Shown piece after piece: positions 1 through 64,000 of a stretch of 64,000 nucleotides of DNA (position 1 is its first letter; every line of letters begins with the position of its first letter). The stretch covers positions 1 through 64,000 of the forward strand of contig NZ_JTEV01000001.1 of assembly GCF_000786105.1 (NCBI RefSeq). Direction: 5' to 3'. The position numbers were made by a program, and so were the translations under genes. Under the pieces are notes generated by a model that did no database searches, was not told the DNA's origin, and saw only the letters and a program-made list of their open reading frames with translations. The stretch is from Bdellovibrio sp. ArHS. GTDB lineage: Bacteria; Bdellovibrionota; Bdellovibrionia; Bdellovibrionales; Bdellovibrionaceae.

Positions 1-361
1 GGCGCATTTTCTTCCAGCCATAAAGAAAAAGTCCGATGGCGACGGCCTCAAGAAAAAAGGCCGTTCCTTCCCAGGAAAAAGGCATGCCGATAATGGGGCC
101 AGCGTACTTCATAAATCCCGGCCAAAGAAGACCCAACTCAAAGGACAGAACCGTACCGGAAACCGCGCCTACGGCAAACAAGATGGCGACTCCTTTCATC
201 CACATCTTGGTCAGCTCAAGATATTCAGGATTTTTCTTTTTTAAAAAAAGATAGTGAGCCGTCGACATAAAAAAAGGCATGGTCATGCCGATAGCAGCGA
301 AGATTATGTGAAACCCTAAAGAAAAAGCCATCGTTGAGCGGGCAGCCATCAGGTCTGTCAT
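1..361 (-). CDS. cydA: cytochrome bd ubiquinol oxidase subunit I, N-terminal part (gene runs off the window)
   Basis: About 120 residues are visible, starting at ATG 361. The family is the heme-containing subunit of the cytochrome bd terminal oxidase, an inner-membrane enzyme that oxidises quinol and reduces oxygen to water. The visible part begins with an 'MTDLMAARSTMAFSLGFHII' stretch that matches the usual CydA opening; the His in LGFHIIF fits the conserved N-terminal heme ligand. Further hydrophobic segments follow, including FSWEGTAFFLEA, which is typical of the family's second and third helices. The start is the first in-frame ATG; no strong ribosome-binding site precedes it, so a start four codons later is possible. 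The gene is complete at its 5' end only. Confidence 0.85.
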   Translation of the reverse strand, partial: MTDLMAARSTMAFSLGFHIIFAAIGMTMPFFMSTAHYLFLKKKNPEYLELTKMWMKGVAILFAVGAVSGTVLSFELGLLWPGFMKYAGPIIGMPFSWEGTAFFLEAVAIGLFLYGWKKMR

Positions 362-440
362 GAAGTCACTGTAGTGAATTCGGAGACCCGGGTCAAAGTG
401 ATCCGCAGACTGCAGCTCTATGTTGCCTTACACGGGGCCT

Positions 441-1475
441 TTAATCGAACCAACTGGAGAGGGTGTTCGCCGGCGGAATATTCACATTTTCAAATCGATA
501 CGAGTAGAATACCAAGAGCTCGCTGTTGCTGCCATCGATATTGCCATCTTCGATGGTTGTGGAAACCGAGTCCGACAAAACCTGCAAACCCAGAGCATGT
601 CGTTGGCCATTGTAGCCAATGCCTAAACGTCCCGTACTGAATGTCCCGACCGACTCGCTGACTTCATCGTCCTTCACAACATATTCCAGGTTCACTCGTT
701 GATAACCCACGCCCAGGCCGATGAAGCCAGTGACGTAGAAGTTTTGATAAACGGCAATGCCTCCAATGGCGACTCCCGGCCCTGCCGTGTCTCGTTGCAT
801 GCCATCGACGTCACTTAAAGTTCCGAACTGTGTTGCCGAGGCCGCTGGAATAAACGCGTCTTTTGCCGCGATGGAATTGCGACTGGCGTGAAAGTAACCG
901 GAAAGGCCCCAATCACTTTTCTTTTGGAATCCCGCTTGATCAAACGCCATGGCTTGCGAGAACGTGTCTTCATCGAAATTCCAATAGAAATTAAATCCGA
1001 AGTTGCGTGTTTTGATGTCCTCGCGAAAAATCTTCTTCGCCGAGTTCACATAGGCAGGATCCAGATCTGCGGAATTATCAAGATAGTAGCCGTCGTAGGA
1101 CTGCAGAAAGAATTCATAACTGCGCTGGCCGAAAAAGCGCAGTTGAAAATCCACGGCAGCAGACGAGCCAAATTGTTCCTTATCATCTTCCGAAACAGGA
1201 TTTTGCACGGAGACTGTGAAACCCAGATTGCGATAAGAAAATCCTAGGCTGGTTTTCGATGGGGAGTTCGGTAAAAACTTGGCATCGGCAAGACCTGACG
1301 GTGAAAGAACTGTGAAGTTATAGCGAGGAACCGCGATACCCAGTTTGACCTTCAGCGTGTCGGGGGATTGTGGGGTCCAGCTCCAGTCTTCAAATCGGTT
1401 CGTCTCATCCACGGTGGTTTGCGCCAGCGCGCAGGGAATGCCAAGAAGAACTGCCAGGGTCAGGAACCATTTCAT
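441..1475 (-). CDS. predicted outer-membrane protein, DUF4421-like
   Basis: The product is about 344 residues, with a clean signal peptide (MKWFLTLAVLLGIPCALAQ) and then alternating amphipathic strands rich in aromatic residues, ending in a strand-like tail (YSYRFENVNIPPANTLSSWFD). The pattern, including SLGFSYRNLGFTVSVQNP, resembles DUF4421 proteins, which are predicted outer-membrane beta-barrels of unknown role. The start at 1475 was preferred over an ATG 11 codons upstream: it has GGAG six bases before it and its A overlaps the TAA of the upstream esterase gene (TAATG), which indicates translational coupling. Function is unknown. It could be a porin or an enzyme barrel. Confidence 0.7.
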   Translation of the reverse strand: MKWFLTLAVLLGIPCALAQTTVDETNRFEDWSWTPQSPDTLKVKLGIAVPRYNFTVLSPSGLADAKFLPNSPSKTSLGFSYRNLGFTVSVQNPVSEDDKEQFGSSAAVDFQLRFFGQRSYEFFLQSYDGYYLDNSADLDPAYVNSAKKIFREDIKTRNFGFNFYWNFDEDTFSQAMAFDQAGFQKKSDWGLSGYFHASRNSIAAKDAFIPAASATQFGTLSDVDGMQRDTAGPGVAIGGIAVYQNFYVTGFIGLGVGYQRVNLEYVVKDDEVSESVGTFSTGRLGIGYNGQRHALGLQVLSDSVSTTIEDGNIDGSNSELLVFYSYRFENVNIPPANTLSSWFD

Positions 1476-2506
1476 TAAGTTCTCCACAAAGAGGAAAGCC
1501 ATTTCCACACTTCCACTCTGCGTTCACCAATATCGAAATGATTTCCATCGAACTCCACATAGTCATGGGCGATGCCGTTGGTTTTTAAAAATCTTGAAAT
1601 CTGTCGGCTTCCGTATTGCAGATGAAAGCTGTCTTTGTTACCGACATCTAAATACAGGCCCGAAAGCTTTTTTAAATTCGCAAGACGAGTCGGTAAGAAA
1701 TGCAAAGGATCTTTTTCAAGCCACTTTTCCCATAGCGCCGGAATCTTTTCCGCCGTGTGAAGATCCAAAGGCCAGTTGAAGTCCCCAGCGCCGCCTTGAG
1801 GAGAGTAACAGGCGGCCATGCCAAAGGCATTCACCACAGAGTGCCAGTTGCGTGCCTTCATTAATTTTTTATTCCGCAAGTCTTCCAGAATACGTGTGGC
1901 AGACTCTTTATATTTTTCCCAGAACGGATGGGCTTGGTACAGTTCCGGTAAAAGACTTGCCTCGAAAAAACAATCCGGAGCGATGGCCGCGGTGTAGCCG
2001 AAAATTTCGGGATATTTAGAGGCGAGATGTAAAGCTCCGTATCCTCCACTGGAGCCGCCCATCACGCACCAGTCCTGGGGTTGTTGCGAAACAGGAAAAT
2101 GGTCTTTGAGCGCCGGCAAAATTTCTTTGATGATGTAGTCTTCATAGAGTCCGGTCGCCGAGGAATTCAGAAACTGCGAACCACCCCACGCGGTCAACGC
2201 ATCAATAAAAATATACAAGGCCTCGGGCGCTTCGCCGCGCGCGAAGGCTTGATCGATCACTTGCACCGCGTTTGGTTCGTTGAATTTGGGATTAAAATAA
2301 AAAGGCGAGTTGCCGGTGAAACCTCCCAAGACCATCACCACCGGCCAGGGGCCTTCGTTGCGCGGAAGTAGAAGTGGATTGAAACGAGTCGACGGGTCGT
2401 TGAGAGGATTGTTTTTCAGCGCGGCACTTTCGATTTGCAAAGTTTCAATTTGAAAGTGCCGAACTTCGTAGGCGCGATAGTTTTTTAATAATTCCGAGGT
2501 GATCAT
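1475..2506 (-). CDS. alpha/beta-hydrolase esterase (esterase D / PF00756 type)
   Basis: This 343-residue protein has the features of a putative esterase: a beta-strand followed by GGF near residue 61, a nucleophile elbow G-S-S-G-G around Ser153, a candidate Asp in DVGNKDSF and a candidate His in DGNHFD near the C-terminus. Together these make a plausible Ser-Asp-His triad. Proteins of this fold hydrolyse acyl esters or transfer acyl groups; the substrate here cannot be inferred. No signal peptide is seen, so it is probably cytoplasmic. Its stop codon overlaps the start of the downstream membrane-protein gene, so the two are very likely co-translated and may act on the same envelope component. 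Confidence 0.75.
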   Translation of the reverse strand: MITSELLKNYRAYEVRHFQIETLQIESAALKNNPLNDPSTRFNPLLLPRNEGPWPVVMVLGGFTGNSPFYFNPKFNEPNAVQVIDQAFARGEAPEALYIFIDALTAWGGSQFLNSSATGLYEDYIIKEILPALKDHFPVSQQPQDWCVMGGSSGGYGALHLASKYPEIFGYTAAIAPDCFFEASLLPELYQAHPFWEKYKESATRILEDLRNKKLMKARNWHSVVNAFGMAACYSPQGGAGDFNWPLDLHTAEKIPALWEKWLEKDPLHFLPTRLANLKKLSGLYLDVGNKDSFHLQYGSRQISRFLKTNGIAHDYVEFDGNHFDIGERRVEVWKWLSSLWRT

Positions 2507-2545
2507 GACAAAAAGTCTGTCACCTTACGAATCCGCACGCAACGC

Positions 2546-3094
2546 TTATCGTGTTGGGATCAGGGGCAGTCGTTCCGCCTTTTCCAAGCGCAGCTCTTTG
2601 TTGATAAAGCCTGTATAATTCATATTCCCGTCGACCAGGGCCTCTGCGGATTCGCTTAAAACCACCATGTGACTGGCTTCAAAAAAATGTCCCGTGCCAT
2701 CAAAGCGAAAGCCAATGAACAGCGTATAGGCGGCGCCGGCAGACATCCAGCCGCCACGGCCAAAAGATGTTTGCACCAGGTTTGTCCACTCCACGGCGCC
2801 ACAATCGGGAATGTGTCCGTCGGGTGTGGTGCTGGTTTCCTGACAGTTTTCCATTTCCAGTTCATGTTTGATTTTTGCAAACTCGGAGGTGGAGTCTGAC
2901 AACATCATCTGGATGAAGTCGGGCATCTCGGCGGCGTCAATATAGGCAGCGGCCTGAGTTCCGTCCTTTTCTTCAGTTTCAATGCGAACCAGAGCACTAT
3001 TGGCGCCAGTTTTGGATATCTTTTTGGGTTCAATAGCCTGAGCGGTTAAAGAAAGGACAAGAAGGGGGAGGATCATTTTAATCATCTTAATCAT
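2546..3094 (-). CDS. small secreted protein of unknown function
   Basis: The product is 182 residues. It opens with a short signal peptide (MIKMIKMILPLLVLSLTAQA) followed by a soluble domain with two cysteines near the middle (ENCQE and DCGAV) that could form a disulphide in the periplasm. I do not recognise the family. The first of three possible in-frame ATGs was chosen because AAGGA lies about seven bases upstream of it; the second and third ATGs arise from a short repeat of the same codons. The gene is on the same strand as the esterase gene but separated from it by about 40 bases. Confidence 0.7.
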   Translation of the reverse strand: MIKMIKMILPLLVLSLTAQAIEPKKISKTGANSALVRIETEEKDGTQAAAYIDAAEMPDFIQMMLSDSTSEFAKIKHELEMENCQETSTTPDGHIPDCGAVEWTNLVQTSFGRGGWMSAGAAYTLFIGFRFDGTGHFFEASHMVVLSESAEALVDGNMNYTGFINKELRLEKAERLPLIPTR

Positions 3095-3397
3095 GGGGAA
3101 TTCCTTAAAGAGTTGAAGTTGCGAGCCTTTTTTCTAAGCAGGTGCCTTGTATCAAAGCCTTTTATGAAATTCTTTAAAAAACTCTCTATTTTGTCTTAAA
3201 TTATTGAAATCATAGATGAAACAAGAGATGTCTTCGATCCGTGTCTAGGGCTCGAAATTCTGTCTAACCCCTTAAAAAAGCTTGCTTTTACCCCGCATCC
3301 GACCTAAAACGATGAGTCCATAATTATGACTGTCTAAGGCAATGGTTAAGAGCTGGCCCCAACGGGAAAGACGCCTTATCGGTGGAAGGTAAACATT
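3095..3397. other. intergenic region carrying the rpmI-rplT promoter and leader
   Basis: About 300 bases separate a minus-strand gene from rpmI. The left half is AT-rich with no reading frame of note. The right half holds the predicted promoter at 3282-3310 and a leader of roughly 80 bases in which AAGGC (3336-3340) can pair with GCCTT (3373-3377). No infC gene is present, although infC commonly precedes rpmI in bacteria. Confidence 0.5.
3282..3310 (+). promoter_or_regulatory. predicted sigma-70-type promoter for rpmI-rplT
   Basis: TTGCTT at 3282-3287 and TAAAAC at 3305-3310 are separated by 17 bases. It lies just upstream of a highly expressed ribosomal protein pair, and the transcript would start near 3317. 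Confidence 0.5.
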
Positions 3398-3589
3398 ATG
3401 AAAATGCGCACTCACTCAGGCGCTAAGAAACGTTTGAAAGTTCTTTCAAGCGGTAAAGTTAAGAAAAAAAGCACTCGCATGCGTCACTTGAACTCGCACA
3501 TGAGCTCAAAAACGAAAAGACAACTAGGTAAGACATCATACGTAGAAGACGCGAACATGCTACAAGTTCGTCGTTGCTTGGTGTTCTAG
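3398..3589 (+). CDS. rpmI: 50S ribosomal protein L35
   Basis: The product is a 63-residue, very basic protein with the L35 signature (KMRTHSGAKKRLKVLSSGKVKKK), the usual length of the family. L35 is a small late-assembly protein of the large ribosomal subunit. It is followed after 83 bases by rplT, the standard gene order. The usual Pro after Met is missing, which is a minor deviation. Expression is probably driven by the promoter at 3282-3310. Confidence 0.95.
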   Translation: MKMRTHSGAKKRLKVLSSGKVKKKSTRMRHLNSHMSSKTKRQLGKTSYVEDANMLQVRRCLVF

Positions 3590-3621
3590 GAATTAATCTA
3601 AAAATTTTAAATGTCTTTTCC

Positions 3622-3653
3622 GTACGTAACTTCGACGGTGTTCGAAGATGTAC
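3622..3653 (+). promoter_or_regulatory. hairpin between rpmI and rplT, possible L20 operator
   Basis: CTTCGA (3630-3635) and TCGAAG (3642-3647) form a six-pair stem with a six-base loop, flanked by GTAC (3622-3625) and GTAC (3650-3653), which can also pair. It sits 20 bases before the rplT start. L20 is known to repress its own operon in E. coli and in Firmicutes by binding leader RNA; that this hairpin does so here is inference. Confidence 0.4.
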
Positions 3654-3672
3654 AGTAAATTTGAGGTAGAAA

Positions 3673-4020
3673 ATGGCTCGTGTAAAAAGTGGTAAAACAA
3701 ATCGTGCTCGTCACAAAAAGGTTCTTAAAAGAGCAAAAGGTTACTATTCAGCTGGTTCTCGCGCGTACATCCACGCGGTAGAGAAAAACGACCGTGGTAT
3801 GGCCTTCGCTTACCGCGACCGTAAAGCTAAAAAACGTAACTTCCGCACATTGTGGAATCAACGTATCAATGCAGCAGCTCGTTTGAACGGGACTACATAC
3901 TCTCGTTTGATCGGTGGCTTGATTAAAGCTGGCATCCAAGTAGATCGTAAAATCTTGGCTGACCTTGCTATCAACGATGCAGCAGGATTCACTGCTCTTT
4001 GCAAACACGCTTTGGCGTAA
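3673..4020 (+). CDS. rplT: 50S ribosomal protein L20
   Basis: The product is 115 residues, the normal family length, with the conserved N-terminal basic extension ([25 protein letters not shown]) and the globular C-terminal domain with [13 protein letters not shown]20 binds 23S rRNA early in large-subunit assembly and is often an autogenous repressor. GAGGTAG upstream of the ATG is a fair ribosome-binding site. Confidence 0.97.
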
Positions 4021-4038
4021 GGTCTGCAATAGCAACCC

Positions 4039-5094
4039 ATGGAAGAGTCTAATAACCAATTTGAACAAAGAAAGCGCGATCACATAAAAATCGCGCTGGA
4101 TCCAAGGTCGCAGACTGAAGGACAAAATGGTTTAGACTCGATCGAATTGATTCATGAGGCTTTGCCTAATTTGGATTTTAAAGAGGTCGATATATCGACC
4201 TCTTTGTTTTTAAAAGACCCTGTTACCAAAGATTCCTTTTCGCTTTCTTCTCCTATTTTTATTTCTTCGATGACCGCGGGGCATGAACAAGGCCGCGAAA
4301 TCAATGAGGCCTTGGCTCGTCTCAGTGATCGTCGTCAGATTTTAATGGGTGTCGGATCACAAAGAAGAGAGTTGGAAGATTCCAATGCGGCTGAAGAATG
4401 GAACCGTGTGCGTCGTCAGGCGCCCAAGGCTCTTTTGTTGGGCAATATTGGAATCGCTCAGCTCATCAAAAGCCCTATCGATAAAGTTCAACGTCTGATT
4501 GAGTCCACGCAGGCCGTGGCCCTTTTTGTCCACGTCAATCCTCTTCAGGAAGCCTTGCAGCCCGAAGGAACTCGTGACTTTCGACATGGACTAGAAGCTC
4601 TAGAAAATCTGGTGAAAATTGCCGGCGTTCCCGTTGTCGTCAAAGAGGTGGGATGTGGATTTTCCGTGGAAACCCTGAAACGCCTTGAAAACATTGGCAT
4701 CTATGCTGTTGATGTGGCGGGCAAGGGCGGCACGCATTGGGGAAGGGTTGAAGGCTATCGTTCCCAAGAGAATGATTTACTGTATAAAGTAGCGCAAACT
4801 TTCGCAAACTGGGGTATTAGTACAGTACAGTCGGTTCTGAATGCCAAAGAAGCCCGGGTCAGTTATGAAATCTGGGCCTCCGGGGGCGTTCGCAACGGAT
4901 TGGAAGTCGCAAAACTTTGTGCTCTGGGGGCCAACAAAGTCGGGCTCGCAAGGCCCTTCTTGGAGGCCGCTCTCAAAGGCGATGAGGCCTTGGAAGAGCT
5001 TATGAATAAATTAGAAACTGAGCTTAAGATTGCTTTGTTCTGTACAGGATCAAAAAATCTTAAAGACCTTCAGACAAAGAGGGTGATTCGATGA
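4039..5094 (+). CDS. fni: type 2 isopentenyl-diphosphate delta-isomerase (FMN-dependent)
   Basis: The 351-residue product interconverts isopentenyl and dimethylallyl diphosphate using reduced FMN. Visible signatures are KRDHI near the N-terminus, SSMTAGHEQGREIN and MGVGSQR in the FMN-binding barrel, QEALQPEG (the family's Mg and catalytic QE..PEG segment), KEVGCGFS, and GKGGTHWG. The gene lies 19 bases after rplT and overlaps the next gene by four bases, so it opens the mevalonate operon and could also be transcribed from the ribosomal promoter. The assignment is strong; only the precise translation start is slightly uncertain. Confidence 0.93.
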   Translation: MEESNNQFEQRKRDHIKIALDPRSQTEGQNGLDSIELIHEALPNLDFKEVDISTSLFLKDPVTKDSFSLSSPIFISSMTAGHEQGREINEALARLSDRRQILMGVGSQRRELEDSNAAEEWNRVRRQAPKALLLGNIGIAQLIKSPIDKVQRLIESTQAVALFVHVNPLQEALQPEGTRDFRHGLEALENLVKIAGVPVVVKEVGCGFSVETLKRLENIGIYAVDVAGKGGTHWGRVEGYRSQENDLLYKVAQTFANWGISTVQSVLNAKEARVSYEIWASGGVRNGLEVAKLCALGANKVGLARPFLEAALKGDEALEELMNKLETELKIALFCTGSKNLKDLQTKRVIR

Positions 5095-6407
5095 AAAAGC
5101 AGCTTCTAGACATCTTTAAAGGTTTCTCTAAACTTTCTCGTGAAGAAAGACTGAAAGCATTGATGGACGTGGGCGTTCTTCATGATTCTGATGTTGAGTA
5201 TCTGTCGAAGGGCGGGTTGCGCGACACTTCTTTGGGTGAAAAGTTCATCGAAAACGTGATCGGTTACTTCCAGCTTCCTTTGGGAGTTGCGACGAACTTC
5301 AATATCGATGGCAAAGACTACGTAATTCCCATGGCTGTTGAAGAAACTTCGATCGTCGCGGCAGTGTGCAAATCCGCCAAATGGATTCGGGAATCAGGTT
5401 CGATTACGACAGAAGTGGTCGGTAACGATATCATCGGACAGATCCAATGTGCGAAGATCAAAGACTTCACTCAGTTTGAAAAACAAATCCTGGCTCAGAA
5501 AAACTTCCTGATTGAAATTTCCAACCGTGAAGTGGCGTTCGGTTTAGTTCGCCGTGGTGGTGGTGTTCGCGACATCCAGGTCCGCCGAGTGCCGCGCGGT
5601 GATGGCAGCGACATGGCCGTGGTTCATGTTTTGATGGACCCTTGCGACGCAATGGGTGCCAACATCATGAATCAGGTTTGCGAGTTCTTAAAGGAACCGA
5701 TCGAACAATTTACCGGCGAAAAAGTGACGATGTGTATTCTGTCGAATCTTGTGGATTCCAAAATCACTCGCGCGACGGTTCACATCAAGGACATTGATCC
5801 TGAGTTGGCAGAAAAAATTGAAGAGGCCTCTTTGTTTGCGCAGCAAGATCCCTATCGTGCAGCGACCAACAACAAAGGTGTTCTTAACGGCATTGACCCG
5901 GTTCTTATCGCGACTGGAAACGACTGGCGCGCGGTCGAGGCTGGGATTCATGCTTACGCTTCTCGCGACGGACAGTATCGCTCTATCACTCGTTGGTTCC
6001 GTGATGGGGAAGGCGGCCTTAAAGGTGTTTTCGAAGCTCCGCTCATCGTTGGCACCGTTGGGGGTGTGACCACTCTTCATCCGACGGCAATGATGTGCAT
6101 GAAGATGTTGGGAACGACTTCTGCGAACGAACTTTCTCGAGTCATCGCGGCGGTGGGTTTGGTCCAAAACCTGGGCGCTTTAAAAGCGCTGACGACCGTA
6201 GGAATCATCGAAGGTCACATGAAGCTTCACACAAAAAACCTGGCCTTGGGTGCGGGTGCTGAAGAAAAAGAAATTCCGTTGGTGCAAAAGAAACTCGAAG
6301 AGATCCTGGCGGTTCGTAAACGCATCTCTTTAAGCAATGCAATCGACGTGCTTAAAGAGCTTCGTTCTTCACAAAGAGCGACGACGACCACACGCACACA
6401 TAGTTAG
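5091..6407 (+). CDS. mvaA: hydroxymethylglutaryl-CoA reductase, class II
   Basis: The 438-residue enzyme makes mevalonate from HMG-CoA with a nicotinamide cofactor. Class II features are clear: ENVIG (residues 54-58), MAVEETS with the catalytic Glu at 85, DAMGAN for nucleotide binding (186-191), NKG with catalytic Lys262, GNDWRAVEAG with Asp278, and GHM with His376. The Lys-to-Asp and Asp-to-His spacings equal those known for the Pseudomonas mevalonii enzyme. It overlaps fni by four bases (ATGA) and is followed eight bases later by the kinase gene. Cofactor preference (NADH or NADPH) cannot be told from the sequence. Confidence 0.94.
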   Translation: MKKQLLDIFKGFSKLSREERLKALMDVGVLHDSDVEYLSKGGLRDTSLGEKFIENVIGYFQLPLGVATNFNIDGKDYVIPMAVEETSIVAAVCKSAKWIRESGSITTEVVGNDIIGQIQCAKIKDFTQFEKQILAQKNFLIEISNREVAFGLVRRGGGVRDIQVRRVPRGDGSDMAVVHVLMDPCDAMGANIMNQVCEFLKEPIEQFTGEKVTMCILSNLVDSKITRATVHIKDIDPELAEKIEEASLFAQQDPYRAATNNKGVLNGIDPVLIATGNDWRAVEAGIHAYASRDGQYRSITRWFRDGEGGLKGVFEAPLIVGTVGGVTTLHPTAMMCMKMLGTTSANELSRVIAAVGLVQNLGALKALTTVGIIEGHMKLHTKNLALGAGAEEKEIPLVQKKLEEILAVRKRISLSNAIDVLKELRSSQRATTTTRTHS

Positions 6408-6415
6408 GAGAGGCC

Positions 6416-7315
6416 ATGTCCTTGGTCTTCTCTGTTCCCGGCAAAACTTTTATCGCAGGTGAATACCTGGCTTTGCAAGAAGGACCGACACTGGTCTTTC
6501 TGTCGCAGCCCTATTTTGAGCTGGAAGTGAATAGGGGACGTGGCAGCCTGGGAAGCATTCATCCCGATTCTCCGGCAGGCTTGTTTACACGTAAACATCA
6601 GGATTATTTCTCGCAGTTCGATCTGGTCTTTAAGGACCCTTATGCGGGCAAAGGGGGCTTTGGTGCCTCCACGGCGCAGTTTTTGGGTGCTTATGCTTTG
6701 TGGCTTTATCAAGAGGCTTCTCAGCAGGACATGGAAAAACTTTTGGACTTCAAACATCTTCTGGAAGCTTATTATGAAGTGGCCTGGAAAGGTGAAGGAC
6801 AGCGTCCTAGTGGCGCCGACCTCGTGGGGCAGCTAAAAGGCGCGCTGACATTCTTTGAGAAGCGCCAAGGTTTGATTTCTGTGAAGAGCTGGCCTTTTAC
6901 CGATCTTGAAATGCATCTGCTGCACACCGGGAACAAAGTCGCAACCCATGAACATCTAAAAAATCTTAAGACGTTCGACGTGACGGATCTTGAAAAAAGC
7001 TTTGCGGCGATTCGTGCGTCTTTTGAAGATCATGATAGTGCGGCTTTTATTGCGGGAATCACTTCTTATGGCGAGGCCTTAAAAAAATTAGGCTTTACCT
7101 GCAACGAAACTCTTTTCCTATTAAATGAAATCCAACAAATCCCCGGGGTGATGACGGCAAAGGGCTGTGGCGCTCTTGGTGCCGATGTGGTTCTTGTTAT
7201 CACCCGGAAAAATGAATCCGAACATCTGGCTCAGTTCTGTCAGTCGCGTCGTCTGTCTTTGACGGCGTCCTCGCAGAAAATCGCCAACGGTTTACAAGTT
7301 CGAGGAACTCTATGA
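6416..7315 (+). CDS. mvaK2: GHMP-family kinase, probable phosphomevalonate kinase
   Basis: The 299-residue protein has an N-terminal PGKTFIAGEYLAL segment and an atypical phosphate-binding loop KGGFGASTAQF in place of PxGxGLGSSAA, followed by PSGADLVGQLKG and a C-terminal GCGALGADV loop. This set fits GHMP small-molecule kinases, and the PSGAD segment favours phosphomevalonate kinase, which makes mevalonate diphosphate from phosphomevalonate. Position between HMG-CoA reductase and the decarboxylase supports this. A mevalonate kinase is already present downstream, so this is the remaining kinase step. The start has a GGAGAGG site just before it, and its end overlaps mvaD by four bases. Confidence 0.8.
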   Translation: MSLVFSVPGKTFIAGEYLALQEGPTLVFLSQPYFELEVNRGRGSLGSIHPDSPAGLFTRKHQDYFSQFDLVFKDPYAGKGGFGASTAQFLGAYALWLYQEASQQDMEKLLDFKHLLEAYYEVAWKGEGQRPSGADLVGQLKGALTFFEKRQGLISVKSWPFTDLEMHLLHTGNKVATHEHLKNLKTFDVTDLEKSFAAIRASFEDHDSAAFIAGITSYGEALKKLGFTCNETLFLLNEIQQIPGVMTAKGCGALGADVVLVITRKNESEHLAQFCQSRRLSLTASSQKIANGLQVRGTL

Positions 7316-8292
7316 AACAAGTTTTAGTGTCTGCTCCTTCTAATATCGCTCTTATAAAGTACATGGGTAAGATCGAGGGGTCTGGCAATAAGCCGACGAA
7401 CGGCTCTTTGTCCTATACCCTGGAAAACTTAAGAACCTATGTGCGTTTAACCCAGATTGATGAAGCTCAAGATCAGTGGAAGCTATTGGTTCGTGAAGAT
7501 CTTGAAAAAATGAATTTGTCAGAAAAAGGGCAGCAGCGTTTTTTAAAACATCTGCAAAATCTTAAAGATAAGTGGGGCGTGACTCAAAACTTTCTTGTCG
7601 AGTCGGCGAATAATTTTCCTTCCGACTGTGGGCTGGCTAGCTCCGCTTCGAGTTTCGCGGCTTTGACTTTAGCCGCGGCGGAAATGTTTCAGAAAATAAA
7701 TCCTCAGCCTTGGGGGGCGGATAGAAAAGTTTTGTCAGAGCTTTCTCGGCAAGGTTCGGGATCTTCTTGTCGTTCGTTGTTTTCGCCGTGGGCTCTTTGG
7801 TTGCACGAATACGCAGAGCCGATGAATTTGCCGGTGAAGGATCTGCATCATATCGTCGTCGTGGTGGAAGATAGCAAAAAAGAGGTTTCCAGTTCAGAAG
7901 CGCATAAACTTGTAACGACAAGCCCCCGTTTTGCAGGTCGCGTGGAACGCGCGGAAATTCGTCTGAAGGATCTTTCCCAAGCTTTGCAATTTGATGACTG
8001 GCACATGGCCCGTCAGATCGTCTGGGACGAGTTTATTGATATGCATCGCTTGTTTGAGACCAGCACGCCGTCGTTTAGCTATATGACAGATGAATCCAAG
8101 AAGGTTTTGGAGGAGTGCCAAAAGCTTTGGAACAAATGGCAAGACGGTCCGTTGGTGACAATGGATGCCGGCGCCAATGTGCATATGCTATTTAGAAACG
8201 ACCAAAAGAAGTCTTTCGAGACCTACCGAGAGCTCTTCCAAAAAGAGTATAAAGTTTTAGCCTTTGAAGGTGTTAAACCCGATGTCCATTGA
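7312..8292 (+). CDS. mvaD: diphosphomevalonate decarboxylase
   Basis: The 326-residue GHMP-superfamily enzyme converts mevalonate diphosphate to isopentenyl diphosphate. Seen in it are APSNIALIKYMGK (residues 8-20), where Met replaces the Trp usual in KYWGK, NGSLSYTL, the ATP loop LASSASSFAALTLA, SGSSCRSLF with the conserved Ser/Arg, and VTMDAGANVH with the catalytic-base Asp285. The N-terminal loop lacks the usual RD..LxLP pattern. The ATG overlaps the upstream stop (ATGA) and the gene end overlaps the next start by eleven bases. Confidence 0.88.
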   Translation: MKQVLVSAPSNIALIKYMGKIEGSGNKPTNGSLSYTLENLRTYVRLTQIDEAQDQWKLLVREDLEKMNLSEKGQQRFLKHLQNLKDKWGVTQNFLVESANNFPSDCGLASSASSFAALTLAAAEMFQKINPQPWGADRKVLSELSRQGSGSSCRSLFSPWALWLHEYAEPMNLPVKDLHHIVVVVEDSKKEVSSSEAHKLVTTSPRFAGRVERAEIRLKDLSQALQFDDWHMARQIVWDEFIDMHRLFETSTPSFSYMTDESKKVLEECQKLWNKWQDGPLVTMDAGANVHMLFRNDQKKSFETYRELFQKEYKVLAFEGVKPDVH

Positions 8293-9169
8293 TTTTACCT
8301 GTAAGTCCTTTGGCAAATGGATTCTTGCTGGCGAACATGCTGTTTTGCGTGGTGTGCCGGCTTTGGTTTTTCCAATTCAATCCCGAAATCTGGAATTGAA
8401 CTATTCGCGCACAGAATCTCCTTTAGAGTTGCGTCTAGTCGGCGATCACGGAAAAGACCTGCAGCTTTTAGTTTGGGGTGTTTTAGAGAAAGCCTGCGAA
8501 CTAAAAAAAATCCCACGCCATGATATCAAAGGTGTCTTACTTCTAGAGTCGTCAATTCCCGTTGGCGCGGGTATGGGCGCTTCGGCGGCGCTGTGTGTAG
8601 CTTTGACTCGTTGGTTGGGGTATCTGGGCTATGTACCTGAAAGTGAGTACTACGAGTTCGCCCGTGATTTGGAAAATCTTTTTCACGGTGAAAGCAGTGG
8701 CGTGGATATCGCAGTGGCATTGTCAGGCGAAGGTCTGTACTTCGTTCGCAATGGCGAGCGCAAACCTTTGGCGTCCGCGTGGAAACCCCGCTGGTATATT
8801 TCTTATTCGGGCAAGCGTGGCGTGACGGTGGATGCGGTGAACAAGGTGAAAGACCTGCTACTGCAGAATCCAGAGGTCGGTGAAAAAATCGACCAACAAA
8901 TGGCCCACGCGGTGACGTTGGCTCAGAAGGCTCTGCAGATGGATTCGCGAGAAGGATTGCCTCTTTTAGCGCAAGCAATTGAAGAAGGTGGTCAGTGTTT
9001 TGAACAGTGGGGCTTGAACGAAGGAGCTCCCGGTCTGCATATTCAGTGGCTTAAAGAGAAGGGCGCCCTGGCCGTAAAACCGACGGGGTCGGGTGGCGGA
9101 GGTTACGTGCTGTCGTTATGGGAGCAAGAGCCTGCTGCGGAAGTTCTAGAAAAACTGATTCCTTGTTAA
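8282..9169 (+). CDS. mvaK1: mevalonate kinase
   Basis: The product is 295 residues from ATG 8282 (an ATG six codons upstream lies deeper inside mvaD and has no better site). It has the mevalonate-kinase pattern: SFGKWILAGEHAVLRGVPAL at the N-terminus, the ATP-binding loop SSIPVGAGMGASAALCVALTRW, FHGESSGVDIAVALSG with the catalytic Asp region, and the C-terminal glycine loop KPTGSGGGGYVLSL. The enzyme phosphorylates mevalonate and so acts immediately after mvaA, even though its gene is last in the operon. Confidence 0.88.
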   Translation: MSIDFTCKSFGKWILAGEHAVLRGVPALVFPIQSRNLELNYSRTESPLELRLVGDHGKDLQLLVWGVLEKACELKKIPRHDIKGVLLLESSIPVGAGMGASAALCVALTRWLGYLGYVPESEYYEFARDLENLFHGESSGVDIAVALSGEGLYFVRNGERKPLASAWKPRWYISYSGKRGVTVDAVNKVKDLLLQNPEVGEKIDQQMAHAVTLAQKALQMDSREGLPLLAQAIEEGGQCFEQWGLNEGAPGLHIQWLKEKGALAVKPTGSGGGGYVLSLWEQEPAAEVLEKLIPC

Positions 9170-9208
9170 GACGTTGCCCCCTGACTCAGGGTTTTGTAAC
9201 TTTAAAGA

Positions 9209-9913
9209 ATGTTAAAAATCCAAAAAGACATCTTAAAGAAGCGCAAGCCCGCTCGGGCACAAACCCTTCAGCGATTTTTTAAAACCGCCCCCGGCGAGTA
9301 TGCCGAAGGTGATATCTTTTGGGGGCTGACTGTTCCTGAAAGTCGCAGTATCGCAAAAAAATATGCGGATCTTTCTTTAAAAGATGTCCGTGTTCTTATT
9401 AAATCCAAAATTCACGAGGAACGGTTGATCGGTCTTTTGATTCTTGTGGGTCGTTTCGCAAAAAGTCCTGAAAAAGAGCAAGAAAAAATCTATCAGTTCT
9501 ATTTAAAAAACACGCGATATATTAACAATTGGGATCTTGTGGACTCTTCGGCTGAATATATCGTCGGAAGTTATCTTTACGAACGCGATCGTTCGATCTT
9601 ATGCGAACTCGCAAAATCTCCCAGTCTTTGGGAGCGACGAATCGCCATGCTTTCCACCTTTCATTTTATCAAGCGCGGGGAATATAAAGACACGCTGAAA
9701 ATCGCCAAGATCTTGCTTAACGACCCTCATGATCTGATTCACAAAGCGGTCGGCTGGATGTTGCGGGAAGCCGGAAAACGAGTCAGCGAGCAAGATATGC
9801 GCAAATTCTTAGATGTGCATGCCCCGAAAATGCCTCGCACCATGCTTCGTTATGCAATCGAAAGGCTGCCAGCGACGGATCGTCAGTATTATCTGAAGCT
9901 TAAAAGCAAATAA
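9209..9913 (+). CDS. DNA alkylation repair enzyme, AlkD family
   Basis: This 234-residue HEAT-repeat-like protein matches AlkD DNA glycosylases, which remove positively charged alkylated purines such as 3- and 7-methyl adducts without flipping the base. The family motif NNWDLVD gives Trp108 and Asp112, matching the Trp109 and Asp113 of the Bacillus cereus enzyme, and LWERRIA supplies the conserved Arg at 143 or 144. The gene lies 39 bases after the mevalonate operon on the same strand, but the function is unrelated. Start at ATG 9209 gives a normal family length. Confidence 0.87.
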   Translation: MLKIQKDILKKRKPARAQTLQRFFKTAPGEYAEGDIFWGLTVPESRSIAKKYADLSLKDVRVLIKSKIHEERLIGLLILVGRFAKSPEKEQEKIYQFYLKNTRYINNWDLVDSSAEYIVGSYLYERDRSILCELAKSPSLWERRIAMLSTFHFIKRGEYKDTLKIAKILLNDPHDLIHKAVGWMLREAGKRVSEQDMRKFLDVHAPKMPRTMLRYAIERLPATDRQYYLKLKSK

Positions 9914-9915
9914 AC

Positions 9916-9957
9916 CGTGATGACCGTAATCACGTGGTGTCAAAGAGCTTTTTTTGA
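9916..9957 (+). terminator. possible terminator after the AlkD gene
   Basis: CGTGAT (9916-9921) and ATCACG (9929-9934) form a six-pair hairpin with a seven-base loop, and a run of seven T residues follows after 14 bases. The gap weakens it as an intrinsic terminator. Confidence 0.35.
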
Positions 9958-10004
9958 TGACCCCAGGTTCTACCCGAAATAGGTCCTTCCCTTAAGGGGG
10001 CTTA

Positions 10005-10841
10005 ATGAAGATCTTTTTATCCATTCTTTTTCTGGCTGCAAACTCGTGGGCGTTAACGAATGCGATCCCTGCAGAAGGCACTGAGTTTGAATCCGCGGTG
10101 TTTTTTAGTGCCCTAGGGTACGACCCGGAAAGCAAGGACTCGGTTCCTGGCTTTTGCAATGGCAATCTTCTTTCTGATCGGGTGATGCTGACGGCGGCCC
10201 ACTGCGTATACCAGTCAGAAGTTCTTAAATCCTGGGAGATCGACCTGCATGTTGGAGAGTATGTCTATCGTACCACACCCACTGGAGAGACTCGTCGTAT
10301 CGGTTATGTGACTCGATACCGTGAAACGGTGAAGGCTCGTTTCGTCTACACCGCAGATTTAAAACGACGTGTGGATATGCAAGGTCTGCGCTTGCGTATC
10401 GGACCTGCTGAAGATATTGCCGTGGTGATTTTTGAAAAGCCTTTGCCTTTAAAAGCGGACTTCCAATACGTTCCCGTGATATCACAGCAAGAGCTTTCGG
10501 CGATCAATTCCAATCTTTTAACTTATTGGCCGACGGTGGTCACGATCAATCCGATTGAAGAGATTGCCACCAACGATACGAAGCGAAGGGCCCGTTTGGA
10601 TCGAATCGGTAAAAGCTCTAGCACTTATGAATCCAAGTCAGCGGCCCGCGTGCAACCCGGCGACAGCGGCGCCCCCTTGTTTGTTAGAATTGGGACACAG
10701 TGGAAACAGATCGGCGTGACAAAGGGACGGGCCGAGACATTGTTTTCGAACTGGGATGTTTACGGAATTCTGGATCAGAAGATGTGTCAGATCAGTCAGC
10801 TCGTTACCGAGCCGGAAATCAAAAGCCTTTTGTGTCACTAG
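10005..10841 (+). CDS. secreted trypsin-like serine protease
   Basis: The 278-residue precursor begins with a signal peptide (MKIFLSILFLAANSWA). The chymotrypsin-fold triad is visible: TAAHC with His66, PAEDIAVV with Asp137, and GDSGAPL with Ser221. The mature enzyme is probably periplasmic or exported. A GGGGGC run just ahead of the ATG is the likely ribosome-binding site. The family cleaves peptide bonds, usually after Arg/Lys in trypsin types, but the specificity residue is not secure here. A gene of this kind would suit a predatory bacterium, which is context only. Confidence 0.88.
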   Translation: MKIFLSILFLAANSWALTNAIPAEGTEFESAVFFSALGYDPESKDSVPGFCNGNLLSDRVMLTAAHCVYQSEVLKSWEIDLHVGEYVYRTTPTGETRRIGYVTRYRETVKARFVYTADLKRRVDMQGLRLRIGPAEDIAVVIFEKPLPLKADFQYVPVISQQELSAINSNLLTYWPTVVTINPIEEIATNDTKRRARLDRIGKSSSTYESKSAARVQPGDSGAPLFVRIGTQWKQIGVTKGRAETLFSNWDVYGILDQKMCQISQLVTEPEIKSLLCH

Positions 10842-10846
10842 ATGTC

Positions 10847-10876
10847 TTCGGTCGTGCTTACTTTGGCACGACCGAA
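10847..10876. terminator. perfect hairpin between convergent genes
   Basis: TTCGGTCGTGC (10847-10857) and GCACGACCGAA (10866-10876) form an 11-pair perfect stem with an eight-base loop. It follows the protease stop and includes the last codons and stop of the methyltransferase gene on the other strand. Neither strand has a T-run after it, so it may block read-through or protect 3' ends and need not be a classic intrinsic terminator. Confidence 0.5.
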
Positions 10877-11613
10877 TAGCTGAAAAGAGCAATGCTGGCG
10901 GCCACAGTGGCGTTCAAAGACTCGACCCCTTGAGTGGCCACGGCCAGTCGCTTTAATCCCTTTAATCCACCAAATCCGGGACCTTCTTCGCCAATCGCCA
11001 GGCGAATATTTTTGGGCCATTTGAATGTGGCGACGTTTTCGCCCTTCATGTCCAGGGCATAAAGATCTTCGTTGCCAGCAACAAATTCGGTGAATTTACC
11101 GACCCGATAAAGCGGTAACTTTAAAAGAGTGCCCGCCGAAGCTTTGATGGCTTTCGGATGAAACGGATTGCAGCTTTCTTCCGTAAGAATCATTTTGCTG
11201 GCGCCAAAGGCCAAAGCCGAACGGGCCAGAGATCCCAAATTGGCAGGATCACCTAAAGGAGAAACAACTTCCAATCCTTGGGTCGGGCTGGCAGGCAGTG
11301 CCGGTATTTCTTTCGGTTCTAAAACTAAAAGATTGTAGTGGGTGCCAATAACATCGACCTCATTAAAGAGGGCCTTGGGCAATTTAAAAACGGGAATGCG
11401 CTGACCCTTAAGGGAAGAGGCCGTCATGGTCAAAGACTTCAGGTCCTCGTGGACGAGCTCGGCCTTCACCTTGAAATTGGGATTTTCCAAGAACTCGGCA
11501 ATCAGCTTTTCGCCCATAAGAATAAATTCTTGATGCTTCTTGATCCCGCGGGCGGAAGCCAGATCCAGCCAGCGGCGAAAGTGCTCATTGCTTTTTGAAC
11601 TGATCTCAATCAC
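10858..11613 (-). CDS. TrmH/SpoU-family RNA 2'-O-methyltransferase
   Basis: The 251-residue protein shows the SPOUT motifs in order: SPLGDPANLGSLARSALAFG (motif 1, residues about 118-137), IGEEGPGFGG (motif 2) and ESLNATVAASIALF (motif 3). These build the trefoil knot that binds S-adenosylmethionine. The N-terminal segment, with FILMGEKLIAEFL, resembles the SpoU substrate-binding domain. Whether it methylates rRNA or tRNA is not decidable from sequence. It starts at GTG, with GAGAGGA about nine bases upstream. It converges with the protease gene over a strong hairpin. Confidence 0.85.
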   Translation of the reverse strand: MIEISSKSNEHFRRWLDLASARGIKKHQEFILMGEKLIAEFLENPNFKVKAELVHEDLKSLTMTASSLKGQRIPVFKLPKALFNEVDVIGTHYNLLVLEPKEIPALPASPTQGLEVVSPLGDPANLGSLARSALAFGASKMILTEESCNPFHPKAIKASAGTLLKLPLYRVGKFTEFVAGNEDLYALDMKGENVATFKWPKNIRLAIGEEGPGFGGLKGLKRLAVATQGVESLNATVAASIALFSYSVVPK

Positions 11614-11630
11614 AGCGTCACGTCCTCTCT

Positions 11631-12038
11631 TTATCGAGAAAGCTTTAATTCAACATAGCGATTGCGACCTTTGGCAATACGCAGCTTCGTGCCCTCGGCG
11701 TCTTTGTAAAGAACGATGGCCGCGGAATGAGTGGCATCCATGATAAGTTTGCCCCACATGACATTGTCGCCTGTGTACAGAGAGCCCACTGCTTTGTGGG
11801 TGAAAAGAGCGTCAGAAGAAATCGAGATATAAGATCGACCGATTTCCAAAGGATCTTTTTGAATATTCACAAACCAAATAGCGTGATGCTCGTAAGCCAC
11901 CCAGCGACCATACACCTGAGTGTCCGTCAAAGCCTCGCGAGTCACACTGGTTGGCCAGGGAACAATGGGGCCATCACCGGGACCGGCAAAAGCGAACGAG
12001 CTAAAAAGAATAAGAAGAAGAGTGCTTAAGAACTTCAT
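11631..12038 (-). CDS. small secreted protein of unknown function
   Basis: The product is 135 residues with a textbook signal peptide (MKFLSTLLLILFSSFAFAG). The mature part of about 115 residues ends in a basic strand (RNRYVELKLSR). I do not recognise a family. Its ATG overlaps the stop of the upstream TPR/winged-helix regulator gene by four bases, so the two are translated together; it may be an effector or sensor partner of that regulator, which is inference. Confidence 0.75.
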   Translation of the reverse strand: MKFLSTLLLILFSSFAFAGPGDGPIVPWPTSVTREALTDTQVYGRWVAYEHHAIWFVNIQKDPLEIGRSYISISSDALFTHKAVGSLYTGDNVMWGKLIMDATHSAAIVLYKDAEGTKLRIAKGRNRYVELKLSR

Positions 12039-13168
12039 AGAGTTGCTTCCTCCAAATATTTCATTTGCACTGTGGCTTGAGGATTGAAGAAATAACCTTT
12101 GCGATCCCGCAGGATATAGCGGGGGCTTTCCAAATCAGGTTCGAGCAGTGTTCTGAGTCGTTTGATCGAGACGTAGATCAAATTGTCGTGCAGCTCGGGG
12201 TTATAGGCCTGACCCCAGATTTTTTCTACGAGGTCTTCTTTCGAGTAACGCTGGCCGGGATTTTTAATAAACAACAGCGCCATGTCTAAAAGGATGTGTT
12301 GATTCTTGAAATTAATCACACCCTTCGTTTTTTCAAGGACCAGGCGGGATTTTTCATCTACCTGAAAGTCGTATTGCGAACGAAGGCTGTCCAAATCGTG
12401 CGGGCATACCTGAGTGATAAATTTATACAGACGCGGCGATTTGATGGGGCTGACGCCCTTTATCGCCAGCTCTGCATAGATGCGATATTGTTCGTCCCGC
12501 TTCTGATCCCGATAGACGCGGGCCATTTGCGCCAGAATGCTTGAAATTAAAAGTTGAAAGCCATGCTGCTTCGCCAGTTCATAACCGCGCCAAAGAACAT
12601 CCATGGCACGATCGAATTGCACGCTTTGTGTGTAAATATAACCGCGCAATAAAAGCGAGGTGAGCGTCAATTCCGTGTTTTCCGCTTCACTTAAAAGGAC
12701 GTCGACCTTGTCCAAGGTTAAAAGCGTGTGATTGTGTTTCTTCGGCTCTAATAAAAGACTGAAAGCCGAAAAAAGCAGGGCGCGGGCCAGAGTTTCCAAA
12801 TCGCGCGCACCAGTGGCCTTGGTGATCGCCGAGTCGATGTAGGCTTGAGATTCTTCCGTTTTTCCCTGAGCTCGTAACCAAGATCCAAGCATAGTTTCAG
12901 CTTTGGCTTCGTTTGCAGCGGAAAGATTTTTTGCGGAAAGCAGTTGCAGAACCTCGTTCATGACGACATCGGCGCCGCCGACGTTTTCAAGTTCGATGTT
13001 GGCTTGCAGATGAATGCGGGCGGCTTCGAACCAGAGAGGCAGTTCCGCTTCTTTGTTGAACGTGACCAAACACTCTGTCGTTGTGGCACGGGCTTCCAGC
13101 AAGTCACCTTGACGGACCTGCAAGCGCGCGAGCTGGAGAAGAGGGGGAGTCTTTGGAATCGCGTTCAT
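12035..13168 (-). CDS. TPR-containing transcriptional regulator with C-terminal OmpR-type winged helix
   Basis: The 377-residue protein has alpha-helical TPR-like repeats over roughly residues 5-250 and a C-terminal winged-helix domain of the OmpR/PhoB class (about 275-360), recognised by YSKEDLVEKIWG, DNLIYVSIKRLRTLLE and YILRDRKGYFF. The order is reversed relative to SARP-type regulators, in which the DNA-binding domain comes first. There is no receiver domain, so activity is not set by phosphorylation of an Asp; the TPR part probably binds a partner. The stop overlaps the start of a small secreted protein gene. Target genes are unknown. Confidence 0.8.
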   Translation of the reverse strand: MNAIPKTPPLLQLARLQVRQGDLLEARATTTECLVTFNKEAELPLWFEAARIHLQANIELENVGGADVVMNEVLQLLSAKNLSAANEAKAETMLGSWLRAQGKTEESQAYIDSAITKATGARDLETLARALLFSAFSLLLEPKKHNHTLLTLDKVDVLLSEAENTELTLTSLLLRGYIYTQSVQFDRAMDVLWRGYELAKQHGFQLLISSILAQMARVYRDQKRDEQYRIYAELAIKGVSPIKSPRLYKFITQVCPHDLDSLRSQYDFQVDEKSRLVLEKTKGVINFKNQHILLDMALLFIKNPGQRYSKEDLVEKIWGQAYNPELHDNLIYVSIKRLRTLLEPDLESPRYILRDRKGYFFNPQATVQMKYLEEATL

Positions 13169-13237
13169 CAGCGAATTTTGTATTCCTTCTATTCGTAGTC
13201 AGTCAATGTCTTATATCGAGCTTAAATCTTCAGCGCA

Positions 13238-14089
13238 CTAAGTGTAATGCGCCCACCGTCGTCGTTCTTCGCCAGAAAGTTCTTCCAGCAAAAGTTCCTC
13301 ACCTTCATCTTCTTCGGGAAGAGGTTTGGTTTTTATTTTTTCGAAAACCACAAGGCGACGTTCGTGCGGTGTTTGTGGAAGAGTGTAAGCCACATCTTCA
13401 ACCAATTTATAGTACTCGGACCATTCGGTGTTTTTAAAAGCTTTGATCTCGGGGTCAACACCGGGACCTTTCATGAAATACACGCGTCCACCGGTTTGCA
13501 GACAGCTAATCACATTACCAAGGGTGTTGCCAATGTCTTCCACTGCGCGAGTAATTGCTCCATTGACGGGATACATGCAGTGCTGGTTGATATTGCGACC
13601 CAGAATGTCCAGGTTTTGCAGCTTCATCTCAGCGCGAACGTGTTTTAAAAATTCCACCCGACGTTGAACGCCTTCGCCCAGAAGAATTTTTTCTTCCGGG
13701 AACATGATTTTCAGGGGAATTCCAGGGAAGCCAGGTCCCGTGCCGACATCTAAAAGCGGAAATTGCAGTTTGGTGTGCTTCAGGATGATGATGCTATCGA
13801 TAAAATGTTTAATAGCGATGTCCCGCAATTTCAGCAGGCGAGTAAAGTTCTCTTTTTCCTGATTCAACATCAAAAGGCGGTAAAAATGCGCCAATTGCAG
13901 GCGTTGTTGGTGATTCACCATATCGAAATTGTGATTGCGGAAGACATCAGCAAGGCGATCATTGGCCTCATTCAGCTCATAAATAAGCTCGGGCTTCTTG
14001 TGGCGGCCCAGATTGGAAGGGGAGAAGTTGCCACGGGCTTCCTGACGGGCTTTATAGGGACTGTAGTTCGTTTTATTTTTATGCGCCAT
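13238..14089 (-). CDS. rsmG: RsmG-like 16S rRNA (guanine-N7) methyltransferase
   Basis: The 283-residue product contains the RsmG core: NQEKENFTRLLKLRDIAIKH, then DVGTGPGFPGIPLKIMFPE (SAM-binding motif I) and the RAVEDIGNTL region. RsmG methylates G527 of 16S rRNA, and loss gives low-level streptomycin resistance in several bacteria. The protein is longer than the usual 200-240 residues, with a basic N-terminal extension of about 40 residues and an acidic Glu-rich C-terminal tail. It lies divergently from pheS and alone on its strand, not beside gidA or parAB. Confidence 0.82.
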   Translation of the reverse strand: MAHKNKTNYSPYKARQEARGNFSPSNLGRHKKPELIYELNEANDRLADVFRNHNFDMVNHQQRLQLAHFYRLLMLNQEKENFTRLLKLRDIAIKHFIDSIIILKHTKLQFPLLDVGTGPGFPGIPLKIMFPEEKILLGEGVQRRVEFLKHVRAEMKLQNLDILGRNINQHCMYPVNGAITRAVEDIGNTLGNVISCLQTGGRVYFMKGPGVDPEIKAFKNTEWSEYYKLVEDVAYTLPQTPHERRLVVFEKIKTKPLPEEDEGEELLLEELSGEERRRWAHYT

Positions 14090-14200
14090 AAGAGTCTGGG
14101 AAAGATAGAGGGAAAGTCGGGAAACCTCAAGGCTTTTCTGCGCTGTGTGTAAAAGCTAAATGCTTGAAAATACGAGCCTCTGAGGTGATTATGAGACCCT

Positions 14201-15226
14201 ATGTCCACGACCAAACTTGATTCTATTAAAGATACAGCCCTGGCGGCTTTTAAAGCTGCTCCCACCTCTAAAGACCTCTATGATCTCAAGGTTCAATACC
14301 TGGGAAAAAGTGGTTCTTTGACTGAGATTATGAAAGAAATGGCTTCTTTGCCGAAAGAGGAAAAACCTCTGTTTGGTAAAAAGGTGAACGAAGTGAAGCA
14401 GCTCCTTGAAGCCGCTTACACGGAGGCCGAAGAAGCTTTAAAGAAAAAAGAAATCTCGGCAAAAATGGCGGCCGAAGAAATCGATCTGACCTTGCCTGCA
14501 GCAGCGCAAGCAAAAGGTTCTGCTCATCCGGTCAATATCGTCGTGGAGGAAATCTTCTCGGTGATGTCACGTTTGGGTTACAGCGTTCGCACGGGCCCAC
14601 TGATTGAAAAAGATTACTATAACTTTGAGGCTTTGAATATTCCGGCGGATCACCCTGCGCGCGATATGCAAGACACTTTCTTTATCGACAAAAGCCATGT
14701 GCTGCGCACGCACACGTCTCCGATTCAGATTCACTCTCTGGAAACCGAACAGTTGCCTTTGCGCGTGATTGGTACGGGGCCGGTTTTCCGTTGCGACAGC
14801 GACATTTCGCATCTTCCGAACTTCCATCAGATTGAAGCTTTGTGTGTGGATGAGAAAGTCTCTATGGCGGATCTGAAGGGCACAATCAGTTTCTTTGTTC
14901 GTGAGTTCTTTGGTCCGGGCTTGAAAACAAGATTCCGTCCGAGCTTTTTTCCCTTCACTGAACCATCGGCAGAAGTGGATTGCTCTTGCCCTATTTGTAA
15001 AGGCAAAGGCTGCAGTCTGTGTAAGCATTCCGGCTGGATTGAAATCGGCGGTTGCGGACTTGTGAATCCGAAAGTGTTTCAAGCCGCAAAAATCGAATAT
15101 CCAAAATGGCAAGGTTTTGCGTTCGGCTTTGGTGTTGAACGTATGGCAATTATTAAATACGGCATCGAAGACATTCGTTTGTTCCCTGAAAATGATGTGC
15201 GTTTCTTAAGGCAGTTTGTAAAATGA
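14201..15226 (+). CDS. pheS: phenylalanyl-tRNA synthetase alpha subunit
   Basis: The 341-residue protein is the catalytic class II subunit that charges tRNA-Phe. An N-terminal coiled coil occupies the first 90 or so residues, followed by the class II motifs: the motif 2 region near [18 protein letters not shown] and the C-terminal [21 protein letters not shown] with the motif 3 Arg. The cysteine-containing [20 protein letters not shown] segment is a familiar feature of many PheS proteins. The stop overlaps pheT by four bases. No T-box or leader peptide rich in Phe was seen in the 110-base gap from rsmG. Confidence 0.97.
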
Positions 15227-17667
15227 AGATCAGTTTAAAATGGCTCCAAGATTATGTTGATGTGACGGAATTCTTTCAAAAGCCGGAAGAGTTGGGCGAA
15301 GCTCTGACTCGCGCCGGTCTTGAAGTGGAAGAGATCACCAATCGGGCAAAAGACTTTAACCACGTGGTTGTCGGTCACATCCTGGAAAAAGATAAACATC
15401 CGAATGCGGATAAACTTTCCTTGTGTCGCGTATCTACGGGCGAAGGTGTTGTGCACCAAATCGTTTGTGGGGCGCAAAATCACAAAGCCGGCGACCGTGT
15501 GATCGTGGCTTTGCCGGGAGCTGTGTTGCCGGGAAATTTCGCGATTAAAAAGTCAGCGGTTCGCGGTGTCGATTCGGCAGGGATGCTGTGCTCTTTGAAA
15601 GAACTGGGCTTGGCTAAAGAGTCAGAAGGCATTGCCATTCTTCCTGCGGACGCCCCCGTCGGAAAACCATATGCCGAGTACGCGGGCTATGACGACATCA
15701 CTTTTGAATTGAAAGTAACGCCCAATAGAGCGGACTGCTTAAGTCACTATGGTTTGGCGCGTGAAGTGGCTTGTCTATATGGAAAAGAATTGAAGGCTCC
15801 GACGGCGGAACCCAAGGTCAATTCTCAGTCGACAAAAAGCGAAATTTCTTTGGATGTGAAGGCCTTTGATTTGTGTCCTCGCTATACGGGTCGTTACCTG
15901 AAGGGTCTTAAAGTGGGGCCTTCGCCAGCATGGCTGGTTCAGCGTCTTGAAAGTGTGGGCATGAATTCGATCAACAACATCGTCGACGTGACAAACTACG
16001 TGATGATGGAGTTGGGACAGCCTCTGCATGCTTTTGATGCTGCTTTTATCGCGGGGAAAAAAGTGATTGTGGATCGGGCGACGAAAGGTGAAAAATTCAT
16101 CACGCTGGATGGTTCAGAGATCAGTTTAACCGGTGAAGAGCTGACAATTCGTGATACTTCTCATCCGGCCTGCCTTGCGGGTGTTGTCGGCGGCAAGAAT
16201 TCGGGTGTGACAGAGGCCACGACAGAAGTTTTCCTGGAATCTGCTTACTTTCTGCCGATGAGCGCACGCAAAACTTCGCGTACTCACGGAATTGATACAG
16301 ATTCAGCCTACAGATTTTCCCGAGGCGTTGATCCGGATGGAGCTCTTCGCGGTTTAAATCGTGCAACGGCCCTGATTTTGGAAGTTGCTGGTGGCGAAGC
16401 TTTTGGCGATCACCATGATTTTTATCCAAATCCAGTGAAAAAAGCGCCTGTGACGATTGCGGTGCAAACGGTGACGGACCGTTTGGGTTACCAGGCGGAA
16501 GAGCACAAATTCGTGGATTTTATGAAGCGTTTGGGATGCCAGTTGGAACAAGCGGGGGCAGGTACTTACAAAATTCTTCCTCCCACCTTCCGTTTTGATC
16601 TTGAGCAGGACATGGATTTGGTTGAAGAGTACGCCCGCCTCAATGGCTATGAACACATCCCCGAGTCCTTGCCGGTGTTTAAGACAATGCCGTCACATCA
16701 CGACAAGGGATTTATGTTGAACCGTACAACAAGCGAGTTGATGCGCGCAGAAGGTTTCCAACAAGCCGTGAACTTTGCCTTTGTCGGTTCTAAAGGGGAA
16801 AAAGCCTTTTTGGGTCCCATCGAAGCTTTGAAGGCGGCGGGCTTGTCCGTGTCAGGCAAAGAGATTCGCATTATGAATCCATTGAATGAAGAAATGGATG
16901 TGATGAGAACTTCTTTAAGCTTTGGTCTTTTCAAAAATCTGAATACCAACTTCCACGCGGGCAATATGCAAGGACGTTTGTTTGAGATCGGCAGTTCTTT
17001 CTTTATGAAAGACGACGGAACTTATGGCGAAACCAGTCGTTTGGGCTTGGCGCTATGGGGACGTGCCGCGAATCTTTGGAACAAGTCACTGGATTACCCT
17101 GTGGTGTTTGAACTTAAAGCAGCGGTTGAAGTGTTGCTGAAGTCGTTGAATATTTCGGCTTATACCTGGGTCACACCGACAAACAAGGTGGAAGTACCCG
17201 CGTTCTTGCACCAAGGGCAATATGCGCAACTTTTGGTTGAAGGAAAAAAAGTTGGTTTTATTGGTACACTTCATCCGGTTCTTCTAGATGATAATAAAAT
17301 CCGCGTGCCTGCGGTATTAGCTGAGCTTGATTTAGATCAGCTTTATAAGGGGCAACCTCGCCCTTACCGCATCCAAAGTATTTCCAAGTTCCCGGTGGTG
17401 GAGCGCGACTTCGCGTTCGTGATGCCAAAAACTTTGAAAGTGGGCGATGTGCTTAAGGATATTCGCAAAGCCGCGGGTTCGCTGCTTGTGAACGTGGATG
17501 TCTTTGACTTGTACGAAGGCGAAAAAATGGAGCCGGGTCAGAAATCCGTGGCGATTCGCCTGTGGCTTCAAGATAAAAATGCCACGCTGCAGGAAGCGCA
17601 AATCGCAGAGACGACAAATAAGGTGCTAGAGAGCTTGAAAAAGAATTTTGATCTTTCTGTGAGATAA
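15223..17667 (+). CDS. pheT: phenylalanyl-tRNA synthetase beta subunit
   Basis: The 814-residue subunit is full length. In order it has a tRNA-binding OB-fold domain (about residues 40-150, with [13 protein letters not shown]), the B3/4 editing domain (around 205-370), a B5 domain, the catalytic-like core, and a C-terminal anticodon-binding FDX-ACB domain (from [11 protein letters not shown]). It pairs with PheS to form the alpha2-beta2 enzyme and hydrolyses mischarged Tyr-tRNA. Start is ATG overlapping the pheS stop. Confidence 0.97.
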
Positions 17668-17720
17668 ATTCTTGATTGTTTTCAGTTACTTGTTACCCTT
17701 TGTAAGAGAAATGGTTAATC

Positions 17721-17748
17721 CCGCCTGAAGCACCCAGTGCGAGGGCGG
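17721..17748 (+). promoter_or_regulatory. hairpin leader before ihfA
   Basis: CCGCC (17721-17725) can pair with GGCGG (17744-17748), and inside it GCAC (17730-17733) can pair with GTGC (17737-17740). It ends about 16 bases before the ihfA start and just precedes the GGAG site. It may affect translation of ihfA; the role is unproven. Confidence 0.35.
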
Positions 17749-17764
17749 AAATGGAGTATAAATC

Positions 17765-18130
17765 ATGGCTGGCCAGAACTTAGGTAAATCAACGGTGACT
17801 AAGGCCGATATCGTCGAGAACGTCTACCAAAAGATCGGCTTCTCGAAAAAAGAAGCTTCCGAGCTTGTTGAGCTTTGCTTCGATACTTTGAAAGACGTTT
17901 TACAAAACGGCGACAAAGTTAAGATCTCTGGTTTTGGTAACTTCGTTGTTCGCGGCAAGAACGAGCGTATTGGTCGCAACCCCCAAACAGGGGAGCAGAT
18001 CAAGATTTCCGCTCGCCGTGTTCTTACGTTCCGTCCTTCGCAAGTTTTAAAAGCGATGTTGAACGGGGAAGAGTACGCTCACTTAAAGGATGAGGACGAT
18101 GATGACGACGACTATGATGACAACGAATAG
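17765..18130 (+). CDS. ihfA: integration host factor alpha-like DNA-bending protein
   Basis: The 121-residue protein is a member of the HU/IHF family: VTKADIVENVYQKIGFSKKEASELVE at the N-terminus, the core KISGFGNFVVRGKNERIGRNPQTGE with the RNPxTG DNA-intercalation arm, and RRVLTFRPSQVLK. The gene order pheS-pheT-ihfA-merR is the classic neighbourhood of the alpha subunit. It is longer than usual because of an acidic tail of about 20 residues made mostly of Asp and Glu, which could modulate DNA binding. The last 41 bases also encode the start region of the merR-type gene. Confidence 0.93.
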   Translation: MAGQNLGKSTVTKADIVENVYQKIGFSKKEASELVELCFDTLKDVLQNGDKVKISGFGNFVVRGKNERIGRNPQTGEQIKISARRVLTFRPSQVLKAMLNGEEYAHLKDEDDDDDDYDDNE

Positions 18131-18641
18131 CGAGCCAGACCAACTCGAAATAGAAAGTTCCGAGTTGTCTTTGGGCGACAGTCACGTTGATTTCGTGGAA
18201 GAGTCGGCAGCAGTTCCGGTCATTGCGACCACTCCGATCTCGATTCCTGCGATGCTTTGTGATGACAAGCTTTTGGAAGAGATCAATGCGATTCCTGATA
18301 AAATGGGATTTAAGATTGGCGATGTTGCCGAGATTCTCGGAATCAAGCAGTACGTTCTTCGTTACTGGGAAACTGAGTTTGAAATCCTTCGTCCCAAAAA
18401 AGCTTCAAACAATCAACGTATGTACACACGAAAAGATGTGGAAAACGCTTTGTTGATCCGAAAACTTTTGCACCGGGATCGTTTTTCAATTGAGGGTGCA
18501 AGAAACGCGATGAAGGAACTCAAAGCTCACGTCCGTAAAGAAAAGGACATGAGTCAGGTGATTCATAAGCTGGAAAACTTCAACGACACGGTTGAAGAGC
18601 TGATTATGGATATCCGTCGCGTTCGCCAAATGTTCAAATAG
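18102..18641 (+). CDS. MerR-family transcriptional regulator
   Basis: The product is 179 residues from ATG 18102. Four in-frame ATGs lie within the acidic tail of ihfA; 18102 was chosen because GAGG is six bases upstream, but 18090, 18114 and 18117 are also possible, so the N-terminus is uncertain. After a low-complexity region of about 65 residues comes the MerR winged helix: FKIGDVAEILGIKQYVLRYW, then RPKKASNNQRMYTRKDVENALLIRKLL, and a coiled-coil dimer helix. No metal-binding cysteines are seen. Downstream of ihfA this type of gene is common, and the role is usually unknown. Confidence 0.85.
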   Translation: MTTTMMTTNSEPDQLEIESSELSLGDSHVDFVEESAAVPVIATTPISIPAMLCDDKLLEEINAIPDKMGFKIGDVAEILGIKQYVLRYWETEFEILRPKKASNNQRMYTRKDVENALLIRKLLHRDRFSIEGARNAMKELKAHVRKEKDMSQVIHKLENFNDTVEELIMDIRRVRQMFK

Positions 18642-18665
18642 GGGCCTTTCTTAGCCCCTTTTTTT
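18641..18665 (+). terminator. intrinsic terminator of the pheS operon
   Basis: GGGGC (18641-18645) and GCCCC (18654-18658) form a short GC-rich stem followed directly by seven T residues (18659-18665). It begins in the merR-type stop codon. Confidence 0.75.
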
Positions 18666-19431
18666 ACGGGTCTTTATTTAAACTTTCCGATATCTGCGGA
18701 TATTGGCGAAGATCCCCTCGCAGATGTTTTATCAGAATCTGCTCTATTTTTGCCATTTCCTTGCCGTGCTTTTTATGAAAAGTCAGATACAAGGGGACTT
18801 CTGTAAACACAGTGTCACTGGAGCTAATTTTATCCTTAGCCCCGGGATGCGCAATGACGGCGCTTTTTCCGACTTCCTCAATCGCAATAAAATAGTCCAC
18901 TTTGCCCTCTAAGAGGGCGGTCACGTTATGCAAAGGATTATTTGAGTTAATAAAGCTGAGGTTTCTGCGCAAAGCCTCTGCTTCGATGGATTTATTAGCA
19001 GAAGAAATGGAGCCCTTGTACTTTGCCAGGCCAGTGTCTGAAAAGTCGTGATTTTTAAATCGGGGATTTTCTTTCAAATAGAAAATCCGACTTTTGGTTT
19101 TGATCAGGGGGAACGACGTGGAAATGGTGTGCTTCCGACCCTTTTTAATATGAAGATCGTCATACAGAATGCCATCGATTTTCCCCGCCAGCATTTCTTC
19201 GTAAGGCACTTTGCCCGCAGTGACTTTGGTTTGCGTTTCAAATCCCGCATCCTTCAAGGCATTAGAAACAAGTTTTTGATATTCCACGATGGCGCCGACT
19301 CTTTTGATTTGAAAGGGTACTCCGAGCGTCAGAACTTTTTCCTGCGCATAAGAAGAAGAGAACCAGAGTGAAAGTGTAAGAAAGAGTTTTACCACAAAAA
19401 ATAGTTTACACTGAAATTGTCCGATATTCAA
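18664..19431 (-). CDS. periplasmic solute-binding protein, family 3-like
   Basis: The 255-residue product has a signal peptide that probably ends at SSYAQ (residue about 30) and a binding-protein fold of the SBP-3 class (VLTLGVPFQ at the start of the mature domain, EEMLAGKIDGILYDD, then ALLEGKVDYFIAIEE). Such proteins bind amino acids or act as sensors in the periplasm. No transporter genes are adjacent, so it may be an orphan binding protein. It converges on the merR gene over the terminator. Confidence 0.72.
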   Translation of the reverse strand: MNIGQFQCKLFFVVKLFLTLSLWFSSSYAQEKVLTLGVPFQIKRVGAIVEYQKLVSNALKDAGFETQTKVTAGKVPYEEMLAGKIDGILYDDLHIKKGRKHTISTSFPLIKTKSRIFYLKENPRFKNHDFSDTGLAKYKGSISSANKSIEAEALRRNLSFINSNNPLHNVTALLEGKVDYFIAIEEVGKSAVIAHPGAKDKISSSDTVFTEVPLYLTFHKKHGKEMAKIEQILIKHLRGDLRQYPQISESLNKDP

Positions 19432-19568
19432 TTTGTCTTCTCTCTAATTTTTATGGGGACATTTTCTCTGCGTCCGAGGTGCTCCCGAGGGATCGGCTTT
19501 TATTTTAATACAAGGTGTTCGCTGTGATTCTCATTGAGTGTCCAATTTCTTGTGTATAGAGTAGCCTC

Positions 19569-21623
19569 ATGAAAAATAAAACACCAATTCCGAGAGCTCC
19601 TCAAAAATTGAAAAATCTTGAACTGCATGGGGATATTCGTGTCGATCCCTTCTTTTGGTTACGCGAAAAAGAAAACCCTGAAACTTTGAAGTATCTCAAA
19701 GCGGAAAATGCGTACTACGAAACGCACATGAAGCCGCTGAAGTCTTTGAAGGATAAGCTGTTTAAAGAAATGAAGGGGCGGATCAAGGAAGATGACTCGT
19801 CTGTTCCAGCCCCTTATGATGATTTTCTTTACTACACTCGTTTTAAAAAAGGAAAGCAGTACTCTTACGAGTGTAGAAAACCCAAAGCCGGTGGCAAAGA
19901 AGAAATTCTTTTGGATCGAAACGCCTTGGCGAAGGGTAAAAAATATTGTGATGTTACGGCGGTCAAGGTCAGTCCCGAACACGATCTTCTGTCTTATTGT
20001 GCTGATTATGATGGCTCTGAACGCTACACGGTCTATTTCAAAGATTTAAAAACCGCTAAACTTTTGCCGGATACGATCCCGAATTGCAATGGCTCGGTCG
20101 CATTCGCCGAAGACAACGAAACAGTTTTTTATGTGCGCTTGGACGAAAATCGCCGTCCTTATCAGGTATACCGTCACAAACTTGGTTCGCCAGTTGAACA
20201 AGATGAGCTGATTTATCACGAACAGGATCCGAAGCAATTTCTTGGTCTTAGGAAGTCCGCATCGCATAATTTTATTTTCATAGGCAGTTACGGCAAGATC
20301 ACTTCGGAAGTGTGGTGTGTGGACGCTCACAACCCGAGTCTTCCTGCGCGTTGTCTGCAACCGCGGATCGAAGGTTTGGAATACGATGTTGAGCACGCTG
20401 GGGATAAATTCTGGATCCGCACCAATTTAAATGCACAAAACTTCAGAATAATGACCGCAGATCTTTTGCGGACAGAAAAAGACCAGTGGAAAGAATTCAT
20501 TCCTCATAAACCCGAAATCTTTGTCGATGAATTCCATCTGTTCAAAAACTTCCTGGTGCTTTCCGAGCGTGAAAACGGGCTGCCGCAAATTCGCATCTGC
20601 GATTTGCAAAAACAGAAAGATCATACAATCAAGTTTAAAGATGCGGCGTTCAGTGTCGTCGTGGCCCCGGATAATTATGAATATAAAACCGAGACGGTGC
20701 GATTGAACTATTCATCGCCGATTCAAGTGCCCACAGTTCTTGAATACAATATGCGCACGAAAACGACGAAGACCTTGAAGACCAAACAGGTGAAAGGGCA
20801 TAAATCTTCGAACTATGTGTGCGAAAGGGTTTGGGTGCCAGGGCATGATGGCGTGCAAATCCCTGTGGTTTTGACTTATAAAAAAGGACTAAAAAAAGAC
20901 CAGACACATCCGACTTACCTCTATGGTTATGGTTCTTATGGTGCCATTATTCCTGATGGGTTTCCTGAAAGGCGTGATATTTTTCGACTGGTCGATCGCG
21001 GCGTTGTCTTTGCCATGGCCCATATTCGCGGGGGTGGAGAGATGGGACGAGCGTGGTACGAAGAGGCAAAATTCCTGAAGAAGATGAACACGTTTAAAGA
21101 TTTTATCGCGTGTGCGGAATACTTGAAGAAGAAAGGTTATTCGCATCCCCAAAAGCTCGCGATCGCCGGAGGGAGTGCCGGAGGCATGCTGGTCGGAGCT
21201 TGTATGAATATGCGCCCTGATCTTTTTAATGTCGTCGTGGCCCATGTGCCCTTTGTCGATGTGATTAATACCATGTTGGATAAAGATCTTCCTCTGACGC
21301 AAACTGAGTATAAAGAATGGGGAAATCCTGAGGATAAAGAGTACTACTTCTATATGAAGTCGTATTCGCCCTACGATAATGTGGAAGAAAAGAATTATCC
21401 GACTTTGTACGTGACTTGTGGCCTGAATGATCTGCGAGTCACCTATTGGGAGCCCGCAAAGTGGGTCGCAAAATTGCGCGATAGAAAGACCGATGACAAT
21501 TTGATCGTGTTTAAAACCAATATGGGGGCCGGGCATTTCGGAAGCACGGGGCGTTTTGATCACCTGTACGAGAATGCAGAAGAATACGCCTTTGTCTTAA
21601 ATCAATTTGGCATCAAAAAGTGA
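19569..21623 (+). CDS. ptrB: oligopeptidase B-like prolyl oligopeptidase family serine peptidase
   Basis: The 684-residue protein has an N-terminal seven-bladed beta-propeller (about residues 60-400) and a C-terminal alpha/beta-hydrolase domain with GGSAGG giving Ser536, a candidate Asp in CGLNDLRVTYWEP, and the His in MGAGHFG. YGSYGAIIPDGF and HIRGGGEMGRAWYEEAK are family hallmarks. Members cleave short peptides after basic residues (oligopeptidase B) or Pro; the whole-protein similarity favours the first. No signal peptide is present, so it is cytoplasmic unless exported otherwise. Confidence 0.87.
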   Translation: MKNKTPIPRAPQKLKNLELHGDIRVDPFFWLREKENPETLKYLKAENAYYETHMKPLKSLKDKLFKEMKGRIKEDDSSVPAPYDDFLYYTRFKKGKQYSYECRKPKAGGKEEILLDRNALAKGKKYCDVTAVKVSPEHDLLSYCADYDGSERYTVYFKDLKTAKLLPDTIPNCNGSVAFAEDNETVFYVRLDENRRPYQVYRHKLGSPVEQDELIYHEQDPKQFLGLRKSASHNFIFIGSYGKITSEVWCVDAHNPSLPARCLQPRIEGLEYDVEHAGDKFWIRTNLNAQNFRIMTADLLRTEKDQWKEFIPHKPEIFVDEFHLFKNFLVLSERENGLPQIRICDLQKQKDHTIKFKDAAFSVVVAPDNYEYKTETVRLNYSSPIQVPTVLEYNMRTKTTKTLKTKQVKGHKSSNYVCERVWVPGHDGVQIPVVLTYKKGLKKDQTHPTYLYGYGSYGAIIPDGFPERRDIFRLVDRGVVFAMAHIRGGGEMGRAWYEEAKFLKKMNTFKDFIACAEYLKKKGYSHPQKLAIAGGSAGGMLVGACMNMRPDLFNVVVAHVPFVDVINTMLDKDLPLTQTEYKEWGNPEDKEYYFYMKSYSPYDNVEEKNYPTLYVTCGLNDLRVTYWEPAKWVAKLRDRKTDDNLIVFKTNMGAGHFGSTGRFDHLYENAEEYAFVLNQFGIKK

Positions 21624-21696
21624 TTTGATTTAAAAACCGTCTGCTGGCGCTTCAAGCTGTCTGACTGTGGTCAAAAAATAAACTGATAGAAATAGT

Positions 21697-21740
21697 AAAC
21701 CCGGACTTCTCAATTCAAAAAAGGAGTTCGGGTTTCTTTT
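21697..21740 (+). terminator. intrinsic terminator after ptrB
   Basis: A 14-base arm (21697-21710) pairs with 21722-21735 with two G-T or mismatched positions, and CTTTTTG follows. It lies 75 bases after the stop. Confidence 0.75.
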
Positions 21741-21819
21741 TGTCTTTTTGCTTGCAAGTGGCTTTCACTCTTGCAGCATGCAAAAAAGCTTCTCATCCTG
21801 GAAGGACGAAGGAGTTTTT

Positions 21820-22284
21820 ATGAAAATCCAGTTCGTCATACCTTTTGCTGTCTCTCTGTTTTCTTTTGTCGCAAGGGCGGACTGCCAGGATGTCTTAGCG
21901 CGCGACTTTAACGGCGATGAAGCTGTGACGATGACATATCTTCTCAAGAATTCGAACTTTGCGAAAAAGACCAACGTCGGCTACGACATTGTCTGGACAC
22001 TCGCGGAACTGCAGTGTGTGCAGACGATCCGTGGTGTGAATACGGATTTGCTGCCGACATTCAGTTGTGCAAAGCCTGCCAAGGCGGGCTTACTGGCATC
22101 TAAAATGTTCTTTGAGGCTCTTTCTGAAATGGGTGTGATGCCCGAAGGTGGCATGAGTCACGTCAACATTGGGGCCAAGAATATTGTCTGTAAGGTGAAT
22201 CGGAAAGGCGAAGGCGGTTATGCTATCAATCCCCGTTGTTCCGTGACGGCAATGTGGGCGGATGAGTGCGGGTACGGGCGGTAA
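21820..22284 (+). CDS. small secreted cysteine-containing protein
   Basis: The product is 154 residues from ATG 21820, which has GGAG about five bases upstream and opens a signal peptide (MKIQFVIPFAVSLFSFVARA). An upstream in-frame start at 21748 would add 24 residues before the signal peptide and is unlikely. The mature part contains about six cysteines (ADCQD, LQCVQ, FSCAK, VCKVN, RCSV, DECGY), which suggests disulphide bonds in the periplasm. The family is not recognised. Confidence 0.7.
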   Translation: MKIQFVIPFAVSLFSFVARADCQDVLARDFNGDEAVTMTYLLKNSNFAKKTNVGYDIVWTLAELQCVQTIRGVNTDLLPTFSCAKPAKAGLLASKMFFEALSEMGVMPEGGMSHVNIGAKNIVCKVNRKGEGGYAINPRCSVTAMWADECGYGR

Positions 22285-22416
22285 GTTATTCAAGATGGCG
22301 ATTCGCGGGAAGAGGTTTGGGCACCTATCTCAGTCGCTCAGTGAAAATGAAGTGGGCGCGGAAGGTGGCTTAAAGATGAGTAGAATCGTAGAGCCCCATT
22401 CCATACTAAAAAAGAG

Positions 22417-22493
22417 TGGTCTGCGTGACTGGATTTGAACCAGCGACCTCTTGCACCCCAAGCAAGTGCTCTACCAAGCTGAGCCACACGCAG
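22417..22493 (-). tRNA. tRNA-Pro (anticodon GGG)
   Basis: Read on the minus strand the gene folds as a full cloverleaf. The acceptor stem is CTGCGTG (22487-22493) with CACGCAG (22421-22427). The D arm contains GCTCAGCTTGGTAGAGC. The anticodon stem CTTGC/GCAAG encloses the loop TTGGGGT, with anticodon GGG. The T arm is GCTGG-TTCAAAT-CCAGT. A discriminator A and an encoded CCA follow (22417-22420), then a T-rich run. Confidence 0.95.
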
Positions 22494-22507
22494 ATTTGTC
22501 TGTCAAA

Positions 22508-22536
22508 ACAGTACTCGATGGCGTCGTATTGAACAA
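22508..22536 (-). promoter_or_regulatory. predicted promoter of tRNA-Pro
   Basis: On the minus strand TTGTTC (22536-22531) and TACTGT (22513-22508) are 17 bases apart, with the -10 element 14 bases from the tRNA 5' end. Spacing and position are those expected for a sigma-70-type promoter. Confidence 0.6.
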
Positions 22537-22692
22537 GCTCTCGCGCCGGTCGTCAAACAGGGTCTTTTAGAAAACCTAGACCTTTTGTTTCAATTACACA
22601 TAATTTACATATTTGTTTGACAGAAGAATTACTACTTTATACCGTAATTGTGAGCTCAGTAAGAGCAAGATATTCAAAAACCCACAAATTTA

Positions 22693-22776
22693 GTCTATAT
22701 ATATGTAGATATATAATATCTAAAGGTCTATCTATAAATAGACGATAAGATATAATAAGTCTACTTATAAGTAGAC
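22693..22776. promoter_or_regulatory. three phased 18-bp palindromic operator repeats before the HTH/Fic pair
   Basis: Sites at 22693-22710, 22726-22743 and 22759-22776 are each 18 bases and start exactly 33 bases apart. The third is a perfect palindrome (GTCTACTTATAAGTAGAC). The second has one mismatched pair. The first agrees with the third at 14 of 18 positions. TATAAT occurs in both spacers (22712-22717 and 22751-22756); the second could be the -10 element of the HTH gene, with site 2 over the -35 and site 3 over the start point. This is a typical layout for autorepression. Confidence 0.7.
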
Positions 22777-22793
22777 CTTAAAGCGAGGATTCC

Positions 22794-23306
22794 GTGGGTG
22801 CAAAAACAGCAAAACTTCGTCGCCACCAGTTAGACCGTTTTTTTCATCAGAGCGAATCGGTCCTTACAACGAAAATCCCTAAGTACGGGTGGGTGAAAGA
22901 GATTCGCGAAGCTCTTGGTATGACAATGCAAGATCTGGGGACGCGGCTCGGTGTGATCAAACAGAGGATTGAGCGCATTGAAAAAGACGAGGTGGCCGGC
23001 AAGGTGACCTTGCAAACTCTGCGTGACACGGCGGAGGCCTTAGATTGTGAACTGGTTTATTTCTTGGTTCCGAAGGGGCAAGGGTTGCAAAAGCTACTGG
23101 AAACACAAGCTCTGAAAGCAGCCCGTGAGATTGTTAAGGACACGGAACACACCATGGGATTGGAAGAGCAGGATACTTCACGTCAGTCGCAGCAGCATTT
23201 GGTGGAAAGTGTCGCGGCTGAACTTTTATTGAAAGAAGATCGAAAGATATGGAGAAGTCAGCATGAAAATTCAAAGTCCTCCAGGGGCCACTCCTCTCGA
23301 CGATGA
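22794..23306 (+). CDS. helix-turn-helix regulator, mobile mystery protein A type
   Basis: The 170-residue protein starts at GTG with GAGGA four bases upstream. It has an XRE-type helix-turn-helix at about residues 35-90 (WVKEIREALGMTMQDLGTRLGV, then RIERIEKDE and ALDCELVYFLVPK) and a charged C-terminal tail. This is the layout of 'mobile mystery protein A', a family found next to a Fic-domain partner. It probably represses its own promoter through the palindromes at 22693-22776 and may neutralise the Fic protein. Its 3' end overlaps the Fic gene by 44 bases in another frame. Confidence 0.85.
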   Translation: MGAKTAKLRRHQLDRFFHQSESVLTTKIPKYGWVKEIREALGMTMQDLGTRLGVIKQRIERIEKDEVAGKVTLQTLRDTAEALDCELVYFLVPKGQGLQKLLETQALKAAREIVKDTEHTMGLEEQDTSRQSQQHLVESVAAELLLKEDRKIWRSQHENSKSSRGHSSRR

Positions 23307-23850
23307 AACTTTGCTGGGATTGATTCCCGGTCTGACAACGCACTCCGAGTTGGACGAGTATGAGGCCGCTGGAATTGCTCGCGCTCTTCTTTGGGCTTAT
23401 GGCAGTCGTACATTGAAGAAAGATCTTCTTTCGGCTTCCGGTCTTTGTCTTCTGCATAAAAAAATGTTTCAAGACACCTGGGCTTGGGCCGGTACTTTTC
23501 GTCGACGTGAAACAAACATTGGTGTCACCCCCGAAAGAATTCAGAACGAACTGGGGCTTCTTTTAGGTGACGTCAAATATTGGTTGGCACATGACACTTT
23601 TTCGGTCGAAGAAATTGTGGCCCGGTTTCATCACCGCCTGGTATGGATTCACCCATTTCCGAATGGCAACGGCCGTTTTTCTCGTCTTGCCGCTGACTTG
23701 CTTATGGAGCAGGTTGGGCAGTCGAGACCCACTTGGGGAAAGGCAAATCTGGGAAAAATGGGACAAAAAAGAGCCCAGTATATTCACTCACTTCAAATCG
23801 CCGATCGCAGTGGAAGCTACGCACCGCTTATGGAATTTATGAAAAGCTAG
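23263..23850 (+). CDS. Fic-domain protein, mobile mystery protein B type
   Basis: The 195-residue protein carries the complete Fic core HPFPNGNGR at residues 130-138, preceded by the family's helices (WAWAGTFRRRETNIGV, and EEIVARFHHRLVWI). Fic enzymes usually transfer AMP or another nucleotide part to a target hydroxyl; the intact His, Asn and Arg predict activity. I could not identify an inhibitory S/T-xxx-E-G/N motif with confidence in either protein of the pair. Context with the HTH gene suggests a toxin-antitoxin-like or stress module, probably acquired horizontally. The start has no strong site and relies on overlap with the upstream gene. Confidence 0.87.
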   Translation: MKIQSPPGATPLDDETLLGLIPGLTTHSELDEYEAAGIARALLWAYGSRTLKKDLLSASGLCLLHKKMFQDTWAWAGTFRRRETNIGVTPERIQNELGLLLGDVKYWLAHDTFSVEEIVARFHHRLVWIHPFPNGNGRFSRLAADLLMEQVGQSRPTWGKANLGKMGQKRAQYIHSLQIADRSGSYAPLMEFMKS

Positions 23851-23908
23851 AATAGTGAGTCTCTTCCACATCCTGTCATGGTAAACTTCTATTTTATCGG
23901 GAGAATTC

Positions 23909-24658
23909 ATGAGACTTGAAGGCGGCATTAATTTTAGAGACCTCGGCGGTTATGAAACTTTTGACGGACGCAAAGTTCGTAAAGGCTTCTTTTTTCGTTC
24001 GGGCTCTTTGTCGCGCTTGACCCCTCAGGATTGTGAGTATCTGAAGGCCTTTTCTATTCAGCACATCGTGGATTATCGGGATCAGCACGAGGCAGAAAAG
24101 GACCGCGATGTTTTGTGGGAGGGCGTGCAGTATGAATGCTGTCCTGCCAACCCCAGCAGTCATGCGACCACCGCGGATCACAAAGATTTTTTTACTTCCG
24201 AAAGCTTGGAGGCCTTGCCGACAGATTATATGGAATCGCTGTACCGACAACTTCCTTTTGGCAATGTGGCTTATCAAAAGCTGTTTCATAAAGTGGAATC
24301 ATTGAATGACGGGGCGTTGGTGCAACACTGTGCTGTCGGCAAAGATCGTACGGGAGTGGGGTCCGCCTTATTGCTTTTGTCTTTGGGGGTTCCGCAACAA
24401 ACAGTTCTGCATGATTATCTCATCACCGAGCAGACCTTGCTGCCTTTCAAGTTGAAAATCCTGGCGACCATCGAGCCACGTATCAGTGCCAAAGCTAAAG
24501 AGCGTTTTGAGTACATGATGTCGGCCCAAGAAGACTTCCTGCAAACGGCTTTACAGGAAATCACGTCTCGTTACGGCAGCTATGATGCCTTCTTCGAGCG
24601 GGAATATGCCCTGACCGCGGTAGAACGCGATCAGTGGAAAAGCCGCTTTCTGGAATAA
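23909..24658 (+). CDS. protein tyrosine/serine phosphatase (Y_phosphatase3 type)
   Basis: The 249-residue protein has the N-terminal GGINFRDLGGY signature of this family and the phosphatase loop HCAVGKDRTG, with nucleophile Cys141 and Arg147 (C-x5-R). The family includes bacterial secreted and cytoplasmic tyrosine phosphatases and some lipid phosphatases; no signal peptide is visible. GGGAG lies about six bases before the ATG. The substrate is unknown. Confidence 0.87.
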   Translation: MRLEGGINFRDLGGYETFDGRKVRKGFFFRSGSLSRLTPQDCEYLKAFSIQHIVDYRDQHEAEKDRDVLWEGVQYECCPANPSSHATTADHKDFFTSESLEALPTDYMESLYRQLPFGNVAYQKLFHKVESLNDGALVQHCAVGKDRTGVGSALLLLSLGVPQQTVLHDYLITEQTLLPFKLKILATIEPRISAKAKERFEYMMSAQEDFLQTALQEITSRYGSYDAFFEREYALTAVERDQWKSRFLE

Positions 24659-24722
24659 CAAACTCTGTCTTAAATTGAGACGCGTCCTCTAGGAACTAAG
24701 GTCGAGAGCCGATAAGCTTCCT

Positions 24723-25712
24723 ATGGATATGAATAACAATCAGGAAGATTACGTCGCGGTATCAAGGGATGAGTTTGTCGCCGGCATGCAAGTGCCTGTG
24801 GATATCTTTCTTAAGCTCTCTGAAACTAATTATGTGATGATTTTGAAAGAAGGAGCCAAGGTGCACTTCGATCAAATGCACTTTCCTGAAAAGGCGGAAT
24901 GGCTGTATGTTCGACGCAGTGACTATCACAAATGCGTGGGACAAAGTCTCAGTATTGCCGGTATCGTGTTGGAAAGTGATAAAATAAGTTTCGAAAAAAA
25001 GACCGTCTTTTTATCCAAAGCGGCGGACTCGATCTTTAAAGAGATTGAACATCTGGGGTTCGATCATCAAGCCTTAGAACATTCCAAAATTGTCAGTCGT
25101 TCCATCCAAACATTGGTGGACAATAAGCCGGATATCTCCGCAGTTATCAACATGATGTCCAACCTCAATGACGAATTGATCCGCCATGCGATGATGGTCT
25201 CAGCGATTTCGGTGATCATTGCGCGAAATATGAAATGGACGCTAGCGCAGAATCTGGAAAAATTAGCTCTGGGGGCTTTGTTGCACGATGTGGGGATGAA
25301 AGAGCTTCCAGATGAAATTCTGGATACTCCTAGACATGCTATGAGCCGTGAACAAACGGCGGCTTATGAGTCCCACGTGTACCGTGGCGTGGAAATCCTG
25401 CGAAGTATGCCTTCCATCTCGGATGACATCATCTCGATTGTTCTGGAACATCATGAAAATGCGCCGGGGCAGGGATATCCGCGCCGATTGCGCGACATTA
25501 AAATGAATCCGTTTGCAAGAGTGGTGGCTTTAGCGGACTGCTTTGCTGATGTGGTGATGGAGTCTGTGAATAATCCCCATCCTAAAACACCGATTCAGGC
25601 GGTGGCCTATATCGAAATCACCTTGGGGCAGCCGTTTCATAAGCCGGCATTTCAGGCGTTGAAGCAGGCCCTGCAAGGACCTGCCGCCATCGCCGTCAAA
25701 AAAGTGATTTAG
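24723..25712 (+). CDS. HD-GYP domain protein, probable cyclic-di-GMP phosphodiesterase
   Basis: The 329-residue protein has an N-terminal domain of about 130 residues of unclear type and an HD-GYP domain after it. The metal ligands seen are His155, HD at 188-189, HH at 243-244 and GYP at 251-253 (HHENAPGQGYP). HD-GYP proteins hydrolyse cyclic di-GMP, often controlling motility and surface behaviour. No receiver or membrane segment is present. The end overlaps by four bases the stop of the convergent gene. Confidence 0.85.
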   Translation: MDMNNNQEDYVAVSRDEFVAGMQVPVDIFLKLSETNYVMILKEGAKVHFDQMHFPEKAEWLYVRRSDYHKCVGQSLSIAGIVLESDKISFEKKTVFLSKAADSIFKEIEHLGFDHQALEHSKIVSRSIQTLVDNKPDISAVINMMSNLNDELIRHAMMVSAISVIIARNMKWTLAQNLEKLALGALLHDVGMKELPDEILDTPRHAMSREQTAAYESHVYRGVEILRSMPSISDDIISIVLEHHENAPGQGYPRRLRDIKMNPFARVVALADCFADVVMESVNNPHPKTPIQAVAYIEITLGQPFHKPAFQALKQALQGPAAIAVKKVI

Positions 25713-26269
25713 TGACGAACAAGCTCAGGAGCTTTTTCGTTGGCAAGATCATTTAAACAATCCACAAAGAATTTGCAGATAATGAATAAGTGAACTTGTT
25801 CATTGGCGGCCAAAGTCGGTTCCAACTCTGGAGACATGAAAAGTTCTTCGATGATGTAGTTGAGAATCTCGGGCTGACCTTCAGAATTGGATTTGGCCTG
25901 AAGATCGGCAATCATGTCATCATTCAACTGAAGGTATTTTTCAAACTCGGCTTCATTTTTTTCAAAGCGAGAAACCACTTCCTCTTCAGTCATGGCGCGA
26001 AGGTCTTTGTATTGGTCTTCAAAAGAGCGGTTCAGGATCAAAGCCATCATAAAACCCAAATCCTGGGCGCCTTCACTCATGTCTTCGATAAACTCCATAA
26101 AGAACCCGGCAAGGTCGGGCTGAACGTCAAAAAGATGCTGAGACGCTTTTTCAAGATCACTTTCTTCCGTGATGCCGCAGATATCATCAATTGAGTTTTG
26201 CACTGTTTGAAACGGAATTCTCTCCATCGCCGACCTCATTTTTTGCGCGTTTGTCTTTCCATTAAGCAA
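25709..26269 (-). CDS. conserved-looking acidic protein of unknown function
   Basis: The 186-residue product is predicted to be almost wholly helical and acidic, with no signal peptide, membrane segment or recognised motif. It converges on the HD-GYP gene with a four-base overlap and is divergent from cti. The reading frame is uninterrupted and uses codons like its neighbours, which supports a real gene. No function can be given. Confidence 0.65.
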   Translation of the reverse strand: MLNGKTNAQKMRSAMERIPFQTVQNSIDDICGITEESDLEKASQHLFDVQPDLAGFFMEFIEDMSEGAQDLGFMMALILNRSFEDQYKDLRAMTEEEVVSRFEKNEAEFEKYLQLNDDMIADLQAKSNSEGQPEILNYIIEELFMSPELEPTLAANEQVHLFIICKFFVDCLNDLANEKAPELVRH

Positions 26270-26312
26270 GAAAGAGCTTTATGATTGCAGAATACACGGG
26301 GAGTAAGGCTGT

Positions 26313-28646
26313 ATGCAATTTATTAACAGGCTTGTGCTTTGTTTTATTTCAGTTGTGATGACAAGCGTCTCAAAAGCGGAGGAGCTTCCTCCGGATTTTT
26401 ACACCCGTAAAGTTCAGCCGATTTTTGACAATCGTTGTCTGGCCTGCCATAGCTGTTTTAATGCTCCCTGCCAGCTTAATCTGCAAAGTTTTGAAGGATT
26501 TCAAAGGGGGGCCAATAAGCTGAATGTCTATGACGGAACCCGAACCCAGAGTGTAGAGCCCTCGCGACTTTGGGTGGACGCGCACACGTCTGAAGAATGG
26601 CGCAAGCGGGGTTTTTTCGACCTGAACACGTCTCGCAATGCCACGGACAATTTATTTTTAAGCTTTCTTAAGCTGCGCGCAGAGCATCCCAGCGTTGAAG
26701 TAGAAAAGCAGGTGGCGCAATCGCAAGTTTGCGTCGCGCCTCAGGACGACGTTAAAAAGATGCAAAAACAGGCTCCTTATTTAGGCATGCCCTATGGTTT
26801 GCCGCCGTTAAGTGCGCAGGAAATCGATACGATTCAAACATGGTTGGCAGGTGGTGCCCCCGGGCCTTCTGTTCAGCTTGGAAAGGGACGTACGGAAGTT
26901 CCTGCCGAGATACAAAAGCAAATTGGGCAATGGGAAGCCTTTCTGAATCACAAGGATCTTCGCCATAAACTTGTCAGTCGCTATTTATATGAGCATTTGT
27001 TTTTGGGACACCTGCACTTCCCCGAGCGCAAAGACATGTTCTTCAGACTGGTGCGCTCACGAACACAGTGCCAGAAGGGGATTCAATTGATCGCCACCCG
27101 TCGACCCAATGATGATCCCAAGACTAAAAATTTCTTTTATTGTTTTGAGAAGTTCCCAGGGACCATCGTGATGAAAACACATATTCCTTATGCGTTAAGT
27201 CCGGCAAAACTAGAAAGAATAAAAAAACTGTTCTGGGAAGAGTCTTGGAAAGTTGCAAACTTTCCAAGCTATGATGCGGGCGTGGCCGAAAATCCTTTCG
27301 TCGCCTACAAAGATATTCCGGTGAAAGCGCGCTACCAGTTTTTACTGGACGATGCGCAATATCACGTCAGCACCTTTATCAAGGGCCCGGTCTGTAACGG
27401 CAGTATGGCGGTGAACTCGATACAAGAACAGTTCTATGTTTTCTTTTTGAATCCTCGTTCAGACAATATGGTTCTTTCAAAAGACTACGATACGAAAGTT
27501 GAAGCGCTTTTGATGCTTCCCGGGGTGTTTGGCAGTGACGTCGACATCAAAGAAACCCCGATCTTTTATAAGAAGCTTGTCGATCATCGCGAAAATTATC
27601 GCAAAGCGCGTACTGACGAATTTAAAAAACTTAAACCCGAAGGTTATGCGCTTTCTGATATTTGGAACGGGGATAGCGAAAATCCCAATGCCGTGCTGAC
27701 GGTGCTTCGACATGACGACAATGCAGTGGTTTTAAAAGGGGCCGTCGGCGATCTTTCTAAAACGATGTTTGTTTTGGATTACCCGTTGTTTGAACGCTTG
27801 GTGTACAATCTTGTCGTTAACTTCGACGTTTTTGGCAATGTCAGTCATCAGCTTCTCACGCGGGTTTACATGGATATGATCCGCATGGAAGCCGAGGAAC
27901 TGTTTCTCATGTTTCTCCCACCGGAACAGCGTCTTGAATACCGCCGCGAGTGGTATAAAGGATTTCTGACGCAAGTAAAAATGACTTATGTTTATCCTAC
28001 GGTGGGATCGTCTGAGCCCACCGCCGTGCGTTTTGTTGAGGAAGAAAAGGACACCAAAAAACAAATGGCTCAAAAGATTCTTTTTTTCCATTTCAATGAA
28101 AAAGTGCGGGGTCCCGTGGACATGGTGAATTGGAAGTCATTGCAGCTTCCGGACAGCATGAAGACGAAATGGAGTGTCAAAGGAATTCCGGCGGAACTGC
28201 GCAAGATTGCGTCGGTCCCGGCGGGAAGTAAAACTCCCTTTGCTCGCTTCTTTCCGGATGTGGCTTATTTGAAAATTCTTATGAAGTCCGGCGAAATCAA
28301 AGTGTATTCCTTGATCCATAATAAAGAGCACGAAAGTGTTTCCTGGATTTTGGCAGAGTCTTTGCGAATGGCTCCGGAAGAAGACACCTTAACGATCTAT
28401 GAAGGTTTTGGGGCGCCTTATCCCAATATGATCTTTGACGTGAAAGAAGATGATTTAAAAACTTTCGTGACGGCGGTAAGTAAAGTGAGTTCGGAAAAAG
28501 ACTATCAGAAATTAGTCACGACCTTTGGTATTCGTCGTTCCAATCAATCTTTCTGGGTACACTATGATGAATTGAACAGTCTTTTTAAACGAGTCGATCC
28601 GGTAAACTTCGGTTACCTGGATTTGACCCGTTACGAATTGAAATAG
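26313..28646 (+). CDS. cti: periplasmic fatty acid cis/trans isomerase
   Basis: The 777-residue protein fits Cti, a heme-containing periplasmic enzyme that turns cis-unsaturated acyl chains of membrane phospholipids into trans, stiffening the membrane under solvent or heat stress. A signal peptide occupies about the first 22 residues. The heme-binding motif C42-L-A-C45-H46 lies close after it, which is where the family has it. Length agrees with known Cti proteins. The last 16 bases overlap the convergent phosphatase gene. Confidence 0.85.
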   Translation: MQFINRLVLCFISVVMTSVSKAEELPPDFYTRKVQPIFDNRCLACHSCFNAPCQLNLQSFEGFQRGANKLNVYDGTRTQSVEPSRLWVDAHTSEEWRKRGFFDLNTSRNATDNLFLSFLKLRAEHPSVEVEKQVAQSQVCVAPQDDVKKMQKQAPYLGMPYGLPPLSAQEIDTIQTWLAGGAPGPSVQLGKGRTEVPAEIQKQIGQWEAFLNHKDLRHKLVSRYLYEHLFLGHLHFPERKDMFFRLVRSRTQCQKGIQLIATRRPNDDPKTKNFFYCFEKFPGTIVMKTHIPYALSPAKLERIKKLFWEESWKVANFPSYDAGVAENPFVAYKDIPVKARYQFLLDDAQYHVSTFIKGPVCNGSMAVNSIQEQFYVFFLNPRSDNMVLSKDYDTKVEALLMLPGVFGSDVDIKETPIFYKKLVDHRENYRKARTDEFKKLKPEGYALSDIWNGDSENPNAVLTVLRHDDNAVVLKGAVGDLSKTMFVLDYPLFERLVYNLVVNFDVFGNVSHQLLTRVYMDMIRMEAEELFLMFLPPEQRLEYRREWYKGFLTQVKMTYVYPTVGSSEPTAVRFVEEEKDTKKQMAQKILFFHFNEKVRGPVDMVNWKSLQLPDSMKTKWSVKGIPAELRKIASVPAGSKTPFARFFPDVAYLKILMKSGEIKVYSLIHNKEHESVSWILAESLRMAPEEDTLTIYEGFGAPYPNMIFDVKEDDLKTFVTAVSKVSSEKDYQKLVTTFGIRRSNQSFWVHYDELNSLFKRVDPVNFGYLDLTRYELK

Positions 28647-29224
28647 AATACATTTTTATCAGAATCCCAAGCCACTTTGTAAACCACGCAGTTGGGAATG
28701 GGCAAAAGCTCTTGGAGCTCTGGTCGAAGGCTGTGGAGAAATCGTCGCATCACCAGGCCGTGAGTACAAACACCAGCACTAGAAAAGCTATGCTGACAGC
28801 AGAAATCCGTCAAAGCCTGGGTGAAACGCAGGATCGATTGCCGGGGGCTTTCTGCATTCGGAAAACAGAAATCCAAATGCGCCGGATCTGTGGATGTCCA
28901 TTTTTGCCAAGATTCCATGCCAAATTTTTCGTGCGCTTCCTGCAAAGTGAGTCCTTCTAGGTCGCCAAGATAGACTTCACGCAAACCGACGGAGATATGC
29001 AAGGGTTTGACTAAAACGGAGTTGGCGATGCGGGCGGTTTCCTGTGCCCGGGAAAGATCGCTGGCGGCAAATAAATCCACCGGGTTTTCGTCAAAATAAG
29101 CCTGAAGGCCTCGCGCCTGGCTTTGGCCTTCCGCATTCAGGGGAATGTCAGTATGGCCCTGGATACGACGTAGGGCGTTCCAATCAGTCTGTCCATGACG
29201 AAAAAGATGCAGGGTCTTTAACAT
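28631..29224 (-). CDS. histidine phosphatase (phosphoglycerate mutase-like)
   Basis: The 197-residue protein carries the branch-1 signature LFRHGQTDWNALRRIQGHTDIPLN at residues 7-30, with the phosphorylated His in RHG, then SDLSRAQETA, LREVYLGDLEG and a second catalytic His in CTHGLVMR. Members include CobC (alpha-ribazole phosphatase) and several sugar or nucleotide phosphatases; no cobalamin gene is adjacent, so a specific role is not assigned. Confidence 0.85.
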   Translation of the reverse strand: MLKTLHLFRHGQTDWNALRRIQGHTDIPLNAEGQSQARGLQAYFDENPVDLFAASDLSRAQETARIANSVLVKPLHISVGLREVYLGDLEGLTLQEAHEKFGMESWQKWTSTDPAHLDFCFPNAESPRQSILRFTQALTDFCCQHSFSSAGVCTHGLVMRRFLHSLRPELQELLPIPNCVVYKVAWDSDKNVFYFNS

Positions 29225-29277
29225 AAGGTTCTATTGAATCACTTGCTTCTCGATCCATAAAGCGAAAAGATGAGAAT

Positions 29278-30003
29278 ATGAGCAGCATTTTATCTTCTTT
29301 GCGCAAATCTCTTCAAGCTTTGGCTCGTCCGCGGATGGCCCTTTTAATATTCTTGCCTCCGGTTCTTTCCTTCGTCGTTCTTTTTGCCTTTTTCGCGAAC
29401 TTTTGGCCTTCCTGGGTCGCTGGAATCAGTTCCTTTTTTTCTTCTTTGACCTTAGTGCAATGGATGATGGGAGTGACGGGGATTGCTGACTTCGCCTATT
29501 GGTGCTCGGTTGTATTTTTGATCCTGCTTTTTATTCCGGCGGTGTTTTTGTCAGCCATTCTGATCACCTCTCTTTTGCTCATGCCCATCATTCTTAAATG
29601 GGTGGGTGAGGCGGATTTTAAGGGGCTAGAAAAGAAAAGGGGAGGCTCTTTTTTAGGAAGCTTATGGAATACGGTTTCGACGACGGTGCTTTTTGTGGTG
29701 TGTTTTGTCGTCACCTTGCCTTTGTGGTTTTTACCGGGAATGCAAGTGGTGCTTCCGCTTCTTTTGACCTCGTGGCTGAATAAAAGAATCTTTCTCTACG
29801 ATGTCCTTCAGGATTACGCGAGCGTGGAAGAGCGTCGGACTCTTGCCCACCAAGAGGCAAAGTCTCTTTATGGATTGGGCCTGATTTTAGGCCTTCTATC
29901 GTATGTCCCCCTCGCATTTTTCTTTGTGCCGGTTTTATTGGCTCTTTCTTATACGTACTACTGTTTAAATGCTTTACAGTCCCTGCGAAAAGCCGAATCC
30001 TAG
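29278..30003 (+). CDS. EI24-domain inner-membrane protein (CysZ-like)
   Basis: The 241-residue protein has about four to five hydrophobic segments, beginning at residue about 20 (ARPRMALLIFLPPVLSFVVL) and ending with SYVPLAFFFVPVLLALSYTYY. This matches the EI24/CysZ family, whose best-known member is a sulphate uptake protein. No cysteine biosynthesis genes lie nearby, so sulphate transport is only a possibility. Confidence 0.75.
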   Translation: MSSILSSLRKSLQALARPRMALLIFLPPVLSFVVLFAFFANFWPSWVAGISSFFSSLTLVQWMMGVTGIADFAYWCSVVFLILLFIPAVFLSAILITSLLLMPIILKWVGEADFKGLEKKRGGSFLGSLWNTVSTTVLFVVCFVVTLPLWFLPGMQVVLPLLLTSWLNKRIFLYDVLQDYASVEERRTLAHQEAKSLYGLGLILGLLSYVPLAFFFVPVLLALSYTYYCLNALQSLRKAES

Positions 30004-30039
30004 TGGATTTCGCAAGGCAAGTGGTGTATCTATTCGCCT

Positions 30040-30489
30040 ATGTCTAAATGTGGCAGTGAACGCAAAAATATCGATATTGAATCCTTGAACGAAAGGGTTC
30101 GTAAGGCGGGGATGAAGCTCACCCAGCAGCGGACACAAATGCTAAAAATTCTTTTAGAACAACCGGATCCTGTTTCCGCAGACGAAATCTTCAAAAAAAT
30201 CGATGATAAATCCGGTGGAATGGATCTGGTCACCATCTATCGTATTCTTAAAAAATTCGAGGAAGCCGCGATCGTCTCTCGCTTGGAATTCGGTGACGGG
30301 GTGGCCCGTTTTGAATTGGCGTTAGAATCGGGACATCACCATCACCACGTGATTTGTCGTCAATGCCAACGGGTGGAGCCTATTCATATTTGCGACCTGG
30401 ATCAGCATATTAAGATGGTCGAAACCATGGGCTACAAACAGGTTTCGCATCGTCTGGATTTCTTCGGCGTTTGTTCACGCTGTCAGTAA
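30040..30489 (+). CDS. Fur-family metal-dependent regulator
   Basis: The 149-residue protein has the Fur winged helix (KLTQQRTQMLKILLEQPDPVSADEIF, VTIYRILKKFEEAAIVSRLEF) and the metal-binding C-terminal half with a run of five His (99-103), CRQC (106-109) and CSRC (145-148), the two Cys pairs that hold structural zinc. Whether it responds to iron, zinc or peroxide cannot be told; the truncated middle and short length resemble Zur or PerR more than E. coli Fur. It stands alone between a membrane protein gene and a convergent histidine kinase gene. Confidence 0.88.
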   Translation: MSKCGSERKNIDIESLNERVRKAGMKLTQQRTQMLKILLEQPDPVSADEIFKKIDDKSGGMDLVTIYRILKKFEEAAIVSRLEFGDGVARFELALESGHHHHHVICRQCQRVEPIHICDLDQHIKMVETMGYKQVSHRLDFFGVCSRCQ

Positions 30490-30490
30490 T

Positions 30491-31999
30491 TTACTCCTGA
30501 GTTCTTGGTAAGCTCACCACAAAAGTCGTGTTCTTGGCATGGCGATTGAGGGTTAAAGATCCTTTGTGTTTTTTGATAATTCCCGCGGCAATAGAAAGTC
30601 CCAGTCCTGTTCCTTTGCCGGCTTCTTTGGTGGTAAAAAAAGCGCGCATGACTTGATCCGCGATTTCTTCAGGAATTCCCTGGCCCGAGTCGATAACATG
30701 GAATTCGACAGTGTCGTCCGTTTCTTTGACCTCGATGCGAATCCATTTTTCATCAAGCAGAGCCACGGCATCAAACGAGTTGTTCAAAAGATTTAATAGA
30801 ACTTGTTCGATTTGCACAAGACGGCATTCGACTTCCAGCTCGGGATCAATCTCTGGAACCTCAACCTCGACTCCGTGATTGTAAAATCTTGTGCGACAAA
30901 ATTCCAAAGTCTCATCGACGATTTTTTTAACAGGAACGATTTCAAACGGGTCGTCCGATCCTTCACGGGCAAAAGAGCGAAGGGATTTGATGATACGGGC
31001 AATTTTGTCGGCGGTGCGACTGATGCTTTCCGCGGCGGTTTTGATTTTTTCCGCATCTAGCTTTTCGTGTTCTACCATTTGTGTGAGTTGAAAAGCTCGG
31101 GCTTGGATCACGGTGAGAGGATTGTTAATCTCGTGAGCGATGCCTCCGGACATTTCTCCCAGGGCGGCCATTTTCGTAGAAGAAATTAATTTTGCTTTGG
31201 CATCCGCGATTTGTTGTTCGGTCAGAACTTCTTCCGTCGAATCCCATGCGACGCCGTACATTCGCGAAGACTCATCCGCCATGAATTTTCCATAGCAGCG
31301 GATGTGATGAACTTCCTGATTGTCCCAGGTCACCCGGTAAGAGACATAGAAGTCCTGACGCTTTTCTGCCGCCTCGCGGGCGCGAAGGTTGACGATTTCC
31401 ATGTCAACCCGATGGGCTCTTTTCCAAACTTCTTCCATCGGTGATAGGGGCGAGTTTTCCGGGACGCCGTGAATGCGATACATCTGTGGGTCCCAGAGAA
31501 GAAGATTCTTTTCCAGGTCCCATTCCCATGTGCCCATGTGTGCGGCGGATAAAGAAAGATTCAATTTCTGAATGGTTTTCTTCAGGGCTTCTTCGTAGGC
31601 CTTTTGTGCGTCCACTTCGGTCGCGACCCCTAGAAGGCTCGCAACCTCGCCTTTATCATTTCTTGAAAAGACCGTGATACGATCACTCAACCAATGATAG
31701 TTTCCGGTGTGATCGCGAAATCTGTACTCGACAGTCAGAACCTCGCCATCTTTTAGGTCTCGCGATTTTTTAATACTTTGGCGAAGCGAGTCGATGTCCT
31801 CGGGGTGCATGGTTCGCTGATAATACTCTGGCCCCATCTTGCGGATCTCGTCCAGTGTGTAGCCATAGCGGGTGACGCCGCGTTCGTTCAGCCAGACAAG
31901 GTTTTCTTCATTGACGTCGAAGATATAAACGCTGTCAGACATCGTCTTATGGATTTGTTCAAGAAGGCTGGCTTGTTCTTTAGGCGACTTTGTGTCCAT
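30491..31999 (-). CDS. cytoplasmic two-PAS sensor histidine kinase
   Basis: The 502-residue kinase has two PAS domains (about residues 10-130 and 145-260; the second is PAS-3 like, with GTWEWDLEKNLLLWD). A HisKA dimerisation domain carries the phospho-acceptor His289 in GGIAHEINNP. An HATPase domain follows with N box NLLNNSFDA (403-411), G1 DSGQGIP (437-443) and G2 GKGTGLGLSI (461-470). No membrane segment is seen, so it senses cytoplasmic signals. No response regulator is adjacent, making it an orphan kinase. Confidence 0.9.
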   Translation of the reverse strand: MDTKSPKEQASLLEQIHKTMSDSVYIFDVNEENLVWLNERGVTRYGYTLDEIRKMGPEYYQRTMHPEDIDSLRQSIKKSRDLKDGEVLTVEYRFRDHTGNYHWLSDRITVFSRNDKGEVASLLGVATEVDAQKAYEEALKKTIQKLNLSLSAAHMGTWEWDLEKNLLLWDPQMYRIHGVPENSPLSPMEEVWKRAHRVDMEIVNLRAREAAEKRQDFYVSYRVTWDNQEVHHIRCYGKFMADESSRMYGVAWDSTEEVLTEQQIADAKAKLISSTKMAALGEMSGGIAHEINNPLTVIQARAFQLTQMVEHEKLDAEKIKTAAESISRTADKIARIIKSLRSFAREGSDDPFEIVPVKKIVDETLEFCRTRFYNHGVEVEVPEIDPELEVECRLVQIEQVLLNLLNNSFDAVALLDEKWIRIEVKETDDTVEFHVIDSGQGIPEEIADQVMRAFFTTKEAGKGTGLGLSIAAGIIKKHKGSLTLNRHAKNTTFVVSLPRTQE

Positions 32000-32113
32000 G
32001 CGAATTTGAGTTTACTTGAGCTTTTGCTAACGCGAAATGGCTAAATCTAAATAAAACCTTAACAATACAGAGCAGCAATCTAGTGCTAGACCATTAGCCA
32101 TACAGGAGTGTGT

Positions 32114-33112
32114 ATGCTTAAGAATGCAATTCTATCATTGTGTGTAGTTGTCGGCGCGTCTGCAGCTCATGCGCAAGTTCCAGTTATTAAAATCGATGGA
32201 TCGAGCACTGTGTTCCCTATCACAGAGGCGATGGCTGAAGAATTCCAAACGGCACAAAAAGGCAAAGTGCGCGTGACGGTGGGCATCTCTGGGACGGGTG
32301 GTGGTTTTAAAAAGTTCTGCCGTGGCGAAATCGATATTCAAGACGCCTCTCGTCCGATTCAAGCCAGTGAACTTGAGGCTTGTCGCAAAGCAGGCGTTAA
32401 GTTTATGGAGCTGGCAGTTGCTTATGACGCAACTGCTGTGGTTGTAAATCCCAAGAACACCTGGTTGAAATCCATCTCCGTCGCTGATCTGAAAAAAATG
32501 TGGGAGCCCGCAGCTCAGGGTAAAGTCATGAAGTGGAGTGATATCAATCCTGCTTGGCCTAAAGAAAATCTTAAGCTTTATGGCGCAGGTTCTGACTCGG
32601 GAACTTTTGATTACTTTACAGAGGCTATCGTCGGTAAGTCTAAATCTTCTCGCGGTGATTACACGGCCAGCGAAGACGACAACACCTTGGTCACGGGCGT
32701 TTCCAATGACCTTTACGCTTTAGGCTATGTGCCACTGGCTTACTATGAAGAAAATAAAGCGAAGTTGAAAGTTGTGGGCATTGTTGGCGGCGACAAAGCT
32801 CCTAAAAAAGAAGCAGTGACTCCTTCACGTCAAACTGTGGAGGCGGGCACGTACTTCCCACTTTCTCGTCCAATCTTCATTTACGTAAACGAAGCTTCGA
32901 TGAAAAAAGCAGAAGTGAAAGACTTTGTGAACTTCTACCTTAGCAATTCGGCGCAGATTGTTCCTGAAGTGAAGTACGTACCACTTCCAGCAAAAGCCTA
33001 CGAATTGGGCAAAGAACATGTGAAAAAGAATAAGCTGGGCACTGTTTTCGGCGGTCACTCGGAAGTCGGTTTAAAAATTGAAGAGTTGCTGAAACGCGAA
33101 GGTTCGTTGTAG
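32114..33112 (+). CDS. pstS: phosphate ABC transporter, periplasmic phosphate-binding protein
   Basis: The product is 332 residues from ATG 32114, chosen because AGGAG is five bases upstream; an in-frame GTG two codons earlier is inside that site. A signal peptide ends near AHAQ. The mature protein opens with [19 protein letters not shown], the phosphate-binding SSTVFP motif, and contains [25 protein letters not shown] and [11 protein letters not shown], both typical of PstS. It is the first gene of pstSCAB. No clear Pho box was seen upstream. Confidence 0.93.
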
Positions 33113-33121
33113 TTTACGTCT

Positions 33122-34060
33122 GTGAATAAAAATCAACTCAAAAAACTTAATGAGTTTACATCCGCTGACCACCCGGTTCGGCGGATGCGTCGTTTAAGAG
33201 AGCGCGCGATTGAAACAGTTTTGTTTCTTGCCGCCGCGTCCTCTGTTTTAGTCACTATTGGAATCGTTGGTATTCTGGTGACTGAAAGTCTGCCTTTTTT
33301 TAAAACCGTGTCTTTAGTCGACTTTCTAACAGACACGCAGTGGACGCCGCTTTTTGAAAATCCTCGCTATGGCATTTTGCCGTTGTTGTGCGGAACCTTT
33401 TTATCGACGATCATCGCGTTGTTGGTAGCCATTCCAATGGGAACGGTCGCGGCGGCTTTTTTAAGCGAATACGTCCGTCCGTCTTATCGCGAAATTTTGA
33501 AACCCATTCTTGAACTTCTGGCGGCAGTTCCCACGGTCGTTTATGGTTATTTCGCGCTCTTGTTTGTGACGCCGCTTTTGCAAAAAGTAATTCCGTCTTT
33601 AGGCGGTTTCAATGTGCTTAGTGCGGGCCTGGTGATCGGGGTGATGATTGTTCCTTACGTAAGCTCTTTAAGTGAAGACGCCATGCGATCCGTGCCAGGA
33701 CACCTGCGTGAGGCTTCTTTTGCGGTCGGGGCCTCGCGGATGCAGACAGCGTTTCGGGTTGTGATCCCGGCCGCTTTTTCAGGAATCACCTCCGCTTATA
33801 TTTTGGGAATTTCGCGCGCTTTGGGTGAAACCATGGTCGTGGCGATTGCGGCGGGAATGCAACCCAATCTGACTTTAAATCCTACCGAACCCGCGGCGAC
33901 AATCACGGCCTTTATTGTGCAAGTCAGTCTTGGGGATCTTCCGCATGGTTCTATCGGTTATCAGTCTATATATGTTGCGGGTTTAAGTCTTTTGGTTTTG
34001 ACCTTGTGCTTTAATATCGTTGGACTTTATCTGCGCAAGAAGTTTCAGGAGAAAGAGTAA
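33122..34060 (+). CDS. pstC: phosphate ABC transporter permease
   Basis: The 312-residue permease starts at GTG (33122). It has six predicted transmembrane segments and the cytoplasmic loop REASFAVGASRMQTAFRVVIPAAFSGI that couples to the ATPase, plus SRALGETMVVAIAAG, a PstC signature. Its stop overlaps the pstA start (TAATG). Confidence 0.92.
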   Translation: MNKNQLKKLNEFTSADHPVRRMRRLRERAIETVLFLAAASSVLVTIGIVGILVTESLPFFKTVSLVDFLTDTQWTPLFENPRYGILPLLCGTFLSTIIALLVAIPMGTVAAAFLSEYVRPSYREILKPILELLAAVPTVVYGYFALLFVTPLLQKVIPSLGGFNVLSAGLVIGVMIVPYVSSLSEDAMRSVPGHLREASFAVGASRMQTAFRVVIPAAFSGITSAYILGISRALGETMVVAIAAGMQPNLTLNPTEPAATITAFIVQVSLGDLPHGSIGYQSIYVAGLSLLVLTLCFNIVGLYLRKKFQEKE

Positions 34061-34977
34061 TGGAACTGCAACAAGATATCCTGGCGAATATCAAACGCCG
34101 TCAGATGTGGGATTTTGTTTTTGCTTTCTGCGGCTTAATGTCTTTGCTGTTCGCCTTGATCACTCTTTTGACTTTGATCGTGGATTTATCCGTGACGGGT
34201 GTGGCGCGAATTAATTACGAGTTCTTTACAAGCTTTCCGTCACGGTTCGCGGACCGCGCAGGAATTTTGTCGGCCTGGGTGGGCTCTTTTTGTATTATGC
34301 TGACCACCGCGTTTTGCGCGATTCCTTTGGGGGTTGCGGCCGGGGTTTATCTGGAAGAGTATTCGAAGAAAAACTGGGTTTCGCAAATCATCGAATTGAA
34401 TATCATCAATTTAGCGGGCATTCCTTCGATCACTTACGGTCTGATGGCGCTGGGACTTTTTGTTTACAAATTAAAATTGGGTCAGAGCATTTTGACGGCG
34501 GGATTGACGCTGGGATTATTGGTTTTGCCAATTATTATCGTCACCACACGTGAGGCGATTCGCGCGATTCCTAATACGATACGTGAAGCCAGTTATGCGA
34601 TGGGAGCTTCGAAGTGGCAGACCATTCGTTATCACATTCTGCCCTATTCCTCGGGGGGAATTTTAACTGGGGTTATTATCTCGTTGTCGCGGGCTATTGG
34701 TGAAACCGCGCCGTTGATTACTATCGGCGCTTTGACCTTTATCGCCTTTTTACCGACGCCTCCTATTGAGGGGCACTTTCCTTTTGTGAACTTTAAGTGG
34801 CTGATGGATCCTTTTACAGTGATGCCCATTCAGATGTTCAACTGGCTGTCCCGCCCTCAGCCTGAATTCCACGTGAACGCGGCGGCAACAGGGGTCGTGC
34901 TTTTATTGATGACCCTTATTATGAACGGCGGAGCGATTTACTTACGCTCTCGTTTCCGTAAAAAGATGAAATGGTAA
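34060..34977 (+). CDS. pstA: phosphate ABC transporter permease
   Basis: The 305-residue second permease has six predicted membrane segments, the coupling loop [23 protein letters not shown] and [15 protein letters not shown], all characteristic of PstA. It overlaps pstC at TAATG and is followed with another overlap by pstB. It forms the membrane channel with PstC. Confidence 0.92.
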
Positions 34978-35750
34978 TGTCTATGGAACTACAGCTTCGT
35001 GCGGAAGTTAAAAATTTGCTTTTTTCCTACGGTGATAAAAAAGTCCTCAACGGTGTGACTTTGCCTATTTATGAAAATCGGGTCACAGCTTTGATCGGTC
35101 CTTCCGGTTGCGGTAAGACGACCTTGCTGCGTTGTTTTAACCGCATGCACGATCTTTATGCGAATGCGAACTATCAGGGTGAAATTCTGCTTTATCCGGA
35201 TAAAAGAAATATCCTGGGTAAAGAAATCGACCCCATGGAAGTGCGCATGCGTATTGGTATGGTTTTTCAAAAACCCAATCCATTTCCCAAAAGCATTTAC
35301 GATAACGTGGCGTACGGTCTGAACGTGCGCGGAGTGAAAAAGAAAAGCTTTATCGAAGAGCGCGTCGAGCGTTCTTTGCAACAAGCCGGTCTTTGGAACG
35401 AGGTGAAAGATCGTTTGTCGTCTTCGGCGACGGCTTTGTCGGGTGGTCAACAGCAGCGTCTGTGTATTGCCAGGGCTTTAGCAACCGAGCCCGAGATTTT
35501 GCTACTGGATGAACCGACCTCCGCTTTAGATCCTATTTCCACTCGTCATATCGAAGAACTGATCGGCGAGCTTCGCCGGGACGTGACGATCGCCATCGTC
35601 ACTCACAGTCTGCATCAGGCGGCGCGCGTTTCTGACTACACAGCGTTTATGTATTTAGGTGATTTGATCGAGTTTGGCGCCAGCGATCAGATTTTCACGA
35701 ATCCGAAAGATCAGCGCACGGAAAATTACATCACCGGTCGCTTCGGCTAG
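34977..35750 (+). CDS. pstB: phosphate ABC transporter ATP-binding protein
   Basis: The ATPase is about 257 residues. Walker A (GPSGCGKTT), signature (LSGGQQQRL), Walker B ([11 protein letters not shown]) and the switch His in VTHSL are all intact. Three in-frame ATGs are close together (34971, 34977, 34983); 34977 overlaps the pstA stop as TAATG and was preferred. No phoU follows, so the transporter's negative regulator is encoded elsewhere or absent. Confidence 0.93.
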
Positions 35751-35778
35751 TAAAACGACCGGAACGGTAAACGTCTAT

Positions 35779-36729
35779 TTATAAAATAAACTTCAAAGAA
35801 AGTTTTAAGTAATAAGAATTGCCGATGGAAATGGCGTTGTCGGGACTGATGACGTAGTTTTCATCCACAAAAAAGCGGCGATCGAATGAGTGACCGGCTT
35901 CCAAGTCCGCAAGGATTTGTTTGCTGATAGGGGATTTTAAACCAATAAAGACCTTCTTATCGTCATAGAAAAGTCGATCTTCCTTATTCTGTCTTCCGTA
36001 AAGATAGTAAGTGATCTGCGAAAAATCCACACCCGTGTACAGTTTTGCGAAGTCAGTCACTTTGTAATAAACGGAAGTCTTAACCACCCAGGGTACCAGA
36101 GTGAAAAAGTCCCATCCCCACATGTCAGCAAACTGCCAGTTAAAGCTCGCAAAGGGAATTCCGATCACAGAACGAAATTCTTTGGACCGATTGTAGAAAT
36201 AGGCAAAACCCGGCAAAGGAAGGTTGTTCAAAATAGGGCGGTTGTTGGAATAATCCACCAAGAGCAGCCAACGGCTGGATTCGTCGTCAGGATAGGAGTA
36301 GAACGCCGTCACTCCTAAGGTCGAAACATCCGCGCTTTCAAAAGGTTTGTCACTGGCAGAACCATAACGGACATTCACGGACCAAAGGCGTTTTTCGTCA
36401 ATAACACGAGTATAACCCAGGCCGAATTTGATATCATAAAGACCGGAAATTTCACTCTGCGCCGGTGTTACCAGGTATTGCGAGCCACTTAAGTTTAACG
36501 AGATAGATTGTTGCTCTGTTCGATAAACGGGTGTGCTGAAGTCCATGGATTGATAAGACGTTGAAGCCCGCTCTTGGGGAAAATCCGCTTTATCAAAAAA
36601 AAGCCCCGTATAAGAAAGCAAAGTTCTTTGCTGGCTTGGGGGTGTCAAGCCCTCCATCATTCCTTGTGAATATGCTTGAGATGTAAAAAGAAGAAAGAAT
36701 AAAAGGCCAAAAACATTTTTCATGCCCAT
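35779..36729 (-). CDS. predicted outer-membrane beta-barrel protein
   Basis: The 316-residue product has a signal peptide (MGMKNVFGLLFFLLFTSQAYSQ) and alternating hydrophobic/aromatic strands, ending in an aliphatic strand (SYYLKLSLKFIL) typical of barrel C-termini. The family is not certain; it resembles DUF6268-type barrels. It converges on pstB. No phosphate or polysaccharide function can be inferred from it. Confidence 0.65.
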   Translation of the reverse strand: MGMKNVFGLLFFLLFTSQAYSQGMMEGLTPPSQQRTLLSYTGLFFDKADFPQERASTSYQSMDFSTPVYRTEQQSISLNLSGSQYLVTPAQSEISGLYDIKFGLGYTRVIDEKRLWSVNVRYGSASDKPFESADVSTLGVTAFYSYPDDESSRWLLLVDYSNNRPILNNLPLPGFAYFYNRSKEFRSVIGIPFASFNWQFADMWGWDFFTLVPWVVKTSVYYKVTDFAKLYTGVDFSQITYYLYGRQNKEDRLFYDDKKVFIGLKSPISKQILADLEAGHSFDRRFFVDENYVISPDNAISIGNSYYLKLSLKFIL

Positions 36730-36753
36730 TTAGCATAGAAGTTTTAGGCGTGG

Positions 36754-37137
36754 TTACACAACAGATTTTTCCATTCGGACGACACGCGCGCAATTTTGGC
36801 AGATCTCGGAAAGCGGCCACTGAATTTCTGTCGGTTTGATCTTTACTTCCGTCAGGCAGTGCGGGCACAGAACCAAACCGCTGAGCACTTTCCCTTCGCT
36901 CTTATAACTTCGGAGGGCAAAGAAAACTCCAAGGCCGAAAAACAAGGGAATACTGACGAAGTGAAAGACGGGAATCACCACCGATACGACAGCAATCAGC
37001 CAGAACAAGCCCAGTTTTTTTATTGCCTGGGACATTCTTTCCGGCGGTGAAAACCACTTCACGTAAATGACTCCGTTTTGCGTTCGTTCATCTCCGACAT
37101 TGGCTGAGATGGCGATTTTTTCTCCGTCTGTTTCCAT
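36754..37137 (-). CDS. membrane protein with C-terminal zinc-ribbon-like domain
   Basis: The product is 127 residues from ATG 37137. Two adjacent hydrophobic segments in the middle (LGLFWLIAVVSVVIPVFHFV and IPLFFGLGVFFAL) are followed by two CxxC pairs (CPHC and CQNC), which could bind zinc. An upstream ATG at 37188 would add 17 residues and would overlap the promoter of the opposite gene; the site evidence is poor for either start. The function is unknown. Confidence 0.55.
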   Translation of the reverse strand: METDGEKIAISANVGDERTQNGVIYVKWFSPPERMSQAIKKLGLFWLIAVVSVVIPVFHFVSIPLFFGLGVFFALRSYKSEGKVLSGLVLCPHCLTEVKIKPTEIQWPLSEICQNCARVVRMEKSVV

Positions 37138-37167
37138 GTCAAAAAGAGTAGTCCCGGTGATTGACCT

Positions 37168-37195
37168 TTGGCAACTTCGAAACGTCATGTATATT
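37168..37195 (+). promoter_or_regulatory. predicted promoter of the polysaccharide genes
   Basis: TTGGCA (37168-37173) and TATATT (37190-37195) are 16 bases apart. Transcription would begin near 37202, giving a leader of about 225 bases before the first likely start codon at 37428. Confidence 0.5.
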
Positions 37196-37293
37196 CTTAC
37201 AGGAACTTAAGTACTCTTTTACTGAAGGATCACTTACGGTATTGAAGTATTTCTTGGAGTCCGCGCGACACAGCTACGGAAGCGAGACCATTT

Positions 37294-37379
37294 ATGAAGA
37301 CTCAAATGTTTCGTTTTGTCGGGTTGTCGTCGTAAGCTCCAGGAAAATGCTCAGGGACAGGTCCTGCTGCATTGTTTCC
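37294..37379 (+). promoter_or_regulatory. structured 5' leader: mini reading frame and nested hairpin
   Basis: A 13-codon reading frame (ATG 37294, stop 37333-37335) is followed after six bases by a nested hairpin: GGAAA with TTTCC (37342-37346 and 37375-37379), ATGC with GCAT (37347-37350 and 37369-37372), and CAGG with CCTG (37352-37355 and 37363-37366) around a seven-base loop. The 13 pairs have only small bulges. A leader-peptide or attenuator role is suggested but not shown. Confidence 0.4.
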
Positions 37380-37427
37380 TGCGGAAAAAGATACCTCCGA
37401 CACTCATCCCTCGTTAGGCTTAACTTC

Positions 37428-37739
37428 ATGAAGTCATTGCACTCTGATAAATATTTTATTCGCGAATCCTTGTATAACTTGGTCGAGCTGTCTTTGTTGG
37501 CTCGTCTTTATGAAGAGCACTGCATCCCCGCCGCGCGAACGGGGAACCTGAATCAAGAATCTTTAGCGCAGACTTTGCTTAAAATGAAGGCAACCGAAGG
37601 CAAGGGCGAATTGCGCGTGGCGATTTACGATACGGACCCGGTGGGTTTCTATTGGAAATTTGAAGGCCGTGTTCTTGCGCATTGGGTTTTGCCAGAACAT
37701 CACAATCAGGGAATTGAGCAGGCCCTTCTGGGATCTTAA
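37428..37739 (+). CDS. short GNAT-like protein, possibly the remnant of an acetyltransferase
   Basis: The product is 103 residues from ATG 37428. The central part (GELRVAIYDTDPVGFYW and VLAHWVLPEHHNQGIEQALL) resembles the core strands of a GNAT N-acetyltransferase, including the region where the acetyl-CoA loop (Q/R-x-x-G-x-G/A) would lie, here HNQGIEQA. It is much shorter than the usual 150 residues and lacks the C-terminal half, so it may be truncated. Its stop overlaps the next start at TAATG. A longer frame upstream to 37161 exists but runs through the promoter and hairpin. Confidence 0.5.
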   Translation: MKSLHSDKYFIRESLYNLVELSLLARLYEEHCIPAARTGNLNQESLAQTLLKMKATEGKGELRVAIYDTDPVGFYWKFEGRVLAHWVLPEHHNQGIEQALLGS

Positions 37740-38815
37740 TGGACGAGTCTGTACGGACTTCTTTTTGGCAGGGTAAGAGAGTCTTTCTGACCTCGCCGAA
37801 CTCTTTTTTAGGGGCTTGGACCGCGCTGTCTTTGCAGTATCTGGGGGCGCAGGTTTTTGGCTATGGCGAATCCTTAGATGTATCTCCGAATCTTTTTGAT
37901 CTGACCAATCTGGGGCAATCTCTGGCAATGACTTACGGAGATCTTCGTAACGAAGATTCTTTGCGCCAAGCTTTGCAGTTCGCCCAAGCAGATGTGGTTC
38001 TTCATCTTGGCGAAAGTGGATTTTTGCAAGAAGGCGAACAGCGTCCGCTTGAAATTCTCTCTAAATCCGTGATGGGAACGGCACAGTTGTTGGACCTTCT
38101 TCGTGAAACGGCCTCGGTCCGTGCTGTTTTGGTTGTGGGCTCTGATAAAGCCTATCTTCGTTCTCCGTCGAACACACCTGCGGCGGAGACGTCCGCTGTC
38201 GGCCCCTCGGGGATTTTTGCGACTGCAAAGCTTTGTTCCGAGTTTGTGGCTTTGTCTTATCGCGAGTCCTTTTTTTCTCCCGACAAATACAACAAACACA
38301 AGGTGGCCGTCGCCACGGCGCGGGTGACTTCTGCGATAGGTGGTGGGGACTTTTCTTCGCAAGCTTTGATTTTTCAAGCAGTACAAAGTTTCTTGGGAAA
38401 AAAGACTTTTGAAGTTCGCAATCCGCAGTCAGTTCGTCCCTGGATCCATGTTCTGGATCAAGTCTCGGGCCTCTTAGCTGTGGCGCAAGGTCTATTAGAA
38501 AAAGGCCCCAAACTGTCTTCTTCGACTTACAACATCGGGGCTTCTGAATACGAAGCTGTCGGGGAAGTGATGAAAGAGTTCAGTCAGATTTGGGGAGCCA
38601 CGTGGGCGTCCGTTTCGTCCTCCACGGCAAAGACCTCCTTGTCGTTGCACGGGCACTTGGATAGCGGCCTGGCAAAGAGCGAATTAGCCTGGGTGCCGCG
38701 ATGGAATTTGACGACGGCTTTGGAACAAACCGCCGGCTGGTATCAGGGTTATTACGCGGGCCATGCTTCTGCAGAAGAATTGACGAAGGTGCTGCGGGAG
38801 TATTATTCGGCCTAA
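37739..38815 (+). CDS. RfbG-like CDP-glucose 4,6-dehydratase homologue, probably inactive
   Basis: The 358-residue SDR protein follows RfbG along its length: FWQGKRVFLT at the N-terminus, PNLFDL, VMGTAQLLDLLR, GSDKAY, and the C-terminal VRPWIHVLD. Two key features are altered. The dinucleotide loop reads TSPNSFLGAW (18-27) where RfbG has TGHTGFKGSW. The catalytic Tyr of YxxxK is Phe160 (F-A-T-A-K164). These changes predict loss or change of dehydratase activity. It lies between a GNAT-like fragment and the O-acyltransferase pair in a polysaccharide locus. Confidence 0.72.
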   Translation: MDESVRTSFWQGKRVFLTSPNSFLGAWTALSLQYLGAQVFGYGESLDVSPNLFDLTNLGQSLAMTYGDLRNEDSLRQALQFAQADVVLHLGESGFLQEGEQRPLEILSKSVMGTAQLLDLLRETASVRAVLVVGSDKAYLRSPSNTPAAETSAVGPSGIFATAKLCSEFVALSYRESFFSPDKYNKHKVAVATARVTSAIGGGDFSSQALIFQAVQSFLGKKTFEVRNPQSVRPWIHVLDQVSGLLAVAQGLLEKGPKLSSSTYNIGASEYEAVGEVMKEFSQIWGATWASVSSSTAKTSLSLHGHLDSGLAKSELAWVPRWNLTTALEQTAGWYQGYYAGHASAEELTKVLREYYSA

Positions 38816-38922
38816 CTTAGGGTCACGTCCGGCCGTGTTTTTATAAACATACAAAAGTTTTCACTCGAAGCGTTATATAGGGCCTTGTAGACAAATTACG
38901 AGAGCTTCGTTATGCCAGTGTA

Positions 38923-40338
38923 ATGCTTTTTAACTCCTACGAATTTATCTTTCTTTTTCTGCCGATCACTTTGCTTGGCTACTATCTGATCACGAAAAAG
39001 AAGTTGCAGCTTTGGTTTCTGTTTTTCTCTAGCGTATTTTTTTATGCCTACTGGAGCACGACTTACGTATTTCTTCTGCTATTTACGGTCGTTTTGGATT
39101 TTTATATTGCCAACCGCATCTATTATTCCAAAACTCAGCGCGCACGCAAAGCCCTGTTGCTGACTTCGATGATCGCCAATTTGTCGATTTTGGGATTTTT
39201 TAAGTATTATAATTTTTTCGCCGATTCCCTGAATGGACTGTTTTCGACTGTGGGCGTGCATCCCAGCTTGCTGCCCACTTTCAATTTGATTTTGCCGATC
39301 GGTATTTCCTTTTACACTTTTCAATCAATGTCCTACGTTATTGACGTTTATCGCAGAACTTCGGATGCTCACGCGCATCTTTTGGAATTCGCGGGTTATG
39401 TCACTCTTTTCCCGCATCAGATCTCGGGTCCATTGGTTCGTCACAATACCATCGTGCCGCAACTGGAAGCTTCCAGCACCTACCTCTTTCATTCGGAAAA
39501 CTTTTGGAAGGGCTGTTACTTCTTCGTTTTTGGTTTAGCGAAGAAGATGTTGATTGCCGATCGCATCGCCGCCGTCGTGGACCCTTTGGTTGCGAATATG
39601 GGGCAGGCCTCAAACGCCGAAGCGATCCTGGCGATGTTTGGATACACCACACAGCTTTATTTCGATTTCAGTGGTTACTCGGACATGGCTGTGGGGCTGG
39701 GGTTGATGATGAATATTCAGTTTCCTCAGAACTTCAATTCGCCGTATAAATCCCGATCTATTACCGAGTTTTGGCAGCGATGGCATATCAGTCTTTCTTC
39801 CTGGCTTCGTGATTACCTGTACATTTCTTTAGGCGGGAACCGGGCTGGCTATTTAAAGACTTATCGAAATCTGCTTTTAACCATGGCCATCGGGGGCTTC
39901 TGGCACGGAGCGAACTGGACTTATCTTGTTTGGGGTGTTTTTCATGGCGGAATCCTTGCCGTCGAACGATTTTGTAAAGATCAGAAGTGGAATATCATCC
40001 GCAGTTCCGCGGTATCCTGGATTCTGACGTTCTTGCTGGTGAATATTGGCTGGGTGTTTTTTAGAGCCCACTCGGTGGCGCAAGCAGGGGAGTGGTTGAA
40101 AAAAGTGTTTCTGCTTAACGGCGCTTTAACTTGGGATTTGTCTTTTATTGCGCTTAAGCACAAAGACCGATTTTTTGGTGCCTTGGTGGTCGGAATTGCG
40201 ATTGCATTGTTTGCGCGAAACACCTGGCAAATATCTTTTAAGCCTTCAGCTAAAAACGCTCTTCTTTTGGCGTTCATGTTTGTGATTTGTTTAATGTACA
40301 TGGGCGAAGAATCGCCATTTTTATACTTCCAGTTTTAG
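38923..40338 (+). CDS. MBOAT-family membrane O-acyltransferase (AlgI-like)
   Basis: The 471-residue polytopic protein starts MLFNSYEFIFLFLPI, a hallmark of AlgI-type MBOAT enzymes. It contains ISGPLVRHNTIVPQL, YFDFSGYSDMAVGLG, WQRWHISLSSWLRDYLYISLGG (His288) and GGFWHGANWTYLVWG with the catalytic His328. Such proteins pass acetyl or other acyl groups across the inner membrane for addition to a surface polymer. The next gene encodes a likely SGNH partner. Confidence 0.9.
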   Translation: MLFNSYEFIFLFLPITLLGYYLITKKKLQLWFLFFSSVFFYAYWSTTYVFLLLFTVVLDFYIANRIYYSKTQRARKALLLTSMIANLSILGFFKYYNFFADSLNGLFSTVGVHPSLLPTFNLILPIGISFYTFQSMSYVIDVYRRTSDAHAHLLEFAGYVTLFPHQISGPLVRHNTIVPQLEASSTYLFHSENFWKGCYFFVFGLAKKMLIADRIAAVVDPLVANMGQASNAEAILAMFGYTTQLYFDFSGYSDMAVGLGLMMNIQFPQNFNSPYKSRSITEFWQRWHISLSSWLRDYLYISLGGNRAGYLKTYRNLLLTMAIGGFWHGANWTYLVWGVFHGGILAVERFCKDQKWNIIRSSAVSWILTFLLVNIGWVFFRAHSVAQAGEWLKKVFLLNGALTWDLSFIALKHKDRFFGALVVGIAIALFARNTWQISFKPSAKNALLLAFMFVICLMYMGEESPFLYFQF

Positions 40339-40347
40339 GGGTTATCG

Positions 40348-41361
40348 ATGGATTCAGCTCTGCGTTCTCTTCTATTCTTCGCTTTTTTTTGCTTGCTGTT
40401 GGTGGGTGGCGTCGCGGTTTTCAATTATGTCCAAGATCCTATGTGTTACTTTCATTGTGAAGGTATTGATCTGAATCGCCGAACGCACAACGTGTATTAT
40501 CAGGCCGCTCAGACTTTGGCGGCAAATCCCGAGGCAGAGGTGCTTATTCTTGGTTCCTCACGTGGCGAGCGGGTGTCGCCAAGATGGATCAGCGAAGTTA
40601 CGGGTTTAAAAACCATCAATCTTTCCCAAGGTGGCGCAGATCTGCTTCTGAAGGTTGCACTTTCCAACATCGCGCTGGAAACAAATCCGAAATTAAAGAA
40701 AGTCATTTGGATGGCAGACTATTTTGAACTTCTAGCGATGACCACGGATGCCAAGGTGAAGTGGAATCCGGCACTGAGCAGCCACTTGCCCGGGGCTCAA
40801 AGCCACACGACTTGGCAAACATATTTGCAAAAGGCCAAGGTCTTGGTGGATCACAATACTTTTGAAGCGGCCGTTTCGCTGGCGCGCAGTCAAATGTTTC
40901 GAAAGTTGGGAAATGGCGATGATTTAGATCCTCAGGCCTGTGCGAGTGAGAGCTTCGTCGGTAAAACTTCGGCGGAAATGCTGCCTGTCGAGGTGAGTAT
41001 TGTTTACCCTCGCTTCAGTTCTTTTTTAAGAATGGATCTTAGTCCTGAGTATTCTCAGATTTTTAGAGAGCAAATTCAGAAGCTAGCGGCGAAAGGGATC
41101 GAGGTTGTCATTAATATTGCTCCCTACCATCCGGACTTTGAAAAGCGCCTTCAACTTGAAGATCCACGAAGTGCAGATCTGCAAAAAACGTGGGTGAAAT
41201 TGGTCGAAGGTCTCCAAGGCGAAAATGTAAAAGTGCTCAATTATTTTTCCGGTATACCTGGGGACGATGGTGGAGTTAAGTTCTGGGAAGACGGGGTGCA
41301 TCCAACTTGCTACGCCATAATTCAAATGTTGAAACCGGGTCTTCAGTCGTCTCCACAATAA
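40348..41361 (+). CDS. membrane-anchored SGNH-hydrolase-like protein, partner of the MBOAT acyltransferase
   Basis: The 337-residue protein has one N-terminal membrane segment (residues about 5-27) and a periplasmic SGNH-like domain: VLILGSSRGERVSP contains the Ser block and FWEDGVHPT the Asp-xx-His block near the C-terminus. In alginate and similar systems an SGNH protein (AlgJ/AlgX type) completes acyl transfer started by MBOAT. It lies nine bases after the acyltransferase gene, which supports the pairing. Confidence 0.72.
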   Translation: MDSALRSLLFFAFFCLLLVGGVAVFNYVQDPMCYFHCEGIDLNRRTHNVYYQAAQTLAANPEAEVLILGSSRGERVSPRWISEVTGLKTINLSQGGADLLLKVALSNIALETNPKLKKVIWMADYFELLAMTTDAKVKWNPALSSHLPGAQSHTTWQTYLQKAKVLVDHNTFEAAVSLARSQMFRKLGNGDDLDPQACASESFVGKTSAEMLPVEVSIVYPRFSSFLRMDLSPEYSQIFREQIQKLAAKGIEVVINIAPYHPDFEKRLQLEDPRSADLQKTWVKLVEGLQGENVKVLNYFSGIPGDDGGVKFWEDGVHPTCYAIIQMLKPGLQSSPQ

Positions 41362-41423
41362 AAAATCTTTGCAGGCTATACAAACACACCTGAAATTTGT
41401 AGCATATCTACCAGGTTGAAATT

Positions 41424-43088
41424 ATGAAGATCAGACTGCCGCAGAAAAATCAGAGTTTATGGGGACTTTTGTTTTTAAGTATTCTGAGTCTTTTTATTCA
41501 ATGGTATGTTTTTGACTTCATCATTCCGACAAAACTTATTTTGCCTTGGTTACTTTACGCCTCGTTCTTATTTATTCTAAAGCCTTATTACGCTGTCGGT
41601 TTTGTTTTTCTTCTTGAATCCTTATTTTTGCGCATTCACTGGATGAAAATGTCCTACACGAATACCGCCTTTGAAGCTTCGGATGTTTTTGGCTGGCGGC
41701 AAGCTTTGTTTCTTAAGGGCTATTCGGATATTTTGGTGCCGGTGATCGTCCTGGCGATGCTATTTTGTTTTTTCAAAGGTCTTACGTTCAAAAAGCGTCA
41801 GCTTCTGTTTTTTCCGGTGATGCTGTTGCTTACGACGTCCTGTGTTCAGGAACGACATCCCACGGAAATAAGCCTGAATCCCGTCAGCTATCTTTTTCGA
41901 CTGGTGAAAGTAAAATATGTCGATTGGAATTTTGCGACGAACATAAAAGAAAATGGTGTTTTAAATCACCTTTTCATGACTTTGCCAATGGGGCAGGTGC
42001 CAGCTAAAGGGAAAGTTACCTATCAGGTGGGGCGCTCGCCCAAAAGTCACATTGGTGACGAGTCGCCTGATGTTTTTTTGATTTTGTGTGAATCCTGTTA
42101 CACCAGTTTGTCGGGAAAGTTTGTCACACCTATGAGCCAACTGGCGGACCATGGGTTTACGCGTACAAATATCATTTCACCGGTTTATGGCGGGATGACG
42201 GCGGAAGCAGAGTTTGAAGTTCTGACGGGGCTTCCAAGTCAGCGCTACAAAGGCATTGATTTCCAATACTTCGCGGAAAGTTTCTCTACGCACGCAGAAG
42301 GTCTTCCCCGCGTGCTGGCGAAGGCGGGCTATGAGACGTTTTCTTCTCATAACAATGTGGGCTATTTTTGGCATCGGGACGTCATTCACCCTAAGTTTGG
42401 ATTTCAAAAATCCTACTTTCTGGAGCACATGAACTGGAGTGATAAAGAAAATAGACCCCCGGACCGGGTTATGTATGAGACCGCTTTGACGGCTTATAAA
42501 AAGAATTTGAATGTGGGTCGCAAAACCTTTGCCTTCTTGATCACACTTTCGACCCACGGTCCTTATAAAGACAAAGATGATGATGGGGGCGAAGCGGACT
42601 ATCAGGAAAAAATGTCGAAGGCGATGAAGGACTTCCTGGAGTTCCAAGAAAAAGTGACTGAGAACTCGCAGAAAAAAGGTCGGCCAGTTTTGTTTTTGAT
42701 TTTCGGTGATCACAAGCCGGCGATGACCATTTCATTTTATAAACGCCACGTTTTCAATGACGACTTCTTTTTGGCTCGTGGCAAAGAAAGTGCCGGTTTT
42801 ATTTTTTCAGATCTAAAAGGGCGTCAGCGTTTAACTTACGGTCGAGTCCCATTATATATCAAATCAGTCGGTGGTTCGGTAAAAGGCGAGTCCATGGCGC
42901 AGGAACTTCGGGATAAACCGATTTACTGCCTGCCAGGAGTTTTATCAGAAAACATTGGTGTTTATAATGACTACTACAGCTATTTGGAAAATATCTGCCA
43001 AAAAGAATCATCCGAAGTTTTAGCCGATCCTTCGTCTTTGAAAGACCTGTTTGCAGAGGAAATCTACGGCAATCTTCTGTTTGAATAG
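41424..43088 (+). CDS. LtaS/sulfatase-superfamily phosphotransferase in the membrane
   Basis: The 554-residue protein has about five N-terminal membrane segments and a periplasmic domain of the alkaline-phosphatase/sulfatase superfamily. The metal-binding DVFLILCESCYTS and a Thr in GGMTAEAEFEVLTG match the catalytic Glu and Thr of LtaS-type phosphoglycerol transferases, and LSTHGPY and FGDHKP supply later metal ligands. Gram-negative relatives add phosphoglycerol or phosphoethanolamine to glucans or lipid A. The donor and acceptor here are unknown. It follows the acylation pair. Confidence 0.8.
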   Translation: MKIRLPQKNQSLWGLLFLSILSLFIQWYVFDFIIPTKLILPWLLYASFLFILKPYYAVGFVFLLESLFLRIHWMKMSYTNTAFEASDVFGWRQALFLKGYSDILVPVIVLAMLFCFFKGLTFKKRQLLFFPVMLLLTTSCVQERHPTEISLNPVSYLFRLVKVKYVDWNFATNIKENGVLNHLFMTLPMGQVPAKGKVTYQVGRSPKSHIGDESPDVFLILCESCYTSLSGKFVTPMSQLADHGFTRTNIISPVYGGMTAEAEFEVLTGLPSQRYKGIDFQYFAESFSTHAEGLPRVLAKAGYETFSSHNNVGYFWHRDVIHPKFGFQKSYFLEHMNWSDKENRPPDRVMYETALTAYKKNLNVGRKTFAFLITLSTHGPYKDKDDDGGEADYQEKMSKAMKDFLEFQEKVTENSQKKGRPVLFLIFGDHKPAMTISFYKRHVFNDDFFLARGKESAGFIFSDLKGRQRLTYGRVPLYIKSVGGSVKGESMAQELRDKPIYCLPGVLSENIGVYNDYYSYLENICQKESSEVLADPSSLKDLFAEEIYGNLLFE

Positions 43089-43096
43089 TCTTAAGC

Positions 43097-43615
43097 TTAT
43101 TTTACTACTTTAAGTCTGGTGTGAATATTTCTTGCGGGAAAGATAAAGGCATAGTGTTTCTCGTAAGTGTCTTGCCCAAAAAGTTTGGTTATCAGGCGCG
43201 GAATGATACTTCTGAAAGACTTGTTAAATTCAATTCTACTTTCGATAATATCGAATTCGCCGACCACAAAGCTTAAGTACTGCCCTTTTCTTAAGCAATG
43301 ATGCCAGCCGCTGGAAAAATGCCACAAATGCGTCGGATCATTCCAAGAATCAATCCAGGAAAAGTGGGGAGTTTCGATCAAAACTTCCGCCCCGGGCATA
43401 GCGATGCGATGGATTTCCTTTAGAAAAACTTGCGTGTCTTTGACGTGTTCAATCACGTGACTTGCCCGGATGAAGCTAAAGGTATTAGAGGGAAGTGGCC
43501 AGTCAGGTAAATTAAGATCAAAAACTTTGTCTACACCGGGAAAGGGGTGCTGATCCACTCCATAGAAGCCGTTTTGTTTGTTAGGACCGCAGCCGATGTC
43601 AATTTTCTGCAACAT
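43097..43615 (-). CDS. SAM-dependent methyltransferase (type 11)
   Basis: The 172-residue protein has motif I (KIDIGCGPNKQNGFYGVD), the DLNLPDWPLP acidic segment and the HVIEHVKD motif of class I methyltransferases that are common in O-antigen clusters. A C-terminal basic region follows. The position among sugar genes suggests methylation of a sugar or lipid carrier part, but the substrate is unknown. Confidence 0.78.
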   Translation of the reverse strand: MLQKIDIGCGPNKQNGFYGVDQHPFPGVDKVFDLNLPDWPLPSNTFSFIRASHVIEHVKDTQVFLKEIHRIAMPGAEVLIETPHFSWIDSWNDPTHLWHFSSGWHHCLRKGQYLSFVVGEFDIIESRIEFNKSFRSIIPRLITKLFGQDTYEKHYAFIFPARNIHTRLKVVK

Positions 43616-43744
43616 ATCGCTATATAGTCATATTTTTCTGTATTAGTAAAATTAACTTCATAATTTATAACTCACCTCAGTGAAGGATGCTTTTGACATA
43701 ACATCGAGATAATTTGATGCTCTTAGGATCGTACATGGAAGTTG

Positions 43745-44878
43745 ATGGATATGGCTGAGCCCAAACACATTGTTTTTGTTACTGAGCATCTCTCTTTTGG
43801 CGGAGCCGAAGTCGTTTTAACGACTTATCTGAAATCTATTGATCCGAACCGCTATAAAATCTCGTTGATCGTCAGGGACGGGCGTGGGGCCGAGAACTAT
43901 CTTTTGAAAGAGGTTCCGCCGCACATTCATGTTCAGACCTTATTTGATCAGACCGAAATCAAATCCCATAGTTGCCACTTCCGTGCAAAGTTTGCGAAGC
44001 GCTTTGACGAAGCGGTTGACAGCCTTGGCAAAGTGGATGTGATTGTCGATTTTTCGCCGGTCTTGGATAAAATCATCTATCGCTTGAAGAAGCGAAAAAT
44101 GATCCTGTGGATGCACGGGGATAAATCCCATATGGGTTTTTGGGAGCGTCTGAAGTATCGTCTACGCATTCGTCAGTACGACAAAATTGTTCTTTTATGC
44201 AACGAAATGAAAGACCAATTTCAATCCATCTTCCCTGAGTTGCAGGACAAGCTGTGCATTATCCCCAATCCTTTTGATTTCGATAAGATTCTTGCGAAAT
44301 CCACCGAGGAAAGTGATTTGTCGGTCGGGGATCGCAAATTGATGTCAGAGACTTATATCGTTTCTGTGGCGCGTTTGGTCCCCGGAAAAGATTTTAAAAC
44401 GATTATTGAAGCGGGACGAATTCTTAAAGAGCGGGGCTATTCCTACAAGCACTATATTATCGGCGACGGCGAGTTGCGCGAAGAGCTGCAGTCATTGATT
44501 GATAAGTACGGCCTGAACAATCAGATTTTTTTGCTGGGAGCGAAACAAAACCCCTATCCTTGGATGAAAAAGGCGGACTTTTTTGTTCACTCTGCCAACC
44601 GTGAAGGGTTTGGATTAGCCATCGTTGAGGCCATGTATTTAGGTAAGGCCGTTATTGCCACTCGATGTCCGGTGGGTCCCGCCGAGATTCTTCAAGATGG
44701 AAAGGCAGGTCTGCTTTTCCCGTTAAACGATGCCGACGTTTTAGCCGGTCATATTGCCAATTACATTGATGATTTGGACAAGCGCCGTCATTTTTCTGAA
44801 GTTTCCCAGCAGCGAGCTCGCGATTTTTCCAGTGATCGCATTCTTCCCTTACTGTACCGCGTGCTAGATTCAGTCTAG
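43745..44878 (+). CDS. glycosyltransferase family 4
   Basis: The 377-residue protein is a GT-B enzyme. EHLSFGGAEVVLTTYL is the N-terminal glycine-rich loop, ARLVPGKDFKTIIEA the second Rossmann entry, and REGFGLAIVEAMYLGKAVIAT the conserved E-x7-E nucleotide-sugar-binding motif. It would add one sugar to the growing oligosaccharide on the cytoplasmic side of the inner membrane. ATG 43745 is used; ATG 43751 has better spacing to GGAAG, so the start could be two codons later. Its end overlaps the convergent ligase gene by nine bases. Confidence 0.87.
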   Translation: MDMAEPKHIVFVTEHLSFGGAEVVLTTYLKSIDPNRYKISLIVRDGRGAENYLLKEVPPHIHVQTLFDQTEIKSHSCHFRAKFAKRFDEAVDSLGKVDVIVDFSPVLDKIIYRLKKRKMILWMHGDKSHMGFWERLKYRLRIRQYDKIVLLCNEMKDQFQSIFPELQDKLCIIPNPFDFDKILAKSTEESDLSVGDRKLMSETYIVSVARLVPGKDFKTIIEAGRILKERGYSYKHYIIGDGELREELQSLIDKYGLNNQIFLLGAKQNPYPWMKKADFFVHSANREGFGLAIVEAMYLGKAVIATRCPVGPAEILQDGKAGLLFPLNDADVLAGHIANYIDDLDKRRHFSEVSQQRARDFSSDRILPLLYRVLDSV

Positions 44879-46102
44879 CTTCGCGGATTTTGCAGGTCTA
44901 CTGAGCCAAGCGTAGGTACATCCTCCCAGAAGAATTAAAAGATTTCTGGGTTCGCGTAAGTTAAAGGGACTTTCCGTCAAAGACTCAAACAGAAAAGTTA
45001 AAAGCACGAGCATCATTGCAAACGCCATTTTCCGATTTATGAACTGCTCGTTCTTGCGGTAATGGCGATAGTAGAAGCGCAAAGCCAAACCGAAAATAGT
45101 CAGATAGCCGAAAAGCCCAAAAAGGCCAGAGCCCGATAAGAGCTCCAAGTACTGATTGTGAGCATGGGCATAATAGTGGAGTCCACTAAACCCCAGCTTT
45201 GCATAGTATTCAGGCAAGAGTCGTATATTTTCATAAAACCCGACGCCAAAGAGAGGGTGATCCAAAAAGATTTCCCAGTTGGTGCGCCAAAGGATTAAGC
45301 GAACCCCTGTGGCGCTTTCATCCGTAAGGCTGAATGAGTACATAATTCGATTCTTAACGGACCCAATATTGAAGAGGAACATGAATGCCATTGCGGCAAA
45401 CGAAACAACAGTTAAGCGTCGAATCAGCTTACTATCGCGATAAAAATACAACATGAATAAGGCCGTAATACTACACCCCACCCAGGCGCTTCTTCCCAAA
45501 GAACCAATCAGGCAGAAGCACAAAAAGGCAAAAAGAAAAAGCACCACTTTGGCCGGGCGGATTCCTTCGCGCATGTCTGAGGAGATCCATCCGAGAGTGA
45601 AGGCCCACAACAGAGAGATCGTGAGTGAGTAGTGGTTCGTGTTGTGGAAAAAACCCATGAAGCGGGTGTCTGATTCCTTCGTGAGAGGAAGAAAATTGTA
45701 GGCATAGAACTGCCACAGCAACCCCAAGCTGAGCGTGATGATGGCAAGGATAGAAAACTTCTGAAATCGATCTTCAGAGATAGAAATATAGTGAGCTGCA
45801 CACACGCAGAAATAGAAGCCCAGTATCCAGCGAAAACTAAGCAGGTCCGTCCACTGATCCGAACCAAGTGGTGTGGTGAAAACATACCCCAGAAAGACGA
45901 TAACCAGCCACGAAAGCACCGCGTAATTAAAGGGCTTTAATGACGAAGTGAACAGTCGTGCATGCTGCAAAGGCGCGGTAAGGAAAAGAATTCCGAGTGC
46001 CACCATCGTCATATCAAAGATTTTCCAGGAAGCTAATGCGCTGACGGAAGCGAGAGCTAAAAAGAGTAAACTGAACTGGCGAATGTTCGCTGATTTGTGC
46101 AT
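44870..46102 (-). CDS. O-antigen ligase/polymerase-family membrane protein
   Basis: The 410-residue protein has about ten predicted membrane segments and the periplasmic Wzy_C region: GSLGRSAWVGCS, then a loop with GVRLILWRTNWEIFLDHPLFGVG and HYYAHAHNQYLELLSGSG, where the basic and His residues are those typical of WaaL and Wzy. It either polymerises the repeat or ligates it to lipid A core. Two other candidates lie at 47893 and 49362, so the three cannot yet be told apart. Confidence 0.8.
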   Translation of the reverse strand: MHKSANIRQFSLLFLALASVSALASWKIFDMTMVALGILFLTAPLQHARLFTSSLKPFNYAVLSWLVIVFLGYVFTTPLGSDQWTDLLSFRWILGFYFCVCAAHYISISEDRFQKFSILAIITLSLGLLWQFYAYNFLPLTKESDTRFMGFFHNTNHYSLTISLLWAFTLGWISSDMREGIRPAKVVLFLFAFLCFCLIGSLGRSAWVGCSITALFMLYFYRDSKLIRRLTVVSFAAMAFMFLFNIGSVKNRIMYSFSLTDESATGVRLILWRTNWEIFLDHPLFGVGFYENIRLLPEYYAKLGFSGLHYYAHAHNQYLELLSGSGLFGLFGYLTIFGLALRFYYRHYRKNEQFINRKMAFAMMLVLLTFLFESLTESPFNLREPRNLLILLGGCTYAWLSRPAKSAKLD

Positions 46103-46305
46103 GGCTCAAGGTACTGCAAAGCCCTCGGTGAATGCAAGAGTCGCCATTGTGATGCGATGTCTACGGGGCGTCGGAGGAAAGAGATATTGAAAGGCGAGGT
46201 TGAACCCATCACTTCGGGAAGCTAATATTCATGAAAGCAATTCATTTATTAGCCTTCAATTGGGAATCCTAGATGACTGACATCGCGGTCTGCATTGGCC
46301 ACTTT

Positions 46306-46333
46306 TTCGACAGAAACCATCCTTGTGTACATA
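46306..46333 (+). promoter_or_regulatory. possible promoter of the wzx gene
   Basis: TTCGAC (46306-46311) and TACATA (46328-46333) are 16 bases apart, about 40 bases before the wzx start. It lies in a 270-base gap between divergent genes that holds no other feature I can support. Confidence 0.3.
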
Positions 46334-46372
46334 AGCGCCGGGGCTTCGTTGTAAATACCAAAGAAAACGAAA

Positions 46373-47893
46373 ATGAAAATGAGTGAAGGTTCTCGTAAAA
46401 GCGTGTTCTCGGTCGTCATGTTTGACGCCGCCGTAACTTTTATTTCTGAAATCGTCATCCTGGTGTCTTTTTTCTTGTTTTACCGGTTGGTGTCGGAGCA
46501 GTTTTCCAAAGAAGTTGTCGGTATCTATTCGTTGTTAAGACGAGCTCTGGCGATTTTCTTTCCTTTAGCCATGGTGGGGTTGGCGGAAGGCCTGGGCAAA
46601 TACGTGGCCATGGCGAAAACTCCGGACGAGTCTAAAAAAATAATTTCAAGCTCCGCTTTGATCTTAGCCGCAGTCTTGGCCATTGTTTTCTTTGTCTTTC
46701 AAGTAAATTTGGAAGCAAGCGCCAAGGTTATCTTTGGCGATAAAGAGTTTTCCCAGTACGTGCTGCCTTTTTTGGTTTTGTTGGTAGGAACCTGCATTCA
46801 TACCTTTTTTTACTCCTGTTTAAGAGGCAGTCTTAACATCAAGTTGGCGAATCTTTTGCAACTGTTGAATATTGGACTCTTGCCGATCGTCGTTATGTTG
46901 TCGCATGACTACCGCAATCTGGGCGATGCACTTTTCCTTATTGGCGGGGCTCAGGCTGTTATTGCTCTTGTCTTCGGACTGATTTCTTTGAAGATAATGA
47001 CCTACAGAATGAATCATATTTCGGTTCAGACGGTCGGTCAGATGCTGGTCTATGGATTTCCCAGGGTGCCAGCCCCCTTGGCGGCGGCAGGCTTGATTTC
47101 GATCGGCCCCATGATTGCCAGCCATTTTCTTTCCATTGTCGAAACGGGTTATTTATCTCTGTGTCTGACTCTTTTGGTGGGGATCGGTGGAGCACTTTCT
47201 CCGATCGGAGTGGTTCTTCTGCCGCATGTAAGTAAATTGATCACCGAGGGACATTCCGGAAAAATTGAAAAGCGCCTGCACATTTTGGTGGGGGCTATGG
47301 TGCAGATCCTGTTATTCACTTCCATTCAGGTCATCATTTTTTCAGATTTGATACTGAAGGTGTGGATGGGAAGTGACTTTGCGGATGCCGCTCCTGTCCT
47401 GATTCTGGTTTTTATGTCTTTGAATGCCTATGGCTTTTATGTTGTGGTTCGAAATATCATCGACGCCGTCAGTGTAAAGCCGTTTAATAGCATAAATTCG
47501 GTTTTATCTTTGCTGTGCCTGGTGATTTCATTTTATGTAATAGCTCATTTTTGGCCAGGAAATCTGATTCTTAAATTTGCCTTTGCCATCATGGTCTCGA
47601 TCAATGTGTTAGGTTTTTTAACCTACCGCACTCTTAAAAAAATTACGTCATACAACTCGAAAGAAGATTTGGTTCATCTGCGGGTGGCCTTCTTTCTTAA
47701 TCTGGTTGTTTTGTTGGTAAGTTATTATCTTAAACAGTACATCGGTGACCATCTGATCGCCTGGGTCCTGTATGAGCTTCTGATCGGCGTGCTGTATTTG
47801 TTTATACTTTGGAAGATGAAGTTTGAATGGATCGTTCTGATTGTCAGTAATGTACTTAAAAAAGTCGGACTTAGAAATGTAGGAGGAGTTTGA
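46373..47893 (+). CDS. wzx: O-antigen flippase (Wzx-like polysaccharide transporter)
   Basis: The 506-residue protein has about 12 to 14 hydrophobic segments and the MATE-like fold of polysaccharide transporters (RRALAIFFPLAMVGLAEGLGKY early, GFPRVPAPLAAAGLISIGPMIA in the middle). It would flip undecaprenyl-linked repeat units to the periplasm. An internal ATG two codons later is an alternative start. The stop overlaps the next start (ATGA). Confidence 0.83.
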   Translation: MKMSEGSRKSVFSVVMFDAAVTFISEIVILVSFFLFYRLVSEQFSKEVVGIYSLLRRALAIFFPLAMVGLAEGLGKYVAMAKTPDESKKIISSSALILAAVLAIVFFVFQVNLEASAKVIFGDKEFSQYVLPFLVLLVGTCIHTFFYSCLRGSLNIKLANLLQLLNIGLLPIVVMLSHDYRNLGDALFLIGGAQAVIALVFGLISLKIMTYRMNHISVQTVGQMLVYGFPRVPAPLAAAGLISIGPMIASHFLSIVETGYLSLCLTLLVGIGGALSPIGVVLLPHVSKLITEGHSGKIEKRLHILVGAMVQILLFTSIQVIIFSDLILKVWMGSDFADAAPVLILVFMSLNAYGFYVVVRNIIDAVSVKPFNSINSVLSLLCLVISFYVIAHFWPGNLILKFAFAIMVSINVLGFLTYRTLKKITSYNSKEDLVHLRVAFFLNLVVLLVSYYLKQYIGDHLIAWVLYELLIGVLYLFILWKMKFEWIVLIVSNVLKKVGLRNVGGV

Positions 47894-49362
47894 TGATGAA
47901 TGCCATAAAGCCCGCAGCCATAAAGACGGCTTTGGAGCAATACTTCGGCGGCCATTTTCTGCAGATTCTAAATGCATTTTTAATGGTGGTCGTATTTTTT
48001 TCGGGCAAATTTTCTTTTGCCCGGTTCTTGGATGAGTCAGCCAGGGTTCCGTGGTTAGAACTGCGAATCTGGGCGATTCTTGGGATTTTTGTTTCGATGA
48101 TTTTTCTTAAGGAAAATCGCAAAGATCTTTTCAAGATGGAACGAGGAGTGCTGTTTTTCTTCGGCACGTATGCCGTCTTTCTGACCTACGTCTTTATCAA
48201 CCTATTTAACTGGGGAACTGAAACTCACAGAAATGATCTCGTTTACGATTCCCTGGTGGTCATCGCCAGTTTGATTTTGATCTCGATTCAATTTAAGGAC
48301 GAACAGGGGATCGTTCGTTTTTGCAAGGCCGCCGAGCTTTTTGGCGGCGTCCTTTTTATGCTTTGCCTGGTGGGCTTTGGAAATCCCGATCTTAATGGCA
48401 GTGGTTGGGCGCCCTTTGGTGGGCCGATCACCTTTTATCGGATTGAGTTTTTTGTATTTTGTGCCGCCGTCTTCCTGGCTTTTAAAAGTACCAAAAGACG
48501 CGAGCAGGTCGTGCATCTTCTGTTTGCTGTTGTGACTTTGTACTCGACCTTTGCGTCACTTTCTAAAATGGCCACCGCCGCAGCGATGCTCGCCATTGTT
48601 TATTTAACCTATATTCTGGTAAGCAAGGGGGACTATAAAAAAGCGGGTCTTCTGGTTTTGTCGGGCGTCGTGACGTTCACATTATTTGTCAAAACCTTCG
48701 GCACTCGTTTTGTTGGCAGAATCAACGAAATAAGCAATATCTCTGTCGAAAAAAGCGCTTCCTCGGAGGTTGTGTTTATTCCCGACAACGTTAAGCTGCT
48801 GTACCGCAATGATTTGAAATTCGAAGAATTAAGTGTGGATCAGAAGAAAAAGATGATCTCGGTTGGCAGTTTTTTCTATGACAACTATCCCAACTATCAG
48901 GAAGAGTTTGCGGGCTTTCTGCGATTCGTAGATCGTTACGCCATCATTTATGATGGTTCGGCCAGGTTAAGAATGTGGATGGAGGCTTTCGATCTTTTTA
49001 AGGCACATCGATGGTTTGGGGGCGGGGTTGGAAATTACTCCTATACGGAGCTGAATTATTATGCCAAGGGCGGCATGGAAACCTATCGATATCCCCATAA
49101 TATCTTTTTTGAATTGGTATCGACGACGGGGCTGGTGGGGTTGGCTCTTTTTGGTCTTTGTCTGTTTGTTTTCTTGGTATTGGTTTCTCGTGCTGTAGAT
49201 AAGTTTCCGGCGTTCGTGTTTTTACAGGGATATATGTTGTTTGTTTTTTTGACATCAATGTTCGCGGGTGATTTATTTGATTTTAAGATTTTTTGGTTTA
49301 TGGGGTGTGCTTTGATCTCTTCGGCGAGGTCTACCCTCAGCAATGGTGGAATCAATAGCTAA
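47893..49362 (+). CDS. O-antigen ligase/polymerase-family membrane protein
   Basis: The 489-residue protein starts at ATG 47893, six bases after AGGAGG, overlapping the wzx stop. It has about ten membrane segments and a large periplasmic loop ending in SARLRMWMEAFDLFKAHRWFGGGVGNYSY and YPHNIFFELVSTTGLVG, the Wzy_C-type motif with a conserved Arg and His. It is probably the repeat-unit polymerase or the ligase. The downstream gene overlaps by one base (TAATG). Confidence 0.78.
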   Translation: MMNAIKPAAIKTALEQYFGGHFLQILNAFLMVVVFFSGKFSFARFLDESARVPWLELRIWAILGIFVSMIFLKENRKDLFKMERGVLFFFGTYAVFLTYVFINLFNWGTETHRNDLVYDSLVVIASLILISIQFKDEQGIVRFCKAAELFGGVLFMLCLVGFGNPDLNGSGWAPFGGPITFYRIEFFVFCAAVFLAFKSTKRREQVVHLLFAVVTLYSTFASLSKMATAAAMLAIVYLTYILVSKGDYKKAGLLVLSGVVTFTLFVKTFGTRFVGRINEISNISVEKSASSEVVFIPDNVKLLYRNDLKFEELSVDQKKKMISVGSFFYDNYPNYQEEFAGFLRFVDRYAIIYDGSARLRMWMEAFDLFKAHRWFGGGVGNYSYTELNYYAKGGMETYRYPHNIFFELVSTTGLVGLALFGLCLFVFLVLVSRAVDKFPAFVFLQGYMLFVFLTSMFAGDLFDFKIFWFMGCALISSARSTLSNGGINS

Positions 49363-50750
49363 TGCAAAAAGATTTTGTGCTCTATTATATATTGTTTATG
49401 GCATTGGGATTGATATGGAACTTCTTCAGGAAGAACGATCTTGAGATTCTGCCAAGCTTTTTATGGCTGCTCTTGATGGTCTTACCATTCTGGGTTCAGT
49501 TCGACTCTTTTCCAAGCGTTTCCATTGCGAATCAAATGACCGGCATTGTCTTTATAGGAACCTGTTTGTTGGTGGCGGATTCAATTAAGATAAAGCCGAA
49601 CTCCGGTGCGAATAAACTAATGCCGGCCGCAGAAAAGTTCTTTAGCTCCTATTGGCTTTATGCCGGTCTCTTCATTCTTATAACGTCTTATCATATGAGT
49701 TTGATCCCTCATATTCCGCTTATCGAAAAGTATTTGCATGGTGTGACCGACCCGACAGAGTTAAGCCGAATGCGCGAAGACACTTCAAAACTTTTGAATG
49801 TTTCCAGTCTGCTTAAATTCTTATTCAACTGGGCGGCCAATATTCTGGCTCCGGTAAGTATTGTATTGGCACTTCGTAAAAAGAAATATTTATTAGCCGT
49901 TCTGTTTTTTATTATGGCCGCCTTGTATGCCGTTATGAGTCTGGCAAAGACCCAGATGGTGTTCTTAGGTATCGTTATCATCTTAAGTATTTTCTTTCAG
50001 ATGCCCTTTAAAAAGCGTTTATTGGGCTATCTTGTTTTGTTAATCTTGATGAGTCCCTTTCTTTATCAGGGTTATGATTTCCTCACTCACAGTCCTTTAA
50101 GTGTGATGAATTGGCAGGCCTCACAGGCAGAAATCGATCAGTTGAAGCTGTCGCCGGAAGATCCTCGAAGTCGTTTCACTCCCGGGGACCATTCGCGTCT
50201 AGCACCGCTGGACTTGGAAAAACGCCTCAGTGCTTCTGAAAGAGTTTATAATTACACCTTTTATCGAGTGTTCTTAGGCCCGGCAGATGTTTCAAGCCGA
50301 TGGTACCAATACTTTCCTGAGCACTCGGACGGTTTTATCGGACTTCAAGGTTTAAAAAGTAAAGACCGAGAAAACGCCGCCAAAACACATCCCGCTAGAC
50401 TCGTGGGACACTGGGCCTATACGGAACGATTTCCCAACCGTTACTTGGAAACAGTCCAAGCCTATGCGTCTGTTGATGCGGATGCTTATGCTCGATTTGG
50501 CATATTCGGAATTGTTCTTGCGGGTGTACTGGTGTTGGTGTTGCGAATCCTTCTTAAGGTTTTTCGTGATGGCTCAGAATTAGGTGAATCGCTTTACGTC
50601 ATCGCTCTGGTGTTGATGGGGTTATGGTGGTCCTCGGCCTCTGTTCAAGCGATTTTGTTGGCGCAAGGAGTTCTTCCAATTTTAGCTCTCTTGTGTCTGC
50701 GCTACGTCTTCGTTAAAATCAAAAAGTTTAGGAATCGAGAAGTGGTATGA
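49362..50750 (+). CDS. polytopic membrane protein, possible O-antigen polymerase
   Basis: The 462-residue protein has about ten predicted membrane segments. A long hydrophilic loop lies at roughly residues 240-370 with many Arg, Asp and His (PEDPRSRFTPGDHSRL, KTHPARLVGHWAYTERFPNRY). Overall layout suits a Wzy polymerase, but I do not see the Wzy_C motif, so the assignment rests on topology and position between a ligase-like gene and a glycosyltransferase. Start overlaps the previous stop, and the end overlaps the next gene by four bases. Confidence 0.65.
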   Translation: MQKDFVLYYILFMALGLIWNFFRKNDLEILPSFLWLLLMVLPFWVQFDSFPSVSIANQMTGIVFIGTCLLVADSIKIKPNSGANKLMPAAEKFFSSYWLYAGLFILITSYHMSLIPHIPLIEKYLHGVTDPTELSRMREDTSKLLNVSSLLKFLFNWAANILAPVSIVLALRKKKYLLAVLFFIMAALYAVMSLAKTQMVFLGIVIILSIFFQMPFKKRLLGYLVLLILMSPFLYQGYDFLTHSPLSVMNWQASQAEIDQLKLSPEDPRSRFTPGDHSRLAPLDLEKRLSASERVYNYTFYRVFLGPADVSSRWYQYFPEHSDGFIGLQGLKSKDRENAAKTHPARLVGHWAYTERFPNRYLETVQAYASVDADAYARFGIFGIVLAGVLVLVLRILLKVFRDGSELGESLYVIALVLMGLWWSSASVQAILLAQGVLPILALLCLRYVFVKIKKFRNREVV

Positions 50751-52018
50751 AAGTTTGGCTGGTCACAGTGGGAGAACCTCTGCCTACGGATAGCGGCGGT
50801 GTTCGTTTATTGAGAGTCGGTATTCTTGCAAATATGTTGAGCGAAGCGGGGCACGAGGTGGTCTGGTGGAATTCGACGTTTGATCATAGCCAAAAAAAGC
50901 ACCGGGCTTCCAGTAATACGGACATCCAGTATAAGGACAATTTTTTAATAAAATTACTTCGCGGCTGCGGCTATTCCGCCAATATTTCTTTGCGCAGAAT
51001 ATGGGATCATCTTCTGGTGGCTAGACAGTTTAAAAAATTAAGTAGAAACATGTCGAAGCCCGATGTGATTCTATGCTCTTTGCCGACCTTAGAGTTATCT
51101 TGGGCGACAGTTTCCTACGGAAGAAAGCACGGCGTCCCTGTCATTCTTGATATCAGAGACTTGTGGCCGGATTTATTTTTGGAACATGTGCCTGCAAAAT
51201 TGAGATTTGTAGCTAAGCTACTTTTGCTTCCGATGAAATGGATGGCTATTCATTCTTGTCGACGTGCGACTGCAATTACCGGTTGTGCTCCGGATTTTGT
51301 GGAGTGGGGATTAAATCTGGCAAATCGAAAAGCCAACCCTACGGACAAGTACTTCCCCTTTGGCTACAGTGTCGGAAAGATTTCCGCTACGGAACTGGAA
51401 AGTGCAAAGACGAAATGGCAAAGTAAGGGAATCACTAGAAACAGGGCCGATTTGATTGCCTGTTTTTTTGGGACCCTAGGGGCACAGTTTGATATCGAAA
51501 CGGTCATTGAGTCTGCAAGACAGCTTAAAGATAAAAATGCCTCTGCGTTGTTTGTTATTTGTGGCGCGGGAGAAAGTCTAGAAAGGTATAAGAATCTGGC
51601 AAAGGACCTGGATTCTGTCATTTTCCCTGGTTGGGTAGGGGCCGCCGACATTAAAGCTCTTATGGATATCTCAGATGTGGGACTTGCGCCTTACTATGAG
51701 AGTGTGGGATTTAAGGGCAATATCCCTAATAAAACAATCGAATATCTTTCCGCAGGGCTGCCTGTCGTATCCAGTTTGCGCGGTTACTTTGAAGATTTTT
51801 TAAGAGAACAGCAGTGTGGTGTTTCTTATGCAGCGGGAGATTCGCAAGCTCTGACAGCTCAGCTTTTAAGTGTTTTGAATAATAAGAGCGAGCTGTCCAA
51901 AATGAAGAACAATGCGTCTTCAGTTTTTAACGAAAGATTCAAGGCAGAAAATGTTTATGGAGATATGATTAAATATCTCCATAAAATCTCTTTAGCGAGT
52001 GGCTCCATTAATAATTAA
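50747..52018 (+). CDS. glycosyltransferase family 4 (WbuB-like)
   Basis: The 423-residue GT-B enzyme has an N-terminal GEPLPTDSGGVRLLRVGILANML loop, VILDIRDLWPD (the DxRDLWP motif of the WbuB group), ACFFGTLGAQFDIETVIESA and the C-terminal donor-binding region SVGFKGNIPNKTIEYLSAGLPVV. WbuB types use UDP- or dTDP-linked amino sugars in several O-antigens. The last 27 bases overlap the convergent sugar transferase gene and include its terminator hairpin. Confidence 0.85.
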   Translation: MKVWLVTVGEPLPTDSGGVRLLRVGILANMLSEAGHEVVWWNSTFDHSQKKHRASSNTDIQYKDNFLIKLLRGCGYSANISLRRIWDHLLVARQFKKLSRNMSKPDVILCSLPTLELSWATVSYGRKHGVPVILDIRDLWPDLFLEHVPAKLRFVAKLLLLPMKWMAIHSCRRATAITGCAPDFVEWGLNLANRKANPTDKYFPFGYSVGKISATELESAKTKWQSKGITRNRADLIACFFGTLGAQFDIETVIESARQLKDKNASALFVICGAGESLERYKNLAKDLDSVIFPGWVGAADIKALMDISDVGLAPYYESVGFKGNIPNKTIEYLSAGLPVVSSLRGYFEDFLREQQCGVSYAAGDSQALTAQLLSVLNNKSELSKMKNNASSVFNERFKAENVYGDMIKYLHKISLASGSINN

Positions 52019-52693
52019 TGGAGTTTTTCGGCTGGCAATTTCCAGAAGGTTGTCATCGGCACCCATAGACTTCAATAGTTTTTGCACACCATTGAGGGCG
52101 GTTTCTCTTGAAAACGGAGCAACAAGAGTCAGTAAAATGATGCAAATATCCCCGATAAACGTTCTGTTATGAACGTAGAAAAGACCCAACTTGATTTTTC
52201 CAGGTCTGATCAAGTGGTGATAAGCATAGTCCGGATCGCTGGCACCATTTAAGATATCACCTTCATCGGAATAAACTATGGAAGCAAAATCTGTGATGCC
52301 TTGATCGATGCTTAACAACTGTCTTTCGGTTTCGTTATAAGCGTCCGTTTCAACTTTCACGTTGGGTCTTGGGCCCACCAAGCTCATATCGCCAACCAGC
52401 ACATTCCATAGTTGCGTAATTTCATCAATTTTCCACTTTCTAATAAAGTGGCCAACTTGAGTGATTCTGGGATCGCTGGCGCTGGTTGAATTGACACCGG
52501 TTTTATCGGCGTTAAGGCGCATAGAGCGCATCTTTAGCATTCTAAAAATCTTCCCGTCTTTGCCAACGCGAGGGGCACGGTAAAAAGGCGATCCCTTATC
52601 TTCCTTCCAGACGAAAAACATCACCGGCAATAGGATCGGCGACAATGCCAACAAACCGAAAAAAGAAACAAAAATATCTAAAAGTCTTTTCAC
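51992..52693 (-). CDS. polyprenyl-phosphate sugar-1-phosphate transferase (monotopic type)
   Basis: The 233-residue protein is the bacterial sugar transferase domain only: an N-terminal re-entrant membrane helix (RLLDIFVSFFGLLALSPILLP), RVGKDGKIFRMLKMRSM, the catalytic Asp-Glu pair in KIDEITQLWNVLVGDMSLVGPRPN, and a C-terminal helix. It lacks the four extra membrane helices of WbaP/WcaJ, so it is PglC-like. It would transfer the first sugar phosphate to undecaprenyl phosphate and so start the repeat unit. Confidence 0.87.
   Translation of the reverse strand: MKRLLDIFVSFFGLLALSPILLPVMFFVWKEDKGSPFYRAPRVGKDGKIFRMLKMRSMRLNADKTGVNSTSASDPRITQVGHFIRKWKIDEITQLWNVLVGDMSLVGPRPNVKVETDAYNETERQLLSIDQGITDFASIVYSDEGDILNGASDPDYAYHHLIRPGKIKLGLFYVHNRTFIGDICIILLTLVAPFSRETALNGVQKLLKSMGADDNLLEIASRKTPLIINGATR
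52003..52028 (+). terminator. terminator formed inside the overlapping gene ends
   Basis: CTCCATTAA (52003-52011) and TTAATGGAG (52015-52023) form a nine-pair perfect stem with a three-base loop, followed by five T residues. It sits within the overlap of two convergent coding sequences, so it encodes the last residues of both proteins. Confidence 0.6.
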
Positions 52694-52711
52694 AAAAAAT
52701 TCCTATTTATT

Positions 52712-53632
52712 CTAATGAACCATCTTCAAGATGCGGTTCAGAATATATTCTGCATCCATGTTATAATATTTTCTCAAATAATTCTGGCTTCCGACCACAG
52801 ACGAGTAGGTATCTTGCAAGCCAATTCTTAAGAATTGTGATGGATAAGCTTGCGACATAAGGGCTGACTCGGCAACCGCTCCGGCAAGTCCTCCGGTCAG
52901 ATTGTGTTCTTCAATCGTGACAAGATACTTATGATTTTTAATAACGTCTTTTAGACCGTCGTCATCAAAAGGCTTAAGTGTGTGCACGCTAATCACGGAG
53001 CTGCTAATACCTAAAGTGTCGAGCTTTTTTGAAACTTCTAAGGCCACTTCGGTAATACCACCCACGCTAAGCAAAGCCAAACTGGAACCCTGTTTTAAAG
53101 TGCGAAGTTTTCCGAATTTAAAAGATTCGTTTTCTAACGGCACCGTATCCGCCTTGGATTTATCCAGTCTTAGATAACAAACGCCGGGGGTACTCGCGGT
53201 GGCTTTCGTCGCTTCTGCGGTTTCCCAAAGATCGCTTGGTGCGAAAACTTTGACACCGGGAAGAGATCGCATGATAGCCAAATCTTCCGTGGCGTGATGG
53301 GACATTCCCAGAGCGCCATAGCTGAAGCCCCCACCGATGCAAACGACTTTAACGTTGGCGTTGTGGTAGCAAGCATCGTTTCTGATTTGCTCCAGACAGC
53401 GCAAAGATGGAAAGTTTCCAATAGAATAGATGTAAACCGTTCGACCTTCCAGAGCAATTCCGGCAGCGACGCCAGCCATGTTCTGTTCGGCAACTCCGAT
53501 ATTAAGGAATTGGTTCGGAAATCTTTTGGCAAAGTCAGTTAAAACACCGAAGCCCAGGTCCCCTGTAATCAAGAATATTTTGGGATCTTTTTCTGCCAGT
53601 TCGGTCAGAGTTTTTATAAATTGATCTCTCAT
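52712..53632 (-). CDS. transketolase-like subunit, C-terminal half
   Basis: The 306-residue protein contains the pyrimidine-binding and C-terminal transketolase domains: FLNIGVAEQNMAGVAAGIALEG with the catalytic Glu, SMHHATED-like GMSHHATEDLAIMRSLPG, then VISVHTLKPFDDDG. With the upstream gene it would form an alpha2-beta2 transketolase that needs thiamine diphosphate. Its start overlaps the N-terminal subunit gene by four bases. The position suggests a role in making a modified sugar and not in the pentose phosphate cycle. Confidence 0.85.
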   Translation of the reverse strand: MRDQFIKTLTELAEKDPKIFLITGDLGFGVLTDFAKRFPNQFLNIGVAEQNMAGVAAGIALEGRTVYIYSIGNFPSLRCLEQIRNDACYHNANVKVVCIGGGFSYGALGMSHHATEDLAIMRSLPGVKVFAPSDLWETAEATKATASTPGVCYLRLDKSKADTVPLENESFKFGKLRTLKQGSSLALLSVGGITEVALEVSKKLDTLGISSSVISVHTLKPFDDDGLKDVIKNHKYLVTIEEHNLTGGLAGAVAESALMSQAYPSQFLRIGLQDTYSSVVGSQNYLRKYYNMDAEYILNRILKMVH

Positions 53633-54447
53633 TTTTTCCCCTCAAGCTCAGCCAGAGCTGATTCGAACTCTTCTCCTTTAGCCGTACGATAATGCCAAAG
53701 AACCGAGTTTTCCATGAAAGAAACACCTTTTCCTTTGGTCGTATGGGCAATCACGCAAAGAGGTTTTTCTGTCGTCGCAAGATTTTCGGTGATTTTTGTT
53801 TCAAGGTCTTGATGATTGTGTCCATCGACTTCGACGACATTCCAGCCGAAGCTTTGCCATTTGGAGGCGAAAGGCTCCAAAGCCAAAGTTTCCTGAACCG
53901 ACGCCAGACTTTGAATCTTATTGTAGTCGATGATTGCCACTAAGTTAGATAATTTATGATGGCCAGCGAATAGAATGGCTTCCCAGTTTGAACCTTCGTC
54001 GCATTCGCCGTCACTGAGCAGAACAAAGACTCGATGTTTTTTCTTATCGAGCTTCGCCGCGTAGGCCATGCCGGCGCCGACGGGCAGGCCATGCCCTAAG
54101 GAACCGGTTGATAGTTCAACGCCCGGAATGTCCTTATGAGAAACGTGACCACTCAAAATAGAGCCATCTTGGTAGTGAGTTTCTAGCACCGACGTACTGA
54201 AAAAACCTCTTTCCGCAAGCGCCGCATAAACACCGGCACCCGCGTGCCCTTTGCTTAAGATGAAGCGATCGCGGTTGGGGTCTTTCGGATTCTCGGGGTT
54301 AACATGAAGAACTTTGCCGTATAAAACGGCAACGATATCTGCCATCGAGAATACCGAGCCGATATGAGAACTTCCACCTTTGCTGGTCATTCTTAAGGCG
54401 TGAATGCGAATTTTCTTTGCGAGACTGGCCAAATCCATAACGTCCAT
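53629..54447 (-). CDS. transketolase-like subunit, N-terminal half (thiamine-diphosphate binding)
   Basis: The 272-residue protein has MTSKGGSSHIGSVFSMADIVAVLYG, DRFILSKGHAGAGVYAALAERG, STGSLGHGLPVGAGMA and SDGECDEGSNWEA, the thiamine-binding region that ends in D-Y-N-K-I-Q. It is the first half of a split transketolase. It follows a TylF-type methyltransferase gene closely and overlaps its partner, so the three may act together. Confidence 0.87.
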   Translation of the reverse strand: MDVMDLASLAKKIRIHALRMTSKGGSSHIGSVFSMADIVAVLYGKVLHVNPENPKDPNRDRFILSKGHAGAGVYAALAERGFFSTSVLETHYQDGSILSGHVSHKDIPGVELSTGSLGHGLPVGAGMAYAAKLDKKKHRVFVLLSDGECDEGSNWEAILFAGHHKLSNLVAIIDYNKIQSLASVQETLALEPFASKWQSFGWNVVEVDGHNHQDLETKITENLATTEKPLCVIAHTTKGKGVSFMENSVLWHYRTAKGEEFESALAELEGKK

Positions 54448-54455
54448 CCAAACGA

Positions 54456-55211
54456 TTAGTCGATAACTGCAAATCCAATATAAGGGTCAAAATCAAGGCG
54501 TTCTATGCGCAATTTCTTCTGCGCCGTCGCCTCAAGCATGGCCATGGTTTCACCTGGCCATAGCGGATTATCCAACTCATCAAACGCAATGACGGCCCCT
54601 TTAGGCATTCTTGGTAAGAAGTGCTCCAAAGCCACCTTGGTGGGTTCGTATAAGTCAAAATCCAGGAACAAAAGGCTCACGAGAAGGTGCGGATGTTCTT
54701 CGATAAATTTCGGAATGGTTTGTGTGGCATCACCTTTGATCAGTTTGACCTTAGGGATGTGCCCCAGGAATCTTGTGGAATCGTTGATTTCCGCCAACTT
54801 TAAGATTTCTTCTTGCGAGTCCGCATACAGATCGCCGCGCTTTACGTGCGCTGAAAAGTTATTGAGATCTTTTTCCGAAACCGCAGGAAAGCCGGCAAAG
54901 GAATCGAAACCGTAAATTCGTCGGGTCAAGTTCACTGGCTCAAGGATGGCGGAAAGCTTCGCCCATGTCATTGTTCCAAAACCCCGAAAAACCCCACATT
55001 CGATGATGGAGCCTTTTACCGGCTGAACTCTTTTAAAGATTTCATACAACGCCAAGAAACGCGTTAGGTTCTGTCTGCGTACGTATTTGGGAAAGTTTTC
55101 AAGTTTCTTTTCCCAGGGTTCTGGATTTTTCTCGAAGCACTCCTTGATCAGTTGTGCTTCGACTTTTTCTGCATTTGTTCGGAGGCCGGCCTCGACATTC
55201 ACAGTTGTCAT
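54456..55211 (-). CDS. TylF/MycF-type sugar O-methyltransferase
   Basis: The 251-residue protein shows ECGVFRGFGTMTWAKL (SAM-binding loop), YGFDSFAGFPAVSEKD and the metal-binding FLDFDLYEPTKVALEHFLPRM and FDELDNPLWPGE, which match macrocin O-methyltransferases. These enzymes methylate sugar hydroxyls using Mg. It lies between the aminotransferase and transketolase genes in a sugar-building block. Confidence 0.83.
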   Translation of the reverse strand: MTTVNVEAGLRTNAEKVEAQLIKECFEKNPEPWEKKLENFPKYVRRQNLTRFLALYEIFKRVQPVKGSIIECGVFRGFGTMTWAKLSAILEPVNLTRRIYGFDSFAGFPAVSEKDLNNFSAHVKRGDLYADSQEEILKLAEINDSTRFLGHIPKVKLIKGDATQTIPKFIEEHPHLLVSLLFLDFDLYEPTKVALEHFLPRMPKGAVIAFDELDNPLWPGETMAMLEATAQKKLRIERLDFDPYIGFAVID

Positions 55212-55224
55212 GTAAAAATAGTCC

Positions 55225-56337
55225 TTAGTTCTTTTTGTAAAATTTTGTAATCACATCACAGATATATTCAACGTCGGAATTCTCAAGTGATGTATTCATT
55301 GGTAATAAGAAGAACTTTTTCGTCATTTCTTCAGTTCTTGGAACGTCGTCGTTCAACTTTAGATCTTTAAATTGATGCAAAGTTTTTCCGCCCCATTGAA
55401 TGATGGTTTTGACACCGTTGTCGTCAAGATGCTTGCGCAAAGCATCTCTTTGTTCGGCTTCAACTTCATAGTTTTGGAAAATGTCGAAATGATTTGGGTC
55501 TGAGTTTGGTCCAGGAGGTAACAACAACTCAGGGATGTCACTCAGTCTCTCTGTATATATAGAGGCCAAAGCTCTTCGTTTGGTGATGGCTTGGTCGTAA
55601 GTCTTTAGCTTGTAATTCAAAACAGCGGCTTGAACGTTGTCTAATCTAGAGTTGTAGCCCCACTCGATAACATTGCCTGTGGTAGGGCTGCGGCCGTGGT
55701 CACGAAGAAGGCGGATATAATCAGCAACTTCGTCATTGTCCGTGAAAACAGCTCCGCCATCACCAAAACAGCCTAGAGTCTTTGAAGGGTAGAAGCTGCA
55801 AGAACCGGATACGCCGAAAGTTCCTGCAAATTTGCCTTTAAATTTAGAACCCAAGGCTTGGGCCGAGTCTTCAACGATCTTGAGCCCGTGATCGTCAGCG
55901 ATTTTGCAGATCATGTCCATGTTGGCAGTTCTGCCATTAAGCTGAACGGGCATGATGGCCTTGGTTTTTTTGGTAATTTTTTTCAGAATGGATTCTGGAT
56001 CAATAAGATGATCTCTTCCGCAGTCCGCTAAGACAACCTTTGCCCCGACGTGGTGCGCGGCTGCGGCGGTGGCGACAAATGTGTGCGAAGGGACGATGAC
56101 TTCGTCACCCTCGGTGACTTTCGCGGCACGAAGTCCCATCATCAGGGCGATAGTGCCGTCGGCAACGCCGATACAGTGTTTAACCCCGAGATACTTTGCC
56201 AGATTCTCTTCGAACTCAAAGAGATCTTTTTGCATGATGTACGCGCCACGAGCGAGGACATCATTAATTATTGGCATGAGGTCCTTTTCTTCTTTTGCGA
56301 AAAGGGCAGGATAGTTGAAAAAGGGGATCTGTTTCAT
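55225..56337 (-). CDS. DegT/DnrJ/EryC1/StrS-family sugar aminotransferase
   Basis: The 370-residue PLP enzyme has IGVADGTIALMMGLRAA, VIVPSHTFVATAAAAHHVGA, EDSAQALGSKFKGKFAG and the Schiff-base Lys186 in SCSFYPSKTLGCFGDGG, followed by NSRLDNVQAAVL. It would convert a keto sugar nucleotide to an amino sugar. The likely supplier of a keto sugar within this locus is the CapD/WbpM-type enzyme. Its start overlaps the upstream methyltransferase stop by four bases. Confidence 0.9.
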   Translation of the reverse strand: MKQIPFFNYPALFAKEEKDLMPIINDVLARGAYIMQKDLFEFEENLAKYLGVKHCIGVADGTIALMMGLRAAKVTEGDEVIVPSHTFVATAAAAHHVGAKVVLADCGRDHLIDPESILKKITKKTKAIMPVQLNGRTANMDMICKIADDHGLKIVEDSAQALGSKFKGKFAGTFGVSGSCSFYPSKTLGCFGDGGAVFTDNDEVADYIRLLRDHGRSPTTGNVIEWGYNSRLDNVQAAVLNYKLKTYDQAITKRRALASIYTERLSDIPELLLPPGPNSDPNHFDIFQNYEVEAEQRDALRKHLDDNGVKTIIQWGGKTLHQFKDLKLNDDVPRTEEMTKKFFLLPMNTSLENSDVEYICDVITKFYKKN

Positions 56338-57119
56338 TGTTTTCCTTTTTTTGTAGCTTTGAAATATAAAACTTGATGTTCGAAATCTTCTTTAGATGCA
56401 GAAATGGATACTGGCGGCTTGTATTTTAACTCAGAGCTGGTCAGCTCTTTCGGCATAGTGACCAGCTTTCCGAAGACGAGCCTTTTTAGAAGCTTTTTGC
56501 CGCTCATCGAGCCTGGGATAAGGTTGAATGTGACCGCGAATTTTTTTAAGGCACTGAAGATCTTGTTTTTCAGTCCTTGTCTGGAAATGGGGCTGCCCCC
56601 GAAGCACTCGACGGAAAAATCCTTTGAGTTTAGCAGCGCCGTCAACTCCGGAACCGTATAGTATTTGGTAGAGTGAGGGCTGGGGTTGAAATCGAAAAGA
56701 CTGCAGTTGGCGGTCGCCAGAAGTAAAGTTCCCTCAGGTCGTAAGATGCGGCGGCACTCGTCGATAAACTTTGCGGCATCAGGTAAATAATAGATAGCTT
56801 CAAACAAGATAACGACGTCGAAAGAGGCGTCTGCAAAAGGGCTGTTTTGCGCATCAAAAGGAAGCAACTTAATGCGATCTTTATAGTGATTTTTTGCGAC
56901 AGATAAGACTGTTTCAGAAAAATCTCCGGCGGTCAGTGATTTGCTTTGGCTGGAAAGATAGCCTAAACCCGGGCCGGTTCCGCAGGCGGCTTCCAGAACG
57001 TCTTTGCCTCCGGTATACTGGGCAGCCCAACCATATCGTTGAAAAAAACGAAAGAGTTGATCTTTTGAAACCTCGTCACCGGCAAGTTCGGTAACATTTA
57101 AAAAATTTGTTTCAGACAT
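56334..57119 (-). CDS. SAM-dependent methyltransferase (type 11)
   Basis: The product is 261 residues from ATG 57119. A frame upstream to 57245 adds 42 residues with no homology-like features and was not used. Motif I is VLEAACGTGPGLGYL, followed by DFSETVL, DVVILFEAIYYLPD and RILRPEGTLLLAT, a class I methyltransferase or isoprenoid quinone/sugar type. The C-terminal third is basic. The substrate is unknown, but context suggests a sugar. Confidence 0.78.
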   Translation of the reverse strand: MSETNFLNVTELAGDEVSKDQLFRFFQRYGWAAQYTGGKDVLEAACGTGPGLGYLSSQSKSLTAGDFSETVLSVAKNHYKDRIKLLPFDAQNSPFADASFDVVILFEAIYYLPDAAKFIDECRRILRPEGTLLLATANCSLFDFNPSPHSTKYYTVPELTALLNSKDFSVECFGGSPISRQGLKNKIFSALKKFAVTFNLIPGSMSGKKLLKRLVFGKLVTMPKELTSSELKYKPPVSISASKEDFEHQVLYFKATKKGKQ

Positions 57120-57709
57120 TGCATGCTCGCAGTTTAATTTGTTCGGGTGATAGCGAGGAACTATAGTACATAATTTATTTGGTTTGTAAATTTTTCTTAA
57201 GAAATCGAAATATTTAGTGCGGGATTCTGCTTGAAGACTGAGCATCGCGCTGAGTGATGCGATGCGCTTAATCTGAAAACTGTCGAGTGTGGGCGGGGCT
57301 CGCGAGGTGGCAGTGGAGTTGCCGAAGATGTCGGCAGCAAGATTTCATAAAAAGTGAAACAAAGAAAAGGCCGGAAGCCCAAGGCTCGAGTTCAAGCTCG
57401 ATCCTGAAATTTTGAAAAGTGAGTATTCAGAAACTCAGGGCGATGCGGATAGTCAGGGGTGCCCAGCATTTTTGCCGCCTGCTCTGCGGAAAAGTAAGAC
57501 GGGCGAGAGATCTGGGGTGCCGGTCTTCCTGAGTAGAAATCGAGCAGAAACTTCGTTGGCGTATTCGCTGAAAAAGCCGCTGCGAAGTGGGGGGATGAAG
57601 AAGAGAATTTGACTCTCTGGGATAAATACTTATTTCGGGAGCTAAAACTGTTTACTTAACTTCCTCGGTAAGGATAGGATTCATCGTCTATCTTGGTAGT
57701 TGGGGAAAT
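57120..57709. other. 590-base region without a supported gene
   Basis: Only short frames occur here and none has a convincing start site or family. From about 57240 the composition is richer in G than the flanking genes, and GGGGTGCC occurs twice about 50 to 60 bases apart. A possible promoter for the next gene is TTTACT (57651-57656) with TAGGAT (57675-57680), 18 bases apart. It may hold an old gene remnant or a leader RNA. Confidence 0.4.
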
Positions 57710-59011
57710 ATGAAAAATTTAGTTTCGAAGATTAAGTCAAAGAATTCTGTTATTGGAATTGTTGGTTTGGGTTATGTCGGATTGCCGTTGGCGTTGCGCT
57801 TTTCTGAAGAGGGCTTTCCTGTAGTTGGATTTGATATTGATGAAGCGAAGATTAAAAAAATTCGCGCTGGTGAAAGTTATATTGAGCACATTCATGCATC
57901 GGATGTAAGGGCCGCGACGGCGCGTAACTTTACGGTCACCACGGATTTTTCCGAAGCTTCTAAAGTGGACGCCATTATTCTTTGCGTGCCGACGCCTCTT
58001 AATAAATATCGTGAACCTGACTTGAGCTTCGTTTTAAATACCACGGAAAGTCTTGTTCCTTATTTACGTCAGGGACAAATTGTTTCACTGGAAAGTACAA
58101 CATATCCTGGGACCACCGATGAAGAATTGAAACCACGCATCGAGTCTAGAGGATTCAAAGTTGGGGAAGACATATTTTTGGTCTTCTCTCCAGAGCGTGA
58201 AGATCCGGGCAATCCCAAGTTTTCGACTAAAACTATTCCCAAGGTGGTCGGTGGGTACTCGCAAGCCTGCCTAGAAGTCGGAATGGCTCTTTATGGCGGC
58301 GTTATTGATAAGGTGGTTCCTGTCAGCTCAACCCGAGCTGCGGAAATGACCAAGCTCTTGGAAAACATCCATCGCGCGGTGAACATCGGGCTTGTGAACG
58401 AAATGAAAATTGTCGCAGACAAGATGGGTCTTGATATTCACGAGATCATTGATGCCGCGGCGACGAAGCCGTTTGGATTTGTGGCTTATCGTCCTGGACC
58501 GGGAATCGGTGGGCACTGTATTCCTATCGATCCTTTCTACTTAACTTGGAAGGCCCGCGAATACGGTCTGCACACAAGATTCATTGAGTTGGCGGGTGAG
58601 GTTAATACTGCCATGCCAAAGTATGTGATGAAGAAAATTGCGGTCGCTTTGAATGAGCGCGAGAAATCCGTGAAGGGCTCGAAGGTCCTTGTACTGGGGA
58701 TCTCTTATAAAAAGAATATCGACGACATGCGCGAGTCGCCGTCGGTATTCCTAATGGAAAAACTCAGAGATGACGGCGCGAAATTAGACTATTCAGATCC
58801 GCATGTTCCGGTTTTCCCGAAAATGCGTGAACATCGCTTTGATCTTAAATCAGTGGCACTGACCCCTGAAGTGATTCAGGGCTACGATTGTGTTGTTTTG
58901 ACGACAGATCACGATAGGTTTGACTACGACATGATTTTGAAAAATTCAAAACTGCTTGTGGATACTCGGGGTAAGTACCGTCAACCGGCGCCAAATCTGG
59001 TAAAAGCCTAA
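57710..59011 (+). CDS. wbpA: UDP-N-acetylhexosamine 6-dehydrogenase (WbpA/WecC type)
   Basis: The 433-residue enzyme oxidises C6 of UDP-GlcNAc (or UDP-GalNAc) to the uronic acid with NAD. It has [14 protein letters not shown] (NAD loop, residues 16-29), [36 protein letters not shown], and the catalytic Cys270 in [11 protein letters not shown]. The C-terminal domain contains [17 protein letters not shown]. Residues favour the WbpA/WecC group over UDP-glucose dehydrogenase. It starts the last part of the locus and supplies a uronic acid amino sugar. Confidence 0.9.
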
Positions 59012-59041
59012 TGCTTTTCGTGATGGCTTAAGGTTTATGCG

Positions 59042-60907
59042 ATGTCCTTTTTTGTAAAACTGTCGGCATGGCCGCGACGATTGAAGATATTGTTGATGAT
59101 GTTTACAGACGTCATCCTCTTGCCATTCGTGCTGTGGCTGGCGATTGCTCTTCGTTTCGGAACCGTAAGCCCCCGTATCGGAGAATACCTTTGGCTATTC
59201 TTGGTTTTGCCAATTATTGCCATTCCTATCTTTACGCGGTTGGGCCTGTATCGCTCGATAGTGCGATATACAAGTGCGAAATTTTTCTGGACAGTTTTCT
59301 ACGGCGTTTCAGTGCTTTCCATTTTGTTGTTAGCCTTGGTGGCCCTGGTCAGATTGGATCAGGTGCCGCGCTCAAGTCTTGTTATATTTTGGATTCTGGC
59401 CATCGGCTGTATCGCCGTCACGCGAGCATTAGCTCGGGTTGTTATCCTCAGTGCCGAGCAGGTGGGTGTTGCACGAAAAAAGGTGGCTATCTATGGTGCC
59501 GGCAAAGCGGGCACTCAAATAGCTTTTGCCCTCGTGAACTCCAAGGAGTTCAATCCGGTCGCTTTCTTTGATGATGATCCGGATTTGCAGGGGCACTATT
59601 TGGCCGGACTTAAAGTGTTCGGACCTGATGAATTTGAGGCGGTTCTGGTCAAAAAGAATATTGATGAGATTGTTTTGGCTATTCCATCGGCGGCCCGCAG
59701 TCGTCGCAGAGAAATCATCGAGGGCTTGCGACCCTATGGTGCGGTCTTAAAAACAGTGCCCGGGGTTGCGGAACTTGTGAACGGTTCCGTCACAGTGAGT
59801 GACCTGCGTGAAGTCGGTATTGAGGACTTGTTGGGGCGCGATGCCGTGCCGCCTGACGAAAGTCTTTTACGAAAGTGCTTGTTTGAAAAGACGGTGCTGA
59901 TCACGGGGGCTGGTGGCTCTATCGGCTCTGAGTTGTGCCGACAAATAGCGAAGCACGCTCCTTCCTTACTAATCCTTTTGGATAATTCTGAATTCGCTCT
60001 TTACAGTATAGAGCGGGAAATGCGCATACACTTTCCTCAGCTTCGGGTGAAACCGGTTCTTGCCGATGTATGTGATGAAAAAGCCCTGCGCCGAGTTTTT
60101 TTGGAAGCGCAGATCGACACTGTTTACCATGCAGCTGCCTACAAGCATGTGCCTTTGGTTGAAGAAAATCCCGGTGTGGGTATTGTTAATAATGCGATTG
60201 GAACTTTACGAGTCTCCTCTTTATCTCAAGAATTCGGAGTATCTCACTTTGTCCTGATTTCCACCGATAAAGCCGTTAGACCCACGAATGTCATGGGTGC
60301 TTCAAAGCGCCTTTCTGAGTTGATTCTTCAAGCCTATGCCGAAACATCCACGCGGACGATCTTTTCCATGGTCCGTTTTGGAAACGTCCTGGGTTCTTCC
60401 GGTTCTGTTGTGCCTCTTTTTAAAGAGCAGATCAGAAAAGGCGGGCCCGTAACGGTGACTCATCCGGATGTTATCCGCTATTTTATGACCATCCCTGAAG
60501 CCGCCCAACTTGTGATTCAAGCAGGGGCGATGGCACAAGGGGGTGAAGTATTTGTTCTAGATATGGGCGAGCCCGTAAGAATTGTGGAGCTGGCCCGACG
60601 AATGGTCGAGCTGAGCGGATTGACGGTTAAAGATTCGTCCTGCCCTAAGGGAGATGTTGAAATCGTTTACAGTGGTTTGCGTCCCGGGGAAAAGCTCTAT
60701 GAAGAGTTGTTAATTGGTGCGGATGCTGAGAAAACCTCCCATCCTCGCATTCTCAGAGCGAAAGAATACTCCTTACCGAAAGAGACTATTCTGGAGGCAT
60801 TGGGTCGTCTTGAGATCGTCTGCGCGCAAGGTGACGCTGGGTTGATTAAAGACTCGTTATCACGTGTGGTTCACGAATATGTTCCGCACCAAATGAAAAA
60901 CCCCTAG
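59042..60907 (+). CDS. membrane-bound nucleotide-sugar 4,6-dehydratase (CapD/WbpM/PglF type)
   Basis: The 621-residue protein has four N-terminal membrane helices (to residue about 135), a first Rossmann region (VAIYGAGKAG), and a C-terminal SDR domain from about residue 280 with ITGAGGSIGSEL, YHAAAYKHVPLVE, ISTDKAV and NVMGASKR. In this last motif Met stands where most SDRs have Tyr, as is normal in WbpM-type enzymes. It makes a 4-keto-6-deoxy UDP-sugar that the DegT aminotransferase could use. Confidence 0.9.
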   Translation: MSFFVKLSAWPRRLKILLMMFTDVILLPFVLWLAIALRFGTVSPRIGEYLWLFLVLPIIAIPIFTRLGLYRSIVRYTSAKFFWTVFYGVSVLSILLLALVALVRLDQVPRSSLVIFWILAIGCIAVTRALARVVILSAEQVGVARKKVAIYGAGKAGTQIAFALVNSKEFNPVAFFDDDPDLQGHYLAGLKVFGPDEFEAVLVKKNIDEIVLAIPSAARSRRREIIEGLRPYGAVLKTVPGVAELVNGSVTVSDLREVGIEDLLGRDAVPPDESLLRKCLFEKTVLITGAGGSIGSELCRQIAKHAPSLLILLDNSEFALYSIEREMRIHFPQLRVKPVLADVCDEKALRRVFLEAQIDTVYHAAAYKHVPLVEENPGVGIVNNAIGTLRVSSLSQEFGVSHFVLISTDKAVRPTNVMGASKRLSELILQAYAETSTRTIFSMVRFGNVLGSSGSVVPLFKEQIRKGGPVTVTHPDVIRYFMTIPEAAQLVIQAGAMAQGGEVFVLDMGEPVRIVELARRMVELSGLTVKDSSCPKGDVEIVYSGLRPGEKLYEELLIGADAEKTSHPRILRAKEYSLPKETILEALGRLEIVCAQGDAGLIKDSLSRVVHEYVPHQMKNP

Positions 60908-60919
60908 AGTGAGGGGGTT
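60899..60919 (+). terminator. possible terminator at the end of the polysaccharide locus
   Basis: AACCCCT (60899-60905) pairs with AGGGGGTT (60912-60919), overlapping the stop codon of the dehydratase gene. It is not followed by a T-run, so it may be weak or rho-assisted. Confidence 0.35.
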
Positions 60920-61049
60920 CTGCTGCCTCCTCTCAACTTGAGATAATTCCTCTTTGTCGAAAGAATATGATAGACTTGCATTAAGGCGATGAGTGTTTAA
61001 ATGAATAAACCTCTTGCACCGTTCACTGATAGGTTTTAATTGTTAAAGT

Positions 61050-61994
61050 ATGAAAGTAATTGAACACATCGAAAAGGCGCAAGCCCCACTTTTTAGCTAT
61101 GAAATCGTTCCGCCACCGCGTGGAAGAAGTATCAAGGACATTATTGAAGTCGTGGAAGCTTTAGCACCGCTGAATCCGCCATGGATTGATGTGACTTCTC
61201 ATAGTTCAACCTCTTACTTTCAGGAACGCATCGACGGGACCATTCAAAAAAAGACCTTGAAAAAACGTCCCGGGACTTTAGGAATCTGCGGCGTTATTCA
61301 GAACCGTTTTAAGATCGATACGGTCGCCCATATCCTTTGTTTGGGTTTCACTAGAGAAGAGACTGAAGACGCCTTGATCGAATTAAGCTTTCTGGGTATC
61401 GAGAATGTCCTGGCTCTGCGTGGCGACACGCCTAATTTTCAAAAGCAGATCCGCGTTGATCGCACGGTGAATAGTTATGCCTCAGGCTTGGTTTCGCAGA
61501 TTAAAGATCTGCGAGACGGTAAGTTTCTTGATGATTTGGATCGTGCTGACTCCTTAGACTTTTGTGTCGGGGTGGCGGGGTATCCAGAGAAACATTTTGA
61601 AGCGGCTTGTTTGAAGAACGACATTCAAAACCTGAAAAAAAAGGTTGAGGCGGGCGCTGACTACATCGTCACGCAGATGTTTTTTGATAATCAAAAGTAT
61701 TTTGATTTCGTCACGCAATGCCGGGAAGCTGGCATCACTGTGCCTATTATTCCAGGCCTGAAAGTGTTGAAGTCGGCAAATCAGCTTAAAACCATCCCCA
61801 AGAATTTCTATATCGATTTGCCAGAAGAATTAGTCGATGGCTTATTGGAAAGCCCGCAACATGCAGCCGAAATCGGCATGAACTGGTGTCGCAAGCAAGT
61901 TGAAGGTCTTTTGAATTTCGGTGTTCCGGCGGTGCACTTTTATGTGCTCAATGACGTCCATTCCATAGTGAAGGTCGTTAAGGGATTTAAATAG
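61050..61994 (+). CDS. metF: methylenetetrahydrofolate reductase
   Basis: The 314-residue flavoprotein reduces 5,10-methylene-THF to 5-methyl-THF. Family features are the opening FSYEIVPPPRGR, IDVTSHSS, GIENVLALRGDTP, CVGVAGYPEKH, KVEAGADYIVTQMFFDN and PIIPGLKVL. It supplies the methyl donor for the MetH enzyme encoded 87 bases downstream. No SAM or cobalamin riboswitch was recognised in the 140-base gap before it. Confidence 0.93.
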   Translation: MKVIEHIEKAQAPLFSYEIVPPPRGRSIKDIIEVVEALAPLNPPWIDVTSHSSTSYFQERIDGTIQKKTLKKRPGTLGICGVIQNRFKIDTVAHILCLGFTREETEDALIELSFLGIENVLALRGDTPNFQKQIRVDRTVNSYASGLVSQIKDLRDGKFLDDLDRADSLDFCVGVAGYPEKHFEAACLKNDIQNLKKKVEAGADYIVTQMFFDNQKYFDFVTQCREAGITVPIIPGLKVLKSANQLKTIPKNFYIDLPEELVDGLLESPQHAAEIGMNWCRKQVEGLLNFGVPAVHFYVLNDVHSIVKVVKGFK

Positions 61995-62045
61995 TCACGG
62001 GCACTTTAACTTAAAATATGAGCTTCGCGTCGGCTCGAACGGGCC

Positions 62046-62060
62046 GTAAAGTATCTTTAC
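62046..62060. repeat. 15-base inverted repeat between metF and metH
   Basis: GTAAAG (62046-62051) and CTTTAC (62055-62060) are perfect inverted halves around TAT, 21 bases before the metH start. It could be a small hairpin or an operator. Confidence 0.4.
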
Positions 62061-62081
62061 AAAGATGGGGTAAATAGTTTC

Positions 62082-64000
62082 ATGAAAAAGTCAGTTCTCC
62101 TCAGGGAATTAGAGCAGATACTTCAGAACAAGTTGTTGTTTTTAGATGGAGCAATGGGAACGATGATCCAGCTTCATAAACTCACTGAGGCTGACTATCG
62201 TGGTGAAAGATTTCAAAATCATCCCAAGGATCTGAAAGGTAACAACGATCTTTTAGTTTTAACAAAGCCCGAGGTTATCTACGCCATCCATAAGCAGTAT
62301 TTGGAGTCAGGTGCGGATATCATCGAGACAAATACATTCAATGGAACGTCGATCGCTCAAGCTGATTACGAGCTTTCGCATTTGGCTTATGAACTTAACG
62401 TTGCTGCGGCAAAACTCGCAAAACAAGCCTGCCTTGATTTTGAAAAAGAAACCGGCAAACGATGTTATGTCGCCGGAGCCATTGGACCGACGAATAGGAC
62501 TGCCTCGCTCAGTCCGGATGTTAACAATCCAGGATATCGCGCGGTTACTTATGACGAGCTGAAAAACGCGTACAAAGAGCAAGTATTAGGGCTTCTGGAT
62601 GGTGGGGCAGATATCCTTCTGCCTGAAACAACTTTTGATACTCTGAACTTAAAAGCCGCTTTGTTTGCGATTTCTGAAGTCGAGGAAGAACGGGGAGAAA
62701 AGCTGCCTTTGATGTTATCTGTGACGATCACGGATCTTTCAGGGCGCACTCTTTCTGGACAAACTGTTGAGGCCTTCTGGAATTCAGTTCGCCACTCCAA
62801 ACCTTTAAGTGTGGGTATCAACTGCGCGTTGGGTGCAAAAGAAATGCATCCCTATATTCGTGAACTGGCGCGCGTTTCCGATTGTTTTGTATCTTGTTAT
62901 CCCAATGCGGGATTGCCTAATCCGCTGAGCCCCACAGGCTATGATGAAACCCCAGAATCTCTGGCCTATCAGTTAGGATTGATGGCCGAAGAGGGCATTG
63001 TAAATATCTTGGGCGGCTGTTGCGGAACGACGCCTGCGCATATCAAAACTATCGCTGATCTTTTGAAAGACAAAAAGCCTCATGCCAAAACTACTGGGAA
63101 AAACGAAGGCATGAAGTTAAGTGGTCTGGAACCTTACAATTTGTCATGGGATCAAGTGCGCAATTTTGTGATGGTGGGGGAAAGAACCAACGTCACCGGA
63201 TCGCCGAAGTTTGCGAAACTTATCAAAGAAGATAAATATGAAGAAGCCGTGAATGTGGCTCGCAGTCAGGTTGAAAATGGTGCCAATATCCTGGATGTCA
63301 ACTTCGACGAAGGAATGATCGATGGCCCGAAGGCCATGACTCGTTTCTTGAACCTCTTGGCGGCGGAACCTGATGTCGCAAAAGTGCCTGTGATGGTTGA
63401 CTCTTCCAAATGGGAAGTGTTGGAAGCCGGTCTTAAATGTCTGCAAGGCAAGCCCATCGTAAACTCCATTTCTTTGAAAGAAGGCGAGGCTGAGTTTTTA
63501 CGTCAGGCGCGACTTCTGCAAAGATATGGGGCTGCTGTTGTCGTCATGGCTTTTGATGAAAAAGGTCAGGCTGTATCACGTGAAGACAAAGTGCGTATTT
63601 GCGAAAGAGCTTACAAGCTTCTGACTGAAAAGTTGGATTTTGATCCAGCGGATATCGTATTCGATCCGAATATTCTGACCGTCGCGACCGGCATGGAAGA
63701 ACACAACAATTACGCGGTGGACTTTATCGAGGCCGTTTCTGAAATTAAGAAAAGATGTCCGGGAGTCTACACTTCCGGAGGAATCTCAAATCTCAGTTTC
63801 AGTTTCCGGGGAAATAATAAAGTTCGCGAAGCGATGCACGCCGTCTTCTTATATCATGCCGTCAAAGCGGGTCTTGATATGGGGATCGTGAATGCGGGGA
63901 TGCTTGAAGTCTATGAACAAGTCGAGCCGCAATTGCGCACCCTGGTCGAAGACGTCGTACTTAATAAGTCTCCGGAATCATCAGAAAAGCTTCTGCGTAT
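62082..64000 (+). CDS. metH: cobalamin-dependent methionine synthase, N-terminal part (gene runs off the window)
   Basis: About 639 residues are visible from ATG 62082. The homocysteine-binding barrel (about residues 15-330) includes [11 protein letters not shown] and the zinc ligands in GINCALG and GGCCGTTP. The pterin-binding domain follows from about residue 355 ([41 protein letters not shown]). The visible sequence ends just after the pterin domain; the cobalamin and reactivation domains must lie beyond 64000. The enzyme methylates homocysteine with methyl-THF from MetF. Confidence 0.95.

Follow-up and report, generated by a model that had tools for sequence, protein, structure and literature searches.

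In Bdellovibrio sp. ArHS, a split transketolase encoded within a surface-sugar gene set probably attaches a two-carbon branch to an activated sugar, on which a partner enzyme would then form an amine or an alcohol. The gene content suggests that the two proteins, TKN and TKC, transfer a hydroxyacetyl group to a keto nucleotide sugar and that the partner then aminates or reduces the branch ketone, a reading to which we assign a probability of roughly 0.57. Both genes lie in a minus-strand run of six (51992-57245) within the window, which is the whole 64,000-nucleotide stretch of DNA analysed. The order of the run is methyltransferase, DegT, TylF, TKN, TKC, phosphoglycosyltransferase (PGT), and the features of the region are listed here.

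50747..52018, plus strand: group 1 glycosyltransferase, convergent neighbour (PF00534, 75.5 bits)
51992..52693, minus strand: Bac_transf phosphoglycosyltransferase (PGT), last gene of the run (PF02397, 171.6 bits)
52712..53632, minus strand: TKC, the other half of the split transketolase, 306 aa (Transket_pyr PF02779, 112.3 bits, cut-off 27; Transketolase_C PF02780, 72.4 bits, cut-off 25.9)
53629..54447, minus strand: TKN, N-terminal half of the split transketolase, 272 aa (Transketolase_N PF00456, 151.4 bits, cut-off 22)
54456..55211, minus strand: TylF-family sugar O-methyltransferase, optional cassette member (PF05711, 51.7 bits, cut-off 23)
55225..56337, minus strand: DegT/DnrJ/EryC1/StrS aminotransferase, proposed branch-ketone aminotransferase (PF01041, 321.5 bits, cut-off 19.8)
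56334..57245, minus strand: class I SAM-dependent methyltransferase at the head of the run (PF08241, 75.4 bits)
57710..59011, plus strand: nucleotide-sugar dehydrogenase, a neighbour outside the proposed branching step (TIGR03026, 433.8 bits, cut-off 189.8)
59042..60907, plus strand: nucleotide-sugar 4,6-dehydratase, which we take to be of the CapD/WbpM type, proposed source of the 4-keto acceptor (PF02719, 395.8 bits; N-terminal PF13727)

An earlier note on this DNA had read two genes as transketolase halves adjoining TylF and DegT genes. The Pfam domains of both halves score above their gathering cut-offs, and the neighbours follow on the same strand with gaps of 8 bp (TylF-TKN) and 13 bp (DegT-TylF), in agreement with that description. 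The four genes of the block it described are all present, but the block extends further, to six genes, with the addition of the class I methyltransferase, which overlaps DegT by 4 bp, and the PGT, which starts 18 bp after TKC and would start the glycan on its lipid carrier. The overlap of 4 bp between TKN and TKC would allow translational coupling. The arrangement is not due to chance, since other genomes share the order DegT-TylF-TKN-TKC-PGT, at 12 of the 80 loci compared (best 80 of 508 relatives).

In the proposed route, TKN and TKC would form a ThDP-dependent transketolase that takes a hydroxyacetyl C2 unit from a common ketose phosphate, the presumed donor, and transfers it to a keto nucleotide sugar at its ring ketone. 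The likeliest acceptor in this operon would be UDP-4-keto-6-deoxy-hexosamine, supplied by the neighbouring 4,6-dehydratase. A branched sugar is predicted to result, bearing a tertiary alcohol and, on its branch, a ketone; this ketone would be aminated by DegT here and reduced by an aldo/keto reductase (AKR) or an epimerase-type SDR elsewhere. TylF and/or the class I methyltransferase would methylate the sugar, and the PGT would load it onto the lipid carrier, presumably as the first sugar. We infer every one of these chemical steps; the direct observations are gene anatomy, partner pattern, the keto-sugar enzymes found alongside the pair, and the changed residues. The earlier note had suggested that a two-carbon unit is moved onto or off a nucleotide sugar to give a branched or a shortened sugar; branching is now the best-supported reading, while shortening gained no support. 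The glycan product could be O-antigen, capsule, exopolysaccharide or LPS.

The pair belongs to the transketolase family, with all three domains (Transketolase_N, Transket_pyr and Transketolase_C) present. Neither half attains any NCBIfam cut-off: the best scores, 284 bits for TKN and 179 bits for TKC, are under one of 488 that is set for whole transketolases; TKN reaches 46 bits for PDH E1 alpha, and TKC 150 bits for DXS and 59 for PDH beta. Besides transketolase, the two halves match E1, DXS and phosphoketolase families and, weakly, those of the 2-oxoacid:acceptor oxidoreductase type. The closest solved chains are those of the Carboxydothermus split transketolase (6yak for TKN, E 9.4e-77; 6yaj for TKC, E 2.5e-56). 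The pair is not nearest to pyruvate dehydrogenase E1 alpha/beta, placing it outside the alphaKADH2 (PDH-type) class, and it falls outside the YerE-like class of ThDP enzymes of the decarboxylase superfamily.

The gene set recurs across many bacterial phyla. The nearest relatives of the pair, which are the best 80 of 508 and no census, are spread over 17 named phyla; L046 duplicates the DNA of L105, and L053 that of L094. Culturable strains with the cassette include Brevundimonas denitrificans (AKR type) and Sphingomonas sp. UNC305MFCol5.2 (DegT type), the types being named after the partner gene. TKN overlaps TKC in 57 of the 67 pairs measured (13 of the 80 loci gave no clean ORF pair), and TylF sits between the two in L098. 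Neighbours were tallied in the 53 loci with a same-strand pair and at least 3.5 kb of flank on each side, the other 27 having short flanks or no same-strand pair. On the same strand within 3.5 kb, a PGT is found in 40/53 loci, TylF in 23/53 and a class I methyltransferase in 12/53; TylF is therefore ruled out as an obligatory cassette member. Only 19/53 loci contain a relative of the CapD/WbpM-type dehydratase, counted on both strands and over all the DNA fetched, which speaks against the proposed route. Our literature search found no activity, product or structure for members of the cassette family.

Within 1.2 kb and on the same strand, the partner is DegT in 34 of the 53 loci, AKR in 8 and epimerase-type SDR in 4, with none in 7; two kinds of partner were found together in 0/53. 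Pfam confirms the AKR and SDR identity in the representatives scanned. On the transketolase tree the partner switches between DegT and AKR at least 8 times (53 labelled rows: 43 DegT, 10 AKR), a count that is only approximate because 30 of the 86 inner branches have support below 80 and several branches are very long. The rule weakens with distance: L109 has both an AKR and an SDR within 3.5 kb, 4 of the 8 AKR loci also contain a DegT somewhere in the DNA fetched (that of L092 only 84 bp off, on the opposite strand), and 2 of the 34 DegT loci have a distant SDR. Among the seven partnerless loci, an AKR (L122, L138, L150) or SDR (L132) lies on the opposite strand or farther away, and no partner was seen in L115, L129 and L139. 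The window carries both a 4,6-dehydratase and a DegT, the gene set of the proposed class, as drawn from this pattern over 53 loci with its exceptions.

The SDR loci stand out by their CDP-glucose genes. Relatives of rfbF and rfbG accompany 4/4 SDR loci, 0/34 DegT loci, 0/8 AKR loci and 1/7 partnerless loci. A Methylovirgula plasmid locus has the order rfbF-rfbG-SDR-rfbH-TKN-TKC, and in a Paenibacillus plasmid locus (rfbF-rfbG-MT-[SDR fused to TKN]-TKC-TylF) the SDR is fused to the transketolase. Three genes of L148 exceed their NCBIfam cut-offs: CDP-glucose 4,6-dehydratase (477.5; cut-off 278.45), RfbH (688.7; 423) and cytidylyltransferase (332; 300.25). In the biosynthesis of yersiniose A, as far as the available text of the source describes it, YerE uses ThDP to place a C2 branch on a CDP-4-keto-3,6-dideoxy sugar destined for a surface glycan (PMC12247030). 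Genes for a CDP sugar of this kind are present in L148 and L176, so that the predicted acceptor in these two CDP-type loci would be the known YerE substrate. By gene content, the Smithellaceae and Methylovirgula loci resemble the yersiniose pathway with a transketolase in the place of YerE, which, unlike the cassette pair, belongs to the decarboxylase superfamily and uses pyruvate as donor. The comparison with yersiniose-type sugars made in the earlier note was thus apt, given two loci in which the transketolase is paired with a CDP-dideoxyhexose gene set. This CDP-4-keto-dideoxyhexose setting is absent from the window, where rfbF, rfbG and rfbH queries matched nothing up to 9.5 kb from the pair. 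Membership of the SDR family does not in itself imply branching: Azospirillum has a 32% relative within an rfbF-rfbG-rfbH set whose displayed 12.9 kb include no annotated transketolase.

Residues were compared in E. coli TktA numbering, with equivalence resting on alignment only, across 69 cassette pairs: 67 of the 80 loci, the window, and L046 (the duplicate of L105); the 13 other loci gave no clean pair on ORF calling. H26, H66, H100, D155, N185, E411 and H473, which we take to be ThDP, metal and donor-site residues, are all retained in the window pair (7/7), and are found in 69/69 cassette pairs except for D155 (68/69). H461 and D469, presumably substrate residues, are both replaced in the window pair, which at these two positions does not have the residues of a housekeeping transketolase. 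Window TKC carries G, L and I at the positions of H461, D469 and F434; the G and the I are common to 69/69 pairs, the L to 62/69. As a control, H461 and D469 are intact in 6/6 split pairs of presumed housekeeping function, which do, however, carry Q at H473. The Carboxydothermus C chain, though part of the same two-chain architecture, has H and D at the places of H461 and D469. Position 469 is Q or A in all six SDR-type pairs (L142, L148, L153, L154, L175, L176), a pattern that is partly kinship, and L in the non-SDR-type pairs except L140 (V), L139 (M) and L149 (A, beside an rfbH). Taken alone, changes at 461 and 469 are no sign of a nucleotide-sugar acceptor, because a Rhizobium split pair adjoining an FGGY kinase, and probably catabolic, has S at 461 and L at 469. 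Its setting is possibly similar to that of AptAB, which we take to be a split apulose-4-phosphate transketolase, catalysing a reaction in which one side includes a ketone; unlike the role proposed here, that of AptAB is presumably catabolic, with phosphosugar substrates, and our literature search found no paper on it.

These residues bear on the alternative that the pair acts on free sugar phosphates, making an atypical building block, such as an amino tetrose or pentose phosphate, for activation and incorporation into the glycan at a later stage, with the DegT or reductase acting on the small sugar or elsewhere. Phosphosugars are the classic transketolase substrates, and position 520 is K or R in 69/69 cassette pairs and position 358 is R in 68/69, so some phosphate binding could remain. 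However, the replacement of H461 and D469 argues against this alternative, as does the nucleotide keto sugar already made in the CDP-type loci. Furthermore, a PGT requires a nucleotide sugar. We consider action on free sugar phosphates unlikely.

The partner enzymes could instead act on the ring C4 ketone, with the transketolase performing a separate glycan task. The ring C4 ketone is the site of action in the bacillosamine, QuiNAc and abequose pathways, and such enzymes normally act on UDP-4-keto sugars. Among NCBIfam models, the window DegT scores best against PseC, a 4-keto-sugar aminotransferase, at 194.8 bits, far below the model's cut-off of 423.5. The related SDR in the Azospirillum set and the second partner kinds at greater distance also fit this explanation. 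Yet it leaves unexplained both the single kind of partner beside each pair and the SDR-TKN fusion. Moreover, among solved structures the window DegT is closest to 7b0d, 2oga, QdtB (3frk) and WbpE (3nyu), at 208-227 bits, compared with 150 for perosamine synthetase, 130 for ArnB and 102 for 2fn6. We therefore regard a role confined to the ring ketone as quite improbable.

Branching by split transketolases has already been proposed in antibiotics, and an exopolysaccharide cluster similar to ours is in print, with no role proposed for its transketolase in the available text. A 2025 review lists transketolases with ketone acceptors in sugar branching as proposals only, with 13 putative sequences from Streptomycetes, none characterised (PMC12247030). 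The same review covers the split-gene transketolases proposed for hydroxyacetyl transfer to a keto sugar in miharamycin and amipurimycin (PMC12247030); they belong to antibiotics of Streptomycetes, whereas the cassette, compared here by description only, occurs in surface-polysaccharide loci with DegT, AKR or SDR partners. The wps-2 cluster of Actinoplanes missouriensis, a predicted Wzx/Wzy exopolysaccharide cluster, has consecutive genes for a methyltransferase, transketolase N, transketolase C, DegT, GT2, a second DegT and a GNAT-bacterial sugar transferase; the likeness is by gene content only, and the transketolase has no assigned reaction in the available text (PMC13390465). Deletion of the whole cluster left sporangia normal, and the terms "monosaccharide" and "sugar composition" are absent from the main text of that paper (PMC13390465). 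The two-subunit alphaKADH2 enzymes (Pau11/Pau12, kibdelomycin type) also perform ThDP-dependent C2 sugar branching, after which the branch ketone is transaminated in kibdelomycin (PMC12247030) or, according to the available text, a C-4 acetyl branch is reduced by the AKR Pau7 (PMC4753412). Their donor is pyruvate and their branch acetyl, whereas the best family of the cassette pair is transketolase.

Overlapping genes encode the two subunits of the transketolase Rif15, which in vitro turns the rifamycin S ketone into an ester, accepting F6P, Xu5P and further donors, as given in the available text (PMC6002545). If the cassette pair worked likewise, attacking a ketone with its C2 unit and letting the adduct rearrange to a glycolate ester, the glycan would gain a glycolyl group but no branch. 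This outcome is very unlikely: rifamycin S is a quite different acceptor, and the carbonyl-processing partners would be left without a role. A saturated ring ketone also offers no obvious route to such a rearrangement.

For the proposal of ketone-acceptor transketolases, the cassette offers many candidates with clear gene partners in 17 named phyla (best 80 of 508 relatives). Should the C2-branching reading be true, the proposal becomes directly testable, branched amino sugars are predicted in surface glycans, and the pair could serve as a biocatalyst for functionalised tertiary alcohols. We know of no description of the branched amino sugar expected from the cassette. Tentatively, and with the odds somewhat against so broad a statement, split transketolases may form a third widespread class of sugar-branching enzymes in bacterial surface glycans, next to the YerE-like and PDH-like ones, with a hydroxyacetyl branch, UDP- or CDP-4-keto acceptors, a position 469 that differs between the kinds, an interchangeable partner (DegT, AKR or SDR) that sets amino-alcohol versus diol, and a branched amino sugar that is often the first on the lipid carrier.

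The assembly of Bdellovibrio sp. ArHS contains no full-length transketolase, and the pair is nominally its only complete one, a finding that the earlier note would have taken as the sign of a housekeeping enzyme. A full-length gene is present in 22/23 same-genus relatives. In 4/4 relatives tested, hemE lies 20-30 kb from tkt, and hemE is also absent from this assembly. DNA around tkt in relative G001 finds little here, and the DNA beyond matches at 79-81%. The absence of tkt is most likely missing sequence, and true loss is not favoured because neighbouring genes are missing too. There may nevertheless have been a rearrangement beside the gap or a true deletion of tkt, since contig C13 continues about 10 kb beyond the synteny break with unrelated genes. 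That the pair is a housekeeping transketolase lying by chance inside a polysaccharide locus, as the lack of a full-length gene might suggest, is highly improbable and we reject it on the equal absence of hemE, the genes of the same-genus relatives, and the presumed housekeeping split pairs, which are of the same order and form a separate tree branch (support 96) with partner genes beside 0/6.

The split transketolase lies within a head-to-tail run of six genes, from 57245 to 51992 on the minus strand, which are separated by gaps of at most 18 bp or overlap by 4 bp. In the direction of reading these are:

class I methyltransferase (-), run starting at 57245
DegT aminotransferase (-)
TylF O-methyltransferase (-)
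53629-54447 (-), TKN, N-terminal half of the split transketolase
52712-53632 (-), TKC, C-terminal half
Bac_transf phosphoglycosyltransferase (PGT) (-), run ending at 51992

Directly upstream, genes for a nucleotide-sugar dehydrogenase and a Polysacc_synt_2-family 4,6-dehydratase lie on the opposite strand. The surroundings are those of a polysaccharide locus. The split transketolase reported beside TylF and DegT genes in the earlier note is borne out and extended to the six-gene run. By sequence, the nearest solved structures to TKN and TKC are the Carboxydothermus split transketolase chains. Elsewhere in the window, a five-gene run (4039-9169) resembles the mevalonate pathway by eye (isomerase, HMG-CoA reductase, kinases, decarboxylase).

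Genome contigs were scanned with a TKC alignment, and the best 80 of 508 relatives were used as the set of loci. These represent 17 named phyla, 6 records having no phylum name, and TKN adjoins TKC on the same strand in 77 of the 80. The gene order DegT-TylF-TKN-TKC-PGT recurs in 12 of these best 80 loci, all from Pseudomonadota, and is also preceded by a methyltransferase in four of them (L089, L091, L103 and L116). Two genomes of the window's taxonomic order (L094, L105) carry DegT-TKN-TKC at 52-70% identity. In a tree of 89 rows, 68 of the 69 cassette rows form a branch with one CDP-type row (support 99). Six split pairs from the window's taxonomic order are presumed to be housekeeping, since no full-length transketolase is listed for the genomes that carry them; they form their own branch (support 96), and no partner families (DegT, aldo/keto reductase or epimerase-type SDR) surround them. 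Between window 54456-57245 and the Gallionellaceae locus L089, identity is 79% for DegT and 83% for TylF but only 66% for TKN and 56% for TKC, a contrast suggestive of a mosaic cassette whose parts were exchanged separately. L098 has TylF between its two transketolase halves, and L114 has TKN on the strand opposite to TKC, the two being separated by DegT.

Partners were counted in the 53 loci, from these best 80 of 508, that have both halves on one strand and flanks of 3.5 kb or more on each side. Among same-strand genes up to 1.2 kb away, the partner is DegT in 34 loci, aldo/keto reductase (AKR) in 8, SDR in 4 and none in 7; no locus has two kinds. Within 3.5 kb, L109 alone has both AKR and SDR; at greater distance or on the opposite strand, 4/8 AKR loci have a DegT and 2/34 DegT loci an SDR. 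PGT is found on the same strand within 3.5 kb in 31/34 DegT, 8/8 AKR, 0/4 SDR and 1/7 partnerless loci, and all four SDR loci have rfbF and rfbG relatives. DegT and AKR alternate on the tree at least 8 times, many inner branches being weak; the simplest reason for these swaps is that DegT, AKR and SDR work on the same carbonyl.

Two CDP-type loci contain a related arrangement. L148 (Smithellaceae) reads CDP-glucose 4,6-dehydratase, RfbH, oxidoreductase with NAD-binding domain, glucose-1-P cytidylyltransferase, TKN, TKC, SDR, and a Methylovirgula locus reads rfbF, rfbG, SDR, rfbH, TKN, TKC. Both gene sets are of yersiniose type, with the transketolase in the place of YerE. In Paenibacillus (L175:10097-12004, on a Paenibacillus cellulosilyticus plasmid), an epimerase-type SDR and TKN form one protein, a natural fusion. 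An Azospirillum rfbF, rfbG, rfbH set has a 32% related SDR and no annotated transketolase, which warns against over-reading CDP loci.

Residues of 69 cassette pairs were compared with E. coli TktA by alignment. The ThDP, metal and donor residues are kept. H461 is replaced by G and F434 by I in 69/69 pairs, D469 by L in 62/69 and S385 by G in 48/69. In TktA, H461 binds the phosphate of the substrate, and D469 recognises the hydroxyl adjoining the acceptor aldehyde; loss of both fits a ketone or non-phosphorylated acceptor. Since position 469 is Q or A in all six SDR-type pairs, the acceptor site differs where the predicted acceptor differs, though kinship may account for part of this. Because a Rhizobium pair beside an FGGY kinase also has L at 469 and has S at 461, these changes may mark ketone acceptors in general.

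Precedents exist for the individual steps. The two-subunit transketolase Rif15 uses a ketone acceptor, with F6P, Xu5P and others as donors, in vitro (PMC6002545); the aldo/keto reductase Pau7 reduces a C-4 acetyl sugar branch (PMC4753412); and in kibdelomycin a branch ketone is transaminated (PMC12247030). These reactions match the steps proposed for the cassette. The closest published idea is an untested split-transketolase proposal for miharamycin, amipurimycin and 13 Streptomycetes sequences (PMC12247030). The cassette's gene association is not wholly unreported, since the 2026 account of the Actinoplanes exopolysaccharide cluster wps-2 lists a methyltransferase, both transketolase halves, a bacterial sugar transferase and two genes of the DegT family; the passages on this cluster name protein domains, report that its deletion left sporangia normal, and assign no reaction (PMC13390465). 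Judging by title and abstract opening, none of the other papers listed in full-text searches, with most subscription papers outside their range, describes this association. The earlier suggestion that the enzyme may move a two-carbon unit onto or off a nucleotide sugar is strengthened and partly supported as a proposed chemistry.

The same note held that the pair would be housekeeping if it were the genome's only complete transketolase. In the assembly as it stands (47 contigs, 3.54 Mb, completeness 95.9%) it is the only one found: a Transketolase_N search returned the pair and one 984-aa frame, taken to be the E1 of pyruvate dehydrogenase, and the full-length transketolase of relative G001 matched only the pair (24-28% identity) and one sequence at E 0.22. 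The absence looks unspecific, however, because hemE and the DNA neighbouring the transketolase gene (tkt) are missing too. hemE is absent from the assembly and present in 4/4 relatives tested, 21-30 kb from tkt. In G001, tkt adjoins genes resembling cheR, cheA and adenosine deaminase (read by eye), with heme genes 22-32 kb away. From 147 kb onward, G001 contig C1 matches contig C13 of the ArHS assembly (DNA identity 79-81%), while of the preceding 59 kb, the 54.4 kb searched found only one gene (66-82%) and short matches. The G001 cheA protein found only 30-37% relatives, and its adenosine deaminase found no match in a search run without a positive control. The likeliest explanation for the absence of tkt is missing sequence. 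The stretch G001:C1:88001-147000 (tkt, heme, mutY-like and pcnB-like genes) is almost without counterpart in the ArHS assembly, and C13 runs about 10 kb beyond the synteny break, carrying other genes.

Of 23 same-genus relatives, 22 show a transketolase frame 674 aa or longer, the remaining one having a match broken over two frames. No pair in any of the 23 equals the window's in strength, and seven have other split pairs (32-40% identity in the N half, 27-34% in the C half). In four same-genus genomes (L038-L041 in G010, G011, G022 and G009), another split transketolase lies beside an aminotransferase relative, which measures 392 aa in three of them and is spread over shorter frames in L041; all four pairs have Q at the position of TktA H66. 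A further type (L043, L044, L045, L054) sits next to a functionally unassigned gene of 632-671 aa and has E at the place of D155 in 4/4. TKC relatives below 60% identity occur in 30 phage records, among them entries from the human gut, Listeria and Acinetobacter; some of the 30 may be bacterial DNA. In an Acidobacteria locus (L139:5834-9157), TKN-TKC directly follow genes that by eye resemble those for the two E1 subunits, alpha and beta, and for a protein with a lipoyl domain, and the beta-like gene matched the TKC query at 23%.
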